Origin: Thermoleophilaceae bacterium
GTDB lineage: Bacteria > Actinomycetota > Thermoleophilia > Solirubrobacterales > Thermoleophilaceae
Assembly: GCA_030447725.1 (NCBI GenBank)
Contig: JAUJOQ010000008.1
Location: 50,475 to 114,474, forward strand
DNA: 64,000 bases
Direction: 5' to 3'
The position numbers were made by a program, and so were the translations under genes. Every line of letters begins with the position of its first letter. The first letter of the stretch is position 1. Shown here one piece after another: positions 1 to 64,000 of the stretch. Under the pieces are notes generated by a model. It made no database searches. It was not told where the DNA came from and was given only the letters and a program-made list of their open reading frames with translations.

Positions 1-738
1 CGCACCGTAACCGGTGAGATATCCCAGCACCTCCGCGCCGCGCTCCCTGGCGGCCTCCTCGGTCTCGAGGACGAGTGCGCCGGCGCCCTCGCCCATGATG
101 AAGCCGTCGCGGCGAGCATCGAACGGGCGCGAGACACCCGACGGGGAGGTCGCGCCCATGCCCGCGAAGGCGGCCCGGGCGAGGGGCGTAAGTCCGGCCT
201 CGGCGCCGCCGACGATGCACGCATCGGCGTCGCCGTGCTGGACCATGCGCATACCGGCGCCGATAGCGTGGGCGCCCGCCGCGCAGGCGGACACCGTGCC
301 GTAGCACTGGCCCTTCAGCCCGTGTTTCATGGCCACGACCCCGGAGGCGGCGTTGGCCATCAGCAGCGGGACAGCCAGCGGTGACACCGCCTCGGCGCCG
401 CGTTCGCGCAGCGCCTCGTGCTGTGTCTCGATCGTGCCGATGCCGCCGATCCCGGTACCCATGATGCAGCCCACGCGCCCGGGATCGACCGGCGGACCGT
501 CCTCCCAGCCGGCCTGGTCGACCGCCTCCTGACAGGCTACGAGCGCAAACTGGGTGAAGCGATCGGCGCGGCGGGTGTCCTTGCGCGAGAGGAACTCCTC
601 GGGATCGAAGTCCCGGCAGTCGCCGAGGCCGCCCTCGATTCCCGACTCGCCGGCCGACCAGCGGTCCATCATCGTGCCGGCGCCGACGCCCAGTGGCGTG
701 ATGGCGCCGAGACCGGTGATTGCGACGCGGCGGCTCAT
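1..738 (-). CDS. fabF: beta-ketoacyl-ACP synthase II, FabF (3' end beyond window)
   Basis: Condensing enzyme of type II fatty-acid synthesis: it joins malonyl-ACP to a growing acyl-ACP in the cytoplasm. The visible 246 codons begin MSRRVAITGLGAITPLG, the usual FabF N-terminus, and contain the nucleophile cysteine near residue 153 in TVSACAAGAHAIG. The catalytic His/His region lies beyond the window edge, so the gene is partial. The ATG overlaps the stop of a 25-codon ORF (ATGA), suggesting translational coupling. It is the last gene of fabD-fabH-fabG-microORF-fabF as far as visible. Identification is secure at family level. Confidence 0.95.
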   Translation of the reverse strand, partial: MSRRVAITGLGAITPLGVGAGTMMDRWSAGESGIEGGLGDCRDFDPEEFLSRKDTRRADRFTQFALVACQEAVDQAGWEDGPPVDPGRVGCIMGTGIGGIGTIETQHEALRERGAEAVSPLAVPLLMANAASGVVAMKHGLKGQCYGTVSACAAGAHAIGAGMRMVQHGDADACIVGGAEAGLTPLARAAFAGMGATSPSGVSRPFDARRDGFIMGEGAGALVLETEEAARERGAEVLGYLTGYGA

Positions 739-812
739 TGGCCGGTGCCCTCGGAGACGAAGTCGAGCGGGAACCCGCCGGTCGGAAGGTCTTTCATGGA
801 TACGGTTGGCAT
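735..812 (-). CDS. 25-aa micro-ORF between fabG and fabF
   Basis: A 25-residue ORF, MPTVSMKDLPTGG followed by FPLDFVSEGTGQ, lies where acpP is found in many actinobacterial fab clusters. It has a strong ribosome-binding site (AAAGGAG, about 7 nt before the ATG), and its stop codon overlaps the fabF start by 4 nt. It is not a piece of acyl carrier protein: there is no DSL phosphopantetheine motif. It could be a leader peptide that couples fabF translation, or a conserved small protein. I do not recognise it. Its reality rests on the ribosome-binding site and the overlap only. Confidence 0.5.
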   Translation of the reverse strand: MPTVSMKDLPTGGFPLDFVSEGTGQ

Positions 813-840
813 CTGAGGTGCTCCTTTCGCGCGGCGACCG

Positions 841-1575
841 CTAAGCGGTCATGCCGCCATCTACGGTCAGGGTGGTGCCGTTTACATAGGACGCCTCTTC
901 TGAGACGAGGAAGCGCACGCAGGCCGCCACCTCCTCGGGTGTGCCGGCGCGTCGCGCCGGAATGGCGCGCAGCATCTCGTCGCCGATGCCCTCGGTCATC
1001 TCGGTCTCCACCAGTCCGGGCGCCACGGCGTTGACGGTGATCGAGCGGCGCGCCACCTCGGCCGCCACAGTGTGGGTGAAGGCGATCAGGCCGGCCTTCG
1101 AGGCGGCGTAGTTCGCCTGGCCGGGGTTGGCGCGCTGGCCGACGATCGAGGCGATGTTCACCACCCGGCCGAAGCGTTCCCGCATCATCGAGCGCAGGGC
1201 GCGCCGGGTGGTGCGGAAGGCGGCGGACAGGTTGGTCTCGAGCACCCGGTTCCAGGACTCGTCGTCGAGCTGGGGCGAGAGGCCGTCGGCGCGCACGCCG
1301 GCGTTGTTCACGAGCACCAGAACCGGCCCGGCGCGCTCCTCGAGGTCGGTGAACAGCTCGTCCGCGGCGGAGGGCTCGGCCACGTCTGCCTGCTGCGCGA
1401 AGGCACGGCCCCCGGCGGCCTCGATCTCGCCGACGACGCGCTCGGCGCCCTCTGAGTCACTGCGGTAGTTGACGGCCACGAGCCACGAGTCGGCGGCCAG
1501 CGTGCGCGCGATGGCGGCGCCGATGCCGCGAGAAGCGCCGGTCACGAGCGCACAGCCGTCGGCCTTGCGGTTCAC
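841..1575 (-). CDS. fabG: 3-oxoacyl-ACP reductase FabG
   Basis: NADPH-dependent reduction of 3-oxoacyl-ACP in the fatty-acid elongation cycle. It is a short-chain dehydrogenase of about 244 aa with the nucleotide motif TGASRGIG, the NNAG motif, and the catalytic Ser-Tyr-Lys (Ser in NIASIVG, then YAASK). The start chosen is the GTG whose last bases overlap the fabH TGA (GTGA); a GTG three codons upstream (1584) is possible. Its place directly after fabH, within a fab operon, supports FabG over other SDR reductases. Confidence 0.93.
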   Translation of the reverse strand: MNRKADGCALVTGASRGIGAAIARTLAADSWLVAVNYRSDSEGAERVVGEIEAAGGRAFAQQADVAEPSAADELFTDLEERAGPVLVLVNNAGVRADGLSPQLDDESWNRVLETNLSAAFRTTRRALRSMMRERFGRVVNIASIVGQRANPGQANYAASKAGLIAFTHTVAAEVARRSITVNAVAPGLVETEMTEGIGDEMLRAIPARRAGTPEEVAACVRFLVSEEASYVNGTTLTVDGGMTA

Positions 1576-2567
1576 ATCCCCCACTCGACCACCCCCGATC
1601 CCCAGGTGAAGCCCGCCCCGAAGGCCGACACGAGCACGCGCGAGCCGGGGTTGAGGCGGCCGGAGCGCTCGGCTTCGGCGAGCGCTATCGGGATGCTCGC
1701 CGACGATGTGTTGCCGTACTTGGCGATGCAGTCGATCACGCGGTCGGGGTCGAGCCCGAGCCGCTCGCCCACCGAGGCGATGATGCGAGTGTTGGCCTGG
1801 TGGTAGACGAAGAGGTCGATGTCCTCGAGCGCCAGCTCCTCGGCCTCCAGCACCTCGAGGGTGGACTCAGACAGGCGAGCGACGGCCGCGCGGAAGGTGT
1901 CCTGCCCGCGCATCTCGAGCAGGCCTCGCTCGTGCTCGACGAATATGCACTCCGCCCCACTGCCGTCGGCGCGCAGTTGCACCCGGCCCACGCGGCCGGG
2001 ACCGCCGGGCGTGACGACAACCGCCCCCGCGCCGTCGCCGAACAGCGCAGCGGTGCGCCTGTCGACCGGGTCGGTCCGCCGGGCGCAGAGGTCGGCGCCG
2101 ATCAGGAGCACCGAGTCGGCGCGCCCGGACTCGATCTGACCGCACGCCAGCGCCAGCCCTGAGAGCCAGCCCGTGCACGCCGCACCGAGGTCGATCGCCC
2201 CGGCGCCGACCGCTCCGAGCTCTTGCGCCACCTGCGGCGCGGCATTTGGCAGCAGCCGGGTCGCGGTGAAGGTCGCCACCAGCACGAGGTCGACCTGCGT
2301 CGGCTCGATCCCGGCGCGCTCCAACGCAGCGCGGCCGGCCTCGGCTGCGAGTTGCTCGAGGGTCTCGCCCGGTTGCGCGTGGCGGCGCTCGTGCACGCCG
2401 GTGCGTTTGACGATCCAGCTCTGCTCGACTCCCAGGCGCTCGGCGATTGGACCGTTGGTCACGACCTGGTCGGGCAGCGCCACGCCGAGTCCGGCGATGC
2501 CGGCGTCACGCAGGCCCGAGAGTTGTGGGGCGTCCGCGGCGGCGGGCTCGGAGGTCACGCTAGGCAC
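1572..2567 (-). CDS. fabH: beta-ketoacyl-ACP synthase III, FabH
   Basis: Starts fatty-acid synthesis by condensing an acyl-CoA primer with malonyl-ACP. The 331-aa protein has the full triad context: Cys in AACTGWLSGLAL, His in VYHQANTRI, and Asn in KYGNTSSASIP. The GTG start at 2567 overlaps the end of fabD by 8 nt; a second GTG at 2558, just past the fabD stop, is an alternative. Primer choice (straight or branched) cannot be read with confidence from the sequence. Confidence 0.95.
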   Translation of the reverse strand: MPSVTSEPAAADAPQLSGLRDAGIAGLGVALPDQVVTNGPIAERLGVEQSWIVKRTGVHERRHAQPGETLEQLAAEAGRAALERAGIEPTQVDLVLVATFTATRLLPNAAPQVAQELGAVGAGAIDLGAACTGWLSGLALACGQIESGRADSVLLIGADLCARRTDPVDRRTAALFGDGAGAVVVTPGGPGRVGRVQLRADGSGAECIFVEHERGLLEMRGQDTFRAAVARLSESTLEVLEAEELALEDIDLFVYHQANTRIIASVGERLGLDPDRVIDCIAKYGNTSSASIPIALAEAERSGRLNPGSRVLVSAFGAGFTWGSGVVEWGM

Positions 2568-3420
2568 TTGCAGCCTCGACGGGCTCCGGCGCGCTCACTT
2601 CGACGTCGTCGAGTGTGCGCCTCACGAGGCCGGACAAGACCTTCCCGGGCCCCGTCTCGACAAAGCTGCGCCCGCCGGCGGCGTGGACGGCCTTCAGCAC
2701 CTCGACCCAGCGTACGGGCGACACGAGCGCCTTCGCCAGAGATTCGCGGGGGTCATCGCCGAAGGGGGCGGCCGTGACGCAGGAGTACACCGGAGCGCGC
2801 GGCGGTCGCATCTCGACCTCGCGCAGCACCGCCAGGAACGGCTCCACCACGTGCTCGAGCAGGGGGGAATGGAAGGCGCCGGCTACGGCCAGCCGCTTCA
2901 CCCGCAGAGCCGACTCGCTCGCCGCGGCCTCGGCCTCGGCCGCCTCGATCCCGGCCAGGGGTCCCGATAGAACGATCTGCTTGGGGGCGTTGTCGTTTGC
3001 GACCACGAGGTGGTGGCGCTCGGCCAGAGCCTCGGCCTCGCCGCGCCCGGCGCGCACGGCCAGCATCCCGCCCGGGGTCTCGACCGCCGCGCGGTCCATC
3101 AGCCGACCGCGCTCGGCGACTATCCGAAGACCGTCTTCCTCGCTCAGCGCGCCGGCCGCCACCAGCGCGGTGATCTCACCAAGCGAGTGGCCGGCGTAGA
3201 GGTCGGCGTCGGGGCGCCCGAGACGCTCGAACCCGGCGATCGCCGCGCAGAAGATGGCGGGCTGCGCGAACCGCGTGCCGTCTGCCACTCGCGCGAAAGG
3301 GTCCTCGCCCACGACGCCGGTCACGCGCTCGGCCAGGTCGGGACGCAACTCGGCGACCGTCGCGGCCATGCCCGGCTCCTGGCTGCCCTGACCTGGAAGC
3401 AGCAATACGAAGTTGCTCAT
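2560..3420 (-). CDS. fabD: malonyl-CoA:ACP transacylase FabD
   Basis: Transfers malonyl from CoA to acyl carrier protein, supplying extender units. The 286-aa protein begins with the family signature LLPGQGSQEPGM and carries the nucleophile serine in AGHSLGEITA, with a histidine in GAFHSPLLE. It is the first gene of the fab cluster, and its end overlaps fabH. A hairpin about 50 bp upstream probably ends the preceding two-component operon. Confidence 0.95.
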   Translation of the reverse strand: MSNFVLLLPGQGSQEPGMAATVAELRPDLAERVTGVVGEDPFARVADGTRFAQPAIFCAAIAGFERLGRPDADLYAGHSLGEITALVAAGALSEEDGLRIVAERGRLMDRAAVETPGGMLAVRAGRGEAEALAERHHLVVANDNAPKQIVLSGPLAGIEAAEAEAAASESALRVKRLAVAGAFHSPLLEHVVEPFLAVLREVEMRPPRAPVYSCVTAAPFGDDPRESLAKALVSPVRWVEVLKAVHAAGGRSFVETGPGKVLSGLVRRTLDDVEVSAPEPVEAASA

Positions 3421-3472
3421 GCACGGTGTCCTACCCGCCGGCGCCTCCGTTGCGCGGCACGGACGCCGCCAT

Positions 3473-3490
3473 ACCCCCCGCCTGGGGGGT
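3473..3490 (-). terminator. GC-rich hairpin after the response regulator gene
   Basis: ACCCCCC-N4-GGGGGGT forms a perfect 7-bp stem just past the response-regulator stop and upstream of fabD. There is no U-run, so it is a terminator-like hairpin rather than a textbook intrinsic terminator. Confidence 0.5.
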
Positions 3491-3507
3491 GAAATCCAGG
3501 AGCGCAG

Positions 3508-4155
3508 CTAGCTGCCTCCGCTAGTCAGCCCGAGGCGCTCGGCCCGCTGAACCGCCTCGGCTCGGTTGCGAACGTCGAGCTTGCGGTAGAGCGCGCTCGT
3601 GTGCTCCTTGACGGTGTGCGGGGAGAGGTGCAGCTGCGCCGCGATCTCGCGGTTCGTGGCGCCGAAGGCCATCAGCCCGAGCACTTCGCGTTCGCGGTTG
3701 GTCAGCGGGGTCGCCGGCTTCTCGGCGCGCGGGGCGAACACGCTCTGCCCGTTTGCGACCCTGCGCACGGCCCTCGTGATGTGGCGCGCCGGCCAGTCCT
3801 TTGGCACGAAGCCCGACGCGCCCGCGGTCTTGGCCGCCTCGGGCGAGATCCAGCCCGCGCCCGAGATGAGCAGCACCCGGGTCTGCGGTGAGTCGCGCCG
3901 CAGCGCCTCGCACAGCTCGGCGCCGGATTGCTCGCCGAGGAACAGATCCACGAGCGCGACGTGCGGGTCGTAGCGGGCGGCGAGTTCGAGCGCCTCCTCG
4001 CTCGTGCGCGCGCTCAGGCAACGCTCGACCCATGACTGCTCGGTGAACAGCAGCCGAAAGCCCCACTGCACCACGTCGTGGTCGTCCACCACGAGCAGGC
4101 GCAGTCGCCGACCACGGACTGCCCGGGCGTCGCTGCCCCTGACCGGCCCGCTCAC
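3508..4155 (-). CDS. NarL/FixJ-type response regulator
   Basis: DNA-binding output protein of a two-component system. It has an N-terminal receiver domain (acidic pair in LLVVDDHDVV, phosphoacceptor Asp in VALVDLFLGE, conserved Lys in FVPKDW) and a C-terminal LuxR-type helix-turn-helix (LTNREREVLGLMAFG to VRNRAEAVQRA). The chosen GTG start overlaps the kinase stop (GTGA), giving 215 aa; a start at 4185 would add ten residues inside the kinase gene. Its target is unknown. It is coupled to the upstream kinase. Confidence 0.9.
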   Translation of the reverse strand: MSGPVRGSDARAVRGRRLRLLVVDDHDVVQWGFRLLFTEQSWVERCLSARTSEEALELAARYDPHVALVDLFLGEQSGAELCEALRRDSPQTRVLLISGAGWISPEAAKTAGASGFVPKDWPARHITRAVRRVANGQSVFAPRAEKPATPLTNREREVLGLMAFGATNREIAAQLHLSPHTVKEHTSALYRKLDVRNRAEAVQRAERLGLTSGGS

Positions 4156-5270
4156 CGGCCTGGCGCAACCAGGCGCACGTGCCACTCGCCGGGCGGGCCC
4201 GACCCGAACTCCAGCACGCCGCCGTACTGCAGCGCCTCGAACGCGGCCAGCCGCAGCCCGATCCCGGCGCCGCGGCGTGTGCCGCCGGTGCGCACGCCGT
4301 CGTTTCGCACCTCGAGGGTGTAGGCGCCATCCACCTGGTCCACCGTCACCTCGACGGCGGAGGGCTCGGCGTGGCGGTCGACGTTGCGCAGCGCCTCCGC
4401 GAGCACCGACTGCGCGAGCGGCTCGAGCTCGTCGGGCAGCGGAGAGTCGAGCTCCCAGCTGACCTCCACTCGCAGTTGGGTGTAGTGGCGTGTCAGGCGC
4501 TCGAGCTCGCCCCGCAACGTCACGCCGGCCCGTCTGGGCGGCACGACTCCGAGCGGCCGAGACAGCGCGGTGCGCAGATCGACGAGCGCTCCGTGGATCT
4601 CACCGGCGCAGCGATGGCGCTCCTCCGCGTCCAGGTCTGCCGCCGAGCCGAGCGCGAGGTAGACCCCGAACACCCGCTGCATCACCCGTTCGTGGATCTC
4701 GCGCGCCAGCTCGATCTGGCCGCCGAGCTGGCGCGCCTGCTCGTGCTCGGTCGTGGCGATCTGCGCGCTGGCGGCGAGCGCAGCCGTCTTGCCGAGCACC
4801 CACATCGCGTGACGCTCGGGCTCTGTCAGCTCACAGCGGTCCCCGCCGCGGTCGGCGAAGATCACTCCCAGCCACCGTCCGCCGGCGCCGACGGGGGTGC
4901 AGGTGAGCGCGGTCACGCCTGGATAGTGCGCATAGCGCTCGGGCAGCTCGGCGTCGAGATCCTCCGATGCCTCCATCACCCGGTCTTCCGACAGCGCGCG
5001 TTGGGCTATCGGGGTCTCGTCGAGGGTCCCGTAGATCTGCTCGACCATCTCGGCCGGCATGCCATGGCTCCCCGCGGGGACGACGAGCTTGCGCGCGTCG
5101 TCGTAGAGGAGCAGGGCCGCGCGACGCATTGAGGTCAGGCGACAGACGGCCTCGCACAGTCGGTCGTAGAACTGCGGCGAGCCCGAGTCGGGATCCGAAT
5201 CGAGCTCCGAGAGCAGCGACACGAACACGTCCAGTGCATCCACCTGCTGCGACGGTGCCATCTGGGTCAT
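4152..5270 (-). CDS. GAF-domain sensor histidine kinase
   Basis: Sensor kinase, 372 aa, without membrane segments, so probably cytoplasmic. Residues about 15-175 look like a GAF-type sensory domain (SMRRAALLLYDDARK to GVIFADRGGD). The dimerisation/phosphoacceptor region carries the His in LAREIHERVMQRVFGVYLAL, as in DevS/NarX-like HisKA_3 kinases. The ATPase domain has the N-box in ALRNVDRHAEPSAVEV and a glycine box in RRGAGIGLRL. It is operonic with the NarL-type regulator and divergent from the R2-like gene, which could be a target. The signal is unknown. Confidence 0.85.
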   Translation of the reverse strand: MTQMAPSQQVDALDVFVSLLSELDSDPDSGSPQFYDRLCEAVCRLTSMRRAALLLYDDARKLVVPAGSHGMPAEMVEQIYGTLDETPIAQRALSEDRVMEASEDLDAELPERYAHYPGVTALTCTPVGAGGRWLGVIFADRGGDRCELTEPERHAMWVLGKTAALAASAQIATTEHEQARQLGGQIELAREIHERVMQRVFGVYLALGSAADLDAEERHRCAGEIHGALVDLRTALSRPLGVVPPRRAGVTLRGELERLTRHYTQLRVEVSWELDSPLPDELEPLAQSVLAEALRNVDRHAEPSAVEVTVDQVDGAYTLEVRNDGVRTGGTRRGAGIGLRLAAFEALQYGGVLEFGSGPPGEWHVRLVAPGR

Positions 5271-5356
5271 GCTCAGCTCGGAGATTACCGGCCGGGCCTG
5301 GTTTCACCGCGCCGCCGGAGGTCTGGTAGCTTGGCGGCGATGCGGGTGGATCGACA

Positions 5357-6634
5357 GTGACGGCGACGGCTACTCAGAACCCGCTCGACAGGATCAGCTA
5401 CGGGGATCTCTACCGCCGCTGGGAGCAGGGCCACTGGCGGGCGACGGAGATCGACTTCGCGCGCGACCGCGAGCAGTGGCAGGCCGACTTCTCGGACTTC
5501 GAGCGCAAGGCGGCCGTGTGGAACTACGCGCTCTTCTTCTGGGGCGAGGACGCGGTCACCGACGGCCTCTCGCCCTACATCGACGCCGCGCCGCTGGAGG
5601 AGCAGAAGTACTTCCTCGCCACCCAGCAGGTCGACGAGGCGCGCCACGCCGTCTTCTTCAACCGCTTCATGCACGAGGTGGTCGGCATCGGCGACGGCCG
5701 CGTGGCAAGCGGGCTGGAGGGGATCCGGCCGCAGCTGACCTGGGGCTTCGAGCAGGTGTTCGGCCGGCTGGAGACGGTCTGCGCCGAGCTGCGTCGCGAC
5801 CCCTCGGCCCCGCGCCTGGCAGCGGCGGTGGCGCTCTACCACCTCGTGATCGAGGCGACGCTGGCCCAGACCGGGCAGCACTTCATCACGAGCTACCTGC
5901 AGGGCCGCGACCTGCTGCCGGGCTTCCGTGCCGGGATGGAGAACGTCGAGGCCGACGAGCAGCGCCATATCGGCTTCGGGGTCAAGCTGCTCTCCGACCT
6001 GCGCGAGGCGGACCCCGAGGTGCCCCACGCGGTGGCCGACATGCTGCGCGAGGTGCTCCCCTGGGCGATCGGAGTGATCGTCCCACCCGGCTGGGACGAG
6101 CGCTATCTCACCGCCTTCGGCTCGACGTTCGAGGATCTGGTCGAGGTCGGCGTCAACTCGATCATGACCAAGCTGCGCTCCGCCGGCATGCCGCTCGACG
6201 AGCTGCCCGGCCCGCCGGTCTTCCCCGTGCTCGGCGATCCTCGCGAGCGTGCAGAGCGCGCCAAGCGGCTGCTGCGCTGCGGCTACATCGGTGAGAAGAC
6301 CGGCCCGCCCTCGACCGACCCCGACGACATGCGGCTGCTGTTCGAGACGGTCGCGACCGGCCTCGACAGCGCCGCCGCCGCCGAGCCGGGCGTGATCCAG
6401 TGGGAGCTCACCGATGCAGAGCCCTGGCACATCGCCGTGGCGAACGGCAGCACGCAGGCGCGCCCGGGCCGTGTCGAGGATCCCCGCCTGAGCCTGCGCA
6501 CGCGCTTCGAGGACTTCGTCGACGTCGTCGGCAAGCGCAAGGACCCGCGCCGGCTGCTCGCCACCGGCCGGCTGCGGCCGCGCGGTGACCTGCGCTGGGT
6601 GTGGCGAAGCCGCCAGATGTTCCCGCCGCTGTAG
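5357..6634 (+). CDS. R2-like diiron/Mn-Fe oxidase fused to an SCP2 sterol-carrier domain
   Basis: Ferritin-like protein of the ribonucleotide-reductase R2 / R2-like ligand-binding oxidase superfamily. The metal-ligand pattern E, ExxH, E, ExxH is visible: Glu in FFWGEDAV, EARH in QQVDEARHAVFF, Glu in YHLVIEATLAQ, and EQRH in EADEQRHIGFG. Residues about 1-310 form this domain. The last ~110 residues (IQWELTDAEPWHIAV to LLATGRLRPRGDLR) match the SCP2 lipid-binding fold in pattern. No NrdA-type large subunit is nearby, so an oxidase acting on a bound fatty acid or sterol-like ligand is more likely than DNA precursor synthesis. It begins with GTG and is divergent from the kinase gene. Confidence 0.75.
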   Translation: MTATATQNPLDRISYGDLYRRWEQGHWRATEIDFARDREQWQADFSDFERKAAVWNYALFFWGEDAVTDGLSPYIDAAPLEEQKYFLATQQVDEARHAVFFNRFMHEVVGIGDGRVASGLEGIRPQLTWGFEQVFGRLETVCAELRRDPSAPRLAAAVALYHLVIEATLAQTGQHFITSYLQGRDLLPGFRAGMENVEADEQRHIGFGVKLLSDLREADPEVPHAVADMLREVLPWAIGVIVPPGWDERYLTAFGSTFEDLVEVGVNSIMTKLRSAGMPLDELPGPPVFPVLGDPRERAERAKRLLRCGYIGEKTGPPSTDPDDMRLLFETVATGLDSAAAAEPGVIQWELTDAEPWHIAVANGSTQARPGRVEDPRLSLRTRFEDFVDVVGKRKDPRRLLATGRLRPRGDLRWVWRSRQMFPPL

Positions 6635-6661
6635 ACGGGTACTGCGGCGTGACCGAGCCGC

Positions 6662-8050
6662 TCAGCGCCCAGGCACAGCCGCGCGTGCGCCCGAGCGCTG
6701 CGGGCGCTGCCCGCCCAAGTCGGAGATCAGCCGCGCCAACCCGGCGACGGCGCGCGGGTCATGGCCCGGGACGAAGTCGTCCACGAAGGGCATCGCGGCG
6801 CGCATCCCGATCGCCAGCGGCTGGAGGTCGAGCCCCATCGGGCGCGGGTTCATCCACACCAGCCGCCGCGACTGAAGCTGCAGCCGGCGCACCTCGGCCG
6901 CAAGCACATCCGGATCGCCGCGATCCCAGCCGTCTGACATCACCAGCACGATCGCCCCGCGGGCCAAGCCGCGCCGCCCGTAGGTGCGGTTGAAGTCAGC
7001 GAGCGCCCCGCCGATCCGGGTGCCGCCCGACCAGTCGGGCACCGTCGCGCGCGCCTGCTCGAGCGCGCGCTCGAGGTCGCGGCCGTCGAGGGAGCGCGTG
7101 ACCCGCGTGAGCTGCGTCGCGAACACGAACGCCTCCGCCCTTCGCGCCCCCCCGACCGCGGCCTTCAGCGAGGCCAGCAACACGCGCGAGTAGCGCTCCA
7201 TCGAACCCGACACGTCGCACAGGAACAGCAGCCGTCGCGGCCGCGGGGTCTGCGCCCTGAAGGCGAGCCGGAAGGCCTCTCCGTCGGTCGTCATCGAGTC
7301 GCGCACCGTCCGTCGCACGTCGAGACGGTGCCCGCCCCGGGCTGGGCGACTCCGGCGCGAGCGGCGCTCGGGCGCAGCCCGTTTGATGTCCTCCGCGAGC
7401 TGGCGCAGCGCGGCGAGCTCGTCGTGGTTGTAGTGCATCTGCTGCTTGTCGCCGAGGGTCTCGCGCTCGCTCCAGGCGGCCAGCACCCCGAGCTTCTGGG
7501 CGCTTGCCCCTTGATCGCCGTCGGCGCTCGGGATGTCGCGCGTGGCGCGCTGGTTGTCGCCGCTGGAGTCGACGGCGGCGGCCTTGCCCTCGTTGCGGAA
7601 CTGGGGCAGCGCCTCGCCGCCGTGCTGGGCTCCCCCCATGCGGTCATCGCTCTCGCCGTGCTCGGCGCCGCGCGCTGCCACCGTCAGCGGGTCGCCCGCC
7701 CAGAAGCGCTCGAAGACGGTGTCGAAGGGCTTGCGCTCGCCGGGGGTGTGGACGAACGTCGCGCGAGCCGCCCAGTAGACGTCCGACTGCTCACGCACGT
7801 CGAGCTCGGCCAGTGCGCTGAAGAACACGAGCTCTGAGTCCACGCTCACGGACAGCCCGAGGTCGCGCAGCGCTCGTGCGAAGGCCACGGCGGCGGCCAG
7901 GATCGCCTGGTCGGGCGGGCGCTCGGCGGCCGCGGGGCCCTCGACCACCTCTTGTCCCTGGGCCGCCTCCTGAGCCCGGGCCACCTCTGTGTGGACACCC
8001 GGCGACCATCCGTTGCCCGGCGGCCCCATCTCGTGCTCAGGCAGCCCCAC
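6662..8050 (-). CDS. VWA-domain protein, CoxE-like
   Basis: 462-aa protein that typically partners a MoxR AAA+ ATPase in metalloenzyme activation. The C-terminal half is a von Willebrand A domain with the MIDAS motif DVSGSM and later the MSDGWDRGDP segment; the N-terminal part contains a low-complexity, charged linker. The start chosen is the GTG at 8050, which follows GGAGGGAGG by 5 nt; it overlaps the moxR-like gene by 14 nt. CoxE proteins help insert the metal centre of aerobic CO dehydrogenase. Here the neighbours are hydrogenase genes, so a role in hydrogenase or electron-transfer assembly is inferred. Confidence 0.82.
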   Translation of the reverse strand: MGLPEHEMGPPGNGWSPGVHTEVARAQEAAQGQEVVEGPAAAERPPDQAILAAAVAFARALRDLGLSVSVDSELVFFSALAELDVREQSDVYWAARATFVHTPGERKPFDTVFERFWAGDPLTVAARGAEHGESDDRMGGAQHGGEALPQFRNEGKAAAVDSSGDNQRATRDIPSADGDQGASAQKLGVLAAWSERETLGDKQQMHYNHDELAALRQLAEDIKRAAPERRSRRSRPARGGHRLDVRRTVRDSMTTDGEAFRLAFRAQTPRPRRLLFLCDVSGSMERYSRVLLASLKAAVGGARRAEAFVFATQLTRVTRSLDGRDLERALEQARATVPDWSGGTRIGGALADFNRTYGRRGLARGAIVLVMSDGWDRGDPDVLAAEVRRLQLQSRRLVWMNPRPMGLDLQPLAIGMRAAMPFVDDFVPGHDPRAVAGLARLISDLGGQRPQRSGARAAVPGR

Positions 8051-8936
8051 CAGCGCCTCCCTCCTGTCGCAGCTCCGTCGCGCGCTCCCCGGCCCGATCG
8101 ACGAGCGCCTCCAGCCCGTCCCCCCGGATGCGCTCGAGATCGTCGCGTTCCTTGAGCAGCGTACCGAGTGTCCGATCGGCGGTCGCCGCGTCGATCTCCT
8201 CGCGTCCCAGCGTATGAAACGCCTCGACCCAATCGAGTGTCTCGCCCACCCCCGGCGAGCGGTACAGGTCGAGCCAGCGCAGATCCTGCACGAACGCGCA
8301 CACCTGATGGGCCAGCCGCTCGCTGACGCCCGGCAGCCGCGCACGCGCGATCGCCACCTCGCGCCGCAGGTCGGGATGGTCGATCCAGTGGTAGAGGCAG
8401 CGGCGCTTGAGCGCCTCGTGCAGGTCGCGCGTGCGGTTGGAGGTGATCACGACCGCCGGCGGCTGCTCGGCGCGTATCACCCCCACCTCGGGGATCGTTA
8501 CCTGGAAGTCCGACAGGAACTCGAGCAGGAAGGCCTCGAACTCGTCGTCGGCCCTGTCGAGCTCATCGATCAGGAGCACCGCCCCCGGATGGGCGAGCGC
8601 CTCGAGCAGCGGCCTGCGAACGAGGAACTCCTCGGAGTAGAGGGGTGCGGAGCCGCCCGCGCGCAGCTGCAGCAGCTGGCGTGGATAGTCCCAGTCGTAA
8701 AGGGCGTGGTGGACGTCGATGCCCTCGTAGCACTGAAGCCGGATCAAGGGCGCGTTCTTCGCGGTGGCGAGCGCCTTCGCCAGCTCGGTCTTTCCCACCC
8801 CGGGCTCGCCCTCCACCAGCAGCGGCTTGCGCAGCCGCTGCGCGAGGAACACCACCGTCGCGAGCCCCTCATCCATCAGGTAGCGCTGGCGGGTGAACGC
8901 ATCGCGCAGCTGCTCGATCGAGTCAAAGCCAGGCAT
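8037..8936 (-). CDS. MoxR-family AAA+ ATPase, CoxD-like
   Basis: AAA+ chaperone-type ATPase of 299 aa. Walker A is GEPGVGKTELAKALA, Walker B is LLIDELDRADDEFE, and there is a sensor-1 asparagine in VVITSNRTRDLHE. MoxR proteins remodel or load cofactors with a partner VWA protein, and the VWA gene follows with a 14-nt overlap. The start overlaps the end of the hydrogenase protease gene, so all three are probably one transcript with the upstream hydrogenase genes. Confidence 0.88.
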   Translation of the reverse strand: MPGFDSIEQLRDAFTRQRYLMDEGLATVVFLAQRLRKPLLVEGEPGVGKTELAKALATAKNAPLIRLQCYEGIDVHHALYDWDYPRQLLQLRAGGSAPLYSEEFLVRRPLLEALAHPGAVLLIDELDRADDEFEAFLLEFLSDFQVTIPEVGVIRAEQPPAVVITSNRTRDLHEALKRRCLYHWIDHPDLRREVAIARARLPGVSERLAHQVCAFVQDLRWLDLYRSPGVGETLDWVEAFHTLGREEIDAATADRTLGTLLKERDDLERIRGDGLEALVDRAGERATELRQEGGAGGAA

Positions 8937-9429
8937 TGACGGTCTCCTCCACCCGGGTGACGGCGGTCGCGAGCGCGGCCTGGACCGGCGGCGACAGGTC
9001 CTGGCAGAGCTCGTCCACCTCCTGCGGCTGGCAGCCGATGATCCGCACCCGCTCCGGCAGCACGCCGATGGTCTTCGCCATCGTCAGCACGCGGTCGGGA
9101 TTGGCGAGGTGGATGTCGGGGACGTGTACCGCCTCGGGCACCTCGGGCTCGAGCACGAAGACCGTGCCCGGCGCGGCGCCGCGGTCGACGGCGTCGATCA
9201 GCACCAGCCCATCGCAGCCGGCCATCAGCTCCTGCAGCAGCGCGATGCCGCCGATCCCCGTCTCGATCACGTCCACACCCGCGGGCAGGTGGCCCAGGAG
9301 CTCGGCCACCGCCGGCCCGAAGCCGTCGTCGCCGCGCAACAGGTTCCCGACGCCGGCCACGATCAGCCGGCCGGCGGGAGCCTCCGCGGCATCTCCCGCT
9401 GCGGCCTGCGCGGCCTCCAGCGCGGCCAC
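8923..9429 (-). CDS. hydrogenase maturation protease, HycI/HybD family (intact metal ligands)
   Basis: Endopeptidase that removes the C-terminal extension of a [NiFe]-hydrogenase large subunit after nickel insertion. It has GVGNLLRGDDGFG with the acidic metal ligand, the second ligand Asp in LVLIDAVDRG, and the His in VPDIHLANP. The start is uncertain: the GTG at 9429 is used, giving 168 aa, but a GTG at 9360 (right before AGVGN) is possible, and the Ala-rich leader and upstream repeats are not typical. One large subunit in this operon carries an extension that would need this enzyme; the other does not. Confidence 0.8.
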   Translation of the reverse strand: MAALEAAQAAAGDAAEAPAGRLIVAGVGNLLRGDDGFGPAVAELLGHLPAGVDVIETGIGGIALLQELMAGCDGLVLIDAVDRGAAPGTVFVLEPEVPEAVHVPDIHLANPDRVLTMAKTIGVLPERVRIIGCQPQEVDELCQDLSPPVQAALATAVTRVEETVNAWL

Positions 9430-9472
9430 GGCGGCAGGCGCCGCCAGCGCATTGCTGCCCAGAGTCCCCCCG

Positions 9473-9620
9473 TCCGGTGCTCGCCGGAGATCCTTAGGTG
9501 CGGTGCTCGCCGGAGAGCCTCCGGTGCGGTACTCGCCGGAACGACGTTCCGGCTGCGCTCCTCCCGAAGCGTTCCGGCTGCGCTCCTCCCGAAGCGTTCC
9601 GGCTGCGCTCCTCCCGGAAG
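9473..9620. repeat. REP-like palindromic repeat cluster
   Basis: Tandem partial copies of an element with the core CGGTGCTCGCCGGA and TTCCGGCTGCGCTCCTCCCG. The most complete copy (9526-9562) holds the near-perfect palindrome GCCGGAACG-A-CGTTCCGGC. The same element occurs inverted at 46378-46458. It lies between the NifU-Rieske gene and the protease gene and blurs the protease start. Confidence 0.8.
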
Positions 9621-9623
9621 CGC

Positions 9624-10448
9624 TCACGCTGCGTTCACCGCGACCTCGATCGCCCCGTCCCTGACCGCCACCGGCACCACCGACAGGCCCCGCTCCTGGG
9701 GGCGGTCGTCGGCCCGCTTGCCCGAGCGCGCGTCGTAGGCGCAGTTGTGCCACGGACACACGAGCGCCGAGCCCGCGAGCCGGCCGCCGTCGAGCGGCGA
9801 GCGGTCGTCGGTGGGACAGACGTTCCAGAACGCGTAGGCCTCGCCGTCGACGTTTGCGATCAGGATCGACTTGCCGTCGACCTCGACGGCCGTGAGCTCG
9901 CCGGGCGACAGGTCCGCGAGCTGCGCAACCCGCTGGAAGACCGGCTTTCGCAGATCCTCGATCTGGAGTAGCGTCGCGCCGGACGCGCCGTTGTCGGAGC
10001 CGTTGCCGCTCTCCTGTTCGGCGCCCTCGGGCTGGTGCGACACGACTTCCTTGAAGTTCTCGTAGCGCTCGCGCAGAATCTCCTCCACCCCGCGCCGCAA
10101 CGTGATCGCAGACCCCGCGCAGCCGTTGCACGCGCCGCTCATCTGCACGTGCACCACGCCGTCCTCGACGTCGAGCAGCTCCAGCCCCCCACCGTGGGAC
10201 TCGATGTAGGGACGGATCTCGTCGAGCGCCTCCTCGACCTCGATCCGTTCGTCGAGCGGCACCAAGTCGTACATCGACAGCAGAGCCCGCGCGACCGGAT
10301 CGTCGAGATCGCCCGCTGCGATCAGCTCGACCCCGGGGCGGTGGACGGCGTCGATCAACTGAAGCAGCATCAGCGCGCGCTCGTCGCCGTCACGCTCGAG
10401 CGTGTCGACGAGAGTCTCGAGCTCTGCTATGGCCTTGTCGAAGTCCAC
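9624..10448 (-). CDS. NifU-domain / Rieske-like fusion protein of hydrogenase operon
   Basis: 274-aa Fe-S protein, probably an electron carrier between hydrogenase and the respiratory chain, like the HucE/HhyE-type partners of actinobacterial hydrogenases. Residues about 60-135 match the NifU C-terminal domain, with CxxC in SGACNGCAGS. Residues about 165-265 match a Rieske fold, with the second half-motif CPWHN intact. The first half-motif reads CPTDD where Rieske proteins have CxH, so one histidine ligand is missing. The GTG start follows AGAGGAGG; the gene overlaps the upstream gene by 22 nt. Confidence 0.8.
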   Translation of the reverse strand: MDFDKAIAELETLVDTLERDGDERALMLLQLIDAVHRPGVELIAAGDLDDPVARALLSMYDLVPLDERIEVEEALDEIRPYIESHGGGLELLDVEDGVVHVQMSGACNGCAGSAITLRRGVEEILRERYENFKEVVSHQPEGAEQESGNGSDNGASGATLLQIEDLRKPVFQRVAQLADLSPGELTAVEVDGKSILIANVDGEAYAFWNVCPTDDRSPLDGGRLAGSALVCPWHNCAYDARSGKRADDRPQERGLSVVPVAVRDGAIEVAVNAA

Positions 10449-10900
10449 ACCGCCTCCTCTATCTCTTCGAGCTTGGCCTCGATCGTCGGGCTGAACCCTT
10501 CGCCCCAGCCCTCGTCCGCGGGCTCGATCTCGACGACGCGCACGTCCTCGGGGAAAGCCCCGAACGCTTCGGTGACGATCAGGAGGTTGTCCAGTGAGAT
10601 CACGCCCGTCACCGACTCCGACACGCGTTCCTGGATCTCCTGTTGCGAGGGTAGGGCATGGTCCCAACGATAGGCGGTCACCGTACCCGGCTCGCGGCCG
10701 CGTGCCACCGCCCCGACCAGCACGATCCGGTCATAGATCGGGCGATCCTGGAGATTCTGCGTGAAACCGACCGGGTGGTAGCCCAGATCCTCTATTTCTA
10801 CGCCGTTGGTCGCGGCCGCAGCCAAGCGGTCGGTGATGTAAACCCCCACTGCGCCATCGCGGAGATAACGGTAGCCGACCCCCCCGATGAGCACTCGCAT
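10427..10900 (-). CDS. degenerate hydrogenase-protease homologue (metal ligands lost)
   Basis: 157-aa member of the HycI/HybD fold by overall alignment: MRVLIGGVGYRYLRDGAVGV parallels GVGNxLxxDExxGV, and IVLVGAVARGREPGTV parallels the DAV...PGT segment. Against HybD, the three nickel ligands appear replaced: Glu16 by Gly, Asp62 by Gly, and His93 by a small residue. The ORF is otherwise intact and uninterrupted. It sits between the large subunit and the NifU-Rieske gene, so it may be a non-catalytic chaperone or scaffold for the large subunit. The active paralogue is two genes downstream. Confidence 0.75.
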   Translation of the reverse strand: MRVLIGGVGYRYLRDGAVGVYITDRLAAAATNGVEIEDLGYHPVGFTQNLQDRPIYDRIVLVGAVARGREPGTVTAYRWDHALPSQQEIQERVSESVTGVISLDNLLIVTEAFGAFPEDVRVVEIEPADEGWGEGFSPTIEAKLEEIEEAVWTSTRP

Positions 10901-10922
10901 GGGCTATCTGTCCGGTCTCGCC

Positions 10923-12884
10923 CTAGTGCTCGTGGGGGCCCTCCGCGCCGCAGGCGCAGGTGACGACCTCGCGCGAGATCGTTCGGTCGTCGGTGTGGAT
11001 GTGCGTCGTGCACGGCATGCACGGGTCGAAGCTGCGGATGGCGCGCAAGACGTCGATGCCCTTGAAGTCCTCGGGCTTCTCGTAGTTTTCCAGCAGCGGC
11101 GTGGCCGACACGGCCTCCTCGTATGGCCCCGGGTTGCCGAACGGGTCCTTCGGCGAGGCCATCCAGGTCGACGGCGTGAGGATCTGGTAGTTCTCGATCA
11201 CCTGGTTCTCCATCGTCATGTGATGGGTCAGGTAGCCGCGGCCGGCGCTCCAGAGCCCGACTCCCATGCGGAAGTCCTTCGGCACCTTGTAGGACGTGGA
11301 CATCTTCGCGTCCGGACCGCCCTTGCGCAGCAGGTCGTAGGCCAGCAGCAGGTTGTCGTAGGCGATCGCGGCGGTGTAGAGGATGCAGTAGGCCCGCCCG
11401 CGGTTGCGCTCGAACGCGCCCCACGTCTCCGGGATGTGCCACTCGATCTCCGGGTTGGGCAGATTCGCCTTCGGCAGGTTGATCTTGAGGCTGTGCCCCG
11501 TCGGCTCGAGGAAGTCGCTGCCCCGCCAATCCTTGGTGCCCGCCTGCGCGAGCGCCCAGATCCGCGAGTAGGCGCCGGTCTCCATCGCCTGGCGATCCCA
11601 GCGCGGCGCGGTCGACCAGGAGTACTTCTCCTTCCAGCTGGTGCCGCCGGGCTTGGGGATCGTCTCCTTGTTCCAAGGGTGGTAGGGCGACAGCGGGTTG
11701 CCTGCCGGGTCGGTGGGGAACTTGTAGTAGTCGCTGCCGTTGCCATTCGCGCTGCCGGGGCCGCTGCGATTTCCCTGGTCGTTTCCGACCCACTCCTCGT
11801 AGAAGGCGTGCTCCACGAACTCCTCGACGCCGGCATTCAGCATCTGCAGGCTGGTGGTCACCAGCTCGCCGTCGACGATCACGCCGGGCGGGGCCCAGCG
11901 CTGGCGGCCCCAGTCGTCGGAGTTCTGGAAGGTGCCGTCGTAGGCGTAGGGGTCGTCCCACTGGCCCGGCTCGAGCATGTTCGCCGGGCGGGTGCCGATG
12001 TCACGGTACTTCGGGTTGACCTCGTAGAAGAAGTCAATCACGTCGTTCCAGATCGCCACCGTCTTGCGGCCGTAGTCGAAGTACTTGACGACCCGCAGCA
12101 TGATCTCGTTGAGGTCGGAGACGTCGATCGTGCTCGACACGCCGCCCGGCACGACCGTCTCCGGGTGCGGGTACTTGCCCCCGATCAGTACGTAGGCCTC
12201 ACGCGCGACGCGCGTGTAGTGCAGCCCCTCGAGGTAGAGCTTCCCCGTGAGCGGCGTCATGTCGGTCATGATCTCGGAGATGAACTCGTACCCGTGGATG
12301 GCGCGACCCGGCGCCCGCGTGCTCGTAGCGCGCTCCCAGATCTCCGGGTTGGTCTCGCGCACCGCAGGCTCGGAGAAGTCGGGGCCCGCCAGCAGGCCGA
12401 GGTGGATCGGGTGGTCGTAGAGGTACTCGACAGAGAGCAGCAGGTTGCGCGCGACCACTCCCATCGGCGGCGGGTGGATGCCGAACGCCATCTCGCACGC
12501 CAGCGCCGAGCAGGTCGCGTGCACGCCGCCGCACACGCCGCACGCGCGGCTTGAGATAAAGATCGCGTCACGCGGGTCGCGTCCCTTGAGGATCACCTCA
12601 TAGCCGCGGAACAGCGTGGCCATCGAGGCCGTCTCCATCACCTGACGGCTGTCGAGGTCGACGACGGTGTGGAACGCCAGCGCGCCCGCCACCCGGGTGA
12701 CCGGGTCGAAGTCGACGCGCCGGACGCTGCCGTTTCGCTCGTGGAGGTCACGCATCCGCTCCGGGTCGTCCTCGATCGGCGTGGGGGCCGGAGTCTCGAC
12801 GTAGGAGTACGGGTTGGGAACGCTCTCCTTGAGCGTCGCGTTACCTTGCGCGTCGAATTCGATCGGCAGGTTCTTGAAGCACAT
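10923..12884 (-). CDS. hhyL: [NiFe]-hydrogenase large subunit 1, group 1h type
   Basis: Catalytic subunit of a [NiFe]-hydrogenase, 653 aa. The N-terminal nickel motif is RACGVCGGVHATCSA and the C-terminal motif is SFDPCMPCTTH. After that histidine come about 25 more residues (IHTDDRTISREVVTCACG onwards), so maturation by an endopeptidase is expected. A Gly/Asn-rich insertion lies near residues 375-400. The family resemblance is to actinobacterial high-affinity (Hhy) hydrogenases; exact group assignment needs a tree. It is 24 nt downstream of its small subunit with AGAGGAG upstream of the ATG. Confidence 0.92.
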   Translation of the reverse strand: MCFKNLPIEFDAQGNATLKESVPNPYSYVETPAPTPIEDDPERMRDLHERNGSVRRVDFDPVTRVAGALAFHTVVDLDSRQVMETASMATLFRGYEVILKGRDPRDAIFISSRACGVCGGVHATCSALACEMAFGIHPPPMGVVARNLLLSVEYLYDHPIHLGLLAGPDFSEPAVRETNPEIWERATSTRAPGRAIHGYEFISEIMTDMTPLTGKLYLEGLHYTRVAREAYVLIGGKYPHPETVVPGGVSSTIDVSDLNEIMLRVVKYFDYGRKTVAIWNDVIDFFYEVNPKYRDIGTRPANMLEPGQWDDPYAYDGTFQNSDDWGRQRWAPPGVIVDGELVTTSLQMLNAGVEEFVEHAFYEEWVGNDQGNRSGPGSANGNGSDYYKFPTDPAGNPLSPYHPWNKETIPKPGGTSWKEKYSWSTAPRWDRQAMETGAYSRIWALAQAGTKDWRGSDFLEPTGHSLKINLPKANLPNPEIEWHIPETWGAFERNRGRAYCILYTAAIAYDNLLLAYDLLRKGGPDAKMSTSYKVPKDFRMGVGLWSAGRGYLTHHMTMENQVIENYQILTPSTWMASPKDPFGNPGPYEEAVSATPLLENYEKPEDFKGIDVLRAIRSFDPCMPCTTHIHTDDRTISREVVTCACGAEGPHEH

Positions 12885-12908
12885 GTGCTTTAACAGCTCC
12901 TCTCGGGC

Positions 12909-14240
12909 CTAGACCCGTTCGCCCCGAGCGTCGTTGCTCCGGTTGCGGTCGATGCCCTTCTTCTTCAGGATGTCACGGCTCTGGGGCAGCGGCTGCTTCT
13001 TGTTGCGCTTGCCCTGATCGACCGAGCCGTGGTATTGCAGCTTCTTGTAGAAGAATGTGTTGGTCTTGTCGACCACGCCCTTCCTGGGGGCCTTCTCCGC
13101 CCAGCCGGAGGGGACCTCGCCGGCGTTGTCCCAGAGCGGCTCGCGGTTGCCCTGCTTCATCGACAGCCGACGCAGCCGCCGGATCCCGCCGCCGTAGACC
13201 TTGGAGAGACCACCGGAGACGGAAGAGCCCGGCGGCGCCTTGTAGAACGGGCTGTACTTGTCCGGAAAGCCCGGCATCGTGCAGCCGATGCACGCCCCGC
13301 CGGCGACCATGCAGCCACCCATGTGGTTGATCGCGCCGCGCTCGGTGATGTTGCATTGCACCACCGGCCCCCAGCAGCCGATCTCCACAAGGCACTCGTT
13401 GTCGCCCGGCTCCTCGGCGAACACCCCCTCCTCGTAGTAGCCCGCCTTCGGGCAGTGACGGTGCACCGTCTCCTCGAACAGCCACGCCGGACGGCCGAGC
13501 TCGTCGAACTTCGGCAGCGGCCCAAGGTTCTGCAGGAACAGGAGCACGGCAGCCACCGTCTCCGTGAAGTTGTCGCCAACCGGCGAGCAGCCGGGGACGT
13601 TGACAACCGGCACGCCGAGCGCCGAGCGATAGTCCTTGCCGAGGAAGTCGGTGAGGCTCATCGAGCCGGTGATGTTCCCGGCCGCCGCGGGGATCCCGCC
13701 CCAGGTCGCGCACGTGCCGATCGCGACGTAGGCGGCGGCGCCGGGAGCGAGCTTCCACAGCCAGTCCGTGACGCGGTTGGGCTGGTCGGTCTCAGACTCC
13801 GGGTCGAAGCCGCCGGCGCCCATCGCCGAGAAGTAGCCGATATCGCTGGGAAACGCCTGATCGTCGGGCACCGAGCCCTCGAGCACCACGACGTAGGGCG
13901 CACCGAGCTCGCCGTTGACCGCAGCCTTCATCGGCCGGGTGAGCTCCGTGCCGGCGCCGGGGTTGAGCACGGGGTGATGCAGGATCACCTTGGGCAGGTT
14001 GGGAATCCGGCCGAGCAGCAGATCCTCGACCGAGGGGTTGGTCGCGCCCGTGGCGGCGATCGAGCAGCCGTCGCAGCTCATGCCGGCGATCCAGAAGACG
14101 TGGACCTCGTTCAGCGGACCGACGGGGCTGCCGCCGAGACCCCCGAGGCCGATCGGGTAGTCGGCACCGAACACCGCGCCCGCGTGGGGCACCTGTTGAA
14201 GCTTGAGCTTCTCCCCGTAGGGATGTGGATCATATGCCAT
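12909..14240 (-). CDS. hhyS: [NiFe]-hydrogenase small subunit 1, group 1h type
   Basis: Fe-S electron-transfer subunit, 443 aa. It has the proximal-cluster region GMSCDGCS, further cysteines in GTCATWGG and NVPGCSPVGD, and the medial/distal region HRHCPKAG, EIGCWGPVVQC and GGACIGCTMPGFPDKY. No twin-arginine signal peptide is present, so the enzyme should stay on the cytoplasmic side, as in Hhy hydrogenases. The start is the ATG at 14240, preceded by GGGGAGG; upstream in-frame ATGs lack such a site. It forms a unit with the large subunit that follows. Confidence 0.92.
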   Translation of the reverse strand: MAYDPHPYGEKLKLQQVPHAGAVFGADYPIGLGGLGGSPVGPLNEVHVFWIAGMSCDGCSIAATGATNPSVEDLLLGRIPNLPKVILHHPVLNPGAGTELTRPMKAAVNGELGAPYVVVLEGSVPDDQAFPSDIGYFSAMGAGGFDPESETDQPNRVTDWLWKLAPGAAAYVAIGTCATWGGIPAAAGNITGSMSLTDFLGKDYRSALGVPVVNVPGCSPVGDNFTETVAAVLLFLQNLGPLPKFDELGRPAWLFEETVHRHCPKAGYYEEGVFAEEPGDNECLVEIGCWGPVVQCNITERGAINHMGGCMVAGGACIGCTMPGFPDKYSPFYKAPPGSSVSGGLSKVYGGGIRRLRRLSMKQGNREPLWDNAGEVPSGWAEKAPRKGVVDKTNTFFYKKLQYHGSVDQGKRNKKQPLPQSRDILKKKGIDRNRSNDARGERV

Positions 14241-14279
14241 AGTCTCGCTGCCTCCCCTTCCTGCCTGGACCCAGCTACT

Positions 14280-14295
14280 GTGTGCATAGTACATA
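14280..14295. promoter_or_regulatory. shared promoter/operator element, copy 1
   Basis: GTGTGCATAGTACATA, 40 bp upstream of the first small-subunit ATG. It aligns with GTGTACCATACACATA at 18010-18025 upstream of the second pair (pattern GTGTRC-N5-ACATA, 11 of 16 identical). On the minus strand it supplies possible -10 hexamers (TACTAT). It could be a core promoter or a regulator site; the function is inferred only from recurrence and position. Confidence 0.4.
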
Positions 14296-14364
14296 TACGA
14301 GAAGCTCCTGCGCGCTCCGGCGAGCAATGGGCACATTGCCGCTCGCCGGCCGCCACGGCATTCG

Positions 14365-14946
14365 ATGAGTGACGGGGGCGGCGGCTTCGTCCCGGTCGAC
14401 ACCGGGCTCGTGCTCCAGACGCTGGTCGAGCGGATGTTCGGGATCATCGAGGGCCGCCGCGGCGACGAGCCTCCTGAGCCCGTCGCCGCCGTGTTGGCGG
14501 CTACCGACCTGCCCGTCGCAAGCGGCCACCCACGGCTCGAGGCCGACCTGCGCCACGCCGGCTACCTCGCGCGGGTCGTCGAGGTCGAGCTGTTCGAGCC
14601 CGCGCGGCGGCCGGCCGAATGGATCGGTGAGATGCTCACCGACTGCTTCGCCTCAGCCGCGAGCTGGGACGAGGCGGTGGCGGGCGCCTGTGCCGAGCTA
14701 GCCCGCTCCGAGCCGCTGGGCAAGCCGGACCCCGATGACGAGGCGGCGAAGAGCTGGCAGGTCCCCGGGCCCGGCGGGCACGTCCGCCACTACCTCGCCC
14801 GGCGCACGATCGAGGATTACCTCCGCGATGCCGAGGCCCCGGTCGAGGACCCCGCCGAGCTCAAGCGCCCGTGGCTGTACGGCTTCTTCGTGCGCGCGTG
14901 CGAGGAGACGCTGCCGAGGGAGGCGGCACTCGGCGGCGCGGAGTGA
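14365..14946 (+). CDS. hypothetical protein between the two hydrogenase pairs
   Basis: 193-aa acidic, mainly helical-looking soluble protein beginning MSDGGGGFVPVDTGLVLQ. No recognised motif; there are two cysteines (TDCFASA and VRACEE) and a conserved-looking segment PGGHVRHYLARRTIEDYL. It runs opposite to both hydrogenase units, divergent from small subunit 1 and ending 6 nt from the stop of large subunit 2. Codon use resembles the neighbours. No clear ribosome-binding site is seen. A role in hydrogenase assembly is suggested only by position. Confidence 0.6.
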   Translation: MSDGGGGFVPVDTGLVLQTLVERMFGIIEGRRGDEPPEPVAAVLAATDLPVASGHPRLEADLRHAGYLARVVEVELFEPARRPAEWIGEMLTDCFASAASWDEAVAGACAELARSEPLGKPDPDDEAAKSWQVPGPGGHVRHYLARRTIEDYLRDAEAPVEDPAELKRPWLYGFFVRACEETLPREAALGGAE

Positions 14947-14952
14947 GGCCCG

Positions 14953-16641
14953 TCAGTGCGTCGCGCAGGTCATGCAGGGATCGAAGCTGCGGATGGTGCG
15001 CAGCACATCGATGCAGCGTTCGCGATTCGCCGTGCTGAGCAGTGGTGTCCCGATGACGGCCGCCTCGCAGGGCCCCGGCTTGCCGGAGTCGTCGCGGGGG
15101 GACATGTTGAACGTCGAGGGGCCGACGATCTGGTAGCTCTGGATCACCTGACCGTCGAGCGTCACGTGGTGGCTGAGGTAGCCGCGGTTGCCCCCCCATA
15201 GCCCGGTCGCCTGACGACCGTCCTTCGGGACCTTGTAGTGCGTGGAGACGCCGGCGTCGGGACCGCCCCTGCGCAGAAGGTCCAGGGCGATCACCTGATT
15301 CTCGTATGCGACCAGAGCCGAGAAGGCGAGCGCGTACGCCTGGGCGCGGTTGCGCTCGAGCGCGCCCCAACGCTCCGGGATCCGCCACTCGATCTCGGTT
15401 GCGGGCAGCGCTCCCTGGGGTATCGCCAGCCGGAGGCTGTGGCCGGTCGGCTCGATGAAGCTGCGGTGCGGCACCTTGTCGGCGATCGCAGTCGCCCACA
15501 GGCGCGCGTAGGCCCCGGTCTCCATCGGCTCGCGGTCCCAGCGCGCAGCGGTCGACCACGAGTACTTTCGCGACGGGTCGGCCTCTCCGGGCTGAGGGAT
15601 CGTCTCCTTGTTAGAGGGATGGCGGGCCGAAAGCCGGTTGGGACCCGCGCCGTTTCCGGACCCCCCCGCCCGTCCGGAGCCCCAGTCCTCATAGAAGGAG
15701 TGGCCCACGAACTCCTCGACGCCCGTGTTGATCCTGCGAGCATCGCTGGTGCGCACCCTGCCGTCGACGATCGCGCCCGGCGTGGACCAGCGCCGCTCGG
15801 CCCAGGAGGAGGCGGCCTCGAACGTCCCGTCGTAGGCGAAGGGGTCATCCCACAGGCCGAGGTCGATGAAGTTCGCTCGCCCCCGGCCGACCTCGCGAAA
15901 GCGCGGGTCGGCCTCGAAGAAGAAGTCGACGATGTCGTCCCAGACCGCCACCACCTTCTGCGAGTAGTCGAAGAACTCGGCCACCCTGAAGAACATCAGC
16001 TGGAGATCCGACGCGTTGATATGGGCGCTGAGGCCACCCGGGACGATCGTCTGAGGGTGCGGGTACTTTCCACCGAGCAACACGTAGGCCTCGCGCGCGC
16101 GGCGGCTCATCCCGAGCGCCTCGGTGTAGAGCTTGCCGCTGAACCGGGTCATGGCGGTCATGATGTCGGCGATCAGCGCGAAGCCGTGCGTGGCCCGGCC
16201 CGGGGCCGGGGTCTGCAGCGCGCGCTCCCACAGCTCGGGGTTGGTCTCGCGCACCACCGGCTCGGAGTAGTCCGGGCCGACGCGGGTGAACAGGTGGGTC
16301 GGGCGGTCGTACAGGTCTTCGACCGCGACCATCAGGTTGCGCCCGACGATGCCCATCGGCGGCGGCTGTACCCCGAAAGCCATCTCCAGGGCCAGCGCCG
16401 ATGCCGTGGAGTGCACCCCACCGCAGACCCCGCAGGCACGGCTCGAGACGAAGATCGCGTCGCGCGGGTCGCGCCCCTCCAGGATCACCTCATAGCCGCG
16501 AAACAGCGTCGCGAGGGCGTGGGCGTCGAGCACCTGGCCGCCCTCGATATCGACCGCCGTCTGGAAGGACAGCGCCCCCGCCACTCGCGTGACCGGATTG
16601 AAGTCCACCCGCCGGGCGCCGGTCGTGGGCACAGCTGACAT
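14953..16641 (-). CDS. hhyL: [NiFe]-hydrogenase large subunit 2, no C-terminal extension
   Basis: Second catalytic subunit, 562 aa, clearly paralogous to the first. The N-terminal motif is RACGVCGGVHSTASA; the C-terminal motif is SFDPCMTCATH and the stop codon follows the histidine directly. It therefore lacks the peptide normally removed after nickel insertion and would not need the maturation protease. It starts immediately after the small-subunit stop (TAG then ATG). The missing N-terminal ~50 residues relative to copy 1 are also notable. Confidence 0.92.
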   Translation of the reverse strand: MSAVPTTGARRVDFNPVTRVAGALSFQTAVDIEGGQVLDAHALATLFRGYEVILEGRDPRDAIFVSSRACGVCGGVHSTASALALEMAFGVQPPPMGIVGRNLMVAVEDLYDRPTHLFTRVGPDYSEPVVRETNPELWERALQTPAPGRATHGFALIADIMTAMTRFSGKLYTEALGMSRRAREAYVLLGGKYPHPQTIVPGGLSAHINASDLQLMFFRVAEFFDYSQKVVAVWDDIVDFFFEADPRFREVGRGRANFIDLGLWDDPFAYDGTFEAASSWAERRWSTPGAIVDGRVRTSDARRINTGVEEFVGHSFYEDWGSGRAGGSGNGAGPNRLSARHPSNKETIPQPGEADPSRKYSWSTAARWDREPMETGAYARLWATAIADKVPHRSFIEPTGHSLRLAIPQGALPATEIEWRIPERWGALERNRAQAYALAFSALVAYENQVIALDLLRRGGPDAGVSTHYKVPKDGRQATGLWGGNRGYLSHHVTLDGQVIQSYQIVGPSTFNMSPRDDSGKPGPCEAAVIGTPLLSTANRERCIDVLRTIRSFDPCMTCATH

Positions 16642-17940
16642 CTAGATCTCCTCCCGCGACCTGATCCGCTCGCCCAGCACGTCGACGTGCCGGGTGTGAT
16701 CAACGCCCTTCTGGGTCAGGATGTCACGGCTTTGGGGCAGCGGCTGCTTCTTGTTGCGCGCGGCGTGGTTGACCGACCCGCGGTACTGCAGCTTCTTGTA
16801 GAAGTAGGCGTTCACCTTGTCGACCGGATCGCGCTTGCCCTTCGCACGCCCCCAGCCGGTCGGGACGTTCTCGGCGTTGTCCCACATCGGCTCGCGGTTG
16901 CCGCTCTTCATCGACATCCGGCGCAAGCGGCGAATCCCGCCACCGTAGACCTTGGAGATGCCGCCGGAGATCGCCGAGCCCGGAGGCGCCTTGTAGAAGG
17001 GGCTGTACTTGTCCGGAAAGCCCGGCATCGTGCAGCCGATGCACGCGCCGCCGGCGACCATGCAGCCACCCATGTGGTTGACCGCGCCGCGCTCGACGAT
17101 GTTGCACTGCACAACCGGTCCCCAGCAGCCGATCTCCACCAGGCACTCGGTGTCGCCCGGCTCCTCGGCGAACACCCCCTCCTCGTAGTAGCCCGCCTTC
17201 GGGCAGTGACGGTGCACCGTCTGCTCGAACTGCCACGCGGGACGGCCGAGCTCGTCGAAGTCGGGCAGCGGCGCGATGCCCTCGAGGTACTGGAGCAGCT
17301 CGGCGAGCGCCTCGGTGAAGTTGTCGCCGACCGGGGCACAGCCCGGGACGTTGACCACCGGCACGCCGCGAGCGGAGCGGTAGTCCACTCCAAGGTAGTC
17401 CATCAGGCCCATCGAGCCGGTGATGTTGCCGGCCGCCGCGGGGATTCCCCCCCAGGTCGCGCACGTGCCGATCGCGACCGACGCCGCGGCGCCGGGAGCC
17501 AGCGCCCAGATCCAGTCGCTGGTCCGAAGCGGCTGCTCTGACGCCCGCGCCGAAGGCAGCGAGCGCGGCCAGTCCGAACCGACGCCGAGACCCGCAAACT
17601 GGCCCGCGCGCTCGAGGCTCTGGTCGTCGGGGATGGAGCCCTCGACCACCATCACGTACGGCGCACCGAGCGTACCTTCGGCCGCCTGGCGGTAGGGCTC
17701 CACGAAGTCCTGGCCGGAGTCATCGGCGAGCATCGGGTGGTGGAGCACCACCTGCGGCAGGGCGGGGATCCTGCCCAGCACCATGTCCTCCACCGACGGG
17801 GTGATCGCACCCAGCGTGGACACCGAGCAGCCGTCGCAGCTCATCCCCGCGAGCCAGAAGACGTGTACGACGCCCGTGGACTGGCCCCCCCGGGCCCCAC
17901 CGATGCCGCTTCCAAGTCGAGGCGCTGCCTCTCGAGCCAT
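16642..17940 (-). CDS. hhyS: [NiFe]-hydrogenase small subunit 2, group 1h type
   Basis: 432-aa Fe-S subunit paired with large subunit 2. It has GMSCDGCSVSTLG, GTCATWGGIPAA, NVPGCAPVGDN, HRHCPKAG, EIGCWGPVVQC and GGACIGCTMPGF, all matching copy 1. No Tat signal. The ATG at 17940 is preceded by GGGGAGGAGG, and this decides against an upstream ATG at 17958 that lies inside that site. It is transcribed divergently from hypC. The long identical stretches shared with copy 1 indicate a duplication within this lineage or gene conversion. Confidence 0.92.
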   Translation of the reverse strand: MAREAAPRLGSGIGGARGGQSTGVVHVFWLAGMSCDGCSVSTLGAITPSVEDMVLGRIPALPQVVLHHPMLADDSGQDFVEPYRQAAEGTLGAPYVMVVEGSIPDDQSLERAGQFAGLGVGSDWPRSLPSARASEQPLRTSDWIWALAPGAAASVAIGTCATWGGIPAAAGNITGSMGLMDYLGVDYRSARGVPVVNVPGCAPVGDNFTEALAELLQYLEGIAPLPDFDELGRPAWQFEQTVHRHCPKAGYYEEGVFAEEPGDTECLVEIGCWGPVVQCNIVERGAVNHMGGCMVAGGACIGCTMPGFPDKYSPFYKAPPGSAISGGISKVYGGGIRRLRRMSMKSGNREPMWDNAENVPTGWGRAKGKRDPVDKVNAYFYKKLQYRGSVNHAARNKKQPLPQSRDILTQKGVDHTRHVDVLGERIRSREEI

Positions 17941-18009
17941 CCGCTTCCTCCTCCCCACGACGCCGCTAAGTGCGCCGCTACCCTACTGGTCAGACCGCCA
18001 GCCCGGTAG

Positions 18010-18025
18010 GTGTACCATACACATA
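18010..18025. promoter_or_regulatory. shared promoter/operator element, copy 2
   Basis: GTGTACCATACACATA in the divergent region between small subunit 2 and hypC. It contains the perfect inverted repeat GTGTA-CCA-TACAC, a plausible dimeric regulator site, and aligns with the element at 14280-14295. Farther toward hypC, CGGCCA-G-TGGCCG (near 18097-18115) is another small palindrome. Confidence 0.45.
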
Positions 18026-18131
18026 GCGGGGAGGCAAAGGGGAGAATTGGCATGCACGGAGACTTCGTAGGCTACGCTCATAGCCCGGTTTCGAACGGGC
18101 GGCCAGTGGCCGCCGGGAGGATCATCTAGAT

Positions 18132-18410
18132 ATGTGCCTCGGCATTCCCGGCCAGATCGTCGAGCTGGTCGACTTTCATCATCACATCGCGAAGGCCGAG
18201 GTCTCCGGCGTACGGCGCAACGTGAACATCGGTCTGCTCACCGAGGGTCCCGACGCCGTGGGCGTGGGCGATTGGGTGCTGATCCACGTCGGCTTTGCGA
18301 TGTCGAAGATCGACGAGGAGGAGGCGCGGTCCACGCGCGAGTTCCTCATCTCTCTCGGAGAGCCCTTCGAGGCCGAGCTCGACGAGCTGGAGCAGAGCTC
18401 GATCGAATGA
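18132..18410 (+). CDS. hypC: hydrogenase maturation factor HypC
   Basis: Small chaperone (92 aa) that with HypD carries the Fe(CN)2CO unit to the large subunit. The N-terminus MCLGIPGQIVEL has the essential Cys2. The rest fits the family: VSGVRRNVNIGLL, then VGVGDWVLIHVGFAMSKI. GGGAGGATC lies upstream of the ATG. First gene of hypC-SIS-hypD-hypE; its stop overlaps the next start (ATGA). Confidence 0.96.
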   Translation: MCLGIPGQIVELVDFHHHIAKAEVSGVRRNVNIGLLTEGPDAVGVGDWVLIHVGFAMSKIDEEEARSTREFLISLGEPFEAELDELEQSSIE

Positions 18411-19798
18411 GCGCCCCGCCGGCCACGAGCGACCGCGCCATCGCCGGCCAGGACCGTCTCGCCTCGAGTGTCACCGACCGCGAGCGCGCGCTGGCGGTCT
18501 TCTTCGAGCACGAGCAGGCACAGCTCGCGCGCGCCTGCCATGAGCTGGCGCGGACCTTCGCGCGCGGCGGCACGCTCGTCGCCTTCGGCACCGGCGCCGC
18601 CGCCACCGACGCGGCCCACGTCGCGGTCGAGTTCATGCACCCCGTGATAGTGGGCAAGCGGGCGCTGCCGGCGCTCGCGCTCACCAATGACGCCACCGGC
18701 GCGGCACGCGGCAGCCGGCTGGCGGGCGCGGGCGACATCGCCATTGCGATCGCGCACGGACCGCCGGACCCGGCGGTCGAGCGCTTCCTCGACGGCGCGC
18801 GCGGGCGCGGAGCGGTCACGGTCGCCTTCGGGGCCGCCGGCTCGATGCCCACGGCCGACCACGGCTTCCCGGTGGCCAGCGAGGATCCCGAGATCGTGCA
18901 GGAGGTGCACGAGACCGCCTACCACGTTCTGTGGGAGCTCGTGCACGTGTTCTTCGAGCAGCCGGGGCTGCTCGACGAGGCGTGCATCACCTGCGGCGAC
19001 GTGGCCGTGGAGGCCACCGTGGCGGCCGTGCGCGGTGCGACGGCGATCGTCGAGCGCGACGGCGCGCGCGAGGAGGTTGCCGTCGAGCTCGTCGAGGATG
19101 TCCGCGAGGGGGACGTGCTGCTCTGCCACGCCGGCGTCGCGCTCGAGCGGCTGGCCGCGGGTGAGGGCGAGGCGCAGGGCGACGACCCGAGCGGCTTTCT
19201 CTACCCCTTCATGTCCTCCGCTGCGCCGGCGGACCTCGACGCGGTGCTCGCAGACGTGGGCGCGTCGAGCGTACGGAAGGCGCGCGACGCGATCGAGCTG
19301 CGGGGCAGCATCGACCTCGACGCCGTCCGTGCGTGCGCCGCGGCGGTGCGCGAGCGTCTTGACCGCGGCGGCCGGCTGATCGCGTTCGGCAACGGCGGCT
19401 CCTCGACCGACGCCCAGGATCTCGCCTCGGACGCGCTGGCGCGCGGCTGGCCGGCGCTGGCGCTGAACGACGACGTGGCGACGATAACCGCGGTGGGCAA
19501 CGACGTCGGCTTTCAGAACGTCTTCTCGCGCCAGCTGATCCCGCTCGCGCGGCCCGCCGACGTGGCGGTCGCGATCACCACCAGCGGCTCGTCGGCGAAC
19601 GCGCTTGCGGGTCTGGAGGAGGCTCACCGGCGGACGCTGCTCACGATCGGAATCGCCGGCTACGACGGCGGCCGGCTGGCCGAGCTCGACTGGCTTGACC
19701 ACCTGTTCGTGGTGGGCAGCGACTACATCCCGCGCCTGCAGGAGGCGCACGCGACCATCTATCACCTGATTCTCGAAGCGATTGGAGAGGCACCATGA
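18407..19798 (+). CDS. SIS - HypC-like - SIS fusion protein
   Basis: 463-aa protein with three parts. Residues about 20-185 are a sugar-isomerase (SIS, GmhA-like) domain (LVAFGTGAAATDAAHVAVEF). Residues about 190-245 resemble a HypC/HupF-type domain: ACITCGDVAVEATVAAV through VREGDVLLCHAGVALERL. Residues about 290-460 form a second SIS domain (LIAFGNGGSSTDAQDLASDA, ITTSGSSANALAGLEEA). SIS proteins are common in actinobacterial hydrogenase operons, but their role is unknown. Insertion of a HypC-like module hints at a direct part in Fe-ligand delivery. It overlaps hypC and hypD by 4 nt each. The ORF runs far upstream in frame, but the overlap and hypC decide the start. Confidence 0.85.
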   Translation: MSAPPATSDRAIAGQDRLASSVTDRERALAVFFEHEQAQLARACHELARTFARGGTLVAFGTGAAATDAAHVAVEFMHPVIVGKRALPALALTNDATGAARGSRLAGAGDIAIAIAHGPPDPAVERFLDGARGRGAVTVAFGAAGSMPTADHGFPVASEDPEIVQEVHETAYHVLWELVHVFFEQPGLLDEACITCGDVAVEATVAAVRGATAIVERDGAREEVAVELVEDVREGDVLLCHAGVALERLAAGEGEAQGDDPSGFLYPFMSSAAPADLDAVLADVGASSVRKARDAIELRGSIDLDAVRACAAAVRERLDRGGRLIAFGNGGSSTDAQDLASDALARGWPALALNDDVATITAVGNDVGFQNVFSRQLIPLARPADVAVAITTSGSSANALAGLEEAHRRTLLTIGIAGYDGGRLAELDWLDHLFVVGSDYIPRLQEAHATIYHLILEAIGEAP

Positions 19799-20934
19799 GC
19801 ATGCGATTCGTCGACGAGTACCGCTCCGGAGAGGTGGCCAAGCGCCTCGCCGCGGAGATCGAGGAGCTGGCCGAGCCCGGCCGCCACTACAAGGTGATGG
19901 AGGTATGCGGCGGGCACACGCACTCGATCTACCAGCACGGTGTGGAGGACCTCCTGCCGCCGGAGGTGGAGCTGGTGCACGGTCCCGGCTGCCCGGTGTG
20001 CGTGATCCCGATGGGGCGCCAGGACGACGCGATCGCGATCGCCGAGCGACCGGAGGTGATCTTCACCACCTTCGGGGACATGATGCGGGTGCCGGCGTCG
20101 AACGGGTCGCTGCTAGACGCCAAGTCGCGTGGCGCCGACGTGCGGATGGTGTACTCGCCGCTCGACGCGCTCAAGATCGCGCGGGACAACCCCGACCGCC
20201 AGGTGGTGTTCTTCGCTATCGGCTTCGAGACCACGACGCCCTCGACCGCAATCACGCTGCTGCGCGCTCGCGCGGAGGGGATCCGCAACTTCTCCCTGTT
20301 CGCCAACCACGTGACGATCATCCCGGCGATCCGCGCGATTCTCGACTCGCCCGACCTTCGTCTGGACGGCTTCATCGGCCCCGGCCACGTGGCCACCGTG
20401 ATCGGCACGCGCCCGTTCCGGTTCATCGCGCGAGACTGGCAGCGCCCGGTGGTGGTGTCGGGCTTCGAGCCGCTCGACGTGCTCCAGGGCGTGCACATGG
20501 TGCTCTCCCAGTTGCGCGATGGACGCTACGAGATCGAGAACCAGTACAGCCGCGTGGTCCGCGACGCCGGCAATCCGGCGGCGATGAAGGCGATCGGCGA
20601 GACGATGGAGCTGCGCACCACCTTCGAGTGGCGCGGGCTTGGCTTCATCTCCCAGAGCGCGCTGAAGCTGCGGCCGGAGTTCGCCGACTGGGATGCCGAG
20701 GTGCTCTACGAGGTGCCCGGCGTGCGGGTGGCCGACCCCAAGGCGTGCCAGTGCGGCGAGGTGCTCAAGGGCGTGATCAAGCCCTGGGAGTGCAAGGTCT
20801 TCGGCACCGCTTGTACGCCGGAGCATCCGATCGGCACCTGCATGGTCTCCAGCGAGGGGGCGTGCGCCGCGTACTACAACTACGGCCGCCACGCCGGCAG
20901 GCGGCGGCGCGAGGAGGCGCCTGTCCCCGCGTGA
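19795..20934 (+). CDS. hypD: hydrogenase maturation protein HypD
   Basis: Fe-S scaffold on which the iron receives CN and CO ligands, 379 aa. Conserved motifs: MEVCGGHTHSIY, HGPGCPVCV, GFETTTPSTA and GFIGPGHVATVIG. The C-terminal cluster-binding cysteines are CQCGEVLKG, WECKVFGTACTPEHP and GTCMVSSEGAC. The start ATG overlaps the SIS gene stop; the next gene, hypE, starts with a GTGA overlap. It appears complete and functional. Confidence 0.96.
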   Translation: MSMRFVDEYRSGEVAKRLAAEIEELAEPGRHYKVMEVCGGHTHSIYQHGVEDLLPPEVELVHGPGCPVCVIPMGRQDDAIAIAERPEVIFTTFGDMMRVPASNGSLLDAKSRGADVRMVYSPLDALKIARDNPDRQVVFFAIGFETTTPSTAITLLRARAEGIRNFSLFANHVTIIPAIRAILDSPDLRLDGFIGPGHVATVIGTRPFRFIARDWQRPVVVSGFEPLDVLQGVHMVLSQLRDGRYEIENQYSRVVRDAGNPAAMKAIGETMELRTTFEWRGLGFISQSALKLRPEFADWDAEVLYEVPGVRVADPKACQCGEVLKGVIKPWECKVFGTACTPEHPIGTCMVSSEGACAAYYNYGRHAGRRRREEAPVPA

Positions 20935-22037
20935 GCGACCGGCCGGCGCGCACCGAGGAGGAGGTGCTCGACGCGATCGAGCGCCGCCGCCGGCGCCCGG
21001 TGCGCAAGCTGCTCGACGACCGGATCACGCTGTCCCACGGGGCCGGGGGCAAGGCGAGCCGCACCCTCGTCGAGGCGCTCTTCCTTGCCGAGCTGCGCAA
21101 CCCGCTGCTCGAGGCGCTTGGCGACAGCGCGGTCTTCCAAGCGAGCTCAAACGGCGCCGCCGGACCCCGCCTCGCGTTCTCGACGGACTCCTCCGTCGTG
21201 AAGCCGCTGTTCTTCCCCGGCGGGAACATCGGGGAGCTGGCCGTGAACGGGACCGTCAACGACATCGCGATGTCCGGCGCCCGGCCGCTGGTGCTGTCGG
21301 CGGGGTTCATCCTCGAGGAGGGCTTCCCCGTTGCGGACCTCCAGCGGGTGGTCGCCTCGATGGCCGCCGCTGCCCGCGTGGCAGGCGTGGCGGTCGTGAC
21401 CGGGGACACCAAGGTCGTAGAGCGCGGCAAGGCAGATGGCATGTACATCAACACCGCCGGGATAGGGGTGATGGAGCGCGACCTCGACCTCTCCCCCGCC
21501 GCTGTGCGCGCCGGCGACCGCGTGCTCGTGTCGGGAACCATCGGCGACCACGGCACCGCCGTCATGATTGCGCGCGGCGACCTCGAGCTCGAGGTCGACC
21601 TCGAGAGCGATACCGCCCCGCTGGCCGAGATCACCGCCGTCCTACTCGACGCCGTCGGCGACGACGTGCGCTGCCTGCGCGACCCCACCCGTGGCGGGCT
21701 CGCGACCGTGCTCGCCGAGCTCGCCCTCGAGACGGAGCTCAGCATCATGATCGACGAGCCCTCGCTGCCGATCGCGCCCGCCGTGCACGGCGCCTGCGAG
21801 ATCCTCGGCCTCTATCCCCTGTACATCGCCAACGAGGGCAAGCTCGCCGCGATCGTCGCCCCCGAGGCCGCCGAAACGGCCCTTGCCGCGCTGCGTTCCC
21901 ATCCCCTCGGCCGGGACGCCGCGATCGTCGCCGAGGTCCGCGAAGAACCGCCCGGCCTCGTGCTGCTGCGCACCGGGATCGGCGGCAGCCGCGTGGTCGA
22001 CATGCTGGCCGGGGACCCGCTGCCGCGGATCTGCTGA
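20931..22037 (+). CDS. hypE: carbamoyl-dehydratase HypE
   Basis: Converts the thiocarbamate made by HypF on its C-terminal cysteine to thiocyanate, donating CN to HypC/D. 368 aa. The ATP-binding N-terminus has LSHGAGGKASRTLVE. Family motifs include STDSSVVKPLFFPGGNIG, VNGTVNDIAMSGA and RDPTRGGLATVLAE, and the end PRIC carries the essential terminal cysteine. GTG start overlapping hypD. The in-frame ORF extends back across hypD but that is not coding. Confidence 0.96.
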   Translation: MSDRPARTEEEVLDAIERRRRRPVRKLLDDRITLSHGAGGKASRTLVEALFLAELRNPLLEALGDSAVFQASSNGAAGPRLAFSTDSSVVKPLFFPGGNIGELAVNGTVNDIAMSGARPLVLSAGFILEEGFPVADLQRVVASMAAAARVAGVAVVTGDTKVVERGKADGMYINTAGIGVMERDLDLSPAAVRAGDRVLVSGTIGDHGTAVMIARGDLELEVDLESDTAPLAEITAVLLDAVGDDVRCLRDPTRGGLATVLAELALETELSIMIDEPSLPIAPAVHGACEILGLYPLYIANEGKLAAIVAPEAAETALAALRSHPLGRDAAIVAEVREEPPGLVLLRTGIGGSRVVDMLAGDPLPRIC

Positions 22038-22041
22038 GCCC

Positions 22042-23076
22042 GTGGCCGCCGGGCCGCTGCGCCTCAGCGTGCTCGACCAGTCCCCGATAGCCGAGGGGTC
22101 GACCGGGGCGCAGGCGCTCGAGCGCACGCTCGATCTCGCCGGGCTGGCCGATCGGCTCGGCTATCACCGCTTCTGGGTAGCCGAGCACCACGGGACGCCG
22201 ACGCTCGCCGGCGCGGCGCCCGAGGCCCTTATCGGCCCGATCGCAGCGACCACCGCGAGGATCCGCGTCGGCAGCGGCGGCGTGATGCTCCACCACTACA
22301 GCCCGCGCAAGGTGGCGGAGACCTTCAGCGTGCTTGGCGGACTGTTCAGCGGCCGGATCGATCTCGGCCTCGGCCGCGGCGCAGACGCCAACCCGGTCAC
22401 CACCCACGCGCTGCAACGCGACCGGCGCGTGGCCGAGCCCCAGGACTACCCCGACCAGCTCGCCGAGCTGGTCGCATACCTCGACGATCGCCCGCCTCCA
22501 GATCGGCGCTTCGCCGGCCTCGCGCCACTGCCCGGGCTGCCGGGGCGTCCCCAGCCGTGGCTGCTGGGCTCGTCGCTCGAGAGCGCGGTCTGGGCCGGGC
22601 AGCTCGGCCTCCCCTACGCCTTCGGGGACTTCATCAACCCGGCGGGCGCCGCGATAGCCCGCCTCTATCGCGACAGCTTCGTGGGCTCCGAGCGCCTGTC
22701 CGCCCCACTGGTCGCCGTGTGCGTGGCGGCCATCTGCGCCGACTCCGACGAGCAGGCGCAGCGCCTGGCGGCCAGCGTCCGGATGTGCGCGCGGATGTCG
22801 CACCTCGGGACGCCGATTCCGGTGCCGCCGGTCGAGCCGGCGCTGCGCTTCCTGGAGGAGACCGAGGAGCCCGCGACGCTCTCGCCGCGGCGGATGGTGC
22901 TCGGCTCGCCCGCGACCGTGCGCGCCGGCCTGGAGGCGGTGGCGGCCGAGTACGGCGCGGGCGAAGTGCTCGTCGTGACGGTCACCAACTCCCACGCCGC
23001 CCGGACGCGCAGCTACGAGCTGATCGCCGATGCGTTCGAGCAGTGGTCCGGCGAGCGGGTCGCGCAGACCGCCTGA
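22042..23076 (+). CDS. LLM-class flavin-dependent oxidoreductase
   Basis: 344-aa bacterial luciferase-like monooxygenase family protein: LSVLDQSPIAEGSTG, FWVAEHHGTPTLAG and RIRVGSGGVMLHHYSPRKVAE are typical of the TIGR03558-type group. It binds FMN or F420; which one cannot be told here. It follows hypE by 4 nt, so is likely in the hyp transcript, although no hydrogenase link is established for the family. It is convergent with the merR gene. The GTG start is chosen from domain alignment. Confidence 0.85.
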   Translation: MAAGPLRLSVLDQSPIAEGSTGAQALERTLDLAGLADRLGYHRFWVAEHHGTPTLAGAAPEALIGPIAATTARIRVGSGGVMLHHYSPRKVAETFSVLGGLFSGRIDLGLGRGADANPVTTHALQRDRRVAEPQDYPDQLAELVAYLDDRPPPDRRFAGLAPLPGLPGRPQPWLLGSSLESAVWAGQLGLPYAFGDFINPAGAAIARLYRDSFVGSERLSAPLVAVCVAAICADSDEQAQRLAASVRMCARMSHLGTPIPVPPVEPALRFLEETEEPATLSPRRMVLGSPATVRAGLEAVAAEYGAGEVLVVTVTNSHAARTRSYELIADAFEQWSGERVAQTA

Positions 23077-23080
23077 GGCC

Positions 23081-23536
23081 TCAGGCGCTGCGTTGGCTCT
23101 CGGCGGGCACTGCGTCGTCCGCGGGCGCCGTCTCCTGCAAGCAGCCGCAGAAGACCTCATGACTGCTGCATCCGCAGCCACTGCTCCCACCTGCCCGGAA
23201 GGAGACCAGCCGCTCGCGGAAGGTGCCGAGCTCGGCCACCTGTGCGTCGATCGCCGCAATCTTCTCGTCCAGCAGGCGCTCGACCTCGGGGACGACGGCC
23301 GAGCACGAGCCCCGCTCGGCGACCGCGATCAGCTGACGGATCTGCTCGAGTGAGAAGCCGAGCATCTTGGCCCGGCGGACGAAGCGCAGCCTGCCCTCCT
23401 CCTCCGGCCCGTAGACGCGGTATCCGGCAGGAGTCCTCGGCGGGCAGACCAAGCCGATGCGATCGTAGTAGCGCAATGTGCGGCTCGGGAGCCCGACGCG
23501 GGCGGCGGTGTCCTTCACTGTATGTGTCACGCACAT
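23081..23536 (-). CDS. MerR-family metal-responsive regulator with Cys-rich tail
   Basis: 151-aa MerR-type activator. The N-terminal winged helix reads TAARVGLPSRTLRYYDRIGL and VCPPRTPAGYRVYG. A dimerisation helix follows, with GSCSAVVPE supplying a Cys at its base. The C-terminus SGCGCSSHEVFCGCLQ is rich in Cys and His, as in regulators that bind soft or borderline metals such as Zn, Cd, Hg, Cu or Ni. The predicted transcription start falls close to the ATG, so translation may be leaderless from the GTG at codon 3 or start later. Its own promoter has the 19-bp spacer typical of the family. Nickel or selenium-related signals are conceivable given the neighbours but unproven. Confidence 0.85.
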   Translation of the reverse strand: MCVTHTVKDTAARVGLPSRTLRYYDRIGLVCPPRTPAGYRVYGPEEEGRLRFVRRAKMLGFSLEQIRQLIAVAERGSCSAVVPEVERLLDEKIAAIDAQVAELGTFRERLVSFRAGGSSGCGCSSHEVFCGCLQETAPADDAVPAESQRSA

Positions 23537-23538
23537 AC

Positions 23539-23569
23539 AGCATAAGCCTGCTACCTGGTGTCAGGTCAA
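23539..23569 (-). promoter_or_regulatory. MerR-type promoter with 19-bp spacer and operator
   Basis: On the minus strand: -35 TTGACC, exactly 19 bp, -10 TATGCT. The spacer contains the perfect inverted repeat ACCTG-ACAC-CAGGT (23553-23566). An overlong spacer with a dyad between the hexamers is the hallmark of MerR-activated promoters, so the gene is probably autoregulated. Confidence 0.8.
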
Positions 23570-23629
23570 GCGACTACTGCCGCCGGCGGCACGAAGCGTG
23601 GCCCGGGCGGCACGGAGCATGGGCTCAAC

Positions 23630-24115
23630 TCAACCACCCGGCGCAAGGCGGGCGACCTCGTCCTCGCTCATCCCAAGCTCCCTGAGCCCGGTGAGAATTG
23701 CGTTCGCGTCGGCGGGGGGAAGCTTGGGCAGTAGATGGGGCAGCACCTCGACGGCCAGCTGGGTCGGCGGCCATCCCCGTCGCTCGAGCTCTTCCACCAC
23801 GAGCCGGATCTGCCCCCGATCCATTGCTGGAAGATGGCGGTCCAGCCAGGCGGTCGAGACCTCATCAGGCACGGAGACTCCACGCGCCTCCCCGGCTGGC
23901 AGGCCGGCCCCCGCCGGCTCTGAGAGGGGTGGCATGTAGGGCAGGATCCGCTCGGCCACCTCGGCTTCGGTCCACCCCCTGCTGCGCATGGTACGAAGGA
24001 GCGCCCTCGCCTCAGAGGCGGACGCCGATGGAAGCGTCCGGCGGATCCAGCCGTGGGTGAAGCTGGGCGGGTACTCCCCCGGCGGCGGCCTGGTGCTGCG
24101 CCGCCGGAATCTCAC
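23630..24115 (-). CDS. hypothetical protein with three short helical repeats
   Basis: 161-aa protein of unknown function. Three related segments recur: LRTMRSRGWTEAEVAERILP, VEELERRGWPPTQLAVEVLP and LTGLRELGMSEDEVARLAP. Each looks like a helix-Gly-helix unit of 25-30 residues, possibly a small protein-protein interaction module. The GTG at 24115, just after the stop of the CooC-type gene, is taken as start, though the ribosome-binding site is weak. Co-transcription with the CooC-type gene is likely. Confidence 0.6.
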   Translation of the reverse strand: MRFRRRSTRPPPGEYPPSFTHGWIRRTLPSASASEARALLRTMRSRGWTEAEVAERILPYMPPLSEPAGAGLPAGEARGVSVPDEVSTAWLDRHLPAMDRGQIRLVVEELERRGWPPTQLAVEVLPHLLPKLPPADANAILTGLRELGMSEDEVARLAPGG

Positions 24116-24128
24116 CTGCGCCGGTCGC

Positions 24129-24932
24129 TCAGGCCGGGGCGGCGCCGTTGCCGGCGCTGCCGCCGTTGCCCGCGATCGACCCGTCCACCAGACCGCGCGC
24201 GATCTGGTGGATAGCTGCGACCGCCGGGCCTTCGGGCGCGTAGTCGAGCGGTGAGGTGCCCGCGCGTTCAGCACCCGGCATCGCCTCATCGAAGGGGATG
24301 ATCCCGCCCACGACGAGCCCGTTGTTCTCCGCGAACTCGCGCACCGCCTCGAGGTCGCTCTCGCCACGCATCTTGTTGGCGATCAGCGCGACGTGCTCGA
24401 GGCCGAGATCCTTGCCGAGCTCCGCCATCCGGCGACCGGTCTCGAGCGACTTGAAGTAGGGCTCGACGACCAGCAGCATCGCGTCTGCGTACTGCGCGGT
24501 GCCGCGCGAAAGGTGCTCCGGGGAGGCCTCGGTGTCGAGGATGCAGAAGTCGTCGTGTGCCGGCGATGCCGCTTCGATAACGCTACGAACCGTAGCGTGC
24601 ATGCTGCACAGTCAGCCGGTGCCGGCGTGCTGGGGGTGGGCCATCACGAGCAGCGTCACGCCGTCCGGGCCCTCCAGCGAGTGCGACGTGCAGATCTCCT
24701 CGAGCGTCTTGGAAAGCTCGATGCCCTCCTCGGTGCGCCGCAGGAGGTTGCTCGGAAGCGTGGGCATGTCGTGCATCCGCTCCGGCGCGATGCCGAGCGT
24801 GACGACCAGGTTGGGGTTGGAGTCCCCGTCAATCGCTATCACGCGGCGGCCGTCACGAGCGAGGAGACGGGCGACCGTGCCCGAGAACGAGGTCTTGCCC
24901 GAACCGCCCTTGCCTGCCACCGCGAGCTTCAT
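24129..24932 (-). CDS. CooC-type nickel ATPase with in-frame UGA (candidate selenoprotein)
   Basis: SIMIBI-class ATPase of 267 codons, counting one in-frame TGA at 24612-24614. The part before the TGA has the deviant Walker A GKGGSGKTS with signature Lys8 and AIDGDSNPNL; the part after has ILDTEASPEHLSRG and ALIANKM. CooC proteins load nickel into metalloenzymes and bind metal at the dimer interface through a CxC motif (Cys112/Cys114 in the Carboxydothermus enzyme). Here the motif reads [UGA]-Leu-Cys at residues 107-109, in frame, so the UGA replaces exactly the first ligand. A perfect 8-bp hairpin follows at SECIS distance. Both halves are in the same frame without loss. No ribosome-binding site precedes the ATG; TAGTAT 8 nt upstream suggests a leaderless mRNA. 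The alternative is a nonsense mutation or sequencing error. Confidence 0.75.
24580..24598 (-). promoter_or_regulatory. SECIS-like hairpin downstream of the UGA
   Basis: On the mRNA, ACGCUACG-GUU-CGUAGCGU forms a perfect 8-bp stem with a GUU loop (or GGUUC if the top pair opens). The loop begins 21 nt after the UGA, within the distance range known for bacterial SECIS elements, and has the expected leading G with a GU. The codons used to build it (GCU, GUU, CGU, GUU) are unusual for this GC-rich genome, as if constrained by the structure. Confidence 0.7.
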
Positions 24933-24974
24933 CAACCGAGATACTACCGAAGAGCCCGGGGCGGCGCGCAACCC

Positions 24975-25370
24975 TCAGCCGGCCGGCTCCTCGTTGGGCA
25001 CCCCGAGAGAGCCGTGCATCTGGACGAACTTCCAATCGTCGTCCTCCCGGTGAAGGACCGCGGTCAGCCGCACCGCAACCGTGCCTCCCTGGAGCTGCAG
25101 CGTCGGCCGGTCGGCGGCCCAGCCCACCGTGCCCTCGGAGTAGGCCTCCGGGTCGCCGGGGACGAGGGGCATGGCGCCGCCCATCATCTGCAGCTGCTCC
25201 TTCCACGCACCGGCAACCCGGGCGCCCTGCCACCACTCCTCGGGATCGGTCCCCACCCCCCTCGCGGCGTCCGCCACCGAGAAGTGGCTATCGATAAAGG
25301 AGCTGTCCCCGTCTGAGAGCGCCTTGTAGAAGCGCAGCATCAGCTCCCGCAGCTCGGGCGACCGATCCAT
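24975..25370 (-). CDS. SnoaL/NTF2-like protein
   Basis: 131-aa protein of the SnoaL-like/NTF2 fold by pattern: an N-terminal helix pair (LMLRFYKALSDGDSSFIDSH) then strands ending in AVLHREDDDWKFVQMHGSLG, typical of stress-associated DUF4440/SnoaL_3 proteins. It may bind a small ligand or act as a dimeric scaffold; no catalytic residue can be assigned. It lies between the repeat-protein operon and the CooC-type gene, on the same strand as both. Confidence 0.75.
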   Translation of the reverse strand: MDRSPELRELMLRFYKALSDGDSSFIDSHFSVADAARGVGTDPEEWWQGARVAGAWKEQLQMMGGAMPLVPGDPEAYSEGTVGWAADRPTLQLQGGTVAVRLTAVLHREDDDWKFVQMHGSLGVPNEEPAG

Positions 25371-25385
25371 CGTATGTACTCGCCC

Positions 25386-26237
25386 TCAGCGGTCGCAGTA
25401 CTCGGTGCGGCCCAAGAGGTTGATCAGCCGCGAGCAGTCGATCGAGTTGGCGTGCCCGTGGATCGTGCCCGGTCCCCGGGTGTCGTGCCCGGCCGGGTTT
25501 CCGATTCCGACCAATGCGGAGATCGGCGCGAAGTCGATTTTGATCAGACCGACGCCGGAGATGCCCCGGCTCGCGCGGCCGTTGATGGCAGCGACCCCGG
25601 TGTCGATCGACCTCGTCTCGGGGCCGAGGTCCGTGAAGGTCGCCTGGATGCGATTCACCGAGGCGTTGATCGAGTTGCGATCGTCGGCGTTGCGCGGGCC
25701 GACCCGCCTGAGGATCGAGCTGGCTCGCGCGTTGATCGACGTCACGTTGCGGTTGATCGAGCCGACCGTGCCACCGATCGCCAGCACGCTCGTGTTGATC
25801 GAGCCCACCGTGTCGCCGATCGTCGTCACGTTGCGGTTGATCGAGCCGACGGTGTCGTTGATCGACGTGACGTTGCCGTTGATCGTCTTCGCGGTCTCGT
25901 TGATCGAACGGGCGGTCCCCATGATCGACTTGGCTCTGCGATCGATGCTGCTGGCTGCCGTGATGATCCGGTCGGTCCTGCCGACGAGCGGCTGGGCCCG
26001 AGTGCGGATACGCCCCGCGATCCGATTGGTCTCGGCGGCGCGCTTGACGTTGTCGAGGTTCTTGTCGATCGGGGAGACCTGGTTCTGGATCAGCGGGATC
26101 GTGTCGTCGATCTCGCGTGCGTTGACCAGGGTGCCGGTGAGCATGAGAACCGCCGCCAGCGCCCAGACGATGATTAGCACCAGCACCAGCCCCGGCAGTA
26201 TCGGCGCGATCCCGAGTGTTGCTTTTCTCTCTCTCAT
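25386..26237 (-). CDS. membrane-anchored heptad-repeat protein C
   Basis: 283 aa. One transmembrane helix at about residues 10-35 (short basic N-terminus, so the bulk is likely extracellular). Residues about 97-180 consist of 12 seven-residue repeats of the form xSINxxV/A, such as GSINRNV, TSINDTV and GSINTSV. After that comes a non-repetitive tail with two cysteines (SIDCSRL and TEYC). Third of three tandem paralogues. The pattern suggests an elongated coiled-coil stalk with a polar Asn layer. No enzymatic motif. Function unknown. Confidence 0.75.
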   Translation of the reverse strand: MRERKATLGIAPILPGLVLVLIIVWALAAVLMLTGTLVNAREIDDTIPLIQNQVSPIDKNLDNVKRAAETNRIAGRIRTRAQPLVGRTDRIITAASSIDRRAKSIMGTARSINETAKTINGNVTSINDTVGSINRNVTTIGDTVGSINTSVLAIGGTVGSINRNVTSINARASSILRRVGPRNADDRNSINASVNRIQATFTDLGPETRSIDTGVAAINGRASRGISGVGLIKIDFAPISALVGIGNPAGHDTRGPGTIHGHANSIDCSRLINLLGRTEYCDR

Positions 26238-26247
26238 CGGTGGTCTC

Positions 26248-27135
26248 CTAGCAGGGGCCCGGCCGTATGACGCCCTGGACAGGCACCGGCGGGGCCTCCA
26301 GGACCGGCGCCTCGCAGATGCTGGTGAGGTGCTTGTTGACCTCCCGCAGCCCGCCGAGGATGTTGCCGGCGTCGGTCTTGACCGGCAACAGGCCGTTGAG
26401 GTTCCCGGCGGGCCCGGCGAGGTTGTTGTCCGTGTCCCGGGGGAACTCGCCCGGCCGCCGGAAGGGGCCGCCGTTGATGAACCGCACCCTACGCCAGATG
26501 GAGTTGGTGCCGATATCCTTGATGCTCTGCGCCGACACCAGCGTGTTGTCGATCCGTCCCGCGATCGTGCGGATGCTGACGAGCTCGGTCGCGACATCGA
26601 CCAGCGAGGGCGAGATCCTGCGCAGGATGCCGGAGGTGTCCACGAGCGATCCCGAGATGCCCCCGAGCATGCCCGAAGTGCTCACCAGCGAGCCCCCGAC
26701 GCCGCCGAGAATCCCGGAGGTGCTCACGAGCGAGCTGCTGATGTTCCCGAGCTGGCCGGTGGTGTCCACCAGCGACGCGTCGGTGTCGGTGAGCGAGGCG
26801 TTGGTGTCGACCAGCGAAGCGTCGACGGTCCCGAGCGTCCCGCGGATCGAGGTGAGCTCGTTCTGGATGGCGGTCGCCCGACCCGTGATCGGCTTCAGCG
26901 ACTTGTCGATGGCCGTCAGGTTCGCGTTGATGTCCTGGATGTGATCGGGGAGCGGCCGCACGTCGCCGCCGGCTCCCGTGACCGCGTTGTCAGCCTCGAC
27001 CAAGGCTCCGTCGATTGAGGAGAGCGAGCCGACGATCCCGATGAGGAAGCCGATCACGACGACTACGACGAGCGCGCCGACGGTGATCCAGATCCAGAGC
27101 CACCTGATGAACGTGGGTGCTGCTGCTTGACGCAT
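26248..27135 (-). CDS. membrane-anchored heptad-repeat protein B
   Basis: 295 aa. N-terminal transmembrane helix at about residues 10-38. Residues about 75-186 form some 16 seven-residue repeats with Leu-Val in place of Ile-Asn, such as TVDASLV, DTDASLV, STSGILG and GISGSLV. The C-terminal tail has two Cys (TSICEAP, GPC at the end). It resembles the flanking proteins in architecture rather than in detailed sequence, which suggests that three different fibres assemble together. 12 nt from its upstream neighbour; likely one operon. Confidence 0.75.
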   Translation of the reverse strand: MRQAAAPTFIRWLWIWITVGALVVVVVIGFLIGIVGSLSSIDGALVEADNAVTGAGGDVRPLPDHIQDINANLTAIDKSLKPITGRATAIQNELTSIRGTLGTVDASLVDTNASLTDTDASLVDTTGQLGNISSSLVSTSGILGGVGGSLVSTSGMLGGISGSLVDTSGILRRISPSLVDVATELVSIRTIAGRIDNTLVSAQSIKDIGTNSIWRRVRFINGGPFRRPGEFPRDTDNNLAGPAGNLNGLLPVKTDAGNILGGLREVNKHLTSICEAPVLEAPPVPVQGVIRPGPC

Positions 27136-27147
27136 TCCGATCGTCTC

Positions 27148-28245
27148 CTATCGTAGGCCGAGTCCGGGGAAGAGCCGTTCCAGCAGGTCGCCCGGCGGCT
27201 CTCCGCCGGGGCGTAGCTGATCCTGGCCAAGGCGGTCGGGCAGCCCGGGCAGCAGCCGGTCGATGACGTCGCCGAGCGGCCTGGGCGTCTGGGGCAGCTC
27301 CGGCAGCGGGAGCGGCTGGCCCTGCTCGGGAGCGGGGGGCACCGGGGCACCCGGGTCTCCGGCAGGCGGCACCGGCGCCGGCGCCGGGGCGTCGGGGATG
27401 AAGTCCCTGAGCCTCCTGCTGGGAGCGCCCGACTCCCCGGGTGAGAAGTCCTGGCTCTGCCCTGAGGCGGCCGGCGTGGCGCGGCCCTGGCAGTCGCCGT
27501 CGTCCCCGGACTCCCCGAAGAGCTTGCGGCTGATGCAGGCGGCGGTGTCGTTTGCGCCACCGGCCTGGGCGAGGATGTTGCCCGTGTCGTCCTGGATCGC
27601 GGTCGCGAGGCTAAGGGTCACGTCGAGGTTGGTGTTGATCAGGCGCACGTCCCTGTCGACCTTGCGCGCGGTGCCTAGGATCGAACTCACCAGCTGGTCG
27701 ATCCGGTTCGCGCTGTCGTTGATGCTCTGGACGCTGCGGTTGATGCTTCCGGCGCTCCTGTTGATGCGACCGGCGCTGGTGCCGATGCTCCCGGCGCTCG
27801 AGTTGATCCGGCCCGCGCTCGTGTTGATGCTGCCGGCGGTCGCGTTGATATTACCGGCGCTGTTGTTGATGCTCCCGGCGCGTGTGTTGATGGTCTCCGC
27901 GCTGCTGTTGATGCTGCGGGCGTTCGAGTTGATGCCGCCGGCGGTCGAGTTGATCGACGTCGCCAGCCCGTCGATGCCCTGCGCCGTAACGACGATGCCG
28001 CCGAGCTGCCTGTCGAGCGGGTTCGCCGACTTGAGGATGGAGCGGGCCAGGTCATTCGTCCGCCTCAGCTGGATGACCGAGTCGGTGGCCGTGTTGATCC
28101 CGCGTCCGGTGGTGGCGATGTTCTGCGCCTTGTCGTTGATCGACTGCGCTTCCTGGACCGTGCGTGCCAGTAGCACCGCGGCAATCCCGATCACTCCCAC
28201 CACTACGACGAGCACTATCAAGCTCGCGACCGTAAAACCTCTCAT
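27148..28245 (-). CDS. membrane-anchored heptad-repeat protein A with Pro-rich tail
   Basis: 365 aa, first gene of the three. Transmembrane helix at about residues 5-28. Residues about 97-181 are 12 near-perfect heptads of the type SINxSAG (SINSTAG, SINTSAG, RINSSAG, RINRSAG). A cysteine pair (AACISRK and DGDCQGR) and a Pro-rich segment follow, and the end is DLLERLFPGLGLR. GGAGGGG precedes the ATG. The regular Ile spacing predicts a coiled coil; the Ser/Asn/Ala content is unusual for such structures. No known family was recognised; Mce proteins share a TM-plus-coil plan but their signature domain is absent. Confidence 0.78.
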   Translation of the reverse strand: MRGFTVASLIVLVVVVGVIGIAAVLLARTVQEAQSINDKAQNIATTGRGINTATDSVIQLRRTNDLARSILKSANPLDRQLGGIVVTAQGIDGLATSINSTAGGINSNARSINSSAETINTRAGSINNSAGNINATAGSINTSAGRINSSAGSIGTSAGRINRSAGSINRSVQSINDSANRIDQLVSSILGTARKVDRDVRLINTNLDVTLSLATAIQDDTGNILAQAGGANDTAACISRKLFGESGDDGDCQGRATPAASGQSQDFSPGESGAPSRRLRDFIPDAPAPAPVPPAGDPGAPVPPAPEQGQPLPLPELPQTPRPLGDVIDRLLPGLPDRLGQDQLRPGGEPPGDLLERLFPGLGLR

Positions 28246-28310
28246 ACCCCTAGCACCCCTCCCTCAAGAGATCCAGCTTTCTACTGGCTGGCTCAACGGC
28301 GAGAAGATAA

Positions 28311-28329
28311 ACATATATGTCGACGACAT
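28311..28329. promoter_or_regulatory. AT-rich overlapping palindromes upstream of the heptad operon
   Basis: ACATATATGT (28311-28320) and ATGTCG-A-CGACAT (28317-28329) overlap about 70 bp upstream of the first heptad-repeat gene, in a locally AT-rich stretch of a GC-rich region. On the minus strand it supplies TATATGT and TTTATC as possible -10 elements. Probable promoter and operator; no regulator is identified. Confidence 0.45.
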
Positions 28330-28455
28330 ACAACCCCGAACCGTCGGGGACCCTTTCTGGCGCCCTCGGCATGTGTCGAAACGGGCGCTGGGCGGGGGCC
28401 CGGGGGGCGCCGACAGCGCTCCCCGAGCCGCGCCTCCACCCGAGCCGGGGCGCGG

Positions 28456-29070
28456 TCAGCCGCGTCCGGCAGGGCTCGGGACCAGCCGCTCCGTCTCGGG
28501 CGCGGCGCCCGCTTCCCGGGCCATGTCTTCGAGCATCTGCAGCGCCCGCTCGTAGTCGTCGTAGCGCCGGACGGGCCGTGTCCAAGCCCAGCCGTGACGC
28601 CGTGACAGCTCCCCGGTACGGTCCCGCTCGCCGGAGTCGCGTCGGGACGCGGGGCGCCGAGACTCACGGGCGAGCGAGGGCGTCTCGCGGACGGGCGAGA
28701 CGGCCCGGCTGCGTGCCTGTGAGGCCATGTGCGCCGCGATCGCGGCGTTGAGGGGCACCGCCGCCTCGGCCTCCAGCTCGATGCTCGCCTCGAGCATCGA
28801 CCGGAGCGTGAGGAGCTCTCGCTCGCTCGCCCGCCGGGGCAGCCGAGCGCCCGCGTAGCGATCCCACGCGTGGGCGAAGGGACGGCCGATCCGCTTGGGT
28901 GGCGGGCTCGAGATGGCGTAGACCGGGCAGACGCCACCGCGAGGGTCGCCGTCGGCGCCGACAACTATCGGGTTCGTCTGGATTCCCTCGAGCATCCCGA
29001 TCCGGGTGGCCAGCGGAAGCCGATCTATCGCCGCTCTCAGCTCACCCGCCGTTGCATCCTGTCGTCTCAT
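28456..29070 (-). CDS. conserved hypothetical protein (Solirubrobacterales-type)
   Basis: 204 aa. The N-terminal ~110 residues (ELRAAIDRLPLATRIGMLEG, GGVCPVYAI, FAHAWDRYAGAR, ASERELLTLRSMLEAS) resemble a small protein I associate with Solirubrobacter and Conexibacter genomes. The Arg/Ser-rich C-terminal half looks disordered. The start is the ATG preceded by GGAGGAG. Function unknown. It supports the taxonomic guess for the window, at moderate strength. Confidence 0.7.
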   Translation of the reverse strand: MRRQDATAGELRAAIDRLPLATRIGMLEGIQTNPIVVGADGDPRGGVCPVYAISSPPPKRIGRPFAHAWDRYAGARLPRRASERELLTLRSMLEASIELEAEAAVPLNAAIAAHMASQARSRAVSPVRETPSLARESRRPASRRDSGERDRTGELSRRHGWAWTRPVRRYDDYERALQMLEDMAREAGAAPETERLVPSPAGRG

Positions 29071-29265
29071 CGAGCTCCTCCGCTTAGTTTTGTGCCGTCC
29101 CAAGTCGCCTGAGGTTAGGGTGAAGCGTCGCCTCGTTCAAGCGGATTCCTAGGTGTGCACGAGGAGTTTCAAACGGGTCGATCTTGTGCAGGAGTCGCGC
29201 GTGGGGGTATTCTGTCTGTGCGCGGCACGCTTTTCTTCGATGGTCGCACTGAGAGGGGAGACGAG

Positions 29266-29820
29266 ATGGGGGGACGGATGGGACAGGTAGGTGCTTCCTC
29301 GGGGGGCGGGGATCTGGTGCGGGTGGCCGCGCTCTTGATCGGCCTCTCCTACGTGGCTGCGGGCGTGGTCGGCTTCACGGTCACGGGCTTCAGCGGCTTC
29401 GTCGCGGAAACCGACGAGAAGTTCCTGGGCTTCTTCGACCTGAACATCTTCCATAACATCGTGCACCTCGCGATCGGCGCGGGGCTGGTCATCGCCTCGC
29501 GGCTGAGAGACGTCACGATCACGCAAGGGGTGCTGATCGGCGTCGGGCTCTTCTACGCGCTTGCTGCCGTGCTCGGGTTCCTCAACTACCTGCAGCTCAT
29601 CTCGATCAACAGCAGCCTGTCGTTTGACAACTTCTTCCACTTGCTCACCGGGGTCACGGCACTCGCCTTCGGCCTGATAGGGGTTCGCCAGCAGGACGAT
29701 TCCGTGCGCGACACGGACATCTCGGCGGGCAGGCCCGTCGGCTCAGGTGGGGCTCTGCCGCTCGAGGACCGCCGCGCGCAGTGGGATCGCGACGAGACCT
29801 ACAGGGAGAAGACGTACTAG
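29266..29820 (+). CDS. DUF4383-type four-helix membrane protein
   Basis: 184 aa with four predicted membrane helices (LVRVAALLIGLSYVAAGVVG, IVHLAIGAGLVIASRL, GVLIGVGLFYALAAVLGF, HLLTGVTALAFGLIGV) and the motif NIFHNIVHL / NFFHLLTG typical of DUF4383. The hydrophilic C-terminus (about 50 residues) is likely cytoplasmic. Family function is not known. GAGAGGGGAG precedes the chosen ATG; the longer in-frame ORF upstream lacks such a site. Confidence 0.8.
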   Translation: MGGRMGQVGASSGGGDLVRVAALLIGLSYVAAGVVGFTVTGFSGFVAETDEKFLGFFDLNIFHNIVHLAIGAGLVIASRLRDVTITQGVLIGVGLFYALAAVLGFLNYLQLISINSSLSFDNFFHLLTGVTALAFGLIGVRQQDDSVRDTDISAGRPVGSGGALPLEDRRAQWDRDETYREKTY

Positions 29821-29858
29821 CACGGCCGCCGTGCCGGTCGCGCCGGTGGGCTTGAGCG

Positions 29859-30479
29859 GTGACGGCTGAGGCTCGCGGCGGCTTCGAGCCCGCCACCCTT
29901 CGCAGATGGGTCCCGGTGGCCATCGCGGTGGCGATCTTGGGCGGCGTGGCCGCGTACATGCTCGCGCGCACGCTGGTACCCTCCTCCCCGGCCGGGCAAC
30001 AACCGGCGCAGGTTGCGGACGACTTCGTTCGGTTTCGCGACGAGGTGGCCGGGATCGCGATCTCACATCCAGCCGACTGGCAGCGCGCCGCCTCGACCGA
30101 TCCCGAGGTGCGGCTGCTGGCCACGGGCGACGACGCCTCGATGTCGGTACGGATCATCGACCTCGGTATCGAGGTCGACGACGAGGAGAGCTTCGTCGCC
30201 GCAAAGAGGCTCACCGACAAGCTCGTGGGAGACGCCGGGCAGGCGAAGCTCGTGCGCCCGCCGAGCCGGGTGACCCTCGGCGGACTCCAGGGGTACCTGT
30301 ATCTCTACACCTACGCCGACGCCGCCGCGGCGGGGCGGGGAGCCCATGCGCACTACTTCCTGTTCCGCGACCGGGAGCTGATCACGATCGTCTTCCAGAC
30401 CGTGCCGGCGGGGCGCCTCGCCGAGCTCGCCCCGCTGTTCGACCGGATCGGGGAGACGCTGCGGACCACCTCGGGCTGA
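29859..30479 (+). CDS. membrane-anchored hypothetical protein, PsbP-like fold
   Basis: 206 aa. One N-terminal transmembrane helix (about residues 15-38, VPVAIAVAILGGVAAYMLA) then an extracytoplasmic domain: FRDEVAGIAISHPADWQRA, ATGDDASMSVRIIDL, LQGYLYLYTYADA and RELITIVFQTVPAGRLAEL. This pattern resembles PsbP/DUF1795-type domains, which open with a 'P.dW' motif. GTG start; 38 nt after the DUF4383 gene, so probably co-transcribed. Function unknown. Confidence 0.7.
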   Translation: MTAEARGGFEPATLRRWVPVAIAVAILGGVAAYMLARTLVPSSPAGQQPAQVADDFVRFRDEVAGIAISHPADWQRAASTDPEVRLLATGDDASMSVRIIDLGIEVDDEESFVAAKRLTDKLVGDAGQAKLVRPPSRVTLGGLQGYLYLYTYADAAAAGRGAHAHYFLFRDRELITIVFQTVPAGRLAELAPLFDRIGETLRTTSG

Positions 30480-30523
30480 GTGACGGGGTGCGGCCCGCGC
30501 TGCCCACCGGTGAGCGGACGCCC

Positions 30524-30539
30524 CGGACCACGAGGTCCG
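30524..30539 (+). terminator. hairpin after the membrane-anchored protein gene
   Basis: CGGACC-ACGA-GGTCCG, a perfect 6-bp stem about 45 nt after the stop codon. There is no U-run. The following ~180 bp to the pseudogene holds only a possible 31-codon ORF (from 30632) ending where the transporter remnant starts. Confidence 0.4.
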
Positions 30540-30723
30540 ACCTTGCCTTCAGCGGGTGATGGGGTTAGGGTCGCGCCAGCCCCCAAATGCGACCGATCGC
30601 AACCCATGCGTGGTCGCGTGAACGCTCCCGGATGGCACGTGCCCACAACGTCCCGGCGCTCGACGCTCCCGAGCTCGATGCGGGCGCGGCCGTGGGCCAG
30701 TATCGCCGGGGGGAGACCACGGC

Positions 30724-31476
30724 TTGAGCTTCAAGTGGCTGTTCGGTCCGGTGCAGGAAGCCGACGCGTGGCTCACCGGCCTGTTCGAGGGCGCTCCGCT
30801 GCTGGTGGCCCTCGGCGTGGCCTTCGTGCCCGGATTGCGCCACGCGTCCGATCCGACCACCTCGGGGCGGTCACCTCGCTGGTGGCCGCCGACGGTGGGG
30901 ACACCAGCGCAGCCACGCGGCTGGGTGCGTGGCGGGGCCTCGGCCATGCAGGGGGCTGCTGGCGATCGGGATCGCTCTGATCGCCTTCAAGACCGAGCTG
31001 CCCGGGTGGCTGGAGAACGGCGCCGAGAAGGCGGTGGGGGTGGTGATCATCCTGCTGGCGCTGCGGGTGGCCGTGAAGTCGATGCGCGGCGACTGCCGGG
31101 CCGCCAGTCACGGGCACGACGGCGGCGAGCCGGCGACGCCTCGCGCCTGCGCCATCTGCGCAAGGGTGGCGACGAGCACTCCCACCGCCACCTCCGCACA
31201 CCACCAGGCGTTTACCAACGGGATTCTGCACGGCCTGGCCGGAACCGGCCCCGTGGCGCTGCTGCTGATTGCGGCCCTGCCCACCCAGGTCGAGGCGATC
31301 GCCGCGCTGGCGGTGTTCGCGCCCATGTCCGTCCTGTCGATGGCGCTGTGCACGACGGCCTTCGCCCGGGGTTCTCACGCGGCCGGTGATCGAGCCGCTC
31401 TACCGGACGGTGTTGATTCCGTGCCTTGGCGTCTTCGGGGCTGATGTTCGGTCTCTGGTACACCGGGATCACGTAG
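30724..31476 (+). pseudogene. NicO/RcnA-like nickel transporter, multiply frameshifted
   Basis: Pieces of one nickel/cobalt transporter appear in order but in changing frames: VALGVAFVPGLRHASDP, then DHLGAVTSLVAADGGDT, then LLAIGIALIAFKTELPGWLE and GVVIILLALRVAVKS, a His-rich loop in another frame (HLRKGGDEHSHRHLRTP), GILHGLAGTGPVALLLIAAL, then VLTRPVIEPLYRTVLIP and LMFGLWYTGIT before the TAG. At least five single-base-type shifts are needed. The His-rich loop and HDxH-like start are features of the NicO family. The remnant overlaps the 3' end of hypF by 8 nt. It is either a decaying gene or a stretch with local sequence errors. Confidence 0.8.
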
Positions 31477-33751
31477 GCAACCGGCTCCCGGCCAGCCGGG
31501 CGGCCGCTGCGGCGGCCTGGCCGTAGGAGATGCCGCCGTCGCCCGCCGGCAGCAGCGCGGGCAGCAGGACGCGCAGCCCGCGACCCTCAAGCAATGCGAA
31601 CGTGCGCTCGACCAGCAGCCGGTTGTTGAACACCCCGCCGGAGAGCACCACCAGGTCGGTGCCCCGCGCTGCGGCGATCCGGGTGCAGGCCTCCGCTGTG
31701 GCCACCGCCACGGCCGCGTGGAAGCGCGCCGCCACGAGCGCGGTCCCGGCACCCCGAGCCAGGTCGCGCGCCACCGCGCACACGGTCTCACGGGCGTCGA
31801 GCTCGAGACGCTCCCCGGCGTCACGCACCGGCAGCGAATATGGCTCGCCCTCGAAACCGGCGCCGGCGGCTGCCTCGAGCTCGATCGCAGCTTGACCCTC
31901 GTAGGTGACCGTCGAACGCAGACCGCATAACGCTGACACGGCGTCGAACAGCCGTCCCATGCTCGAGGTCGAGGGCGAGCCGAACCCGCTGCGAGCGAGC
32001 GCCGCCACCTGCTCCCACCGCTCCGGCGACACGGCCTCCGCGAGAGCAGACGGCGCCGACGGCCGGTCGTGACCCGCGGCGATCAGCCACGAACAGGCCA
32101 TCCGCCACGGCTCCAGCACCGCGCGCTCTCCGCCGGGCATCGGCACCGGCGACAAGGAGCCGGCCCGCTCATACGATGCGATGTCGCCGAAGAGCAGCTC
32201 TCCGCCCCACACGGTGCCGTCCTCGCCGTAGCCGGTGCCGTCGTAGATCGCGCCCACGGCCGGACCCTGCTCTCCGTGCTCGGCCAGACAGGCGGCAAGA
32301 TGGGCGTGGTGGTGCTGTACGGCCATCGTCTCCACGCCCTCGCGCGCGAGGGCGTAGCGGGTGGAGAGATAGTCGGGATGCAGGTCACAGACGACGACTT
32401 CCGGGGACACCGCGAACAGGCGCTCGAAGTGCGCGACCCCCTCCTCGAAGGAGCGCAGGGTCTCGTAGTTCTTGAGGTCGCCGATGTGGTGCGAGACCCA
32501 CGCACGCCGCCCGCGGGCCAGGCAAAAGGTGCTCTTGAGCTCGGCGCCGCAGGCGAGCACCGCCCGGGAGGCGTCGACCGGCAGCGAGATGCTCGCCGGG
32601 GCGTAGCCCCGTGAACGGCGGAGCATCAGCGGCGCCTCGCGCAGGTCGCCGAGCGATCGCACCACCGAGTCGTCGGCTCGCACGTGTATCGGCCGGTCGT
32701 GTACCAGCAGCAGGTCGGCGATCGAGCTCAGCCGCCTCAGCGCCTCGGCGTCGTCGTAGGCGATCGGCTCGTCGGAGAGGTTGCCACTGGTCATCACCAG
32801 CGTCTCCCCGACCTCCGCCAGCAACAGGTGGTGCAGCGGCGTGTAGGGCAGCATCACCCCGAGATCAGGGGAGCCGGGGGCGACGGAGTGGGCCACGGGC
32901 GCGTCGGGGCGCCGGCGGGCGACCACGATCGGGCGCTCCGAGCCCAGCAGCAGTGCCTCCTCGGATGCGGTCAGCTCCACCAGCTCACGCGCCGCCGGCA
33001 GGTTGGCGGCCATCAGCGCGAACGGCTTGTCTTCGCGATGCTTGCGTGACCGCAGAGCCGCGCAGGCCACCTCGTCCCCGGCGCGGCAGGCCAAGTGGTA
33101 GCCGCCCAGGCCCTTGACCGCCAAGACGGCGCCACCCCGCAGGGCCTCCGCAGCGGCCGCCAACGGATCATCCGCCCCCACGCTTTCCCCCCCAGGCTCG
33201 AGCAATGTCAGGGTCGGACCGCACTTCGGGCAGGCGTTGGGCTGGGCGTGGAAGCGCCGGTCGGACGGATCCCCGTACTCGGCGCGGCACAGCCCGCACA
33301 TCTCGAATTCGGCCATGGTGGTCAGCGGCCGGTCATAGGGCACGTCGCGCACGATCGTGAAGCGCGGGCCGCAGTCGGTGCAGTTGGTGAACGGGTAGCG
33401 GTACCGGCGGTCGCGAGGATCGGCCATCTCGAGGAGACATGCCGCGCAGGTGGCGACGTCCGGGGACACCAGCGCCAGCGGCGTGCCGCCCCGGCGGCTG
33501 GCGGCGATCTCGAAACCGGAGGCGCCGGTGGGCTCCACCTCCTCGGGGGAGACCCGCTCCACGGTCGCCAGCGGCGGCGCGTCGATCGCCAATCGAGTCA
33601 GGAAGGCATCGACCTTCGATCGGCCGCCCTCGGCCTCCAGCAGCACGCCCCGATCGTCGTTGAGCACGTAGCCGGTCAGGCCCAGCTCGCGCGCCAGGCG
33701 GTACACGAAGGGGCGAAAGCCCACCCCCTGCACCGTGCCGGTCACGCGCAC
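31469..33751 (-). CDS. hypF: carbamoyltransferase HypF
   Basis: Makes the carbamoyl group (from carbamoyl phosphate and ATP) that HypE turns into cyanide for the hydrogenase iron. 760 aa with all domains in order: acylphosphatase-like (GTVQGVGFRPFVYRLA), two zinc-finger motifs (CAAC...CTDC and CGLC...CPKC), a YrdC-like domain (VLAVKGLGGYHLACRA, LPYTPLHHLLL, MTSGNLSDEPI), and a Kae1-like domain (VQHHHAHLAACLAEHG, YDGTGYGEDGTVWGGE, VLSGGVFNNRLL). The GTG at 33751 follows AGGG and matches the usual start; a longer in-frame ORF exists. It appears intact although its neighbours are decayed. Confidence 0.95.
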   Translation of the reverse strand: MRVTGTVQGVGFRPFVYRLARELGLTGYVLNDDRGVLLEAEGGRSKVDAFLTRLAIDAPPLATVERVSPEEVEPTGASGFEIAASRRGGTPLALVSPDVATCAACLLEMADPRDRRYRYPFTNCTDCGPRFTIVRDVPYDRPLTTMAEFEMCGLCRAEYGDPSDRRFHAQPNACPKCGPTLTLLEPGGESVGADDPLAAAAEALRGGAVLAVKGLGGYHLACRAGDEVACAALRSRKHREDKPFALMAANLPAARELVELTASEEALLLGSERPIVVARRRPDAPVAHSVAPGSPDLGVMLPYTPLHHLLLAEVGETLVMTSGNLSDEPIAYDDAEALRRLSSIADLLLVHDRPIHVRADDSVVRSLGDLREAPLMLRRSRGYAPASISLPVDASRAVLACGAELKSTFCLARGRRAWVSHHIGDLKNYETLRSFEEGVAHFERLFAVSPEVVVCDLHPDYLSTRYALAREGVETMAVQHHHAHLAACLAEHGEQGPAVGAIYDGTGYGEDGTVWGGELLFGDIASYERAGSLSPVPMPGGERAVLEPWRMACSWLIAAGHDRPSAPSALAEAVSPERWEQVAALARSGFGSPSTSSMGRLFDAVSALCGLRSTVTYEGQAAIELEAAAGAGFEGEPYSLPVRDAGERLELDARETVCAVARDLARGAGTALVAARFHAAVAVATAEACTRIAAARGTDLVVLSGGVFNNRLLVERTFALLEGRGLRVLLPALLPAGDGGISYGQAAAAAARLAGSRLPT

Positions 33752-33777
33752 CCGAACCCTGCGCGGGTCGTCCAGCG

Positions 33778-34254
33778 CTACTCCCGGGGGCGGCTGCGGG
33801 TCTCGGTGAGCACCAGGCCGTACAGCACGTGGTCCATGGCCAGCACGGCGCGCTCCACCGGGCGTGCCGTCTTGGCCTGATCCAGTCCCATCAGGGGCGC
33901 CTGGACCAGCTCGAAGCTGAGCCACACGATCAGGCCGTAGACGGGTCCCGCCCAGCGCCGCAGGCGCAGATCCGCGGGCAGCAACGCGAACGCCGCTCCG
34001 CCCGCGGCGCCGTAGCCCCAGTGCATCAGCTCGATTGCGGCCCGGCGCTGGCCCTTGGGGACCATCCGGAACAGACCTTTCGAGGTCTGCCTCGCGATCG
34101 CCCGGGGCGGGGTCTCCCGGACGAGTCCGAGGCCCACGGTGAACGTGCGCATGCCGGTCATCGCCATCGCCGCGATCACCCCCCGCATCGCCTCGCGGGC
34201 CACCCGCTCCTCCGCATCGGGGTTGGCGCCTGCCGTGGTGGTGTCGTCGGTCAC
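33778..34254 (-). CDS. DUF1440/YagU-like membrane protein
   Basis: 158 aa with about three membrane helices (EAMRGVIAAMAMTGMRTFTVG, AAGGAAFALLPADL, VYGLIVWLSFELVQAPLMG). It resembles the YagU/DUF1440 group, members of which are seen near hydrogenase maturation genes in actinobacteria; that link is from memory and modest. The GTG start overlaps the stop of the broken hypB/SIS locus (GTGA), consistent with a former operon hypB-SIS-this gene-hypF. Confidence 0.65.
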   Translation of the reverse strand: MTDDTTTAGANPDAEERVAREAMRGVIAAMAMTGMRTFTVGLGLVRETPPRAIARQTSKGLFRMVPKGQRRAAIELMHWGYGAAGGAAFALLPADLRLRRWAGPVYGLIVWLSFELVQAPLMGLDQAKTARPVERAVLAMDHVLYGLVLTETRSRPRE

Positions 34255-34802
34255 GCCGACACCTGCATGAGCTCGCGCAGCACGTGCCAGGCCGAGGCCT
34301 GCGCCTCCTGGATCCGCGGTATGTGCTCCGAGCGCGTCACAAGGACTCGCGCACGTCGGACAGCACCGCCTCGAGGTAGACCTCCTCCTCGCCCATGAAG
34401 GGACAGAGAAAGCGCGAGCCGCCGGTGTCGTGCACCGTCTTTGCGGCGCGCCCCTCGAGCAGGCCGCGGTAGTCGAAGAACACATGCACCAGCTTCCACA
34501 GCAGATGGTAGGCGGTCTCGACGAGCTCCCGACGCAGGAAGGCGACCCTGGACGGTCCGGGCTCGAGCTGCCACTGCGCCCCGGCTGAGCGAGCCCTGGA
34601 CCCAGCCCTCGAGCACGCCGGGCCGCACGCCGTTCAGCCCCGGGCGCAACACGCTCTCGAGCAGCGTGGTCTTCCCGGCGCCGGGTGCGCTCATCAGGTT
34701 CACACGCGCCCCTGAGCGGTCGAAGTAGTCGCGGTTGGCGCGCGCGATCGTGTTGTTCGCGTCGAGGGCGTCCTCGACCACCCTCACCCTGGTCCGATGC
34801 AT
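34251..34802 (-). pseudogene. hypB truncated and merged with remnants of a SIS-domain gene
   Basis: The first ~78 codons match HypB, the GTPase for nickel insertion: ALDANNTIARANRDYFD, then the P-loop NLMSAPGAGKTTLLE and GVRPGVLEGWVQGS, where HypB usually has EGDVQ. The GTPase core beyond this is absent. Instead, in a shifted frame, come pieces of a SIS protein (LVETAYHLLWKLVHVFFDY, GSRFLCPFMGEEE), and in the original frame its extreme C-terminus (SEHIPRIQEAQASAWHVLRE). Two internal deletions and a frame change are implied. GAGGGGAGG precedes the ATG, so it may still be transcribed. No intact hypA or hypB is in the window. Confidence 0.85.
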
Positions 34803-35142
34803 CGAAAGCCTCCCCTCGGTCGGCGCGGGCCGCCCGCGCTACTTCGATCTTAGACGCGGCGACGATCGCGAGAGCAACAGCGACGACGAGGGACTCGACG
34901 CACAGCCCGAGCCGGGACATCCGGTGGCCGGCGAGGACGTGGGCGGGCCGGCCAGAGGAAGGCGAGGGGGCGCGTAAGACAGCGGCCACGCCGGAGATCG
35001 GCGATGACAGCAACAAGGAAGAGCCCCAACGTCCGGCGCCCGACGACGAGGTCGGCGTGCCCGAGAATCCGGGCGATCCACGGACGAGAGCTAGCGCAAG
35101 CGGCAGCTCATTGCTACGCGCACGGCGTCGGTGCGCGCGCGG
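34803..35142. other. 340-bp stretch without a supported gene
   Basis: Upstream of the hypB remnant and downstream of the stress-protein-like gene. A short minus-strand ORF (MSRLGLCVESLVVAVALAIV, near 34923) has one hydrophobic segment but no ribosome-binding site and would overlap hypB. Promoters for the hyp remnant operon should be here; none is convincing. Confidence 0.6.
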
Positions 35143-35586
35143 TCATCGGTTGGCGGCGAGCACCGGCTCCGGCACCGTCTCGGCCTCGACATGTGCCACC
35201 GGCAGGCCGAGGCCACGCGCCTTGCTCGGCAGGTCCACTCGCAGCCACCGAGAGAAGCGGTGGGGCAGGGTCGAGACGACGATCTCGTCGAAGCTGCCGC
35301 CCGCCAGGGCGTCCTGGATCGCGGCGAGGGGGTCCGCGCAGCCCACCTCGCCGGAGACCTCGAAGCCGGCTGCCTCGCTCAAGGAGGGCAGCGCCAGTGC
35401 GAGCACGGCCTGCGCCTCCTCGCAGCCGGCGACCTCCGGATCCACCACCCGGTGCAGGCCGTGGGGCACGGCCGGCACGACGAGATGGAAGGCGCGGGCG
35501 CCCTGGGAGGCGCGCTCGCTCACCGCCTCACGCAAGCGGTCGGTGTTGGCGGTGCGGTTCGCGACCAGCAGGACTGAGCTGCCCAT
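35143..35586 (-). CDS. universal-stress-like small protein
   Basis: 147 aa, alpha/beta pattern resembling the UspA fold: SSVLLVANRTANTDRLREAV, ARAFHLVVPAVPHG, DPLAAIQDALAGGSFDEIVV and GLGLPVAHVEAE. The ATP-binding G-2x-G-9x-G motif of classic Usp proteins is not evident. The ATG follows GAGGGAGG. It is divergent from the LysR gene, which may control it through the dyad between them. Function unknown. Confidence 0.65.
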   Translation of the reverse strand: MGSSVLLVANRTANTDRLREAVSERASQGARAFHLVVPAVPHGLHRVVDPEVAGCEEAQAVLALALPSLSEAAGFEVSGEVGCADPLAAIQDALAGGSFDEIVVSTLPHRFSRWLRVDLPSKARGLGLPVAHVEAETVPEPVLAANR

Positions 35587-35616
35587 GTCGAGCCTCCCTC
35601 TTCCGAGGTGATAATG

Positions 35617-35632
35617 ACTTTTGCTACAAAGT
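35617..35632. promoter_or_regulatory. inverted repeat between stress-protein-like gene and lysR
   Basis: ACTTT-TGCTAC-AAAGT, a perfect 5-bp dyad with 6-bp spacer in an AT-rich patch, about 30 bp from the minus-strand gene start and 60 bp from the LysR start. A position typical for a LysR-type operator that controls both directions. Confidence 0.5.
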
Positions 35633-35692
35633 GACCGAGGCGCCGGCCAGGAGCAAGTGAAATCCCGTTGGCATCTATAGGGAAACCCCAAT

Positions 35693-36688
35693 GTGCTTTT
35701 ATGGGAACTAGCCTTGGCTGTTACCCTGACCCAGCTGCGCAGCTTCCTTGCCGTGGTCCACACCGGCTCTGTCACGGGGGCCGCCGACAAGCTGGTGGTG
35801 ACCCAGCCGTCGGTGTCCGCTGCCGTGTCCGCGCTCTCGGCCGAGGTGGGCACCGCGCTGACCGAGCGTGAAGGCCGCAGCGTGCGCCCGACGCCGGCCG
35901 GCCGGGCCTTCGCCGCCTACGCGGCCGATGTCGTCGGCCTGCTCGAACAGGGGGCACGCGCCGCCCGCGAGGCCGCCGACGCGAGCTCCCGCGAGGTCCG
36001 CATCGCCGCAGTGACCACCGCCGGCGAGCACATCGTGCCGCCTCTGCTGGAGGCCTTCTCCGAGCGCCACCCGGACATCGCGGTGAGCCTCGACGTCGGC
36101 AACCGCGAGCGGCTGTTCGAGCGGATTCGAAGCCGGCAGTCGGACATCGCCATCGGCGGTCGCCCGTCCGGGGAGGGGATCGAAGGAGAGCTGTTCTTGG
36201 ACAACCCGGTCGCCATCTTCGCGGCGCCCTCCGATCCGCTGGCTGGACGCACCTCGGTGCCGATCGCCGAGCTCAAGGGGCGCCCGTGGCTTCTACGGGA
36301 GGAGGGCTCGGGCACCCGGACGATGAGCGAGGAGTTTCTCTCGCGACAAGGCCTCGATCCCCCGATCCTGACCCTCGGCTCCAACGGCGCGATCAAGCAG
36401 GGCGCACGCGCGGGGCTCGGACTGGCGCTGCAGTCCAGCCTGGCGGCCGAGCTCGAGCTCGAGCTCGGGCTGCTCGTGACCCTGGACGTGGCGGCCACGC
36501 TGCCCGAGCGCCACTGGTATCTGCTGCGCGCCGGCCGCGGTCCGTTGCGCCCGCCGGTCGAGAAGTTCCTCGCCTTCGCGCGCTCACCGGAGGGTCGCGA
36601 GGCAATCGAGCAGGCGCGGCGGCCGGCCGGCCGGACTCGACCTCACACCGATGGCACCGGGGCACGAGATCCAACAGCACGCGGCTGA
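35693..36688 (+). CDS. LysR-family regulator, CbbR candidate
   Basis: 331 aa. The N-terminal helix-turn-helix reads LTQLRSFLAVVHTGSVTGAA and VTQPSVSAAVSALSAEVG; the effector domain follows (VRIAAVTTAGEHIVPPLLEAF, LGSNGAIKQGARAGLGLAL), as in CbbR/CysB-type regulators. Next to a Calvin-cycle operon it is the obvious candidate for CbbR, although it is convergent with prk rather than divergent from cbbL. Start uncertain: GTG 35693 is used, TTG 35714 is possible. The C-terminal ~25 residues are Pro/Thr/Arg-rich and may be extra. Confidence 0.75.
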   Translation: MLLWELALAVTLTQLRSFLAVVHTGSVTGAADKLVVTQPSVSAAVSALSAEVGTALTEREGRSVRPTPAGRAFAAYAADVVGLLEQGARAAREAADASSREVRIAAVTTAGEHIVPPLLEAFSERHPDIAVSLDVGNRERLFERIRSRQSDIAIGGRPSGEGIEGELFLDNPVAIFAAPSDPLAGRTSVPIAELKGRPWLLREEGSGTRTMSEEFLSRQGLDPPILTLGSNGAIKQGARAGLGLALQSSLAAELELELGLLVTLDVAATLPERHWYLLRAGRGPLRPPVEKFLAFARSPEGREAIEQARRPAGRTRPHTDGTGARDPTARG

Positions 36689-36814
36689 GCTCGTTCCAGG
36701 TTGCCAACTCGATCGAACACAAGTTCCAAGCGGTAGCCCACTTGGTCATGGGCTGCTCCCAAGGAGCGCTAGAAGACCAGCGCAGCAGCGGCCGGCAGGC
36801 CGCCACTCAAAGGC

Positions 36815-37807
36815 TCAGGCCTTAGCCGCGGATACCGGCTCGGCCTGACGCGCCGAGGCGGCCTTCGCCTCGTTGGCCTTGCCGTTTCCGGCATCCGCGC
36901 GCGGACCTTCGCCGCCCAGGGCCAGTGCGGCCTTGGCCGTGACCAGGTGGTAGAGGATGACCAGCTGCACGAGGGCGAGCGACTCCGATCGATGCAGATC
37001 CGTTCCGATCGTGTACTCGCCCAGCCGCTCCGAGCGCAGGTGCGTGGCGAAATGGAGCTTCGACCAGATCGCCTCCTCGATCTCGTTCCCCACACCGGGA
37101 TCCATCGTGCCGGGAATTCCCACGTGGCGCTCCGACCCCTGGTCCTCGAGCGTGATGCCGCCCTTGCCGGATCCGATGAACGGTGAGAGATCCGGGTGAG
37201 GCAGAGAGTCCCGCAGTATCACCTGGGCGTCCAGGACGTGGGGGTTGTCACCGTCGCCCCCCGGCTGGAAGGCCACCACCATGTCCGCGTGGCGCTCCTG
37301 GGGACGGATGTGCTGGGCCGAGTCGGCCTCGCGATGGTCGAGCTCCGCGAGCACCTGGTCGGTGGTGTACCCGCGCCGGGTCGTGTCGCGCGCAACCTTC
37401 CACTTGCGGCGAAGCTCTTCGGGCGGCGCCAGGTAGACGCGCACGTCATAGCAGTTGCGCATCGTCTCGGAGTGGTAGCCCAACAGCCCCTCGACTACGG
37501 CGAACGGGTTGGGATCGACGTAGACGGGCGGTCCGAAGGTGCCGTCCGAATGGACGTAGACGGGCTTCAGGATCGCTTCGCCGCGCCGCAGGTGCGCCAG
37601 ATGCTGAGCCATGATGTCCATGTAGTTGCAATCGGGGTTCAGCGGCGTGATGCCGCGCTCGGCGCGCTGCTTTCGGTCATAGCGGTGGTAGTCGTCGGTC
37701 GCGACGGCGGTGACCTGATCCTCGCCGAGGATCCGGACGAGGCCGCGCGTGATGGTTGTCTTGCCCGCGGCCGAATCGCCGACGACCCCCAGCACTATCG
37801 GGCGCAT
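36815..37807 (-). CDS. prk: phosphoribulokinase
   Basis: Calvin-cycle enzyme that phosphorylates ribulose 5-phosphate to RuBP, the RuBisCO substrate. 330 aa. P-loop in GVVGDSAAGKTTITRGL; further family segments DDYHRYDRKQRAERGITPLNP, VYLAPPEELRRKWKVARDT and IWSKLHFATHLRSERLG. The class resembles the longer proteobacterial/actinobacterial form. The C-terminal ~35 residues are Ala/Lys-rich. Its ATG coincides with the end of cbbX, the last step of the operon. Confidence 0.93.
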   Translation of the reverse strand: MRPIVLGVVGDSAAGKTTITRGLVRILGEDQVTAVATDDYHRYDRKQRAERGITPLNPDCNYMDIMAQHLAHLRRGEAILKPVYVHSDGTFGPPVYVDPNPFAVVEGLLGYHSETMRNCYDVRVYLAPPEELRRKWKVARDTTRRGYTTDQVLAELDHREADSAQHIRPQERHADMVVAFQPGGDGDNPHVLDAQVILRDSLPHPDLSPFIGSGKGGITLEDQGSERHVGIPGTMDPGVGNEIEEAIWSKLHFATHLRSERLGEYTIGTDLHRSESLALVQLVILYHLVTAKAALALGGEGPRADAGNGKANEAKAASARQAEPVSAAKA

Positions 37808-38856
37808 CAGGCGTCCTTTCCGTTCTCGTCGAACACCGAACTCTGAAGGATGTCGTCTGCCTCCAGCGTGATCAGGTCCTTCTTCTGGAGCTTGCCTCTC
37901 GCATCGAACAGCCTCATGGCCTGTCGCATCCGGGCGCGCTCGATCGCATTGCGGATGCTGCGGCCATGCGCGAAGCGTGGCTGCTCGAGGCGCCGCTCGA
38001 TGTAGTCGTGTAGCGCACGCTCACCGTCCTCGCTCAGCTCGTAGCCCTGCCTGCCGACCATCAGCTGGGCGATCTGGAGCAGTTCGTCCACGGTGTAGTC
38101 GGGGAACGGGATGTGGTGGGCAACTCTCGAGCCCATCCCGGGGTTGGCCTGGAAGAACGCCTCCATCGGCTCCTTGTAGCCGGCCATCACGACGACCAGG
38201 TTCTGGCGCTCTGACTCCATCACCTGGAGCAGCACCTCGATCGCCTCCTGGCCGTAGTCGCGCTCGTTCTCGGGCCGGTGCAGATAGTAGGCCTCGTCGA
38301 TGAACAGGATTCCGCCGAGGGCGCGCTTGACGACGTCCTTGGTCTTCGGCGCCGTGTGGCCGACGTACTGGCCGACGAGGTCGTCGCGCGTGACCGAGAC
38401 CAGATGCCCCTTCTCGATGTACCCGAGACGGTGCAGGATCTCCGCCATCCGGAACGCCACGGTGGTCTTGCCGGTACCCGGGCTGCCGGTCAGGCTCATG
38501 TGCAGGGTGGGGGGCTCCGAGCCGAGCCCCATCTCCTCGCGCAACCGGTCGATCACGAGCAACGCCGCGACCTCGCGGATGCGCTGCTTGACCGGTTCCA
38601 GTGCGATCAGCTCGCGGTTGAGCTCCTCGAGCACCTCGTCCACGCGCGAGTCGCGGACCACCGTCCCGACATCGGCCTCGCCATCGGTGACCGCCTCCGA
38701 GAAGTCGACCGAATCGATGGCGGAACCGGACTTGGCCCCCTTCTCGGGGCGCACGACCGTGCCACCGAAGTCGTCCGCATAGGGGTCTGGCCCGGTCTTC
38801 TCCTTCTCGCTTCCGTCGAGTGGACGCCCGTGGGTGTCCATGCCCTTCGGGCTCAC
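37807..38856 (-). CDS. cbbX: RuBisCO activase CbbX
   Basis: AAA+ remodelling ATPase that frees inhibited red-type RuBisCO by pulling the large-subunit C-terminus. 349 aa. Walker [20 protein letters not shown], Walker [16 protein letters not shown], pore-loop and sensor segments [20 protein letters not shown] and [15 protein letters not shown]. The N-terminal ~75 residues are an acidic, low-complexity extension beyond the usual CbbX length. Its presence marks the RuBisCO as a red-type form I enzyme. Confidence 0.94.
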
Positions 38857-39416
38857 TAAGAGTCTCCGACTCCCTCGTCGGACGCGGGCTCCGCCTCCGC
38901 CGCCGAGCCGTTAGCGCCCAGCGGGGAGTCCCGCCCCGGCGTGGCGTCCTGCACGGCGGCCGGGTCCCGCGTGCTGGCCAGGTCACCCTCGTTGCCGTAA
39001 CGTCGGCCCATGGCGTCCTGTGCTGAGTAGGCCTGGATCGTGTAGTGCATCTGACGATCTCTCTTCTCCTGGCGCTCCAGGCGAAAGCCGGGCTCCTCGG
39101 CGGGCCGGTTGACAATGAAGGACATCGCCGAGGTCTGGCGGCCCAGCGAGGCGTCGTATGCGACCACCTTCACGTAGTGGTTCGGGTAGGCCTCGCGGCA
39201 CGCGACTACGTCCTTCATGGCCTCGCCTGCCTCATCGGGCTCGAGGTCGAACGCCGGCGCCTTCCACATCTCCCACAAGTTGTTTCGGGGGTGCGGGTCG
39301 TCGGTGTACTCGACCATGATCGCCCAGTCGTTTGACAGCGCGTAGCTGATCTGGGCCTCGATCTCCTCGTCGGTCAGTTCGTCGAGGAACGAGAACTGTC
39401 CCTGTGTGATTCTCAT
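38856..39416 (-). CDS. cbbS: RuBisCO small subunit with C-terminal tail
   Basis: Small subunit of form I RuBis[44 protein letters not shown] and [14 protein letters not shown] are typical of red-type CbbS, including the C-terminal hairpin extension of that class. After about residue 140 there is an extra ~45-residue tail rich in Gly, Ala, Pro and Glu, probably disordered. It follows cbbL by 10 nt and overlaps cbbX. Confidence 0.94.
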
Positions 39417-39426
39417 CTGCTGTCTC

Positions 39427-40944
<1,518 letters not shown>

Positions 40945-41733
40945 TCAAGCGGAAGTTTGCTCACGATCCATAGCGTTTTCTCTATCCTTCGCGGCTGAAC
41001 CGGTGGTCGATTCAAAGTCCCCCGCTTCCACCACCGCGATACCGTCACCGGTCTTCGAGACTCGCGGCACGATGTCGAAGACGCTCTCGCGGGCGCAGAA
41101 GTCGATGTCCGCGGACTGTCCCGTGGCTCTGAGCACCTCAGCGTCGGCGCCTTGCGCGAGCGGCGCGTGGGAGTCGGGGTAGGAGTCGGCGAGCCGGGCG
41201 GCAGCGGTAGCCGCGTCCGTGCGACCCTGACCCAGGCGCTGCACCAACCGGCCGGCCAGGTAGGCGTCCTCGAGCGCGAAGCGCCGGTTGGTGCCCGAGC
41301 AGACGATCGCCACCTCCGCCCCTTCGGGCACGACATCCACGACCGCGTCGAGGTTGACGAGTGAGGCCACCAGCACCTCGCCGGCCACCTCAGCCGCGGC
41401 GAGCACGGCGGGCGTGCCGTTGGTGGTGCAAAGTACGAGGTCGGGGACTGGGGCGTGCGTGAACTCGCCCGGTGAGTTGCCGTAGTCGAAACCCTCGATC
41501 GGGCGGCACTCTCTCTCCCCGGCGAGCTTGCGCCCGGCCCCGCTCAGGTGGCGCGCGGTCTCGATGTCGCCGGCGCAGAGCACTCGCTCGAAGCCCGCCG
41601 CGAGCGCCGCGACGATCGTCGTGCCGGCCCGCAGGACGTCGACCACCAGTGCGACGTCGCTCGTCCGGACATCGGCGGGGGTGAACGCGACGTCGATCTG
41701 GCCGTCCGATTTTTGCGGCGGCCCTGCGGTCAT
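40945..41733 (-). CDS. ComB-family 2-phosphosulfolactate phosphatase-like
   Basis: 262 aa, Mg-dependent acid phosphatase family named for ComB of coenzyme M synthesis. Signature segments: VALVVDVLRAGTTIVAALAAG, ECRPIEGFDYGNSPGEF, DLVLCTTNGTPAVL and VAIVCSGTNRRFALEDAYLAG. The organism has no visible coenzyme M pathway here, and the gene is embedded in the Calvin-cycle operon, so a role on a sugar phosphate or on phosphoglycolate is inferred. It overlaps fba by 4 nt. Confidence 0.85.
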   Translation of the reverse strand: MTAGPPQKSDGQIDVAFTPADVRTSDVALVVDVLRAGTTIVAALAAGFERVLCAGDIETARHLSGAGRKLAGERECRPIEGFDYGNSPGEFTHAPVPDLVLCTTNGTPAVLAAAEVAGEVLVASLVNLDAVVDVVPEGAEVAIVCSGTNRRFALEDAYLAGRLVQRLGQGRTDAATAAARLADSYPDSHAPLAQGADAEVLRATGQSADIDFCARESVFDIVPRVSKTGDGIAVVEAGDFESTTGSAAKDRENAMDREQTSA

Positions 41734-42758
41734 GCCGCCAGGGACTGCTCCAGCTCCTCCGTGTAGCGCCCGTACCGGGCCTCGCCGTTGCAGCGCGCGC
41801 GGTGAGCAAACGCCTTCTGGGCATCCGGCTCCTTGGCCTCGTCACCACTCCAAGCCTCCAGCGGGGTGGCCTGGAGCGCGCGACCGTAGGAGAAGCTGAG
41901 CTCCCACGGCACGTTGCCGAGTGCGTTCATCGCACTCAGATGGGCGCTCGCCAGCTCGTCGCTCTGGCCGCCGGACAGGAAGGCGATGCCCGGCACGGCT
42001 GCGGGGACCACCTGCCTGAAGAGGGTCAGGGTGCGCTCGGCGACCTCCTCGATGCTCCCCTGCTGCGGGGCGTCGGTGCCGGAGAGGACCATGTTGGGCT
42101 TCAGGATCATGCCCTCGAGCGCGACCCGCTGGTCGAGCAGCGCAGCGAACACGGCACGCAGCGTGGCGAGCGTCACCTCCTCCGCGCGGTCGATGGAGTG
42201 GGTGCCATCCATCAGCACCTCGGGCTCGACTATCGGAACGATTCCCGCCTCCTGGCACAGCGCGGCGTAGCGCGCCAGTGCGTGGGCGTTGACGTCGATG
42301 CAGTAGGTGCTCGGCAACACATCGTCGATGGCGATCACCGCCCGCCACTTGGCGAACCGCGCACCCATCTCGTAGTACTCCTCGAGGCGCTCGCGCAGCC
42401 CGTCGAGCCCCTCGGTCACCTTCTCGCCCTCCGCCCCGGCGAGGGGCTTGGCCCCGGTGTCGACCTTGATGCCCGGCACCATTCCGCGTTCGGAGAGCAG
42501 CTCGCAGAAGGGGCGCCCGTCCGCACTCTGCTGGCGGATCGTCTCGTCGTAGAGGATCACGCCGCTGATGTGCTCCTCGGCTCCGGGCGTGGAGACGAGC
42601 AGCTCCCGAAAGTGCCGGCGTGTCTCCTCCGTCGACTCCACCCCGACGGCCTCGAGGCGCTTGGTCATCGTGGCGTTGCTCTCGTCTGCCGCCAGGATGC
42701 CCCTGCCGGGAGCCACCATGGCGAGCGCCGTGGCGTGAAGTGCCTCGAGCCCGCTCAT
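41730..42758 (-). CDS. fba: class I fructose-bisphosphate aldolase
   Basis: 342 aa, plant/animal-type class I aldolase forming a Schiff base with a lysine. Motifs GRGILAADESNATMTKR, YDETIRQQ, GIKVDTGAKPL, the lysine in GMILKPNMVL and AFLSGGQSDELA. It makes fructose and sedoheptulose bisphosphates in the Calvin cycle. The ATG overlaps the glpX stop (ATGA). The much longer in-frame ORF upstream covers glpX in another frame and is not coding. Confidence 0.94.
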   Translation of the reverse strand: MSGLEALHATALAMVAPGRGILAADESNATMTKRLEAVGVESTEETRRHFRELLVSTPGAEEHISGVILYDETIRQQSADGRPFCELLSERGMVPGIKVDTGAKPLAGAEGEKVTEGLDGLRERLEEYYEMGARFAKWRAVIAIDDVLPSTYCIDVNAHALARYAALCQEAGIVPIVEPEVLMDGTHSIDRAEEVTLATLRAVFAALLDQRVALEGMILKPNMVLSGTDAPQQGSIEEVAERTLTLFRQVVPAAVPGIAFLSGGQSDELASAHLSAMNALGNVPWELSFSYGRALQATPLEAWSGDEAKEPDAQKAFAHRARCNGEARYGRYTEELEQSLAA

Positions 42759-43735
42759 GCCTGCGCCTCGGCGATGCGCTGAACGCCACCCGCGGAGATC
42801 ACCATGGACTCGGTCCAAGGTTGCCCTTCGACGGTCCATGGTCGTCGTAGCAGCGGGCCACCGGTTACCCCGGTGGCGACGAAGACGCTCTCGCCGCTCA
42901 CGAGGTCGTCGACCTCGAGCACCCGCCCGGCGTCGAGGCCGGCGCCGCTCAAAGCCTCCGACTCGTCGTCGCTGCGCGGCGCCAGGCGAGCCTGCATCCA
43001 GCCCCCGAGCGCGCTCGTGGCGCACGCGGTCATGACCCCTTCCGGCGTGCCGCCCACTCCCATGAGGAGGTCCGCTTCTCCGCCCGGCAGCAGCGCCGCG
43101 AGGGATGCGGCCACATCGCCGTCCGGCGGTGAGGTGACCCGGGCTCCGGCCGCGTGCACCCGCCCGATCAGCTCGGCGTGACGCGGCTTGTCCAGCACCA
43201 TCACCCGCAGGTTCTCGATCGGCTTGCCCAGCGCTTCGGACAGTCGCTCCAGGTTCTCCTCGGGCTCGCATTCGATGTCGAGCACACCGCCGCCCGCGCG
43301 TCCGGTCACGAGCTTGTCCATGTAGAAGGAGACGCCCAGGTCGGCCATCGACCCGCGCTCGGCGAAGGCAATGGTGGCCAGCGCATCCGGGAGGCCCTTT
43401 GCGCACAGGTGAGTGCACTCGAGCGGATCGACGGCTATGTCGAACTCTCGGCCGCCCTGGCCGAGGCACTCGCCGTGGTAGAGCATCGGAGCCTCGTCCT
43501 TCGCACCCTCGCCCACCACCACCGTGCCACTCCCGGGGCCGGAGGCGAGCACCTCGCGCATGGCGTCGGTGGCTGCGGCGTCCGCGTCCTTCGGGCTTCC
43601 GCGGCCCACCCAGGGCCCGCAGGCCAGGGCCGCCGCGCGTGCCGCCGCGAGGGCGAGACCCGCGAAATCTCCGACGCCGCCCGCGTCGGCGGTGCCTATC
43701 TGATCGGCTTGGGGCGGTGCGGCGGTGGAAGACAT
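42755..43735 (-). CDS. glpX: class II fructose-1,6-bisphosphatase GlpX
   Basis: Dephosphorylates fructose (and often sedoheptulose) bisphosphate. 326 aa. Metal-binding and active-site segments: KDADAAATDAMREVL, VVVGEGAKDEAPMLYHGE, IAVDPLECTHLCAKG and LLMGVGGTPEGVMTA. The usual metal motif is DPLEGT; here the glycine is Cys (DPLECT). First gene of the Calvin operon; the 68-bp gap upstream probably holds its promoter. Confidence 0.92.
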   Translation of the reverse strand: MSSTAAPPQADQIGTADAGGVGDFAGLALAAARAAALACGPWVGRGSPKDADAAATDAMREVLASGPGSGTVVVGEGAKDEAPMLYHGECLGQGGREFDIAVDPLECTHLCAKGLPDALATIAFAERGSMADLGVSFYMDKLVTGRAGGGVLDIECEPEENLERLSEALGKPIENLRVMVLDKPRHAELIGRVHAAGARVTSPPDGDVAASLAALLPGGEADLLMGVGGTPEGVMTACATSALGGWMQARLAPRSDDESEALSGAGLDAGRVLEVDDLVSGESVFVATGVTGGPLLRRPWTVEGQPWTESMVISAGGVQRIAEAQA

Positions 43736-43803
43736 GAGATCGACGCTAATTCTCCTCAGATTGAAAATCCATCACACGTTTGCACGGACGGATAGCCGTA
43801 CGA

Positions 43804-44418
43804 CTATGCCGTCAGGCGGGTCTCAACAGCGGCAGAGCCGATGGCTCCCTCGCGGAGGACTCTATACCCGGCGTCAATCTCGTACCGCGTCAGGTCCACC
43901 ACCGTCGAGGCGACCCCTGGTAGCTCACCGCCGTCCAGCTGCAGGTCCACGTCGCGGCGGATGCCCTCGTCGACGTCGGAGAGGCGCCGGGCGTCGGCAC
44001 GCCCGGAGCGGTTGGCGCTCGACTGCAGCACGGGCCGGCGAGTCGCGGCCAGCGGAGCCAGCGGGCCGGTCAGCTCGGGCACCCGCAGGCCCAGCCGCTC
44101 GGGCTCGGGGCCGCAGGCCAGCGGGTAACGCCGGGCTGGGTTGGGAAGCAGCAGCGTCAGCGGGCCGGGGAGCAGCCGCTCGACGGCCTCTCGCGTACGC
44201 GCCCCCAGCTCGGCCAGTGCCGCCAGTGCCAGCCCGAGGTCGAAGAACATGACCGCCGCCGGCCGGTCCGGCGGGCGCCCCTTCAACGCGTACAGGCGCC
44301 GCACCCCCTCCTCCGATTCAGGGTCGGTGGCCAACCCGTAGACGGTGTCCGCGGGAAAGAGCGCCACTCGACCGACCGAGACGCAGCGGCTGAAGTCGGC
44401 AACGTCGTCCGCGGTCAT
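43804..44418 (-). CDS. tsaC: threonylcarbamoyl-AMP synthase, TsaC/Sua5 family
   Basis: Makes L-threonylcarbamoyl-AMP for the t6A modification of tRNAs. 204 aa, short TsaC form without the Sua5 extension. Motifs RVALFPADTVYGLATDPES, LYALKGRPPDRP, LLPGPLTLLLPN and LQSSANRSGRADAR. It overlaps the end of prmC, consistent with the prfA-prmC-tsaC order widely found in bacteria. Confidence 0.93.
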   Translation of the reverse strand: MTADDVADFSRCVSVGRVALFPADTVYGLATDPESEEGVRRLYALKGRPPDRPAAVMFFDLGLALAALAELGARTREAVERLLPGPLTLLLPNPARRYPLACGPEPERLGLRVPELTGPLAPLAATRRPVLQSSANRSGRADARRLSDVDEGIRRDVDLQLDGGELPGVASTVVDLTRYEIDAGYRVLREGAIGSAAVETRLTA

Positions 44419-45260
44419 CGGGCCGTCCCGACGGTCACCCGCTCGCGCCCGGCGAGGTCATGGTGGGTCTCGGCTGCGTCCAGCAGACCTCGCACCGCCC
44501 GGGCCTGGCGGGGCGAGTGCTCGAGCGCCACGCGTGTGCCGGCCGGGACCTCGGAGAGGACATCCCTGATCGCCTCCAATCCGTTCCCCCCCGGCACCAG
44601 CGCCTCATGGGGCTCGTGGTTGCGGATCTCCGGGGCCAGCGTCGCCATCTCCGCGATGCTCACATAGGGCAGGTTGGCCACCACCAGGTCGTACGGCCGC
44701 ATCCCGGCGTTTCGACTGCTCAACCCGAAGGCGATCGGGTCAGGCAGGCCCCGGGCCACGGCCAGCGGGAGATCGAGTCCGAGTGAGCGGGCGTTGGCGC
44801 GCGCCACGTCGATGGCGCCCGGCGAGGAATCCGACGCCGATACCCGCAGGTCGGGGCGCTCGTGCATGAGCGCCAGCGCCACCGCACCGCTGCCCGTGCC
44901 GACGTCGTGCACGCGCGCGCCGCGCGGAGCCGACAATGCCACCTCCACCAGCAGCTCGGTCTCCGGCCGCGGAATCAGCACGCGCGGGTCCACGGCGAGC
45001 TCGATGTGACGAAATCCCTTGCGGCCCAGGATGTAGGCGACAGGCTCGCGCATCACACGCCGGCGCACGCGCTCGCCGATCGCTCGCGCCGACGGGGCCG
45101 GCACATCCGACGCGGATCCTGTCACCAGCTCACCGCGGTCGACGCCGAGGGCGTCGGCGATCAGCAGCTCCGCGTCAAGCTGCGGCGTGTCGCAGCCCGC
45201 GGCGCCCAGGGCGTCCGTGGCCGCGGCGAGCGCATCACGCACGGTGCCGGCGCCGCTCAC
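44415..45260 (-). CDS. prmC: release-factor glutamine methyltransferase PrmC
   Basis: Methylates the Gln of the GGQ motif of release factors with SAM. 281 aa. N-terminal helical domain (LDAELLIADALGVDRGEL), then PVAYILGRKGFRHIELAV, IPRPETELLVEVAL, SAM motif VHDVGTGSGAVALAL, and the catalytic motif as DLVVANLPYVS, i.e. NLPY where NPPY is standard. The start GTG is chosen from alignment. It follows prfA, its substrate's gene. Confidence 0.9.
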   Translation of the reverse strand: MSGAGTVRDALAAATDALGAAGCDTPQLDAELLIADALGVDRGELVTGSASDVPAPSARAIGERVRRRVMREPVAYILGRKGFRHIELAVDPRVLIPRPETELLVEVALSAPRGARVHDVGTGSGAVALALMHERPDLRVSASDSSPGAIDVARANARSLGLDLPLAVARGLPDPIAFGLSSRNAGMRPYDLVVANLPYVSIAEMATLAPEIRNHEPHEALVPGGNGLEAIRDVLSEVPAGTRVALEHSPRQARAVRGLLDAAETHHDLAGRERVTVGTAR

Positions 45261-45291
45261 GGGGGAGGATTCGACAGGGATGCGGAACCCT

Positions 45292-46350
45292 TCATTCCGT
45301 CTGCCCCGGCGAGCCGCCCTCGAGCTTGCGGCGCTTCTCCTCGGCTTCCAGGGCGGCGGTGAACTCGTCCAGCTCCCCACCCAGCACGCGCAGTACCTCG
45401 CCCTTGGTCAGCTTCACACGGTGGTCGGTCACGCGGTCCTGAGGGAAGTTGTAGGTTCGGATCTTCTCCGCCCGCTCGCCCGTGCCCACCTGCGACCGCC
45501 GGTCTTCGGCCAGCTCGGCCTGCTGCGCCGCCAGCTCGCGCTCATACAGGCGCGCGCGCAGCACGCGCATCGCCTTGTCGCGGTTCTGCAGCTGTGACTT
45601 CTCGTCCTGCATCGAGACCACGAGGCCGGTCGGCCTGTGGGTGATCCGCACCGCCGAGTCGGTGGTGTTCACCGACTGACCCCCCGGGCCCGATGACCGG
45701 TAGACGTCGATCTGCAGGTCGTTCTGATCCACGGCCACCTCAACGTCCTCGGCCTCCGGGAGCACGGCGACGGTGGCGGTAGAGGTGTGGATCCGCCCCT
45801 GCGACTCCGTCTCTGGCACGCGCTGGACGCGGTGGGTGCCGCCTTCGTGCTTGAACACGCTGTAGGCGCCGGCGCCCTTGATCGCAAAGGTGTAGTCCCC
45901 ATCGGCAAGCGAAAGCGCTTCGGGCACGAAGCCGCGGCGCTCCGCGTAGCGGTCGAGCATCCGGTAGATGTCAGCGGCGAACAGGCCGGCCTCATCGCCT
46001 CCCGCCCCGCCGCGGACCTCGACGATCACGTTCTTGGCGTCGTTGGGATCGGGCTCCACCATCGCGAGTCGGATCGCCTCGGCCAGCTCGGCCAGCCGGG
46101 ACTCCGAGCTCTCGAGCATCTCCCGGACCTCGGGATCGTCTCCGTCCTCTGAGAGCATCTCGCGCGCGCCCTCGGCGTCGGAGGCGGTGCGCCGCCACTC
46201 CACGGCGAGAAGATACGCGGGCTCGAGGTTCCTGTAGGCGCGGCCCACCGCGGCGTAGCGCTCCCGGTCCGAGATCACCTCCGGGTCCGACATCTGATCC
46301 GAAAGCTCGGTGAAACGGCTCTCTATCTGCTTGACCAGCCTCTCGATCAT
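45292..46350 (-). CDS. prfA: peptide chain release factor 1
   Basis: Ends translation at UAA and UAG. 352 aa. Stop-codon recognition tripeptide PET in RVPETESQGRIHTS (PxT class = RF1), and the catalytic GGQ in SSGPGGQSVNTTDSAV. The ATG at 46350 is the family start; the long ORF upstream in this frame is not coding and crosses repeats. Reading UAG/UAA only, this factor would not compete at the UGA of the CooC-type gene. Confidence 0.96.
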   Translation of the reverse strand: MIERLVKQIESRFTELSDQMSDPEVISDRERYAAVGRAYRNLEPAYLLAVEWRRTASDAEGAREMLSEDGDDPEVREMLESSESRLAELAEAIRLAMVEPDPNDAKNVIVEVRGGAGGDEAGLFAADIYRMLDRYAERRGFVPEALSLADGDYTFAIKGAGAYSVFKHEGGTHRVQRVPETESQGRIHTSTATVAVLPEAEDVEVAVDQNDLQIDVYRSSGPGGQSVNTTDSAVRITHRPTGLVVSMQDEKSQLQNRDKAMRVLRARLYERELAAQQAELAEDRRSQVGTGERAEKIRTYNFPQDRVTDHRVKLTKGEVLRVLGGELDEFTAALEAEEKRRKLEGGSPGQTE

Positions 46351-46377
46351 CGTCGAGAAGGGTATTCGGGCCCCAGC

Positions 46378-46458
46378 GAGGAGCGCAGCCGGAACGTCGT
46401 TCCCGCGAGCACCGGACAGCGAGGAGCGCAGCCGGAACGTCGTTCCGGCGAGCACCGG
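46378..46458. repeat. REP-like element, two direct copies
   Basis: Two 38-bp copies (46378-46415 and 46421-46458) containing GAGCGCAGCCGGAACG and TCGTTCCGGCGAGCACCGG. It is the reverse complement of the element at 9473-9620 and carries the same palindrome around CCGGAACG-T-CGTTCCGG. It lies between prfA and the DUF1385 gene. Confidence 0.85.
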
Positions 46459-46466
46459 AGCTTCTC

Positions 46467-47522
46467 CTACGCAACCACCTCCATGCCGACCATCTCCTCC
46501 TCCGTCGCCTCGGCGGGGTTCTCGACGCTCAGCACCGCCTCGAGCGCGGCGATCGCCACGGCGAGCTGCGCCAGATCGGGCTCCCTGGTGGTCAGGCGCT
46601 GCAGCTGCAATCCGGGCCACATCAGCGCACGCGCCCAGCTCTTGGTGCGGTTGCGACCGAACCACTTGATCACCTCGAACGCGATGCCGGCCACCAGCGG
46701 AATTCCCACCACGCGCGAGATGAACAGCCACTGCCAGTCGAGCTTGCCCAGCGGGGCGAAGACGAAGATGGCCACGATCATCACGATCAGAAGGAAGCTC
46801 GTTCCGCAGCGGGGGTGCAGGCGCGAGAAGCGCTGGGCGTTGTCCGGCGTCAGGTCCAGCCCGGCCTCGTAGCAGGAGATCGTCTTGTGCTCGGCCCCGT
46901 GGTACTCGAACACGCGCTGAAGGTCGCGGATGCGCGAGATCAGCCAGATGTAGGCGAGGAAGATCGAGATCCGGATCAGCTTCTCGATCACCAGAAAGGT
47001 GAACGAGTTGGGGATGTCGTCCCTGAAGATGTTGGTGAGCCCGGCCGGCAGCAGGAAGAACAGACCGATAGCGAAGAGCATCGCGAAGACGATCGTCCCG
47101 GCCCAGGTGCCCCCGCCGATCTCCTGGCTCTTGCCTTCCTCGTCGTCGGGCAGCTGGGCGTTTGCCGAGATGCCAAGCGCCTTGAAGCCGATCTTGAGCG
47201 ACTCGCCGAGGGCCACGACACCCCGTATCAGCGGCAGGCGCAGGATCCGGTGGCGCCTGGTCGCCGACTCCAGCGGCTCCGTGTGGATCTCGATCTCGCC
47301 ATGGGCACCCAGCGTGGGATCGAGCTCGCCGCCGGCCAGCTCCTCCTCCGTGGGCTTGCGCACCGCAACGGCCCACGTGGAGACGCCGCGCATCATGACG
47401 CCCTCGAGCACGGCCTGGCCGCCCACGGGCAGGTCGCGAGGCGCTTCGAGCGCGCCGTCGGCGACGTGATGGGTTCCGGCGCCGTTCGTGTGGGGCTCGG
47501 GGTCGGCGCTCACGTTGAGCAT
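46467..47522 (-). CDS. DUF1385 membrane protein
   Basis: 351 aa. Signature motifs VGGQAVLEGVMMRG and VFEYHGAEHKTISCYE with following HPRCGTSFLLIVMIV define the DUF1385 family (E. coli lacks it; the Bacillus homologue is YqhQ). About four membrane helices (residues ~140-165, 178-195, 235-255, 265-285). Commonly found near prfA and rpmE in Actinobacteria and Firmicutes. Function unknown. Confidence 0.9.
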   Translation of the reverse strand: MLNVSADPEPHTNGAGTHHVADGALEAPRDLPVGGQAVLEGVMMRGVSTWAVAVRKPTEEELAGGELDPTLGAHGEIEIHTEPLESATRRHRILRLPLIRGVVALGESLKIGFKALGISANAQLPDDEEGKSQEIGGGTWAGTIVFAMLFAIGLFFLLPAGLTNIFRDDIPNSFTFLVIEKLIRISIFLAYIWLISRIRDLQRVFEYHGAEHKTISCYEAGLDLTPDNAQRFSRLHPRCGTSFLLIVMIVAIFVFAPLGKLDWQWLFISRVVGIPLVAGIAFEVIKWFGRNRTKSWARALMWPGLQLQRLTTREPDLAQLAVAIAALEAVLSVENPAEATEEEMVGMEVVA

Positions 47523-47553
47523 CGTATCGGCGGCCGTTCGCGGAACCCTGAGA

Positions 47554-48312
47554 TCAGGGTTTCAGCGGGCAGCGCGAGCTCAGGACGTTGTCGGACTCCG
47601 AGCTCTCGGTCACGGTGCCCGCGGGGTCGACCTCGGCGCGCACCGAATCGATGCAGGCAGGCCCGTTCAGGAGCGCGACCCTTTCCTCATCGGGCTCCAG
47701 CGAGCCGACGGTGACGGTGTCTACGCCGGCCCCGTCGACCGCCAGCCCGACGTTCGCCCCTGGCGCGGTGGCGCCGCCACGGTTGATCACCTGCACCGCG
47801 TACGTGAACACTCCGGGGGAGGCGGGCGTCGGGTGAGCGCCGATCTTGGCCACGCGGAGGTTGGCCAGCTCGCCGGCCTGGCTACAGGTGCCGGACCGCC
47901 GCGCGGCCTCTCGCACCAACTCGCCTCCGGGGCCATACCAGCGAAACCGCACCCGCGCGCGGTACTCCGACCCCTCGGCGAGCGCGAGCACCTCCTGAGT
48001 GTGCACGAAGCGCTTCACGCCGGACATCGACTTGCGCCACACGTTCAGGCCGGGGGCGCGCACCATCTCGAAGATCCCACCGCCCTGCCGCTCTTGCAGC
48101 GCAAAGCGCATCCACATCGTGTCTGTGCCCGCCACCTGCCGCATGACCCCGCGGAACTGGGCGGACCGGTCCAACGCCTGGGGGCCCCGAGAGCACTCGG
48201 CCACCGAGACGCGAGCGAGCGGCGCCTTGGATCCGGGGTCGGCCAGCGCAACGGGCGCCGCGAGAGCGGCGACCGCGCAGAGACCGGCCAGCTTGGGGCA
48301 GAAAGGAGACAC
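47554..48312 (-). CDS. secreted CARDB-domain protein
   Basis: 252 aa with a plausible signal peptide (LAGLCAVAALAAPVALADPG, cleavage after about residue 25). C-terminal ~100 residues match a CARDB-type beta-sandwich (PGVFTYAVQVINRGGATAPG, GNVGLAVDG-like, ESSESDNVLSSRC). Two disulfides are possible (Cys38/..., CSQAGEL, ACIDSV, SSRC). The GTG start lacks a ribosome-binding site. Function unknown; an extracellular adhesive or structural role is typical. Confidence 0.7.
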   Translation of the reverse strand: MSPFCPKLAGLCAVAALAAPVALADPGSKAPLARVSVAECSRGPQALDRSAQFRGVMRQVAGTDTMWMRFALQERQGGGIFEMVRAPGLNVWRKSMSGVKRFVHTQEVLALAEGSEYRARVRFRWYGPGGELVREAARRSGTCSQAGELANLRVAKIGAHPTPASPGVFTYAVQVINRGGATAPGANVGLAVDGAGVDTVTVGSLEPDEERVALLNGPACIDSVRAEVDPAGTVTESSESDNVLSSRCPLKP

Positions 48313-48363
48313 GCGATCATGGGAACAGCTACGAGTAGCCCGAGTTGCGCCCGCGCGCGCGGA

Positions 48364-48600
48364 GAGCGAGCCATCAGCGGGACGCAGGCAGCGCGACGCG
48401 GGCGAATGCCCACGAGCGACCCCGAGTCGCGCCCCACGGGCGCGAAGAGCGAGCTATCAGCGGAACACAGGCAGCGCGACGCGGGCGAATGCCCACGAGC
48501 GACCCCGAGTCGCGCCCCCGCGGGCGCGAAGAGCGAGCTATGAAGGGGACGCAGGGAGCGACGTGGGCGAATGCCCACGAGCGACCGAGGACCCTTCAGA
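48364..48600. repeat. three tandem ~83-bp units rich in hairpins
   Basis: Units start at 48364, 48447 and 48531 (83 and 84 bp; the third is shortened). Each contains GAGCGAGC, GGGC-GAAT-GCCC, GCGAC-CCCGA-GTCGC and GCGCCC/GGGCGC, all able to fold into short hairpins. They fill the gap between the CARDB gene and rpmE. No convincing ORF. Confidence 0.85.
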
Positions 48601-48606
48601 GCGAAG

Positions 48607-48816
48607 CTATCCGCGCCCGCGGCGGGCGGCGCGGCGGCGGAAGCGTTCAACTCGGCCGCCCGTATCGACAAGCTTCTGCTTGCCGGTGTAGAACGGGTGG
48701 CAGTTGGAGCAGATCTCTACGTGGATCTCGCCCTGGGTGGCGCGCGTGGTGAACTCGTTGCCGCAGGTGCAGCGGACGTGCGACTCGGTGTATTCGGGAT
48801 GGATCTCGGCCTTCAT
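48607..48816 (-). CDS. rpmE: ribosomal protein L31, zinc-binding form
   Basis: 69 aa, 50S subunit protein. [20 protein letters not shown] and [15 protein letters not shown] give the Cys residues of the zinc (C+) form. The ATG overlaps the gpsA stop (ATGA). The upstream in-frame ORF is not coding. Confidence 0.95.
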
Positions 48817-49862
48817 CGTTGCCCTGAGTGTAGCCGCGTCCGAAACCGGTCTTGCAGCCTCGCCCACCAGGTGGCAGGACTCCCGAACCGGGCGGGCGGA
48901 GGCTGCTTGGCCCGCACGAGCTCCACCCACTCGTCGAGCGGCAGGCTGCCGTCGATCAGGCGCGCGAGGGCGGAGGTGACCGGCGCCTCTAGGCCGGCCT
49001 TCCTGATCGCGCGGGCCAGCAGCCGCACGGTCTCCAAGGCCTCCACCGCCTGGCCGAGCCGGAGGGGGATGTCCGCGGCGGGCACGCCCTGCGCCAGCAG
49101 CTCTCCGGCGCTGCGGTTGCGCGACGTGGGCGCCAGCGCGGTGGCGACCAGATCCCCAGTGCCTCCGCGACCGACGAAGGTGCGCGCCTCGCCGCCCGAG
49201 AGCTCGGCCAGCGAGAGCACCTCGAGGAAGATGTCGGCCGCCGCCATCCCTGCCGCATTGAGCCCCTGGGCGCGCGTCGCGCCGACCGCTACCGCGGCGG
49301 AGTTCTTGGCCACGCCGGCCAGCTCGACTCCGACCGGGTCGTTGGACACCTCGCACACCACGCCTGCGCTCTGGAACGTCTCGGCCACACGGTGGGCGAG
49401 CGGCTCCGAGTGGGAAGCGCAGACCAGCCCGGCGCCGGTCTCGACCATCTCCCGCGCGTGCGCGGGGCCGCCCACGCAGGCGGTGCGCTCGGCGCCGAAC
49501 GACCTCTCCAGCGCCACGGTCGGCGGCGTGCCGTGGGGCGGCACCAGTCCCTTTGCCAGGGAGACGATCCCCGCGGTGTCGGCCACGCCCTGACGCTCGA
49601 TCTCCGCGAGGGCCTCCCCGAGCCCGCTTGACGGCACGGCGAGGAAGATCATGTCCGAGCGGTGAAACTGATCGTCGCGCGAGCCGAGGGTCCGTACCTT
49701 CAGCGCCTGGGGGATGGACACCCCGGGGAGGTAGCGCACGTTCTCCTCCGCTGTGAGGATCGTCGTCATCTGCTCGTGCGTCCGGCACAGGAGCGTCGTG
49801 CGCAGTCCGGCCCGTTCGAGCAGCAGGGCGACGGCGGTGCCGAAGGACCCCGCGCCCACCAC
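48813..49862 (-). CDS. gpsA: glycerol-3-phosphate dehydrogenase [NAD(P)+]
   Basis: Reduces dihydroxyacetone phosphate to sn-glycerol 3-phosphate for phospholipids. 349 aa. N-terminal [17 protein letters not shown] (NAD(P) fold), then [21 protein letters not shown] (GPSxAxE region, with His), catalytic Lys in [14 protein letters not shown], and [23 protein letters not shown]. The start is set at the GTG next to the nucleotide motif; no ATG upstream fits and an in-frame stop lies 26 codons before it. Confidence 0.92.
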
Positions 49863-50074
49863 GGTGGCGCGCCGGGGGGCATGTCCGGGGTAGCGGAGCT
49901 TGGGCGCGATGGCGGCAAGCTATCGGTCGGAGCGTCCGGCCTCCCGCTGGAATCGGTGGGCGTGGAGGATCTGGCCGACTACGAACGCCCGCTTCGCCGG
50001 GCGGGGCCGGCGCTGTTGATCCGGGGCTACTCCGGCACCGACGACATCTACACAGCACTCACCCGAGCGGCGGC

Positions 50075-50983
50075 TCAGGTGGCACGGCTCAGGCTAGCCG
50101 CCACCCTGCGCAGCGTCGCCTCCACATACGGCCTGTCGTAGGTCACCTGGGCGTGGGTGAAGCGCAGCGGCAACAGGCCTGCAGCCAGGTGGGTCTGATC
50201 GCGAAGGTGGGCTCGCGCCTGTTGCGCCGGTGTCCGGTGGTAGCGCAGGCCATCGGTCTCCACGATCAGGCCCAGGTCGGGCCACAAGAAGTCGACGCGC
50301 AGGCCGTTGACGCGTTGCTGGGTGAGCGGCTCGGGGAGGCCGGCAGCCCGCGCGATGGGCTTGAAGCGACGCTCGAGAGTGGAGTCGGTGACTGTGAAGG
50401 TGCGGCGGTCGAGAAGAGTGCGCAGCTTCAGCACGCCCCGCGCGCCCCCGAGCTCGCCGAGGCTCTCGCGTAGCCGCTCGGGGTCGATCAGGTCAAGCCT
50501 GTCCGCTTCGTTGACGGCGCGCTCCAGGTGGTCTCGGGGCAGGAAAGGGGAAACGTCCACCAGCGTGCGGGCCGGGGTCGTGACCGGGATGGCGTGGCGC
50601 AGCGTACGGTGCCCGGCGGTGAGCGCCGCGCGATGCACGACGATCCCGGGGCGGCGCGGGGTTCGGCCCGGGGGCACGGTGACCTCCACCCCGCCCGGCG
50701 GGCACACGCCCCACAGCTCCGCGGCCGCCCCGTGGCTCAACACTGCTCCCTCGCCACACGCCAGCACCGCCGCCATCAACTCACCCAACCTGCTCAGCTC
50801 ACGCCTTCCAACCGCGTACACGCCCGCGTGCACAGGGTGCAGGCGGCCGACAGCGACACGATGCTTGATCGCCTGCGGGTGCATCCCCAGCCCCAGCAGC
50901 TGCCGGCGGGCGAGCGCGAAGTGCTGCAGCCGAGCGAGTGCCCACACCGTCCGGGCAAGACTGTGAGTCCTTTGGTAGCCCAT
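50075..50983 (-). CDS. AbiEi-type antitoxin / DUF559 nuclease-like protein
   Basis: 302 aa. The N-terminal ~180 residues have the winged-helix plus beta pattern of the AbiEi_4 family (AIKHRVAVGRLHPVHAGVYAVG, GAVLSHGAAAELWG, TTPARTLVDVSPFL). The C-terminal ~100 residues match DUF559, a Vsr-like PD-(D/E)xK fold (LRVDFLWPDLGLIVETDGLRYH). Such proteins are frequent orphan genes in actinobacteria; no AbiEii toxin is adjacent. The ATG sits inside a perfect inverted repeat, so expression may be controlled by RNA structure or a bound protein. Confidence 0.8.
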   Translation of the reverse strand: MGYQRTHSLARTVWALARLQHFALARRQLLGLGMHPQAIKHRVAVGRLHPVHAGVYAVGRRELSRLGELMAAVLACGEGAVLSHGAAAELWGVCPPGGVEVTVPPGRTPRRPGIVVHRAALTAGHRTLRHAIPVTTPARTLVDVSPFLPRDHLERAVNEADRLDLIDPERLRESLGELGGARGVLKLRTLLDRRTFTVTDSTLERRFKPIARAAGLPEPLTQQRVNGLRVDFLWPDLGLIVETDGLRYHRTPAQQARAHLRDQTHLAAGLLPLRFTHAQVTYDRPYVEATLRRVAASLSRAT

Positions 50984-50996
50984 CGACTACCAAAGG
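50969..50996. promoter_or_regulatory. 10-bp inverted repeat enclosing the AbiEi/DUF559 start codon
   Basis: CCTTTGGTAG-N8-CTACCAAAGG, perfect 10-bp arms. The ATG of the gene is in the 8-nt loop. In RNA it would make a strong hairpin presenting or masking the start; in DNA it is a good dimer operator, e.g. for autoregulation by the winged-helix domain. Confidence 0.65.
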
Positions 50997-51051
50997 GCTC
51001 AAGCTATGGAAATTCGCCCCCGCCGGGAGTCTGTGACGCGGCGGGGGCCGC

Positions 51052-52782
51052 TCAGGTGTTGCGGTAGAGCGGTCCGTCGCCGCCCTCGGGCGTGGTCAGG
51101 CGCCCGCCCTTGGCCGTGATCGCCCCGCACTGCACGCAGTTGGTGTAGTTGACGATCACGTCCACGGGGCCCTCGGCCGGCGCGTCGTCGGGGATCTCGT
51201 AGACGCCCGCCGGGCACATCCACTGCCACGTCTCCGCGACCTCGCGCGGCACCTTGGTCTGCACGCGGATGTGGTTCGGCGCGTCGTCGCGTGTGGCGTT
51301 GCCGGAGATGAAGACACTCGAGAGCTTGTCGAAGATGTACTTGCCGTCGGGCTTGGGGTAGCCATTCTTCGTCTTGCCGATGAACATCGGCTTGACGTCG
51401 TTGCTGTGGATCTTCCACCGCCCGCCCGGGAAGCGGCCCTTCGTGGCGATCATCAGGTTGACCAGTGGGCCGCCCCTGATCAGTCCCATTTGAAACGGCT
51501 GGCGCGTGTTGCGCTGCTCGTAGAGGTCCTTGCCGATCACCGACTCGTCGACAGCGTCCTCGTATGCGGAGAAGTCGCTGGAGTCCTTCTTCAGGGCGGC
51601 GTAGATCGACTCCGCGGCCAGGATCCCCGACTTGATCGCATAGTGCACGCCCTTGAGAGCGGCCAGGTTCACCATGCCGGCCCCATCGCCGGTGAGCACC
51701 GCCCCCGGCATCGACAGCTTCGGCATGGCCCAGTAGCCGCCGGCCGGAATCGCCTTCGCGCCCCACGACACCCGCTCCCCTCCCTCGAGGATCTCGCGCA
51801 CCATCGGGTGGGTCTTGAACTGCTGGAGCAGGTCATGCGCAGAAGTTGTGGCGTCGGCGTAGTCGAGGTCGACCACGAAGCCGATGGAGACGAGGTCGTC
51901 GCCGGTCTTCTCGTCCTTCATCGGATAGATCCACGAGCCGCCGATGTGCCCGTACCTGGCGGAGATCTTCAGCGGCCAGCCGGCGAGCGTGTGGATCACG
52001 CGGTCCAGCGGCCTTGTGACCTTCCAGACCTCCTTCACGCCCAGCTCCCACACCTGAGGCTCGCGGCCCTCGCCGAGGTTGAACTCGCGGATGGCGGCGC
52101 CGGTCAGGTGGCCCCAGCAGCCCTCGGAGAGCACGGTGGCCTTGGCGGCGATGTCGGTGCCGGGCTCGAAGTTGCCCATCGGCTCGCCGTCCTTGCCGCG
52201 ACCCTTGTCGCCGGAACGCACGCCCTTCACCTCGCCGTCTGAGACGATCAGCTGGGCGGCCGAGGTCTCCGTGAGCACGTAAGCGCCGGCATCCTCGGCC
52301 TGCTGCTGCATGTAGCGGCACATCGCGGCGACCGAGACCACCTCGTTGCCCTTGTTGTGCTGAGGGGGCGGCGGGGGGATCCGAAGCTTGCGCTTCCCAT
52401 TGGGAAGGAGATAGATCGACTCCTTGTCGACCTCCCCGAAGGCGAACCCCTCCTTACGCCAGTCCTCTCGAGAGAGATCGGGAAACAGCTCCTCCAAAGG
52501 CCCGGGGCGCATCACGGCTCCCGAGAGGTTGTGCCCTCCGCATGTCTTGGCCTTCTCGATGATCGCCACCGGCACCTCACCGAGCTCCTCGAGCAGCTGC
52601 GTGTCGTCGGCCAGGAGCCCGAGCAGGCGGTTGGCGCAGGCGAGGCCGGCCGTGCCGCCGCCGACGATGGCGACCCCCACCTCGATCCGCTCGTCCTCGT
52701 CGTCGAGGTCGCCCTTGACGAACTCCTCGGGGGACTTCACCGGCGGCGGGTACGCCGCCGGCGCGAGCTTGCCGATGGCCAT
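51052..52782 (-). CDS. electron-transfer flavoprotein:quinone oxidoreductase
   Basis: Passes electrons from ETF to the membrane quinone pool, 576 aa. FAD motif [19 protein letters not shown]; family segments [33 protein letters not shown] and [11 protein letters not shown]. The C-terminal 4Fe-4S motif normally reads CxxCxxC; here it is [12 protein letters not shown], so the last Cys is absent and three cysteines remain. It follows etfB-etfA with 7 nt spacing. Function as ETF-QO is clear from context, but the cluster ligation is atypical. Confidence 0.9.
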
Positions 52783-52789
52783 GGGCCGC

Positions 52790-53767
52790 TCAGCCGCCCT
52801 TCTTCGCCTTCACTGCCTCGGTCAGCTTGGGCAGGATCTTGTTGAGGTCGCCGACCACACCGAGGTCGGAGAACTCGAAGATCGGGGCGTTGGGGTCCTT
52901 GTTGATCGCCACGATGTTCTCCGCGGCCTGCATGCCGACCTTGTGCTGGATCGCGCCGGAGATGCCGGCCGCCAGGTACAGCTTGGGGGCCACGGTCTTG
53001 CCCGTCTGGCCGATCTGAGTGGAGTAGGGATACCAGCCGGCGTCGACCACCGCACGGGTGGCCGCGACAGTTCCGCCCAGCGCCTGCGCCAGCTCTTCGC
53101 AGAGCTCGAAGCCCTCGGCCTTGCCCAGTCCGCGGCCACCGGCCACCAGGAGGTCGGCGTCCTCGATGTTCACGTCGGCTCCGCGCTGCTCGCCGCGCTG
53201 GACCATCGTGGCCTTGGTCGAGTGCTCCTCGAGCGTCACATCGACGTCTACCACCTCGGCCGGGCCTGCACCGGACTGGGAGATCTCGAACGCGTTCAGG
53301 CGACCGATGACGATGCCCGGCTCTGAGACGTACTCCACGTCGACGATCGCCGAGTCCTGCAGGATCGGCCGCACGGCGACCAGCTTGCCGTCCTGGGCCT
53401 TGACCTGGGTGACCTCCATGGTGACCCCGGCGTTCAGCCGGGCGGCCAGGCCGGCGCCGATCTCGAAGCCGAGCAGGCCGCCGCCGAAGAGCGCGTAGCC
53501 GTAATCCTCCTCGGCGAAGATCTGGGCCATCACGTCGACGACCGGCGCTCCCAGACCCTCGGGCGCCTTTGCCCTGTAGACCTTGCGGGCTCCGTAGGAG
53601 CCCAGGCCGGCGCACATCTCGTCGGTGAGGTCGTCGCCGCCGACCACCACCACGGCGGCCTCGCCGCCGATCTGGGAGGCCAGCTTCGCGCCCTCGGAGA
53701 CCGCTCCGAGCGAGTTCTTGTTGAAGGCGCCCTCGTAGTGAAGGGCGTAGGTGAGGATCCCGCTCAT
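52790..53767 (-). CDS. etfA: electron transfer flavoprotein alpha subunit
   Basis: 325 aa, FAD-binding subunit. The C-terminal FAD domain has [41 protein letters not shown] and [17 protein letters not shown], with [19 protein letters not shown] at the end. It accepts electrons from acyl-CoA dehydrogenases. The start overlaps the etfB stop (ATGA). Confidence 0.96.
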
Positions 53768-54558
53768 GCCAGCAGCTTCCTTTCCTCGAGCCAGGAGACG
53801 ATCTTCCCGACCGTCTCGTTCGTGTCCTCGTCCTCGATGATCTCGCCCGCCTGCTTCGCAGGAGGCGGGTTGATCGAGAGCACCGAGGTGCGCGAGCCGC
53901 CCTCGCCGACGCGGTCGGCCTCAATGCCGGCGTCGGCGATCCCCTTCGTGTCGAGTTGCTTCTTCTTCGCGCCCATGATCGCCTTCAGCGACGGGTAGCG
54001 GGGCTCGTTGATGGCGTCGCCGACCGAGATCACCGCCGGAAGCTGGATTTCAACGGTGTCGTAGCCGTACTCGGCCTGGCGCTCGCAGCGCAGCTTGCCC
54101 TCCTCCACATCCATCTTGATCACCTGGGTGAGCGAAGGCATCCTGAGGTGGTCGGCCACGATGGCGCCCATCGTGTAGCACTCGCCGTCGTCGGACTGCT
54201 GGCCCAGCAGGACCAGATCCGGACTCTCCTCCTCCAAGATCTTCGCCAGGGCGTAGCCCGTGGCGCAGCAGTCCGAGCCCGCGAGCGCATCGTCGGTGAG
54301 GTGAATCGAGCGATCGGCGCCAAGCGACACGGCCTTGTGCAGCGCGCGGAACGCGCTCTCGGGGCCCATCGTCACGGCCACGACCTCTTCAACGTCCACG
54401 ACGCCACCCTCCTTCACCTGCATGGCGGCCTCGATGGCGTGAGTGTCGAAGGGGTTCAGGTTCTTCTCGCCGCTGCGATCGATGCGCTTGCTGCTCTGGT
54501 CGATCCTCTTCTCGACAGCGGCGTCAGGTACCTCTTTCACGAGCACACAGATCTTCAA
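53764..54558 (-). CDS. etfB: electron transfer flavoprotein beta subunit
   Basis: 264 aa, AMP-binding partner of EtfA. MKICVLVKEVPDAAVEK, LNPFDTHAIEAAMQVKE, VVAVTMGPESAFRALHKAVS and DLVLLGQQSDDGECYTMGA are standard. First gene of etfB-etfA-ETF:QO. Upstream lies a promoter with an embedded palindromic operator. Confidence 0.96.
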   Translation of the reverse strand: MKICVLVKEVPDAAVEKRIDQSSKRIDRSGEKNLNPFDTHAIEAAMQVKEGGVVDVEEVVAVTMGPESAFRALHKAVSLGADRSIHLTDDALAGSDCCATGYALAKILEEESPDLVLLGQQSDDGECYTMGAIVADHLRMPSLTQVIKMDVEEGKLRCERQAEYGYDTVEIQLPAVISVGDAINEPRYPSLKAIMGAKKKQLDTKGIADAGIEADRVGEGGSRTSVLSINPPPAKQAGEIIEDEDTNETVGKIVSWLEERKLLA

Positions 54559-54642
54559 GGGTTCTCCTTCTGTTGACCGGCGGGGCCGGCCGCGGCCGCG
54601 GCTCCGGCCCGGGGGTGCGCCTCCGCGGCGAACCCGGCGGAG

Positions 54643-54674
54643 ATTGTATCGCCCAGTTGACTGACGAGTCAGTC
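54643..54674 (-). promoter_or_regulatory. etf promoter with TetR-type operator
   Basis: A perfect 16-bp palindrome GACTGAC-GA-GTCAGTC (54659-54674) overlaps the -35 region of a promoter whose -10 is TACAAT (54643-54648 on the minus strand), 85 bp upstream of etfB. The shape fits TetR-family repressors of fatty-acid or acyl-CoA degradation genes, released by acyl-CoA. The regulator gene is not in the window. Confidence 0.7.
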
Positions 54675-54675
54675 G

Positions 54676-55125
54676 CTATACGGCGCGAACAGCCCCGCGG
54701 ATGTAGTCCACGATCTCCTTCACCGAGGAGCCGGGGGTGAATATCTCGGCTACGCCGAGCGCCTTCAGCTCCGAGATGTCGTCCTGAGGGATCGTCCCGC
54801 CGACCACGAGCACCACGTCGTCGGCGTCCTGCTCTTCCAGCAGCCGTGAGATCTTCGGTACCAGCGTCATGTGCGCGCCTGAGAGGATCGAGAGCCCCAC
54901 CGCGTCGGCGTCCTCCTGGAGAACCGTCTCCACGATCTGCTCCGGGGTCTGGTGCAGGCCGGTGTAGATCACCTCCATGCCGGCGTCGCGCAGGGCCCGG
55001 GCGATGATCTTGGCACCGCGGTCGTGGCCGTCGAGCCCGGGCTTGGCCACCACCACCCGGATCTTCTTGCCGGCGGCGCGCTCGGAAGTCTCGCTCTCGC
55101 GGGATGTCTCGGCATCGGCGGGCAC
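54676..55125 (-). CDS. acyl-CoA mutase small (B12-binding) subunit
   Basis: 149 aa cobalamin-binding domain: [20 protein letters not shown] contains the DxHxxG motif (lower axial His), then [34 protein letters not shown] and [19 protein letters not shown]. The N-terminal ~20 residues are a polar extension. It works with the large subunit encoded just upstream. Split B12 mutases are typical of isobutyryl-CoA and archaeal-type methylmalonyl-CoA mutases. Confidence 0.92.
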
Positions 55126-55193
55126 CGACGGCGATTCTAGTGGTGCCCGGTGGAGCCGACCTGGCGCGGGACCCTACGTCGCGCCGAGCCTCA

Positions 55194-56840
<1,647 letters not shown>

Positions 56841-56879
56841 GCCGCAAGCCTACGGCAGCGCGGCGGCGAGAACCCCAGG

Positions 56880-57053
56880 CTACCCGCGGGTCTTGCGGGC
56901 GATCAGCGTCAGGATCGCGCCGATCACCAGGATCATGGCCAGGATCACGAGCACGATGGTCAGCACGCCGCTGCCGCCGTCAGGGTTCTCGCCCCTCCCC
57001 TCCGCCAGGGGAAGGACCGCCGCCAGGAGGGTCGTGGCGCTGTAGAGGAGCAT
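56880..57053 (-). CDS. 57-aa membrane protein
   Basis: Short ORF MLLYSATTLLAAVLPLAEGR, a glycine-rich linker, then a clear transmembrane helix (VLTIVLVILAMILVIGAILT) and a basic end (LIARKTRG). The N-terminal part may be a cleaved signal or a second helix. Located 10 nt after the uvsE stop, so likely co-transcribed. The ribosome-binding site is weak. Function unknown. Confidence 0.65.
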   Translation of the reverse strand: MLLYSATTLLAAVLPLAEGRGENPDGGSGVLTIVLVILAMILVIGAILTLIARKTRG

Positions 57054-57063
57054 GGGAGCCGCT

Positions 57064-58023
57064 CTACCCGGCGACGGCCGCGGCTAACCCGCCGGTCAAG
57101 CCGCGGGCCTCGAGCTGGTCGCGCAGCCTCAGAAGGGCCAGATCCTTCCCCTTGGCCTCCAGCATCACGTCGAAGTCACCCAGCCCGGACGTCTCGCGGA
57201 GAAGCGCCTCGAACGCCATCGGGTCGACCAGGTCGGCGTGCGCCCGTAGCTCCGGGAACACCGCCGTGCGCTCCACCCGCCGGCCCGCCTTCTTCTTGCG
57301 TTCGGTGAGATCGAGCCGGGGTGAGGAGAAGTGGATCTTTGGGATGGCGTGCTGCCAGGTCGAGAAGGCGAGCTCGAGAGCGTCGCGAGCACCGATCCCG
57401 TCCGGGTCGTGGCAGTGGTGGTGCAGGAGATCGAAGACCAGTGGGATCCCGGCCCGCCGGGCGAGCGCCTCCACGGCGCCCACGCCATAGATCCGGTCGT
57501 CGTTCTCGATCGCGAGGCGCGCCCGCGCCGCCGCAGAGAGCGCTTCGAAGCCGCGCATGAAGCGGTCGGCTCCCGCATCCAGTCCACCCGCCGCCCCGCC
57601 CACGTGCAGCACCACCACGGATTCGCGCGGAAGCTCCATGGCGTCCATCAACGCGGCCTGCACCTCCAGCTCGGCCACCGCGTTGGCCACGACGCCGCCG
57701 TCCTCGGAGTTGAGCACCGTGTACTGGCCGGGATGGGTCGAGAGGCGGATGTCGAGCGTGCGCGCCAGCTCGCCCACCCGCTGGAGGTCGCCGGCACACT
57801 CCTCCACCTGGCGGTGGAACTGGGGGAGATCGGGGTGGCTGGCGTAGGGCGCGAGAGCGGTGGCCATCCGGTACATCCGGACGTCGTGCTCGTCCAGATA
57901 GCGGAGGATCTCCTCCAGGTATCCGAGCGAGACCCGGAGGTGGGGCCCTGATCGCCAGCGGCGGGCGTCGTGGGACGGCAGCCCGCCGTCGCCGAGCACC
58001 TTGACGGCGAAGCCCAACCTCAT
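57064..58023 (-). CDS. uvsE: UV DNA damage endonuclease UvsE/UvdE
   Basis: 319 aa TIM-barrel nuclease that nicks DNA 5' to UV photoproducts and other lesions. Segments RMYRMATALAPYASHPDLP, RLSTHPGQYTVLNSED, VLHVGGAAGGLD, LAIENDDRIYG, FDLLHHHCHDP and KIHFSSPRLDLTERK carry the metal ligands (His, Glu, Asp) of the family. The C-terminus DVMLEAKGKDLALLRLRDQL is typical. Complete. Confidence 0.93.
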   Translation of the reverse strand: MRLGFAVKVLGDGGLPSHDARRWRSGPHLRVSLGYLEEILRYLDEHDVRMYRMATALAPYASHPDLPQFHRQVEECAGDLQRVGELARTLDIRLSTHPGQYTVLNSEDGGVVANAVAELEVQAALMDAMELPRESVVVLHVGGAAGGLDAGADRFMRGFEALSAAARARLAIENDDRIYGVGAVEALARRAGIPLVFDLLHHHCHDPDGIGARDALELAFSTWQHAIPKIHFSSPRLDLTERKKKAGRRVERTAVFPELRAHADLVDPMAFEALLRETSGLGDFDVMLEAKGKDLALLRLRDQLEARGLTGGLAAAVAG

Positions 58024-58042
58024 GCGAGAAGGGCCTCTCCGT

Positions 58043-58201
58043 CTACTCGCTGCCGGTGCCGAAAGGCCCGGGCGAGTCCGAGTGCTGCTCGGTGTCCCAG
58101 TTCGTGGACGAATCCTCCTGGGCCTGCTTGGGCTCCTGGTCCTGGCCGTCGCCGGCCTCGGCCGCCTTTTCCTCGTCGCGTTCCTTCTCTTCGTCGGTCA
58201 T
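58043..58201 (-). CDS. 52-aa acidic hydrophilic protein
   Basis: MTDEEKERDEEKAAEAGDG, then KQAQEDSSTNWDTEQHSD and a Gly-rich end. Highly charged and probably disordered. GGGAAAGGG precedes the chosen ATG; an upstream in-frame start is less likely. Similar small acidic proteins are common in actinobacteria; function unknown. Confidence 0.6.
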   Translation of the reverse strand: MTDEEKERDEEKAAEAGDGQDQEPKQAQEDSSTNWDTEQHSDSPGPFGTGSE

Positions 58202-58277
58202 GTAGGTCCCTTTCCCGTCGGAGGTGGTTCTACTCATTGCCGGGGGTTACGGCTGGGGCCGGCGGAGAGATCAGAGC

Positions 58278-58601
58278 TCAGTCGTAGCTCAGCGAGTCGC
58301 TGGACAGGCCAAGCACTACGACGACCAGCACCAACAGGCCGATGATCGCCGCCGCGACGGCGGCGGTGCCAACCGAGAGCAGCACTCCCGCCACCGTCCC
58401 CCTGCGCCGTCGGATCACTGCGATGCCGGTGGCCAGCGCCGCCGCCGACAGCGGGACCATGTAGGCGAAGGTGACCCAGGCATCGCCGCTGACTCCCGCG
58501 ACGGCCAGCGCGAGGAGGGCGAGGACCGTGCCGGCCACCGCCAGCAGAGGATGCACGAGCAGCGCCCGCAGCCACGGCAGTTCTCGGCGCTCGGATGTCA
58601 C
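58278..58601 (-). CDS. small membrane protein, 107 aa
   Basis: Three predicted membrane helices (LLVHPLLAVAGTVLALLALAV, FAYMVPLSAAALATGIAVI, GVLLSVGTAAVAAAIIGLLV...). The helix pattern resembles DUF4190-type actinobacterial membrane proteins. The GTG start is chosen so the protein begins before the first helix (TSERRELPWLRALLV); longer starts are possible. Function unknown. Confidence 0.65.
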   Translation of the reverse strand: MTSERRELPWLRALLVHPLLAVAGTVLALLALAVAGVSGDAWVTFAYMVPLSAAALATGIAVIRRRRGTVAGVLLSVGTAAVAAAIIGLLVLVVVVLGLSSDSLSYD

Positions 58602-58611
58602 GGCGCAGAGG

Positions 58612-59412
58612 CTAACCCCGGCGCAGAAGGGCGCGCGCGCCGCCGTCGCGCAGCCTGCCTGCGAGGTAACCGCCACCGCCGCCGGCGATGCCGATGCCCG
58701 CGACAGCTCCGGCGATCCGCAGCCGCCGGCGGAGCTGGTCGAAGCGCATGATCCGCCAGCCCCTCTCGCGCGCGATCCGCTCGAGCTCGGAGTCCGGGTT
58801 CACGGCCACCGGGTGGCCCACGGACTCGAGCATCGGCAGGTCTGACTCGGAGTCGGAGTAGGCGTAGGAGGCGGAGAGGTCGATGCCGCGCTCGGCCGCC
58901 ACCTCAACGATGGCCTGCGCCTTGCCCGAGCGGTAGGTGAACGGGCCGTCCGCCTCACCGGTGTACACCCCATTGATCACCTTGGAACGAGTGCCGATCC
59001 CGCCGTCGAGCACCAGCACGTGCGCCATCAGCTCCGCCATCTCGTGCGAGGCGGCGGTCACGATGAAGGCCGGCCGGCCCGCGTCCTGGTGGTCGTAGGC
59101 CGTTCGCAGCACCTCCGGATAGATCCGAGGCAACACCCCCGCGAGCACGCCGGGACTCAGGCGCTGCAGCTCCTTCACGGGGATGCCGGCGATGGCGTCG
59201 AGGATCCGCTCGCGGATGTCCTCGCTGGCGGCGTCGGTCGAGCCCTGGAGACGGAACTTGACGTTGGCCCAGAGGTCCCCGAGCAGCTCCCTGCGGCCGA
59301 TCATCCCCGAGCGGTAGGCGGCGCGGGCGAAATGGACGCCCGACGAGCCCTCGATGAGGGTCTTGTCGAGATCGAAGAAGGCGGCGCCCGAGGGGTCTGG
59401 CGTAGCCGCCAA
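58612..59412 (-). CDS. HAD-IB family phosphatase (SerB/PlsC-associated type)
   Basis: 266 aa. Nucleophile motif AAFFDLDKTLIEGSSG, motif II FIVTAASHEMAELMA, and motif III SYAYSDSESDLPMLESVG, ending in VGHPVAVNPDSELERIARER, all typical of HAD-IB/SerB-like phosphatases. A C-terminal glycine-rich hydrophobic stretch (IAGAVAGIGIAGGGGGYLAG) may be membrane-associated. The TTG start follows GGAGG by 6 nt and overlaps no gene; 3 nt separate it from the thiolase stop. Substrate unknown; lysophospholipid or glycerol-phosphate metabolism is common. Confidence 0.85.
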   Translation of the reverse strand: MAATPDPSGAAFFDLDKTLIEGSSGVHFARAAYRSGMIGRRELLGDLWANVKFRLQGSTDAASEDIRERILDAIAGIPVKELQRLSPGVLAGVLPRIYPEVLRTAYDHQDAGRPAFIVTAASHEMAELMAHVLVLDGGIGTRSKVINGVYTGEADGPFTYRSGKAQAIVEVAAERGIDLSASYAYSDSESDLPMLESVGHPVAVNPDSELERIARERGWRIMRFDQLRRRLRIAGAVAGIGIAGGGGGYLAGRLRDGGARALLRRG

Positions 59413-59414
59413 GG

Positions 59415-60599
59415 TCAGCCTCCGTTGACCTCCACGATCACGGCGTCGCCCTGGCCGCCGCCAGAGCAGATGGCCGCCACGCCCATGCCGCCCCCGCGGC
59501 GGCCGAGCTCGCGCACCAGGCTGCCGAGGATGCGGGCGCCCGACGCGCCGATCGGATGTCCGAGGGCGATCGCGCCGCCGTTCACGTTGACCTTCGACTC
59601 GTCGGCGCCCAGCATGCGCACCGAGTTGATCGCCACCGAGGCGAACGCCTCGTTGATCTCGAACAGGTCGATGTCGTCGAGCTCGAGACCGGCCTTCTCG
59701 AGCGCCAGCTTCGTTGCGTTCGCGGGCGTGCGCGCGAGGTAGGGGAAGTCGTCGGCCACGGCGGCCTGGGCCACGATCGTGGCCAGGATCGTCTTGCCGT
59801 TGGCCTTCGCCCACCCTTCGCTGGCCAGCACCACGGCGCCGGCCCCGTCGTTCACGCCAGGGGAGTTGCCAGCGGTGTGCGAGCCCTCCTTGCCGGTCAG
59901 GCCCGGAAGCTTGGCCAGGGACTCGAGCGAGGACTCGCGTCGCGGGGCTTCATCGACCTCGACCACGGTGTCGCCCTTGCGCGAGCTGATGGTCACCGGG
60001 ACGATCTCCTCGGGCAGCCTGCCGTCGTCGGTCGCCTCGATCGCCAGCTCGTGGCTGCGCAGCGCCCACCGGTCCATGTCGGGGCGTGTGATCTCCAGCT
60101 CGTCGCCCACCTCGGTGGCCTCGGCGAACATCTGCTTGTTGGTGAAGGGGTTGATCAGCCCGTCGTGCACCATCGCGTCGAGCATCTTGGCGTCCCCCAT
60201 CCGATACCCGAAGCGCGCCTTCTCGAGCATGTAGGGCGCGTTGGACATCGACTCCATCCCCCCCGCGACGGCCACGTCGAGGTCGCCGGCGCGCACGGCC
60301 TGGTCCACGATCCCGGCCGACCGGATTCCCGAGGCGCAGACCTTGTTCACGGTCTCCGAGGAGACCTCCTTCGGAATCCCAGCCTTGATCTGGGCCTGCC
60401 GCGAGGGCACCTGGCCCTGGCCGGCCTGGAGCACCTGGCCGAAGACCACGTGTTGCACCTCGCCCGGTGAGACCTCCGCGCGGTCGAGCGCCGCGGCGAT
60501 CGCGTGACCGCCCAGGTCGGTCGCCCCGAGGGACGAGAGGGCGCCGCCCATCTTGCCGAACGGGGTGCGTGCGGTGCCGAGGATCACGGTCTTGGGCAT
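59415..60599 (-). CDS. acetyl-CoA acetyltransferase (thiolase)
   Basis: 394 aa. Motifs: active-site Cys in NKVCASGIRSAGIVDQAV, GGMESMSNAPYML, NEAFASVAINSVRMLG, GGAIALGHPIGASGARI and the second Cys region VAAICSGGGQGDAVIVE. Biosynthetic or degradative direction cannot be told; with etf genes nearby beta-oxidation is plausible. The ATG at 60599 is the family start. Confidence 0.93.
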   Translation of the reverse strand: MPKTVILGTARTPFGKMGGALSSLGATDLGGHAIAAALDRAEVSPGEVQHVVFGQVLQAGQGQVPSRQAQIKAGIPKEVSSETVNKVCASGIRSAGIVDQAVRAGDLDVAVAGGMESMSNAPYMLEKARFGYRMGDAKMLDAMVHDGLINPFTNKQMFAEATEVGDELEITRPDMDRWALRSHELAIEATDDGRLPEEIVPVTISSRKGDTVVEVDEAPRRESSLESLAKLPGLTGKEGSHTAGNSPGVNDGAGAVVLASEGWAKANGKTILATIVAQAAVADDFPYLARTPANATKLALEKAGLELDDIDLFEINEAFASVAINSVRMLGADESKVNVNGGAIALGHPIGASGARILGSLVRELGRRGGGMGVAAICSGGGQGDAVIVEVNGG

Positions 60600-60708
60600 G
60601 GGCGTATCGGCCTCCTTGGGGGCGTCTTGCGGGCGTCGCTGACGATAGTGAAGCGCCCTCGGGCGCCAGGGAGTGGTGGCCCGGCGGGCCTCCCTAGACT
60701 CACCGCGC

Positions 60709-62169
60709 ATGCCCGACATCACAGTCAACGCCCGCAGCGGCGCCCCAGAGGAGACCTCCGCCGACACCCGTGTGGTGGCGCTGTTCGAGGGCGAGGAGCT
60801 GGCCGACGCGCAGCTGCAGGAGCTGGTCTCGCTTGGCGAGGCCAAGCCCGGGCTCGGCAAGGTGGCCACAGACCGCGAGGACGCACCCGGCGGCGGGCGC
60901 CGGCGGGTGCTGATCGCCGGCCTCGGCAAGCGAGAGGAGCTGGACTCCGAGAAGGCCCGCGTGGCCGCGGCCGCGGTGGCAGGGAAGGCAAAGGAGCTCG
61001 GCTCGGTGTCTCTCTCCTGGGCCGCTCCCGACGGAGTGGCGGGAGCGCTGGTCGAGGGAACGCTGCTCAAGCTCTACTCGTTCGACCGCTTCAAGTCCAA
61101 GAAGGGAGATTCCGATTCCGACGAGCCGGAGGGCGGCCTGGAGTCGCTGGAGATCGCCGGCCCGGACCTGGATCCCGATGAGGTGGAGCGCGGCAGGGTC
61201 GTGGCGGCGGCCCAGAACGCGGCGCGCGATTTGCAGAACCTGCCGTCCAACGTGGCGGATCCCACCTTCCTGGCCGGACGGGCAGAGGAGATCGCCGCAG
61301 GCCACGACGACCTCGAGCTCGAGGTGCTCGACCGGGACTCGATCGCCGCCCACGGCATGGGCGCCTTCACCGCCGTGGCCAAGGGGACCGACAACGAGCC
61401 GCGCCTGATCGTGCTGCGCTACCGCGGCGGCGAGAACGGCCCGCACCTGGGCTTCGTGGGCAAGGCCGTGACCTTCGATACGGGAGGGATATCGCTGAAG
61501 CCCGGAGCCAAGATGAGCGAGATGAAGTTCGACATGTCCGGAGGCGCCGCCGTGCTCGAGGCCATGGACGCGATCGCTTCCCTGCGCCTGCCGGTGACCG
61601 TGACGGCGGTGGTGCCGGCCACCGAGAACATGCCGAGCGGCCACGCCACCAAGCCCGGCGACATCGTGACCGCGCTGAACGGCAAGACGATCGAGATCAA
61701 CAACACCGACGCCGAGGGCAGGCTGATCCTGGCCGACTCCCTCGCCTACGCCGTAGAGCACGGCGTCGAGCGGATCGTGAACCTCGCCACGCTGACCGGT
61801 GCGATCATCATCGCCCTCGGCTCGACGCACGCAGGACTCTTCTCCAACGACGACGACTGGGTCGGTGAGGTGGAGGAAGCCTGCAAGGGCACCGGAGAGC
61901 TGGGCTGGCGGCTGCCGCTGCACTCCGAGTACGCCGACCTGGTGAAGGGCAAGTACGCCGACCTCGACAACGCCCCGGAGGGCCGCAAGGCCTCGTCGAT
62001 CACGGCCGCCGAGTTCCTGAAGAATTTCGTGGGCGAGGTGCCGTGGGTGCACATCGACATCGCCGGCACGGCTTGGGGGGGCACGCGACCGTACGTGGGC
62101 AGCGGCGCGTCGGGCTTCGGGGTACGCACGCTGGTGGAGCTCGCCAGGCGAGCGGCCGGCCGCCCCTGA
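60709..62169 (+). CDS. pepA: leucyl aminopeptidase, M17 family
   Basis: 486-aa di-metal aminopeptidase. C-terminal catalytic domain: LGFVGKAVTFDTGGISLKPG, KFDMSGGAAVLEAMDAIA, NTDAEGRLILADSLAYA and ATLTGAIIIALGSTHAGLFS. The N-terminal ~180 residues carry the less conserved domain. It begins the plus-strand group pepA-lipoprotein-aldo/keto reductase. Cleaves N-terminal residues from peptides. Confidence 0.94.
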   Translation: MPDITVNARSGAPEETSADTRVVALFEGEELADAQLQELVSLGEAKPGLGKVATDREDAPGGGRRRVLIAGLGKREELDSEKARVAAAAVAGKAKELGSVSLSWAAPDGVAGALVEGTLLKLYSFDRFKSKKGDSDSDEPEGGLESLEIAGPDLDPDEVERGRVVAAAQNAARDLQNLPSNVADPTFLAGRAEEIAAGHDDLELEVLDRDSIAAHGMGAFTAVAKGTDNEPRLIVLRYRGGENGPHLGFVGKAVTFDTGGISLKPGAKMSEMKFDMSGGAAVLEAMDAIASLRLPVTVTAVVPATENMPSGHATKPGDIVTALNGKTIEINNTDAEGRLILADSLAYAVEHGVERIVNLATLTGAIIIALGSTHAGLFSNDDDWVGEVEEACKGTGELGWRLPLHSEYADLVKGKYADLDNAPEGRKASSITAAEFLKNFVGEVPWVHIDIAGTAWGGTRPYVGSGASGFGVRTLVELARRAAGRP

Positions 62170-62174
62170 CGGGC

Positions 62175-62801
62175 GTGGCACGTTCGAGACGGCAACTGGC
62201 CACGGCGCTGGCCGTGGCGCTGGCCGCAGTCCTCCTCCTCACCGCCTGCGACGCAGGGTCGGACTCCGAGCCGCCTGCCGAGCTCTCGGCCAAGGACTCG
62301 GCCGCGCTGACCGACGCACGCAGCAGGCTCGACGCGGCGATCGAGACCGAGGCCAGGCTGAGCGCGTCCCCTCAGGCGGCGCGCAGGATCCGGGGCAAGG
62401 TGCAGGCGATCGTGTCGGAGGGGGTCTTCGAGACGGAGGTGCTCGACGAGTTCGGATTGGCGGCGCTCGGGCGCCTGATGCTGGTGGCGCCCAGCCTGGT
62501 GGAGGTGGACTCCGACGGCGTGCCCGAAGCGCTCGATCGCGAGGCCACCCGTGCCTTCCTGCGCTTCGCCGAGCGCGACCCAGCCCGCGCGCTGCTGGCG
62601 CCCGCTGAGCAGGCCGTCGGGGCGGTCGAGCGGACGGTGCAGCGCAGCGAGTCCGGGCCGGACACGCGGATCCTCCCTGGAGACGGCGGTGCGTCACCCG
62701 GCCCACGGGTGGCGGGCTACCTGCAACAGGCCGAGGGCGACACCGGGCCGATCTGGCCCGAGCTGTCGAGACGGTTGCGCGTGCTTCGCGAGGGCCTGTA
62801 G
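62175..62801 (+). CDS. lipoprotein of unknown function
   Basis: 208 aa with a lipoprotein signal peptide: LATALAVALAAVLLLTACDAG, lipobox LTAC with Cys at about residue 25. The mature part is helical and charged (ALTDARSRLDAAIETEARLS, LDREATRAFLRFAERDPARA) and ends PIWPELSRRLRVLREGL. GTG start 5 nt after pepA. No recognised domain. Confidence 0.75.
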   Translation: MARSRRQLATALAVALAAVLLLTACDAGSDSEPPAELSAKDSAALTDARSRLDAAIETEARLSASPQAARRIRGKVQAIVSEGVFETEVLDEFGLAALGRLMLVAPSLVEVDSDGVPEALDREATRAFLRFAERDPARALLAPAEQAVGAVERTVQRSESGPDTRILPGDGGASPGPRVAGYLQQAEGDTGPIWPELSRRLRVLREGL

Positions 62802-62818
62802 CGCGTAGGGTTCGCTCG

Positions 62819-63955
62819 ATGCGCGATCTCGGACCGGTGGCCGTGGGCACCTGGAGCGGCGGCCGCTTCATGCACTTCGGCGAGCAGCTCGACGAGGACC
62901 GCCTGGTCGCCCTGCTGCGTCCCGGTGACGGGATCGACACCGTGCTCACCGCCGACACCTACGGGCAGGGGGACGCCGACCGCCTGCTCGCCCGCGCCCT
63001 GGACGGGGTACCGCGCGACGAGTTCTGTGCGGTGGGGGCGATCGGCCACGACTTCTACGACGGCGAGCGCGACGGCGCCCGGGGCTACCCGCGCTTCACC
63101 GATCCCAGCCTGCGCGGGCCCGACGGCTACGCCGTCTACCTGCGCACGGCCGCCGAGCGCAGCCTGCGCCGCTGCCGGCTCGACCGCTTCGACCTGCTGC
63201 TGCTGCACAACCCGGACCGCACCGGCTACACCAGCCAGGCGGTGTGGGACGGGATGGCTTCCCTGCGCGACGCGGGCCTCACGCGGATGATCGGCGTGGC
63301 CCCCGGTCCGGCCAACGGCTTCACCCTCGACCTGATCGACTGCCTCGAGCGCTTCGGGGAGATGATCGACTGGGCCATGATCATCCTCAACCCGCTCGAG
63401 CCCTGGCCCGGCGAGCTGGTGCTGCCGGCAGCGGCCGAGAAGGACGTGCGCGTGATCACGCGGGTGGTCGACTACGGCGGCCTGTTCTGGGGTGACCTCC
63501 CCCCCGGCCACGAGTTCCCCCGCGGCGATCACCGCGGCTTTCGGCCAGCCGGCTGGACCCAGCGCGGTCACGAGCGGATCGCTTCCATGAAACCCATCGC
63601 AGATCGCCACGGCCTCACCCTGCTGCAACTGGCCTGCCAGTGGAACCTCGCCCATCCCGCCGTGGCCTGCTGCGCGCCCACCCTGATCCAGGAGACCTCG
63701 CCGGGCGCGCGCCCGATCGAGGACAAGCGCGCCGAGCTCGCGGCCACGCCGGTCGAGGTGGTGCTGAGCGACGAGGAAGTCGCCGAGCTGCGCGCGATCG
63801 GCGACAACACCGGCTCGATGACGCTGAAGGGCGGGGTGCCCGATCACGAGGGCGAGGAGCGACCCGACCGCTGGTCTCTCTCGCCCGAGCTGGCGGCCGC
63901 CGGGCAGCGCTGGGGGATCGAGCCCGAGCGGGACCTGGTGGCCGTCAGCGGCTGA
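62819..63955 (+). CDS. aldo/keto reductase
   Basis: 378 aa NADPH-type oxidoreductase. VAVGTWSGGRFMHFG at the N-terminus, then DTVLTADTYGQGDADRLLAR (catalytic Asp/Tyr region), FDLLLLHNPDRTGYTSQAVW, MIGVAPGPANGFTLDLIDC and the cofactor segment HPAVACCAPTLIQE. It is longer than usual AKRs (~330 aa) because of an extra C-terminal ~35 residues. Substrate unknown. Last complete gene. Confidence 0.88.
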   Translation: MRDLGPVAVGTWSGGRFMHFGEQLDEDRLVALLRPGDGIDTVLTADTYGQGDADRLLARALDGVPRDEFCAVGAIGHDFYDGERDGARGYPRFTDPSLRGPDGYAVYLRTAAERSLRRCRLDRFDLLLLHNPDRTGYTSQAVWDGMASLRDAGLTRMIGVAPGPANGFTLDLIDCLERFGEMIDWAMIILNPLEPWPGELVLPAAAEKDVRVITRVVDYGGLFWGDLPPGHEFPRGDHRGFRPAGWTQRGHERIASMKPIADRHGLTLLQLACQWNLAHPAVACCAPTLIQETSPGARPIEDKRAELAATPVEVVLSDEEVAELRAIGDNTGSMTLKGGVPDHEGEERPDRWSLSPELAAAGQRWGIEPERDLVAVSG

Positions 63956-64000
63956 GCCGTCGGCCTAAGCCGCCGGTCGGTCAGCGGCTGAGCCGTCGGC
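63943..64000. repeat. 37-bp direct repeat at the window edge
   Basis: GTCAGCGGCTGAGCCGTCGGC appears at 63943-63963 and again at 63980-64000, separated by a spacer with GCCGCCGGTCGG. The first copy includes the aldo/keto reductase stop. The elements can fold into GGCTGAGCC-type hairpins; it may continue past the window as a terminator or repeat array. Confidence 0.75.

Follow-up and report, generated by a model that had tools for sequence, protein, structure and literature searches.

A CooC-like P-loop ATPase gene with a predicted selenocysteine codon among the [NiFe]-hydrogenase genes of a Thermoleophilaceae bacterium

The 64,000-nucleotide stretch of DNA analysed here, referred to as the window (Thermoleophilaceae bacterium, assembly GCA_030447725.1, contig JAUJOQ010000008.1, positions 50,475 to 114,474), contains two pairs of [NiFe]-hydrogenase subunit genes, genes of hydrogenase maturation and a gene encoding a CooC-like ATPase (Table 1). 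The large subunits match HofG (5aa5) with 412 and 471 bits, while the next best structures reach 168 and 175 bits. In the SIS-domain protein the HypC-like segment comprises residues 200–255 and precedes a GmhA-like half; a SAR324 locus (L088) contains two separate SIS genes in its place. Open reading frames with long Ser/Ile/Asn-rich near-repeats of the SINSTAGGINS type are found at 25386–28245 on the minus strand.

Table 1. Features of the window, with coordinates counted from its first nucleotide
Feature	Coordinates	Strand	Remarks
HycI-type hydrogenase maturation protease	8923..9660	-	inside longer program-made ORF
[NiFe]-hydrogenase large subunit 1	10923..12884	-	closest solved structure HofG 5aa5
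[NiFe]-hydrogenase small subunit 1	12909..14447	-	program-made ORF, start probably further in
[NiFe]-hydrogenase large subunit 2	14953..16641	-	closest solved structure HofG 5aa5
[NiFe]-hydrogenase small subunit 2	16642..17958	-	
hypC	18132..18410	+	TIGR00074, 82 bits
SIS-domain protein with internal HypC-like segment	18407..19798	+	
hypD	19795..20934	+	505 bits
hypE (frame shown; start within)	20922..22037	+	432 bits
Predicted Sec-containing CooC-like P-loop ATPase gene	24129..24932	-	267 codons, read through one UGA
Predicted bacterial SECIS hairpin	24580..24598	-	ACGCUAC-GGUUC-GUAGCGU
TGC, Cys109, second residue of UxC motif	24606..24608	-	aligns with CooC1 Cys114
In-frame UGA, codon 107, predicted Sec	24612..24614	-	aligns with CooC1 Cys112
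hypF	31469..33925	-	781 bits
ORF with only first ~70 residues of HypB, then something else	34251..34802	-	

The ATPase gene begins with ATG at 24932 and ends with TGA at 24131–24129. The first-pass annotation had described one continuous frame, open except for a single TGA at codon 107, and this was borne out, the gene being located on the minus strand. No other internal stop is present, and the UGA-Leu-Cys motif noted at the time is confirmed by the codons TGA CTG TGC, which place the putative selenocysteine (Sec107) and Cys109 in the context ...PQHAGTG-U-L-C-SMHATVR....

The read-through product of 267 residues is a CbiA/MinD-type ATPase (Pfam PF01656, UGA read through), and its residues 7–14 (GKGGSGKT) form the deviant Walker A motif of the MinD class (GKGGxGKT). 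In a sequence search of the PDB it matches CooC1 of Carboxydothermus hydrogenoformans (3kje) over residues 1–225 (E 4.5e-27), and CooC1 is also the best PDB match by profile (E 7.3e-45). Using an AlphaFold2 model of the monomer (mean pLDDT 89), Foldseek placed CooC1 at the top of the PDB matches; VIA-align 2 listed it only 48th among near-tied folds, i.e. did not single it out. The model is less certain in the loop around residue 107 (block 101–110, pLDDT 62). An NCBIfam scan at E <= 0.001 returned no row of the HypB family (TIGR00073) for this protein. For the 120 best of 2266 related proteins, the source names, where given, read CO dehydrogenase maturation factor, AAA family ATPase, ArsA-related P-loop ATPase or hypothetical protein.

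In CooC1, Cys112 and Cys114 hold one Zn or Ni ion between two subunits, according to the text of PMC6006190. Residue 107 aligns with Cys112, in line with the earlier proposal that the UGA falls on a metal-ligand cysteine, and Sec107 and Cys109 would correspond to the interface CxC of CooC1 (3kje/3kji), with which the protein also shares the deviant Walker A motif. The Sec-x-Cys pair proposed in the first-pass annotation as a new metal-binding site is thus a putative site, predicted from the alignment to CooC1. It differs from CooC1 in that the first cysteine codon is UGA and in its [NiFe]-hydrogenase neighbours. The Ni-CODH family CooS (TIGR01702) gave no match in any of 19 genomes, including that of the window. 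The initial assignment to CooC-type ATPases therefore stands in the sense of a CooC-like protein with CooC1 as the closest relative, but not in the strict sense of a CODH-maturing CooC, because the genome contains no CooS match.

The codon at position 107 was compared in 51 distinct homologous stretches, for which one best place per locus was taken and identical regions were merged before counting. It is TGA in 24 of them, TGC or TGT in 27, and nothing else. The flanks match across both forms, as in TGxLCSMHATVR with x being either UGA or Cys, and the position of the UGA, which was checked for random nonsense codons in homologues, is not random across the 24 stretches. None of these has an in-frame stop in the upstream codons read (106 each, with only 35 readable in L074), and the next 129 codons are stop-free in 23, the exception being L091, where the frame is lost near residue 138. 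One bin carries both L091 and L090, two nearly identical UGA genes on separate contigs, and both lose the frame at this point. A local sequencing error is very unlikely, because the same TGA is present in separately assembled genomes.

Within the order to which the window belongs, matches at E <= 1e-70 were obtained in 22 of 232 genomes; inspection of codon 107 in 31 of the 37 rows (the other six have no locus) revealed UGA in 11 of these genomes and Cys only in 11. A scan of named genomes yielded 43 loci, 42 of which cover the site, with TGA in 20 and TGC or TGT in 22. The UGA-carrying bins include Thermoleophilaceae, Solirubrobacteraceae, Gaiellaceae, two SAR324 bacteria and one 'Rhizobiaceae' bin. 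NCBI places SAR324 among deltaproteobacterial lineages. The relatives that share the UGA at this codon span at least two bacterial phyla. A further SAR324-class genome carries a U-M-C variant. In a tree of 49 rows, calculated with residue 107 masked and without L074, L091 and L096, well-supported branches require at least two switches between Sec and Cys, and the best tree has five, although the SAR324 and L098 branches may be falsely drawn together. One branch (L047, L048 and L053) has kept the UGA and the hairpin described below, with Gly in place of the second Cys (U-L-G); its metal site must differ, because Gly stands where the second Cys is expected.

Downstream of the UGA, the stem ACGCUAC/GUAGCGU starts 16 bases past the U of the codon and encloses a five-base loop. 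The bacterial SECIS element is worded in the text of PMC1088965 as a stem-loop directly 3' of the UGA with a small, G-containing apical loop, and such a structure is found in the ATPase gene. All seven stem pairs are formed in 21 of the 24 UGA stretches and in none of the 27 Cys stretches; the incomplete stems belong to L075 (six pairs) and to two SAR324 rows (four pairs in this register). Paired cells amount to 95.7 % in UGA genes, compared with 5–52 % when the partner strand was slid and 45.9 % in the Cys control alignment, in which 14 of the 27 distinct Cys stretches were used. The folding energy was −10.2 kcal/mol for the 24 UGA stretches vs −4.9 kcal/mol for the 27 Cys stretches, with a p value (2.4e-8) that is only indicative, as the rows are related. 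Covariation is thin, being limited to a change from C-G to U-A in L096 and from A-U to G-C in the SAR324 rows, and other covariation measures did not separate the UGA from the Cys sets. A G-U in the loop was considered as a mark of Sec genes and dropped, as it is present in 23/24 UGA and 23/27 Cys stretches; the distinguishing mark of the UGA genes is the stem, not the loop. The predicted hairpin thus behaves as expected of a bacterial SECIS element. The Rfam scan of the window gave no match at the gathering score.

One Cys gene (L046:1621-1671) still forms six of the seven pairs around the loop GGUUC, and its genome (G112) has no SelA at E <= 1e-20 and no SelB at E <= 1e-40. This gene is likely a Sec gene that has turned to Cys, with a decaying hairpin as a SECIS fossil. 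The model of the hairpin used for searching (R1) includes coding flank and so also scores Cys homologues (L046 33.8 and L064 32.0 bits, with UGA loci at 40.5 bits or above). Within the stretches of the window's own genome that were searched with R1, no further UGA site was found. A match in L026 (10804-10854, minus strand, 27.6 bits) corresponds to the Cys paralogue at C4:44384 and not to a new UGA site (a TGA flagged in this paralogue as a possible second Sec codon proved to be the gene end, position 107 being Cys), and one match in L027 does not rise above chance (E 0.61).

A search for selA, selB, selC and selD, which had been suggested with the first-pass annotation, detected all four in the window's own genome. 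The gene of tRNA-Sec, with a UCA anticodon, is located at C9:28840-28931, and beside it on the same contig lie selA (487 bits), selB (348 bits) and selD (385 bits), each exceeding its cut-off. SelA or SelB exceeds the cut-off in 16 of 20 distinct UGA genomes (G211 and G241 were counted as one, their selA having the same coordinates), and neither was found over the cut-off in G206, G210, G234 and G238. Of the order's 11 Cys-only genomes, four have SelA, and a fifth, G174, has SelB over the cut-off.

Translation past the UGA is reflected in the substitution pattern. With the hairpin excluded, dN/dS downstream of the UGA is 0.04–0.41 in 10 pairs of UGA genes, nine of them at or below 0.22, and upstream it is 0.06–0.21 in eight usable comparisons; the pairs are not independent, the comparison was ungapped, and L070/L078, being out of register upstream, was ignored there. 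Purifying selection acts on the codons downstream of the UGA. This bears on the possibility that the UGA is an ordinary stop in a gene that is broken or split, with its second half forming a separate ORF from an ATG at codon 111. The program-made ORF list does divide the gene in this manner (24612-24971 and 24129-24602), and codon 111 is ATG in 13 of the 24 UGA stretches. However, the other 11 have a different residue there (eight Leu, two Ser and one Ala), the break would fall at one identical codon in each UGA stretch, purifying selection acts on both halves, the stem of the hairpin is conserved and the Cys homologues run through the site in a single frame, so that a split gene appears highly improbable. 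The alternative that the UGA is read as Trp or Cys instead of Sec is even harder to accept. Recoding of UGA to Trp exists in other bacteria, and a site that alternates between C and U could in principle take Cys; nevertheless, the ATPase gene itself ends with TGA, so UGA also serves as a stop here, all 27 of the 27 non-TGA stretches have Cys at this position and none has Trp, and Sec genes and the hairpin are present. Insertion of Sec at codon 107 is therefore considered nearly certain. Such proteins are likely to be misread, because ordinary gene calling halts at UGA, as it did in the ORF list here.

The genomic surroundings point to hydrogenase maturation. Hydrogenase, hyp or protease genes are found near 31 of the 42 named loci, i.e. 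13/20 with TGA and 18/22 with Cys. In Acidimicrobiales (L092 and similar loci), the genes of the large and small hydrogenase subunits are followed by those of a small Pfam-less protein, a PadR regulator and the Cys-form ATPase, and then by hypC, SIS, hypD, hypE and hypF. In the SAR324 locus L088 the order is hypF, hypC, two SIS genes, hypD, hypE, the UGA gene, a small protein and a family 5 solute-binding ABC system. In the window's own genome, HypA gave no match, and of HypB only the first ~70 residues were found, with no match over the cut-off. Neither a HypA match nor a HypB over the cut-off was found in 12 of 16 UGA genomes. These 12 include G208 (96 % complete), G211 (95 %) and both SAR324 genomes; completeness is 64–88 % in five of them, and one, G234, has an 86-bit HypB-family match below the cut-off. 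HypB is present in the UGA genomes G186, G187 and G236, and G210 has sub-cut-off matches to both proteins. Among Cys genomes, two of six lack HypA and HypB.

These observations suggest, with a probability that we put at roughly 0.8, that the gene product is a CooC-like P-loop ATPase with Sec, read from UGA, as the first residue of its predicted CxC metal site, and that it delivers Ni to the neighbouring [NiFe]-hydrogenases. We infer that it probably acts as the nickel-insertion ATPase of high-affinity hydrogenases and replaces HypA/HypB in some genomes. In the proposed mechanism, SelB would bind the hairpin and insert Sec107, and two subunits would hold a single Ni(II) between them in an Se2S2 site made of Sec107 and Cys109, where CooC1 uses four thiolates. 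Through its ATP cycle the protein would open and close the Ni site and hand Ni to the hydrogenase large subunit loaded by HypCDEF, thereby accomplishing the task of HypA/HypB. More speculatively, the selenolate might maintain the site in a reduced, exchangeable state in an aerobic cell.

A different role, in which Sec is real and the ATPase is involved in redox reactions or in zinc or selenium handling rather than Ni insertion, seems unlikely. It would be in line with reports, in the texts of the respective papers, that a single site of CooC1 accepts both Zn and Ni and that Rhodospirillum CooC is without tight Ni binding (PMC6006190), and that a redox function is assumed for many Sec motifs (PMC13188914); the presence of HypB in three UGA genomes and the UxG and UxUC variants, which suggest chemistry beyond a single Ni site, are also compatible with it. 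On the other hand, hydrogenase and hyp genes are neighbours, a family 5 solute-binding ABC system adjoins the gene in SAR324, HypA/HypB were not found in many carriers, and a CooC-type Ni insertion ATPase has already been noted in group 1m hydrogenase clusters (main text of PMC9561532).

The preferred reading, a nickel-delivering ATPase, is consistent with the clusters described in that paper. Group 1m is likewise an actinobacterial high-affinity hydrogenase cluster with a HybD-type protease and an FeS assembly protein and was best modelled on 5AA5; its ATPase, as described in the main text of PMC9561532, is a putative counterpart of ours. Groups 1h and 1m are not distinguishable by the methods used. 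That main text contains no match for 'selen' and does not name HypA or HypB. The proposed role in the nickel step of [NiFe]-hydrogenase maturation resembles that of the GTPase HypB and of the ATPase-type HypB of Thermococcus kodakarensis, an archaeal Mrp/MinD-type ATPase according to the texts of PMC7055735 and PMC9164220. Unlike HypB, the protein has no HypB family match and carries the CooC-like UxC. It may provide a candidate answer to how Ni is delivered to [NiFe]-hydrogenases where HypA and HypB were not found.

With known prokaryotic selenoproteins, as presented in PMC13188914, the gene shares the UGA/Cys pairs, the hairpin directly after the UGA and selABCD. UxC motifs are listed there in other folds (Trx-like Sec.2 and the SO_0444 Cu/Zn transporter; Table 1 of that paper). 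The first-pass annotation knew of no described selenoprotein of the CooC family, and this agrees with the 2026 table in the same source, where none of the 119 prokaryotic families/subfamilies is a CooC/MinD-type ATPase or hydrogenase maturation protein. CooC is likewise absent from passages of PMC12013277, PMC9312934, PMC2398784, PMC5029168 and PMC1088965, and no CooC-type selenoprotein was found in print among open-licence main texts. If the reading is correct, Sec would occur in a CooC-related P-loop metallochaperone, a class absent from that table.

A second CooC-like ATPase, with a CxCC motif, often adjoins the UGA- or Cys-form gene. In the window's own genome its motif has Cys. In relatives the motif is CxUC (L091, L127, L131, L143) or UxUC (L075, L130, L134), giving seven distinct UGA-bearing stretches, with the L075 gene at L075:1032-1736. 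In all seven, the hairpin CCYGAGC-AGUU-GCUCGG(G) follows the UGA at one distance. The mean folding energy is −11.5 kcal/mol for the seven UGA stretches and −2.7 kcal/mol for 25 Cys stretches, but energies discriminate less well in this family, with three of the 25 (L069, L072, L132) at −10 or lower. SelA and SelB exceed the cut-off in the genome of L091, as does SelA in G226 (L127) and G209 (L131/L143); G074 (L134) has a partial SelA match below the cut-off (213 of 267.9 bits), and SelA/SelB were not found in G206 (L130) and G238 (L075).

The UxUC sister ATPase of the same clusters would, if the reading holds, offer up to four selenolates per dimer. A selenium-based nickel relay, in which an Se2S2 Ni(II) site of Sec107/Cys109 in an ATPase superseding HypA/HypB for aerobic high-affinity hydrogenases is combined with this sister protein, is put forward tentatively, as a possibility of slightly less than even weight. 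If the ATPase contains Sec as predicted, selenium supply would be tied to hydrogen oxidation, possibly of atmospheric hydrogen. Judging from their translations, genes at 36815–40932 on the minus strand of the window encode what we take to be phosphoribulokinase, a CbbX-type AAA protein and the small and large subunits of RuBisCO, and the occurrence of RuBisCO-type genes and hydrogenases in one window is reminiscent of the gene set of atmospheric chemosynthesis.
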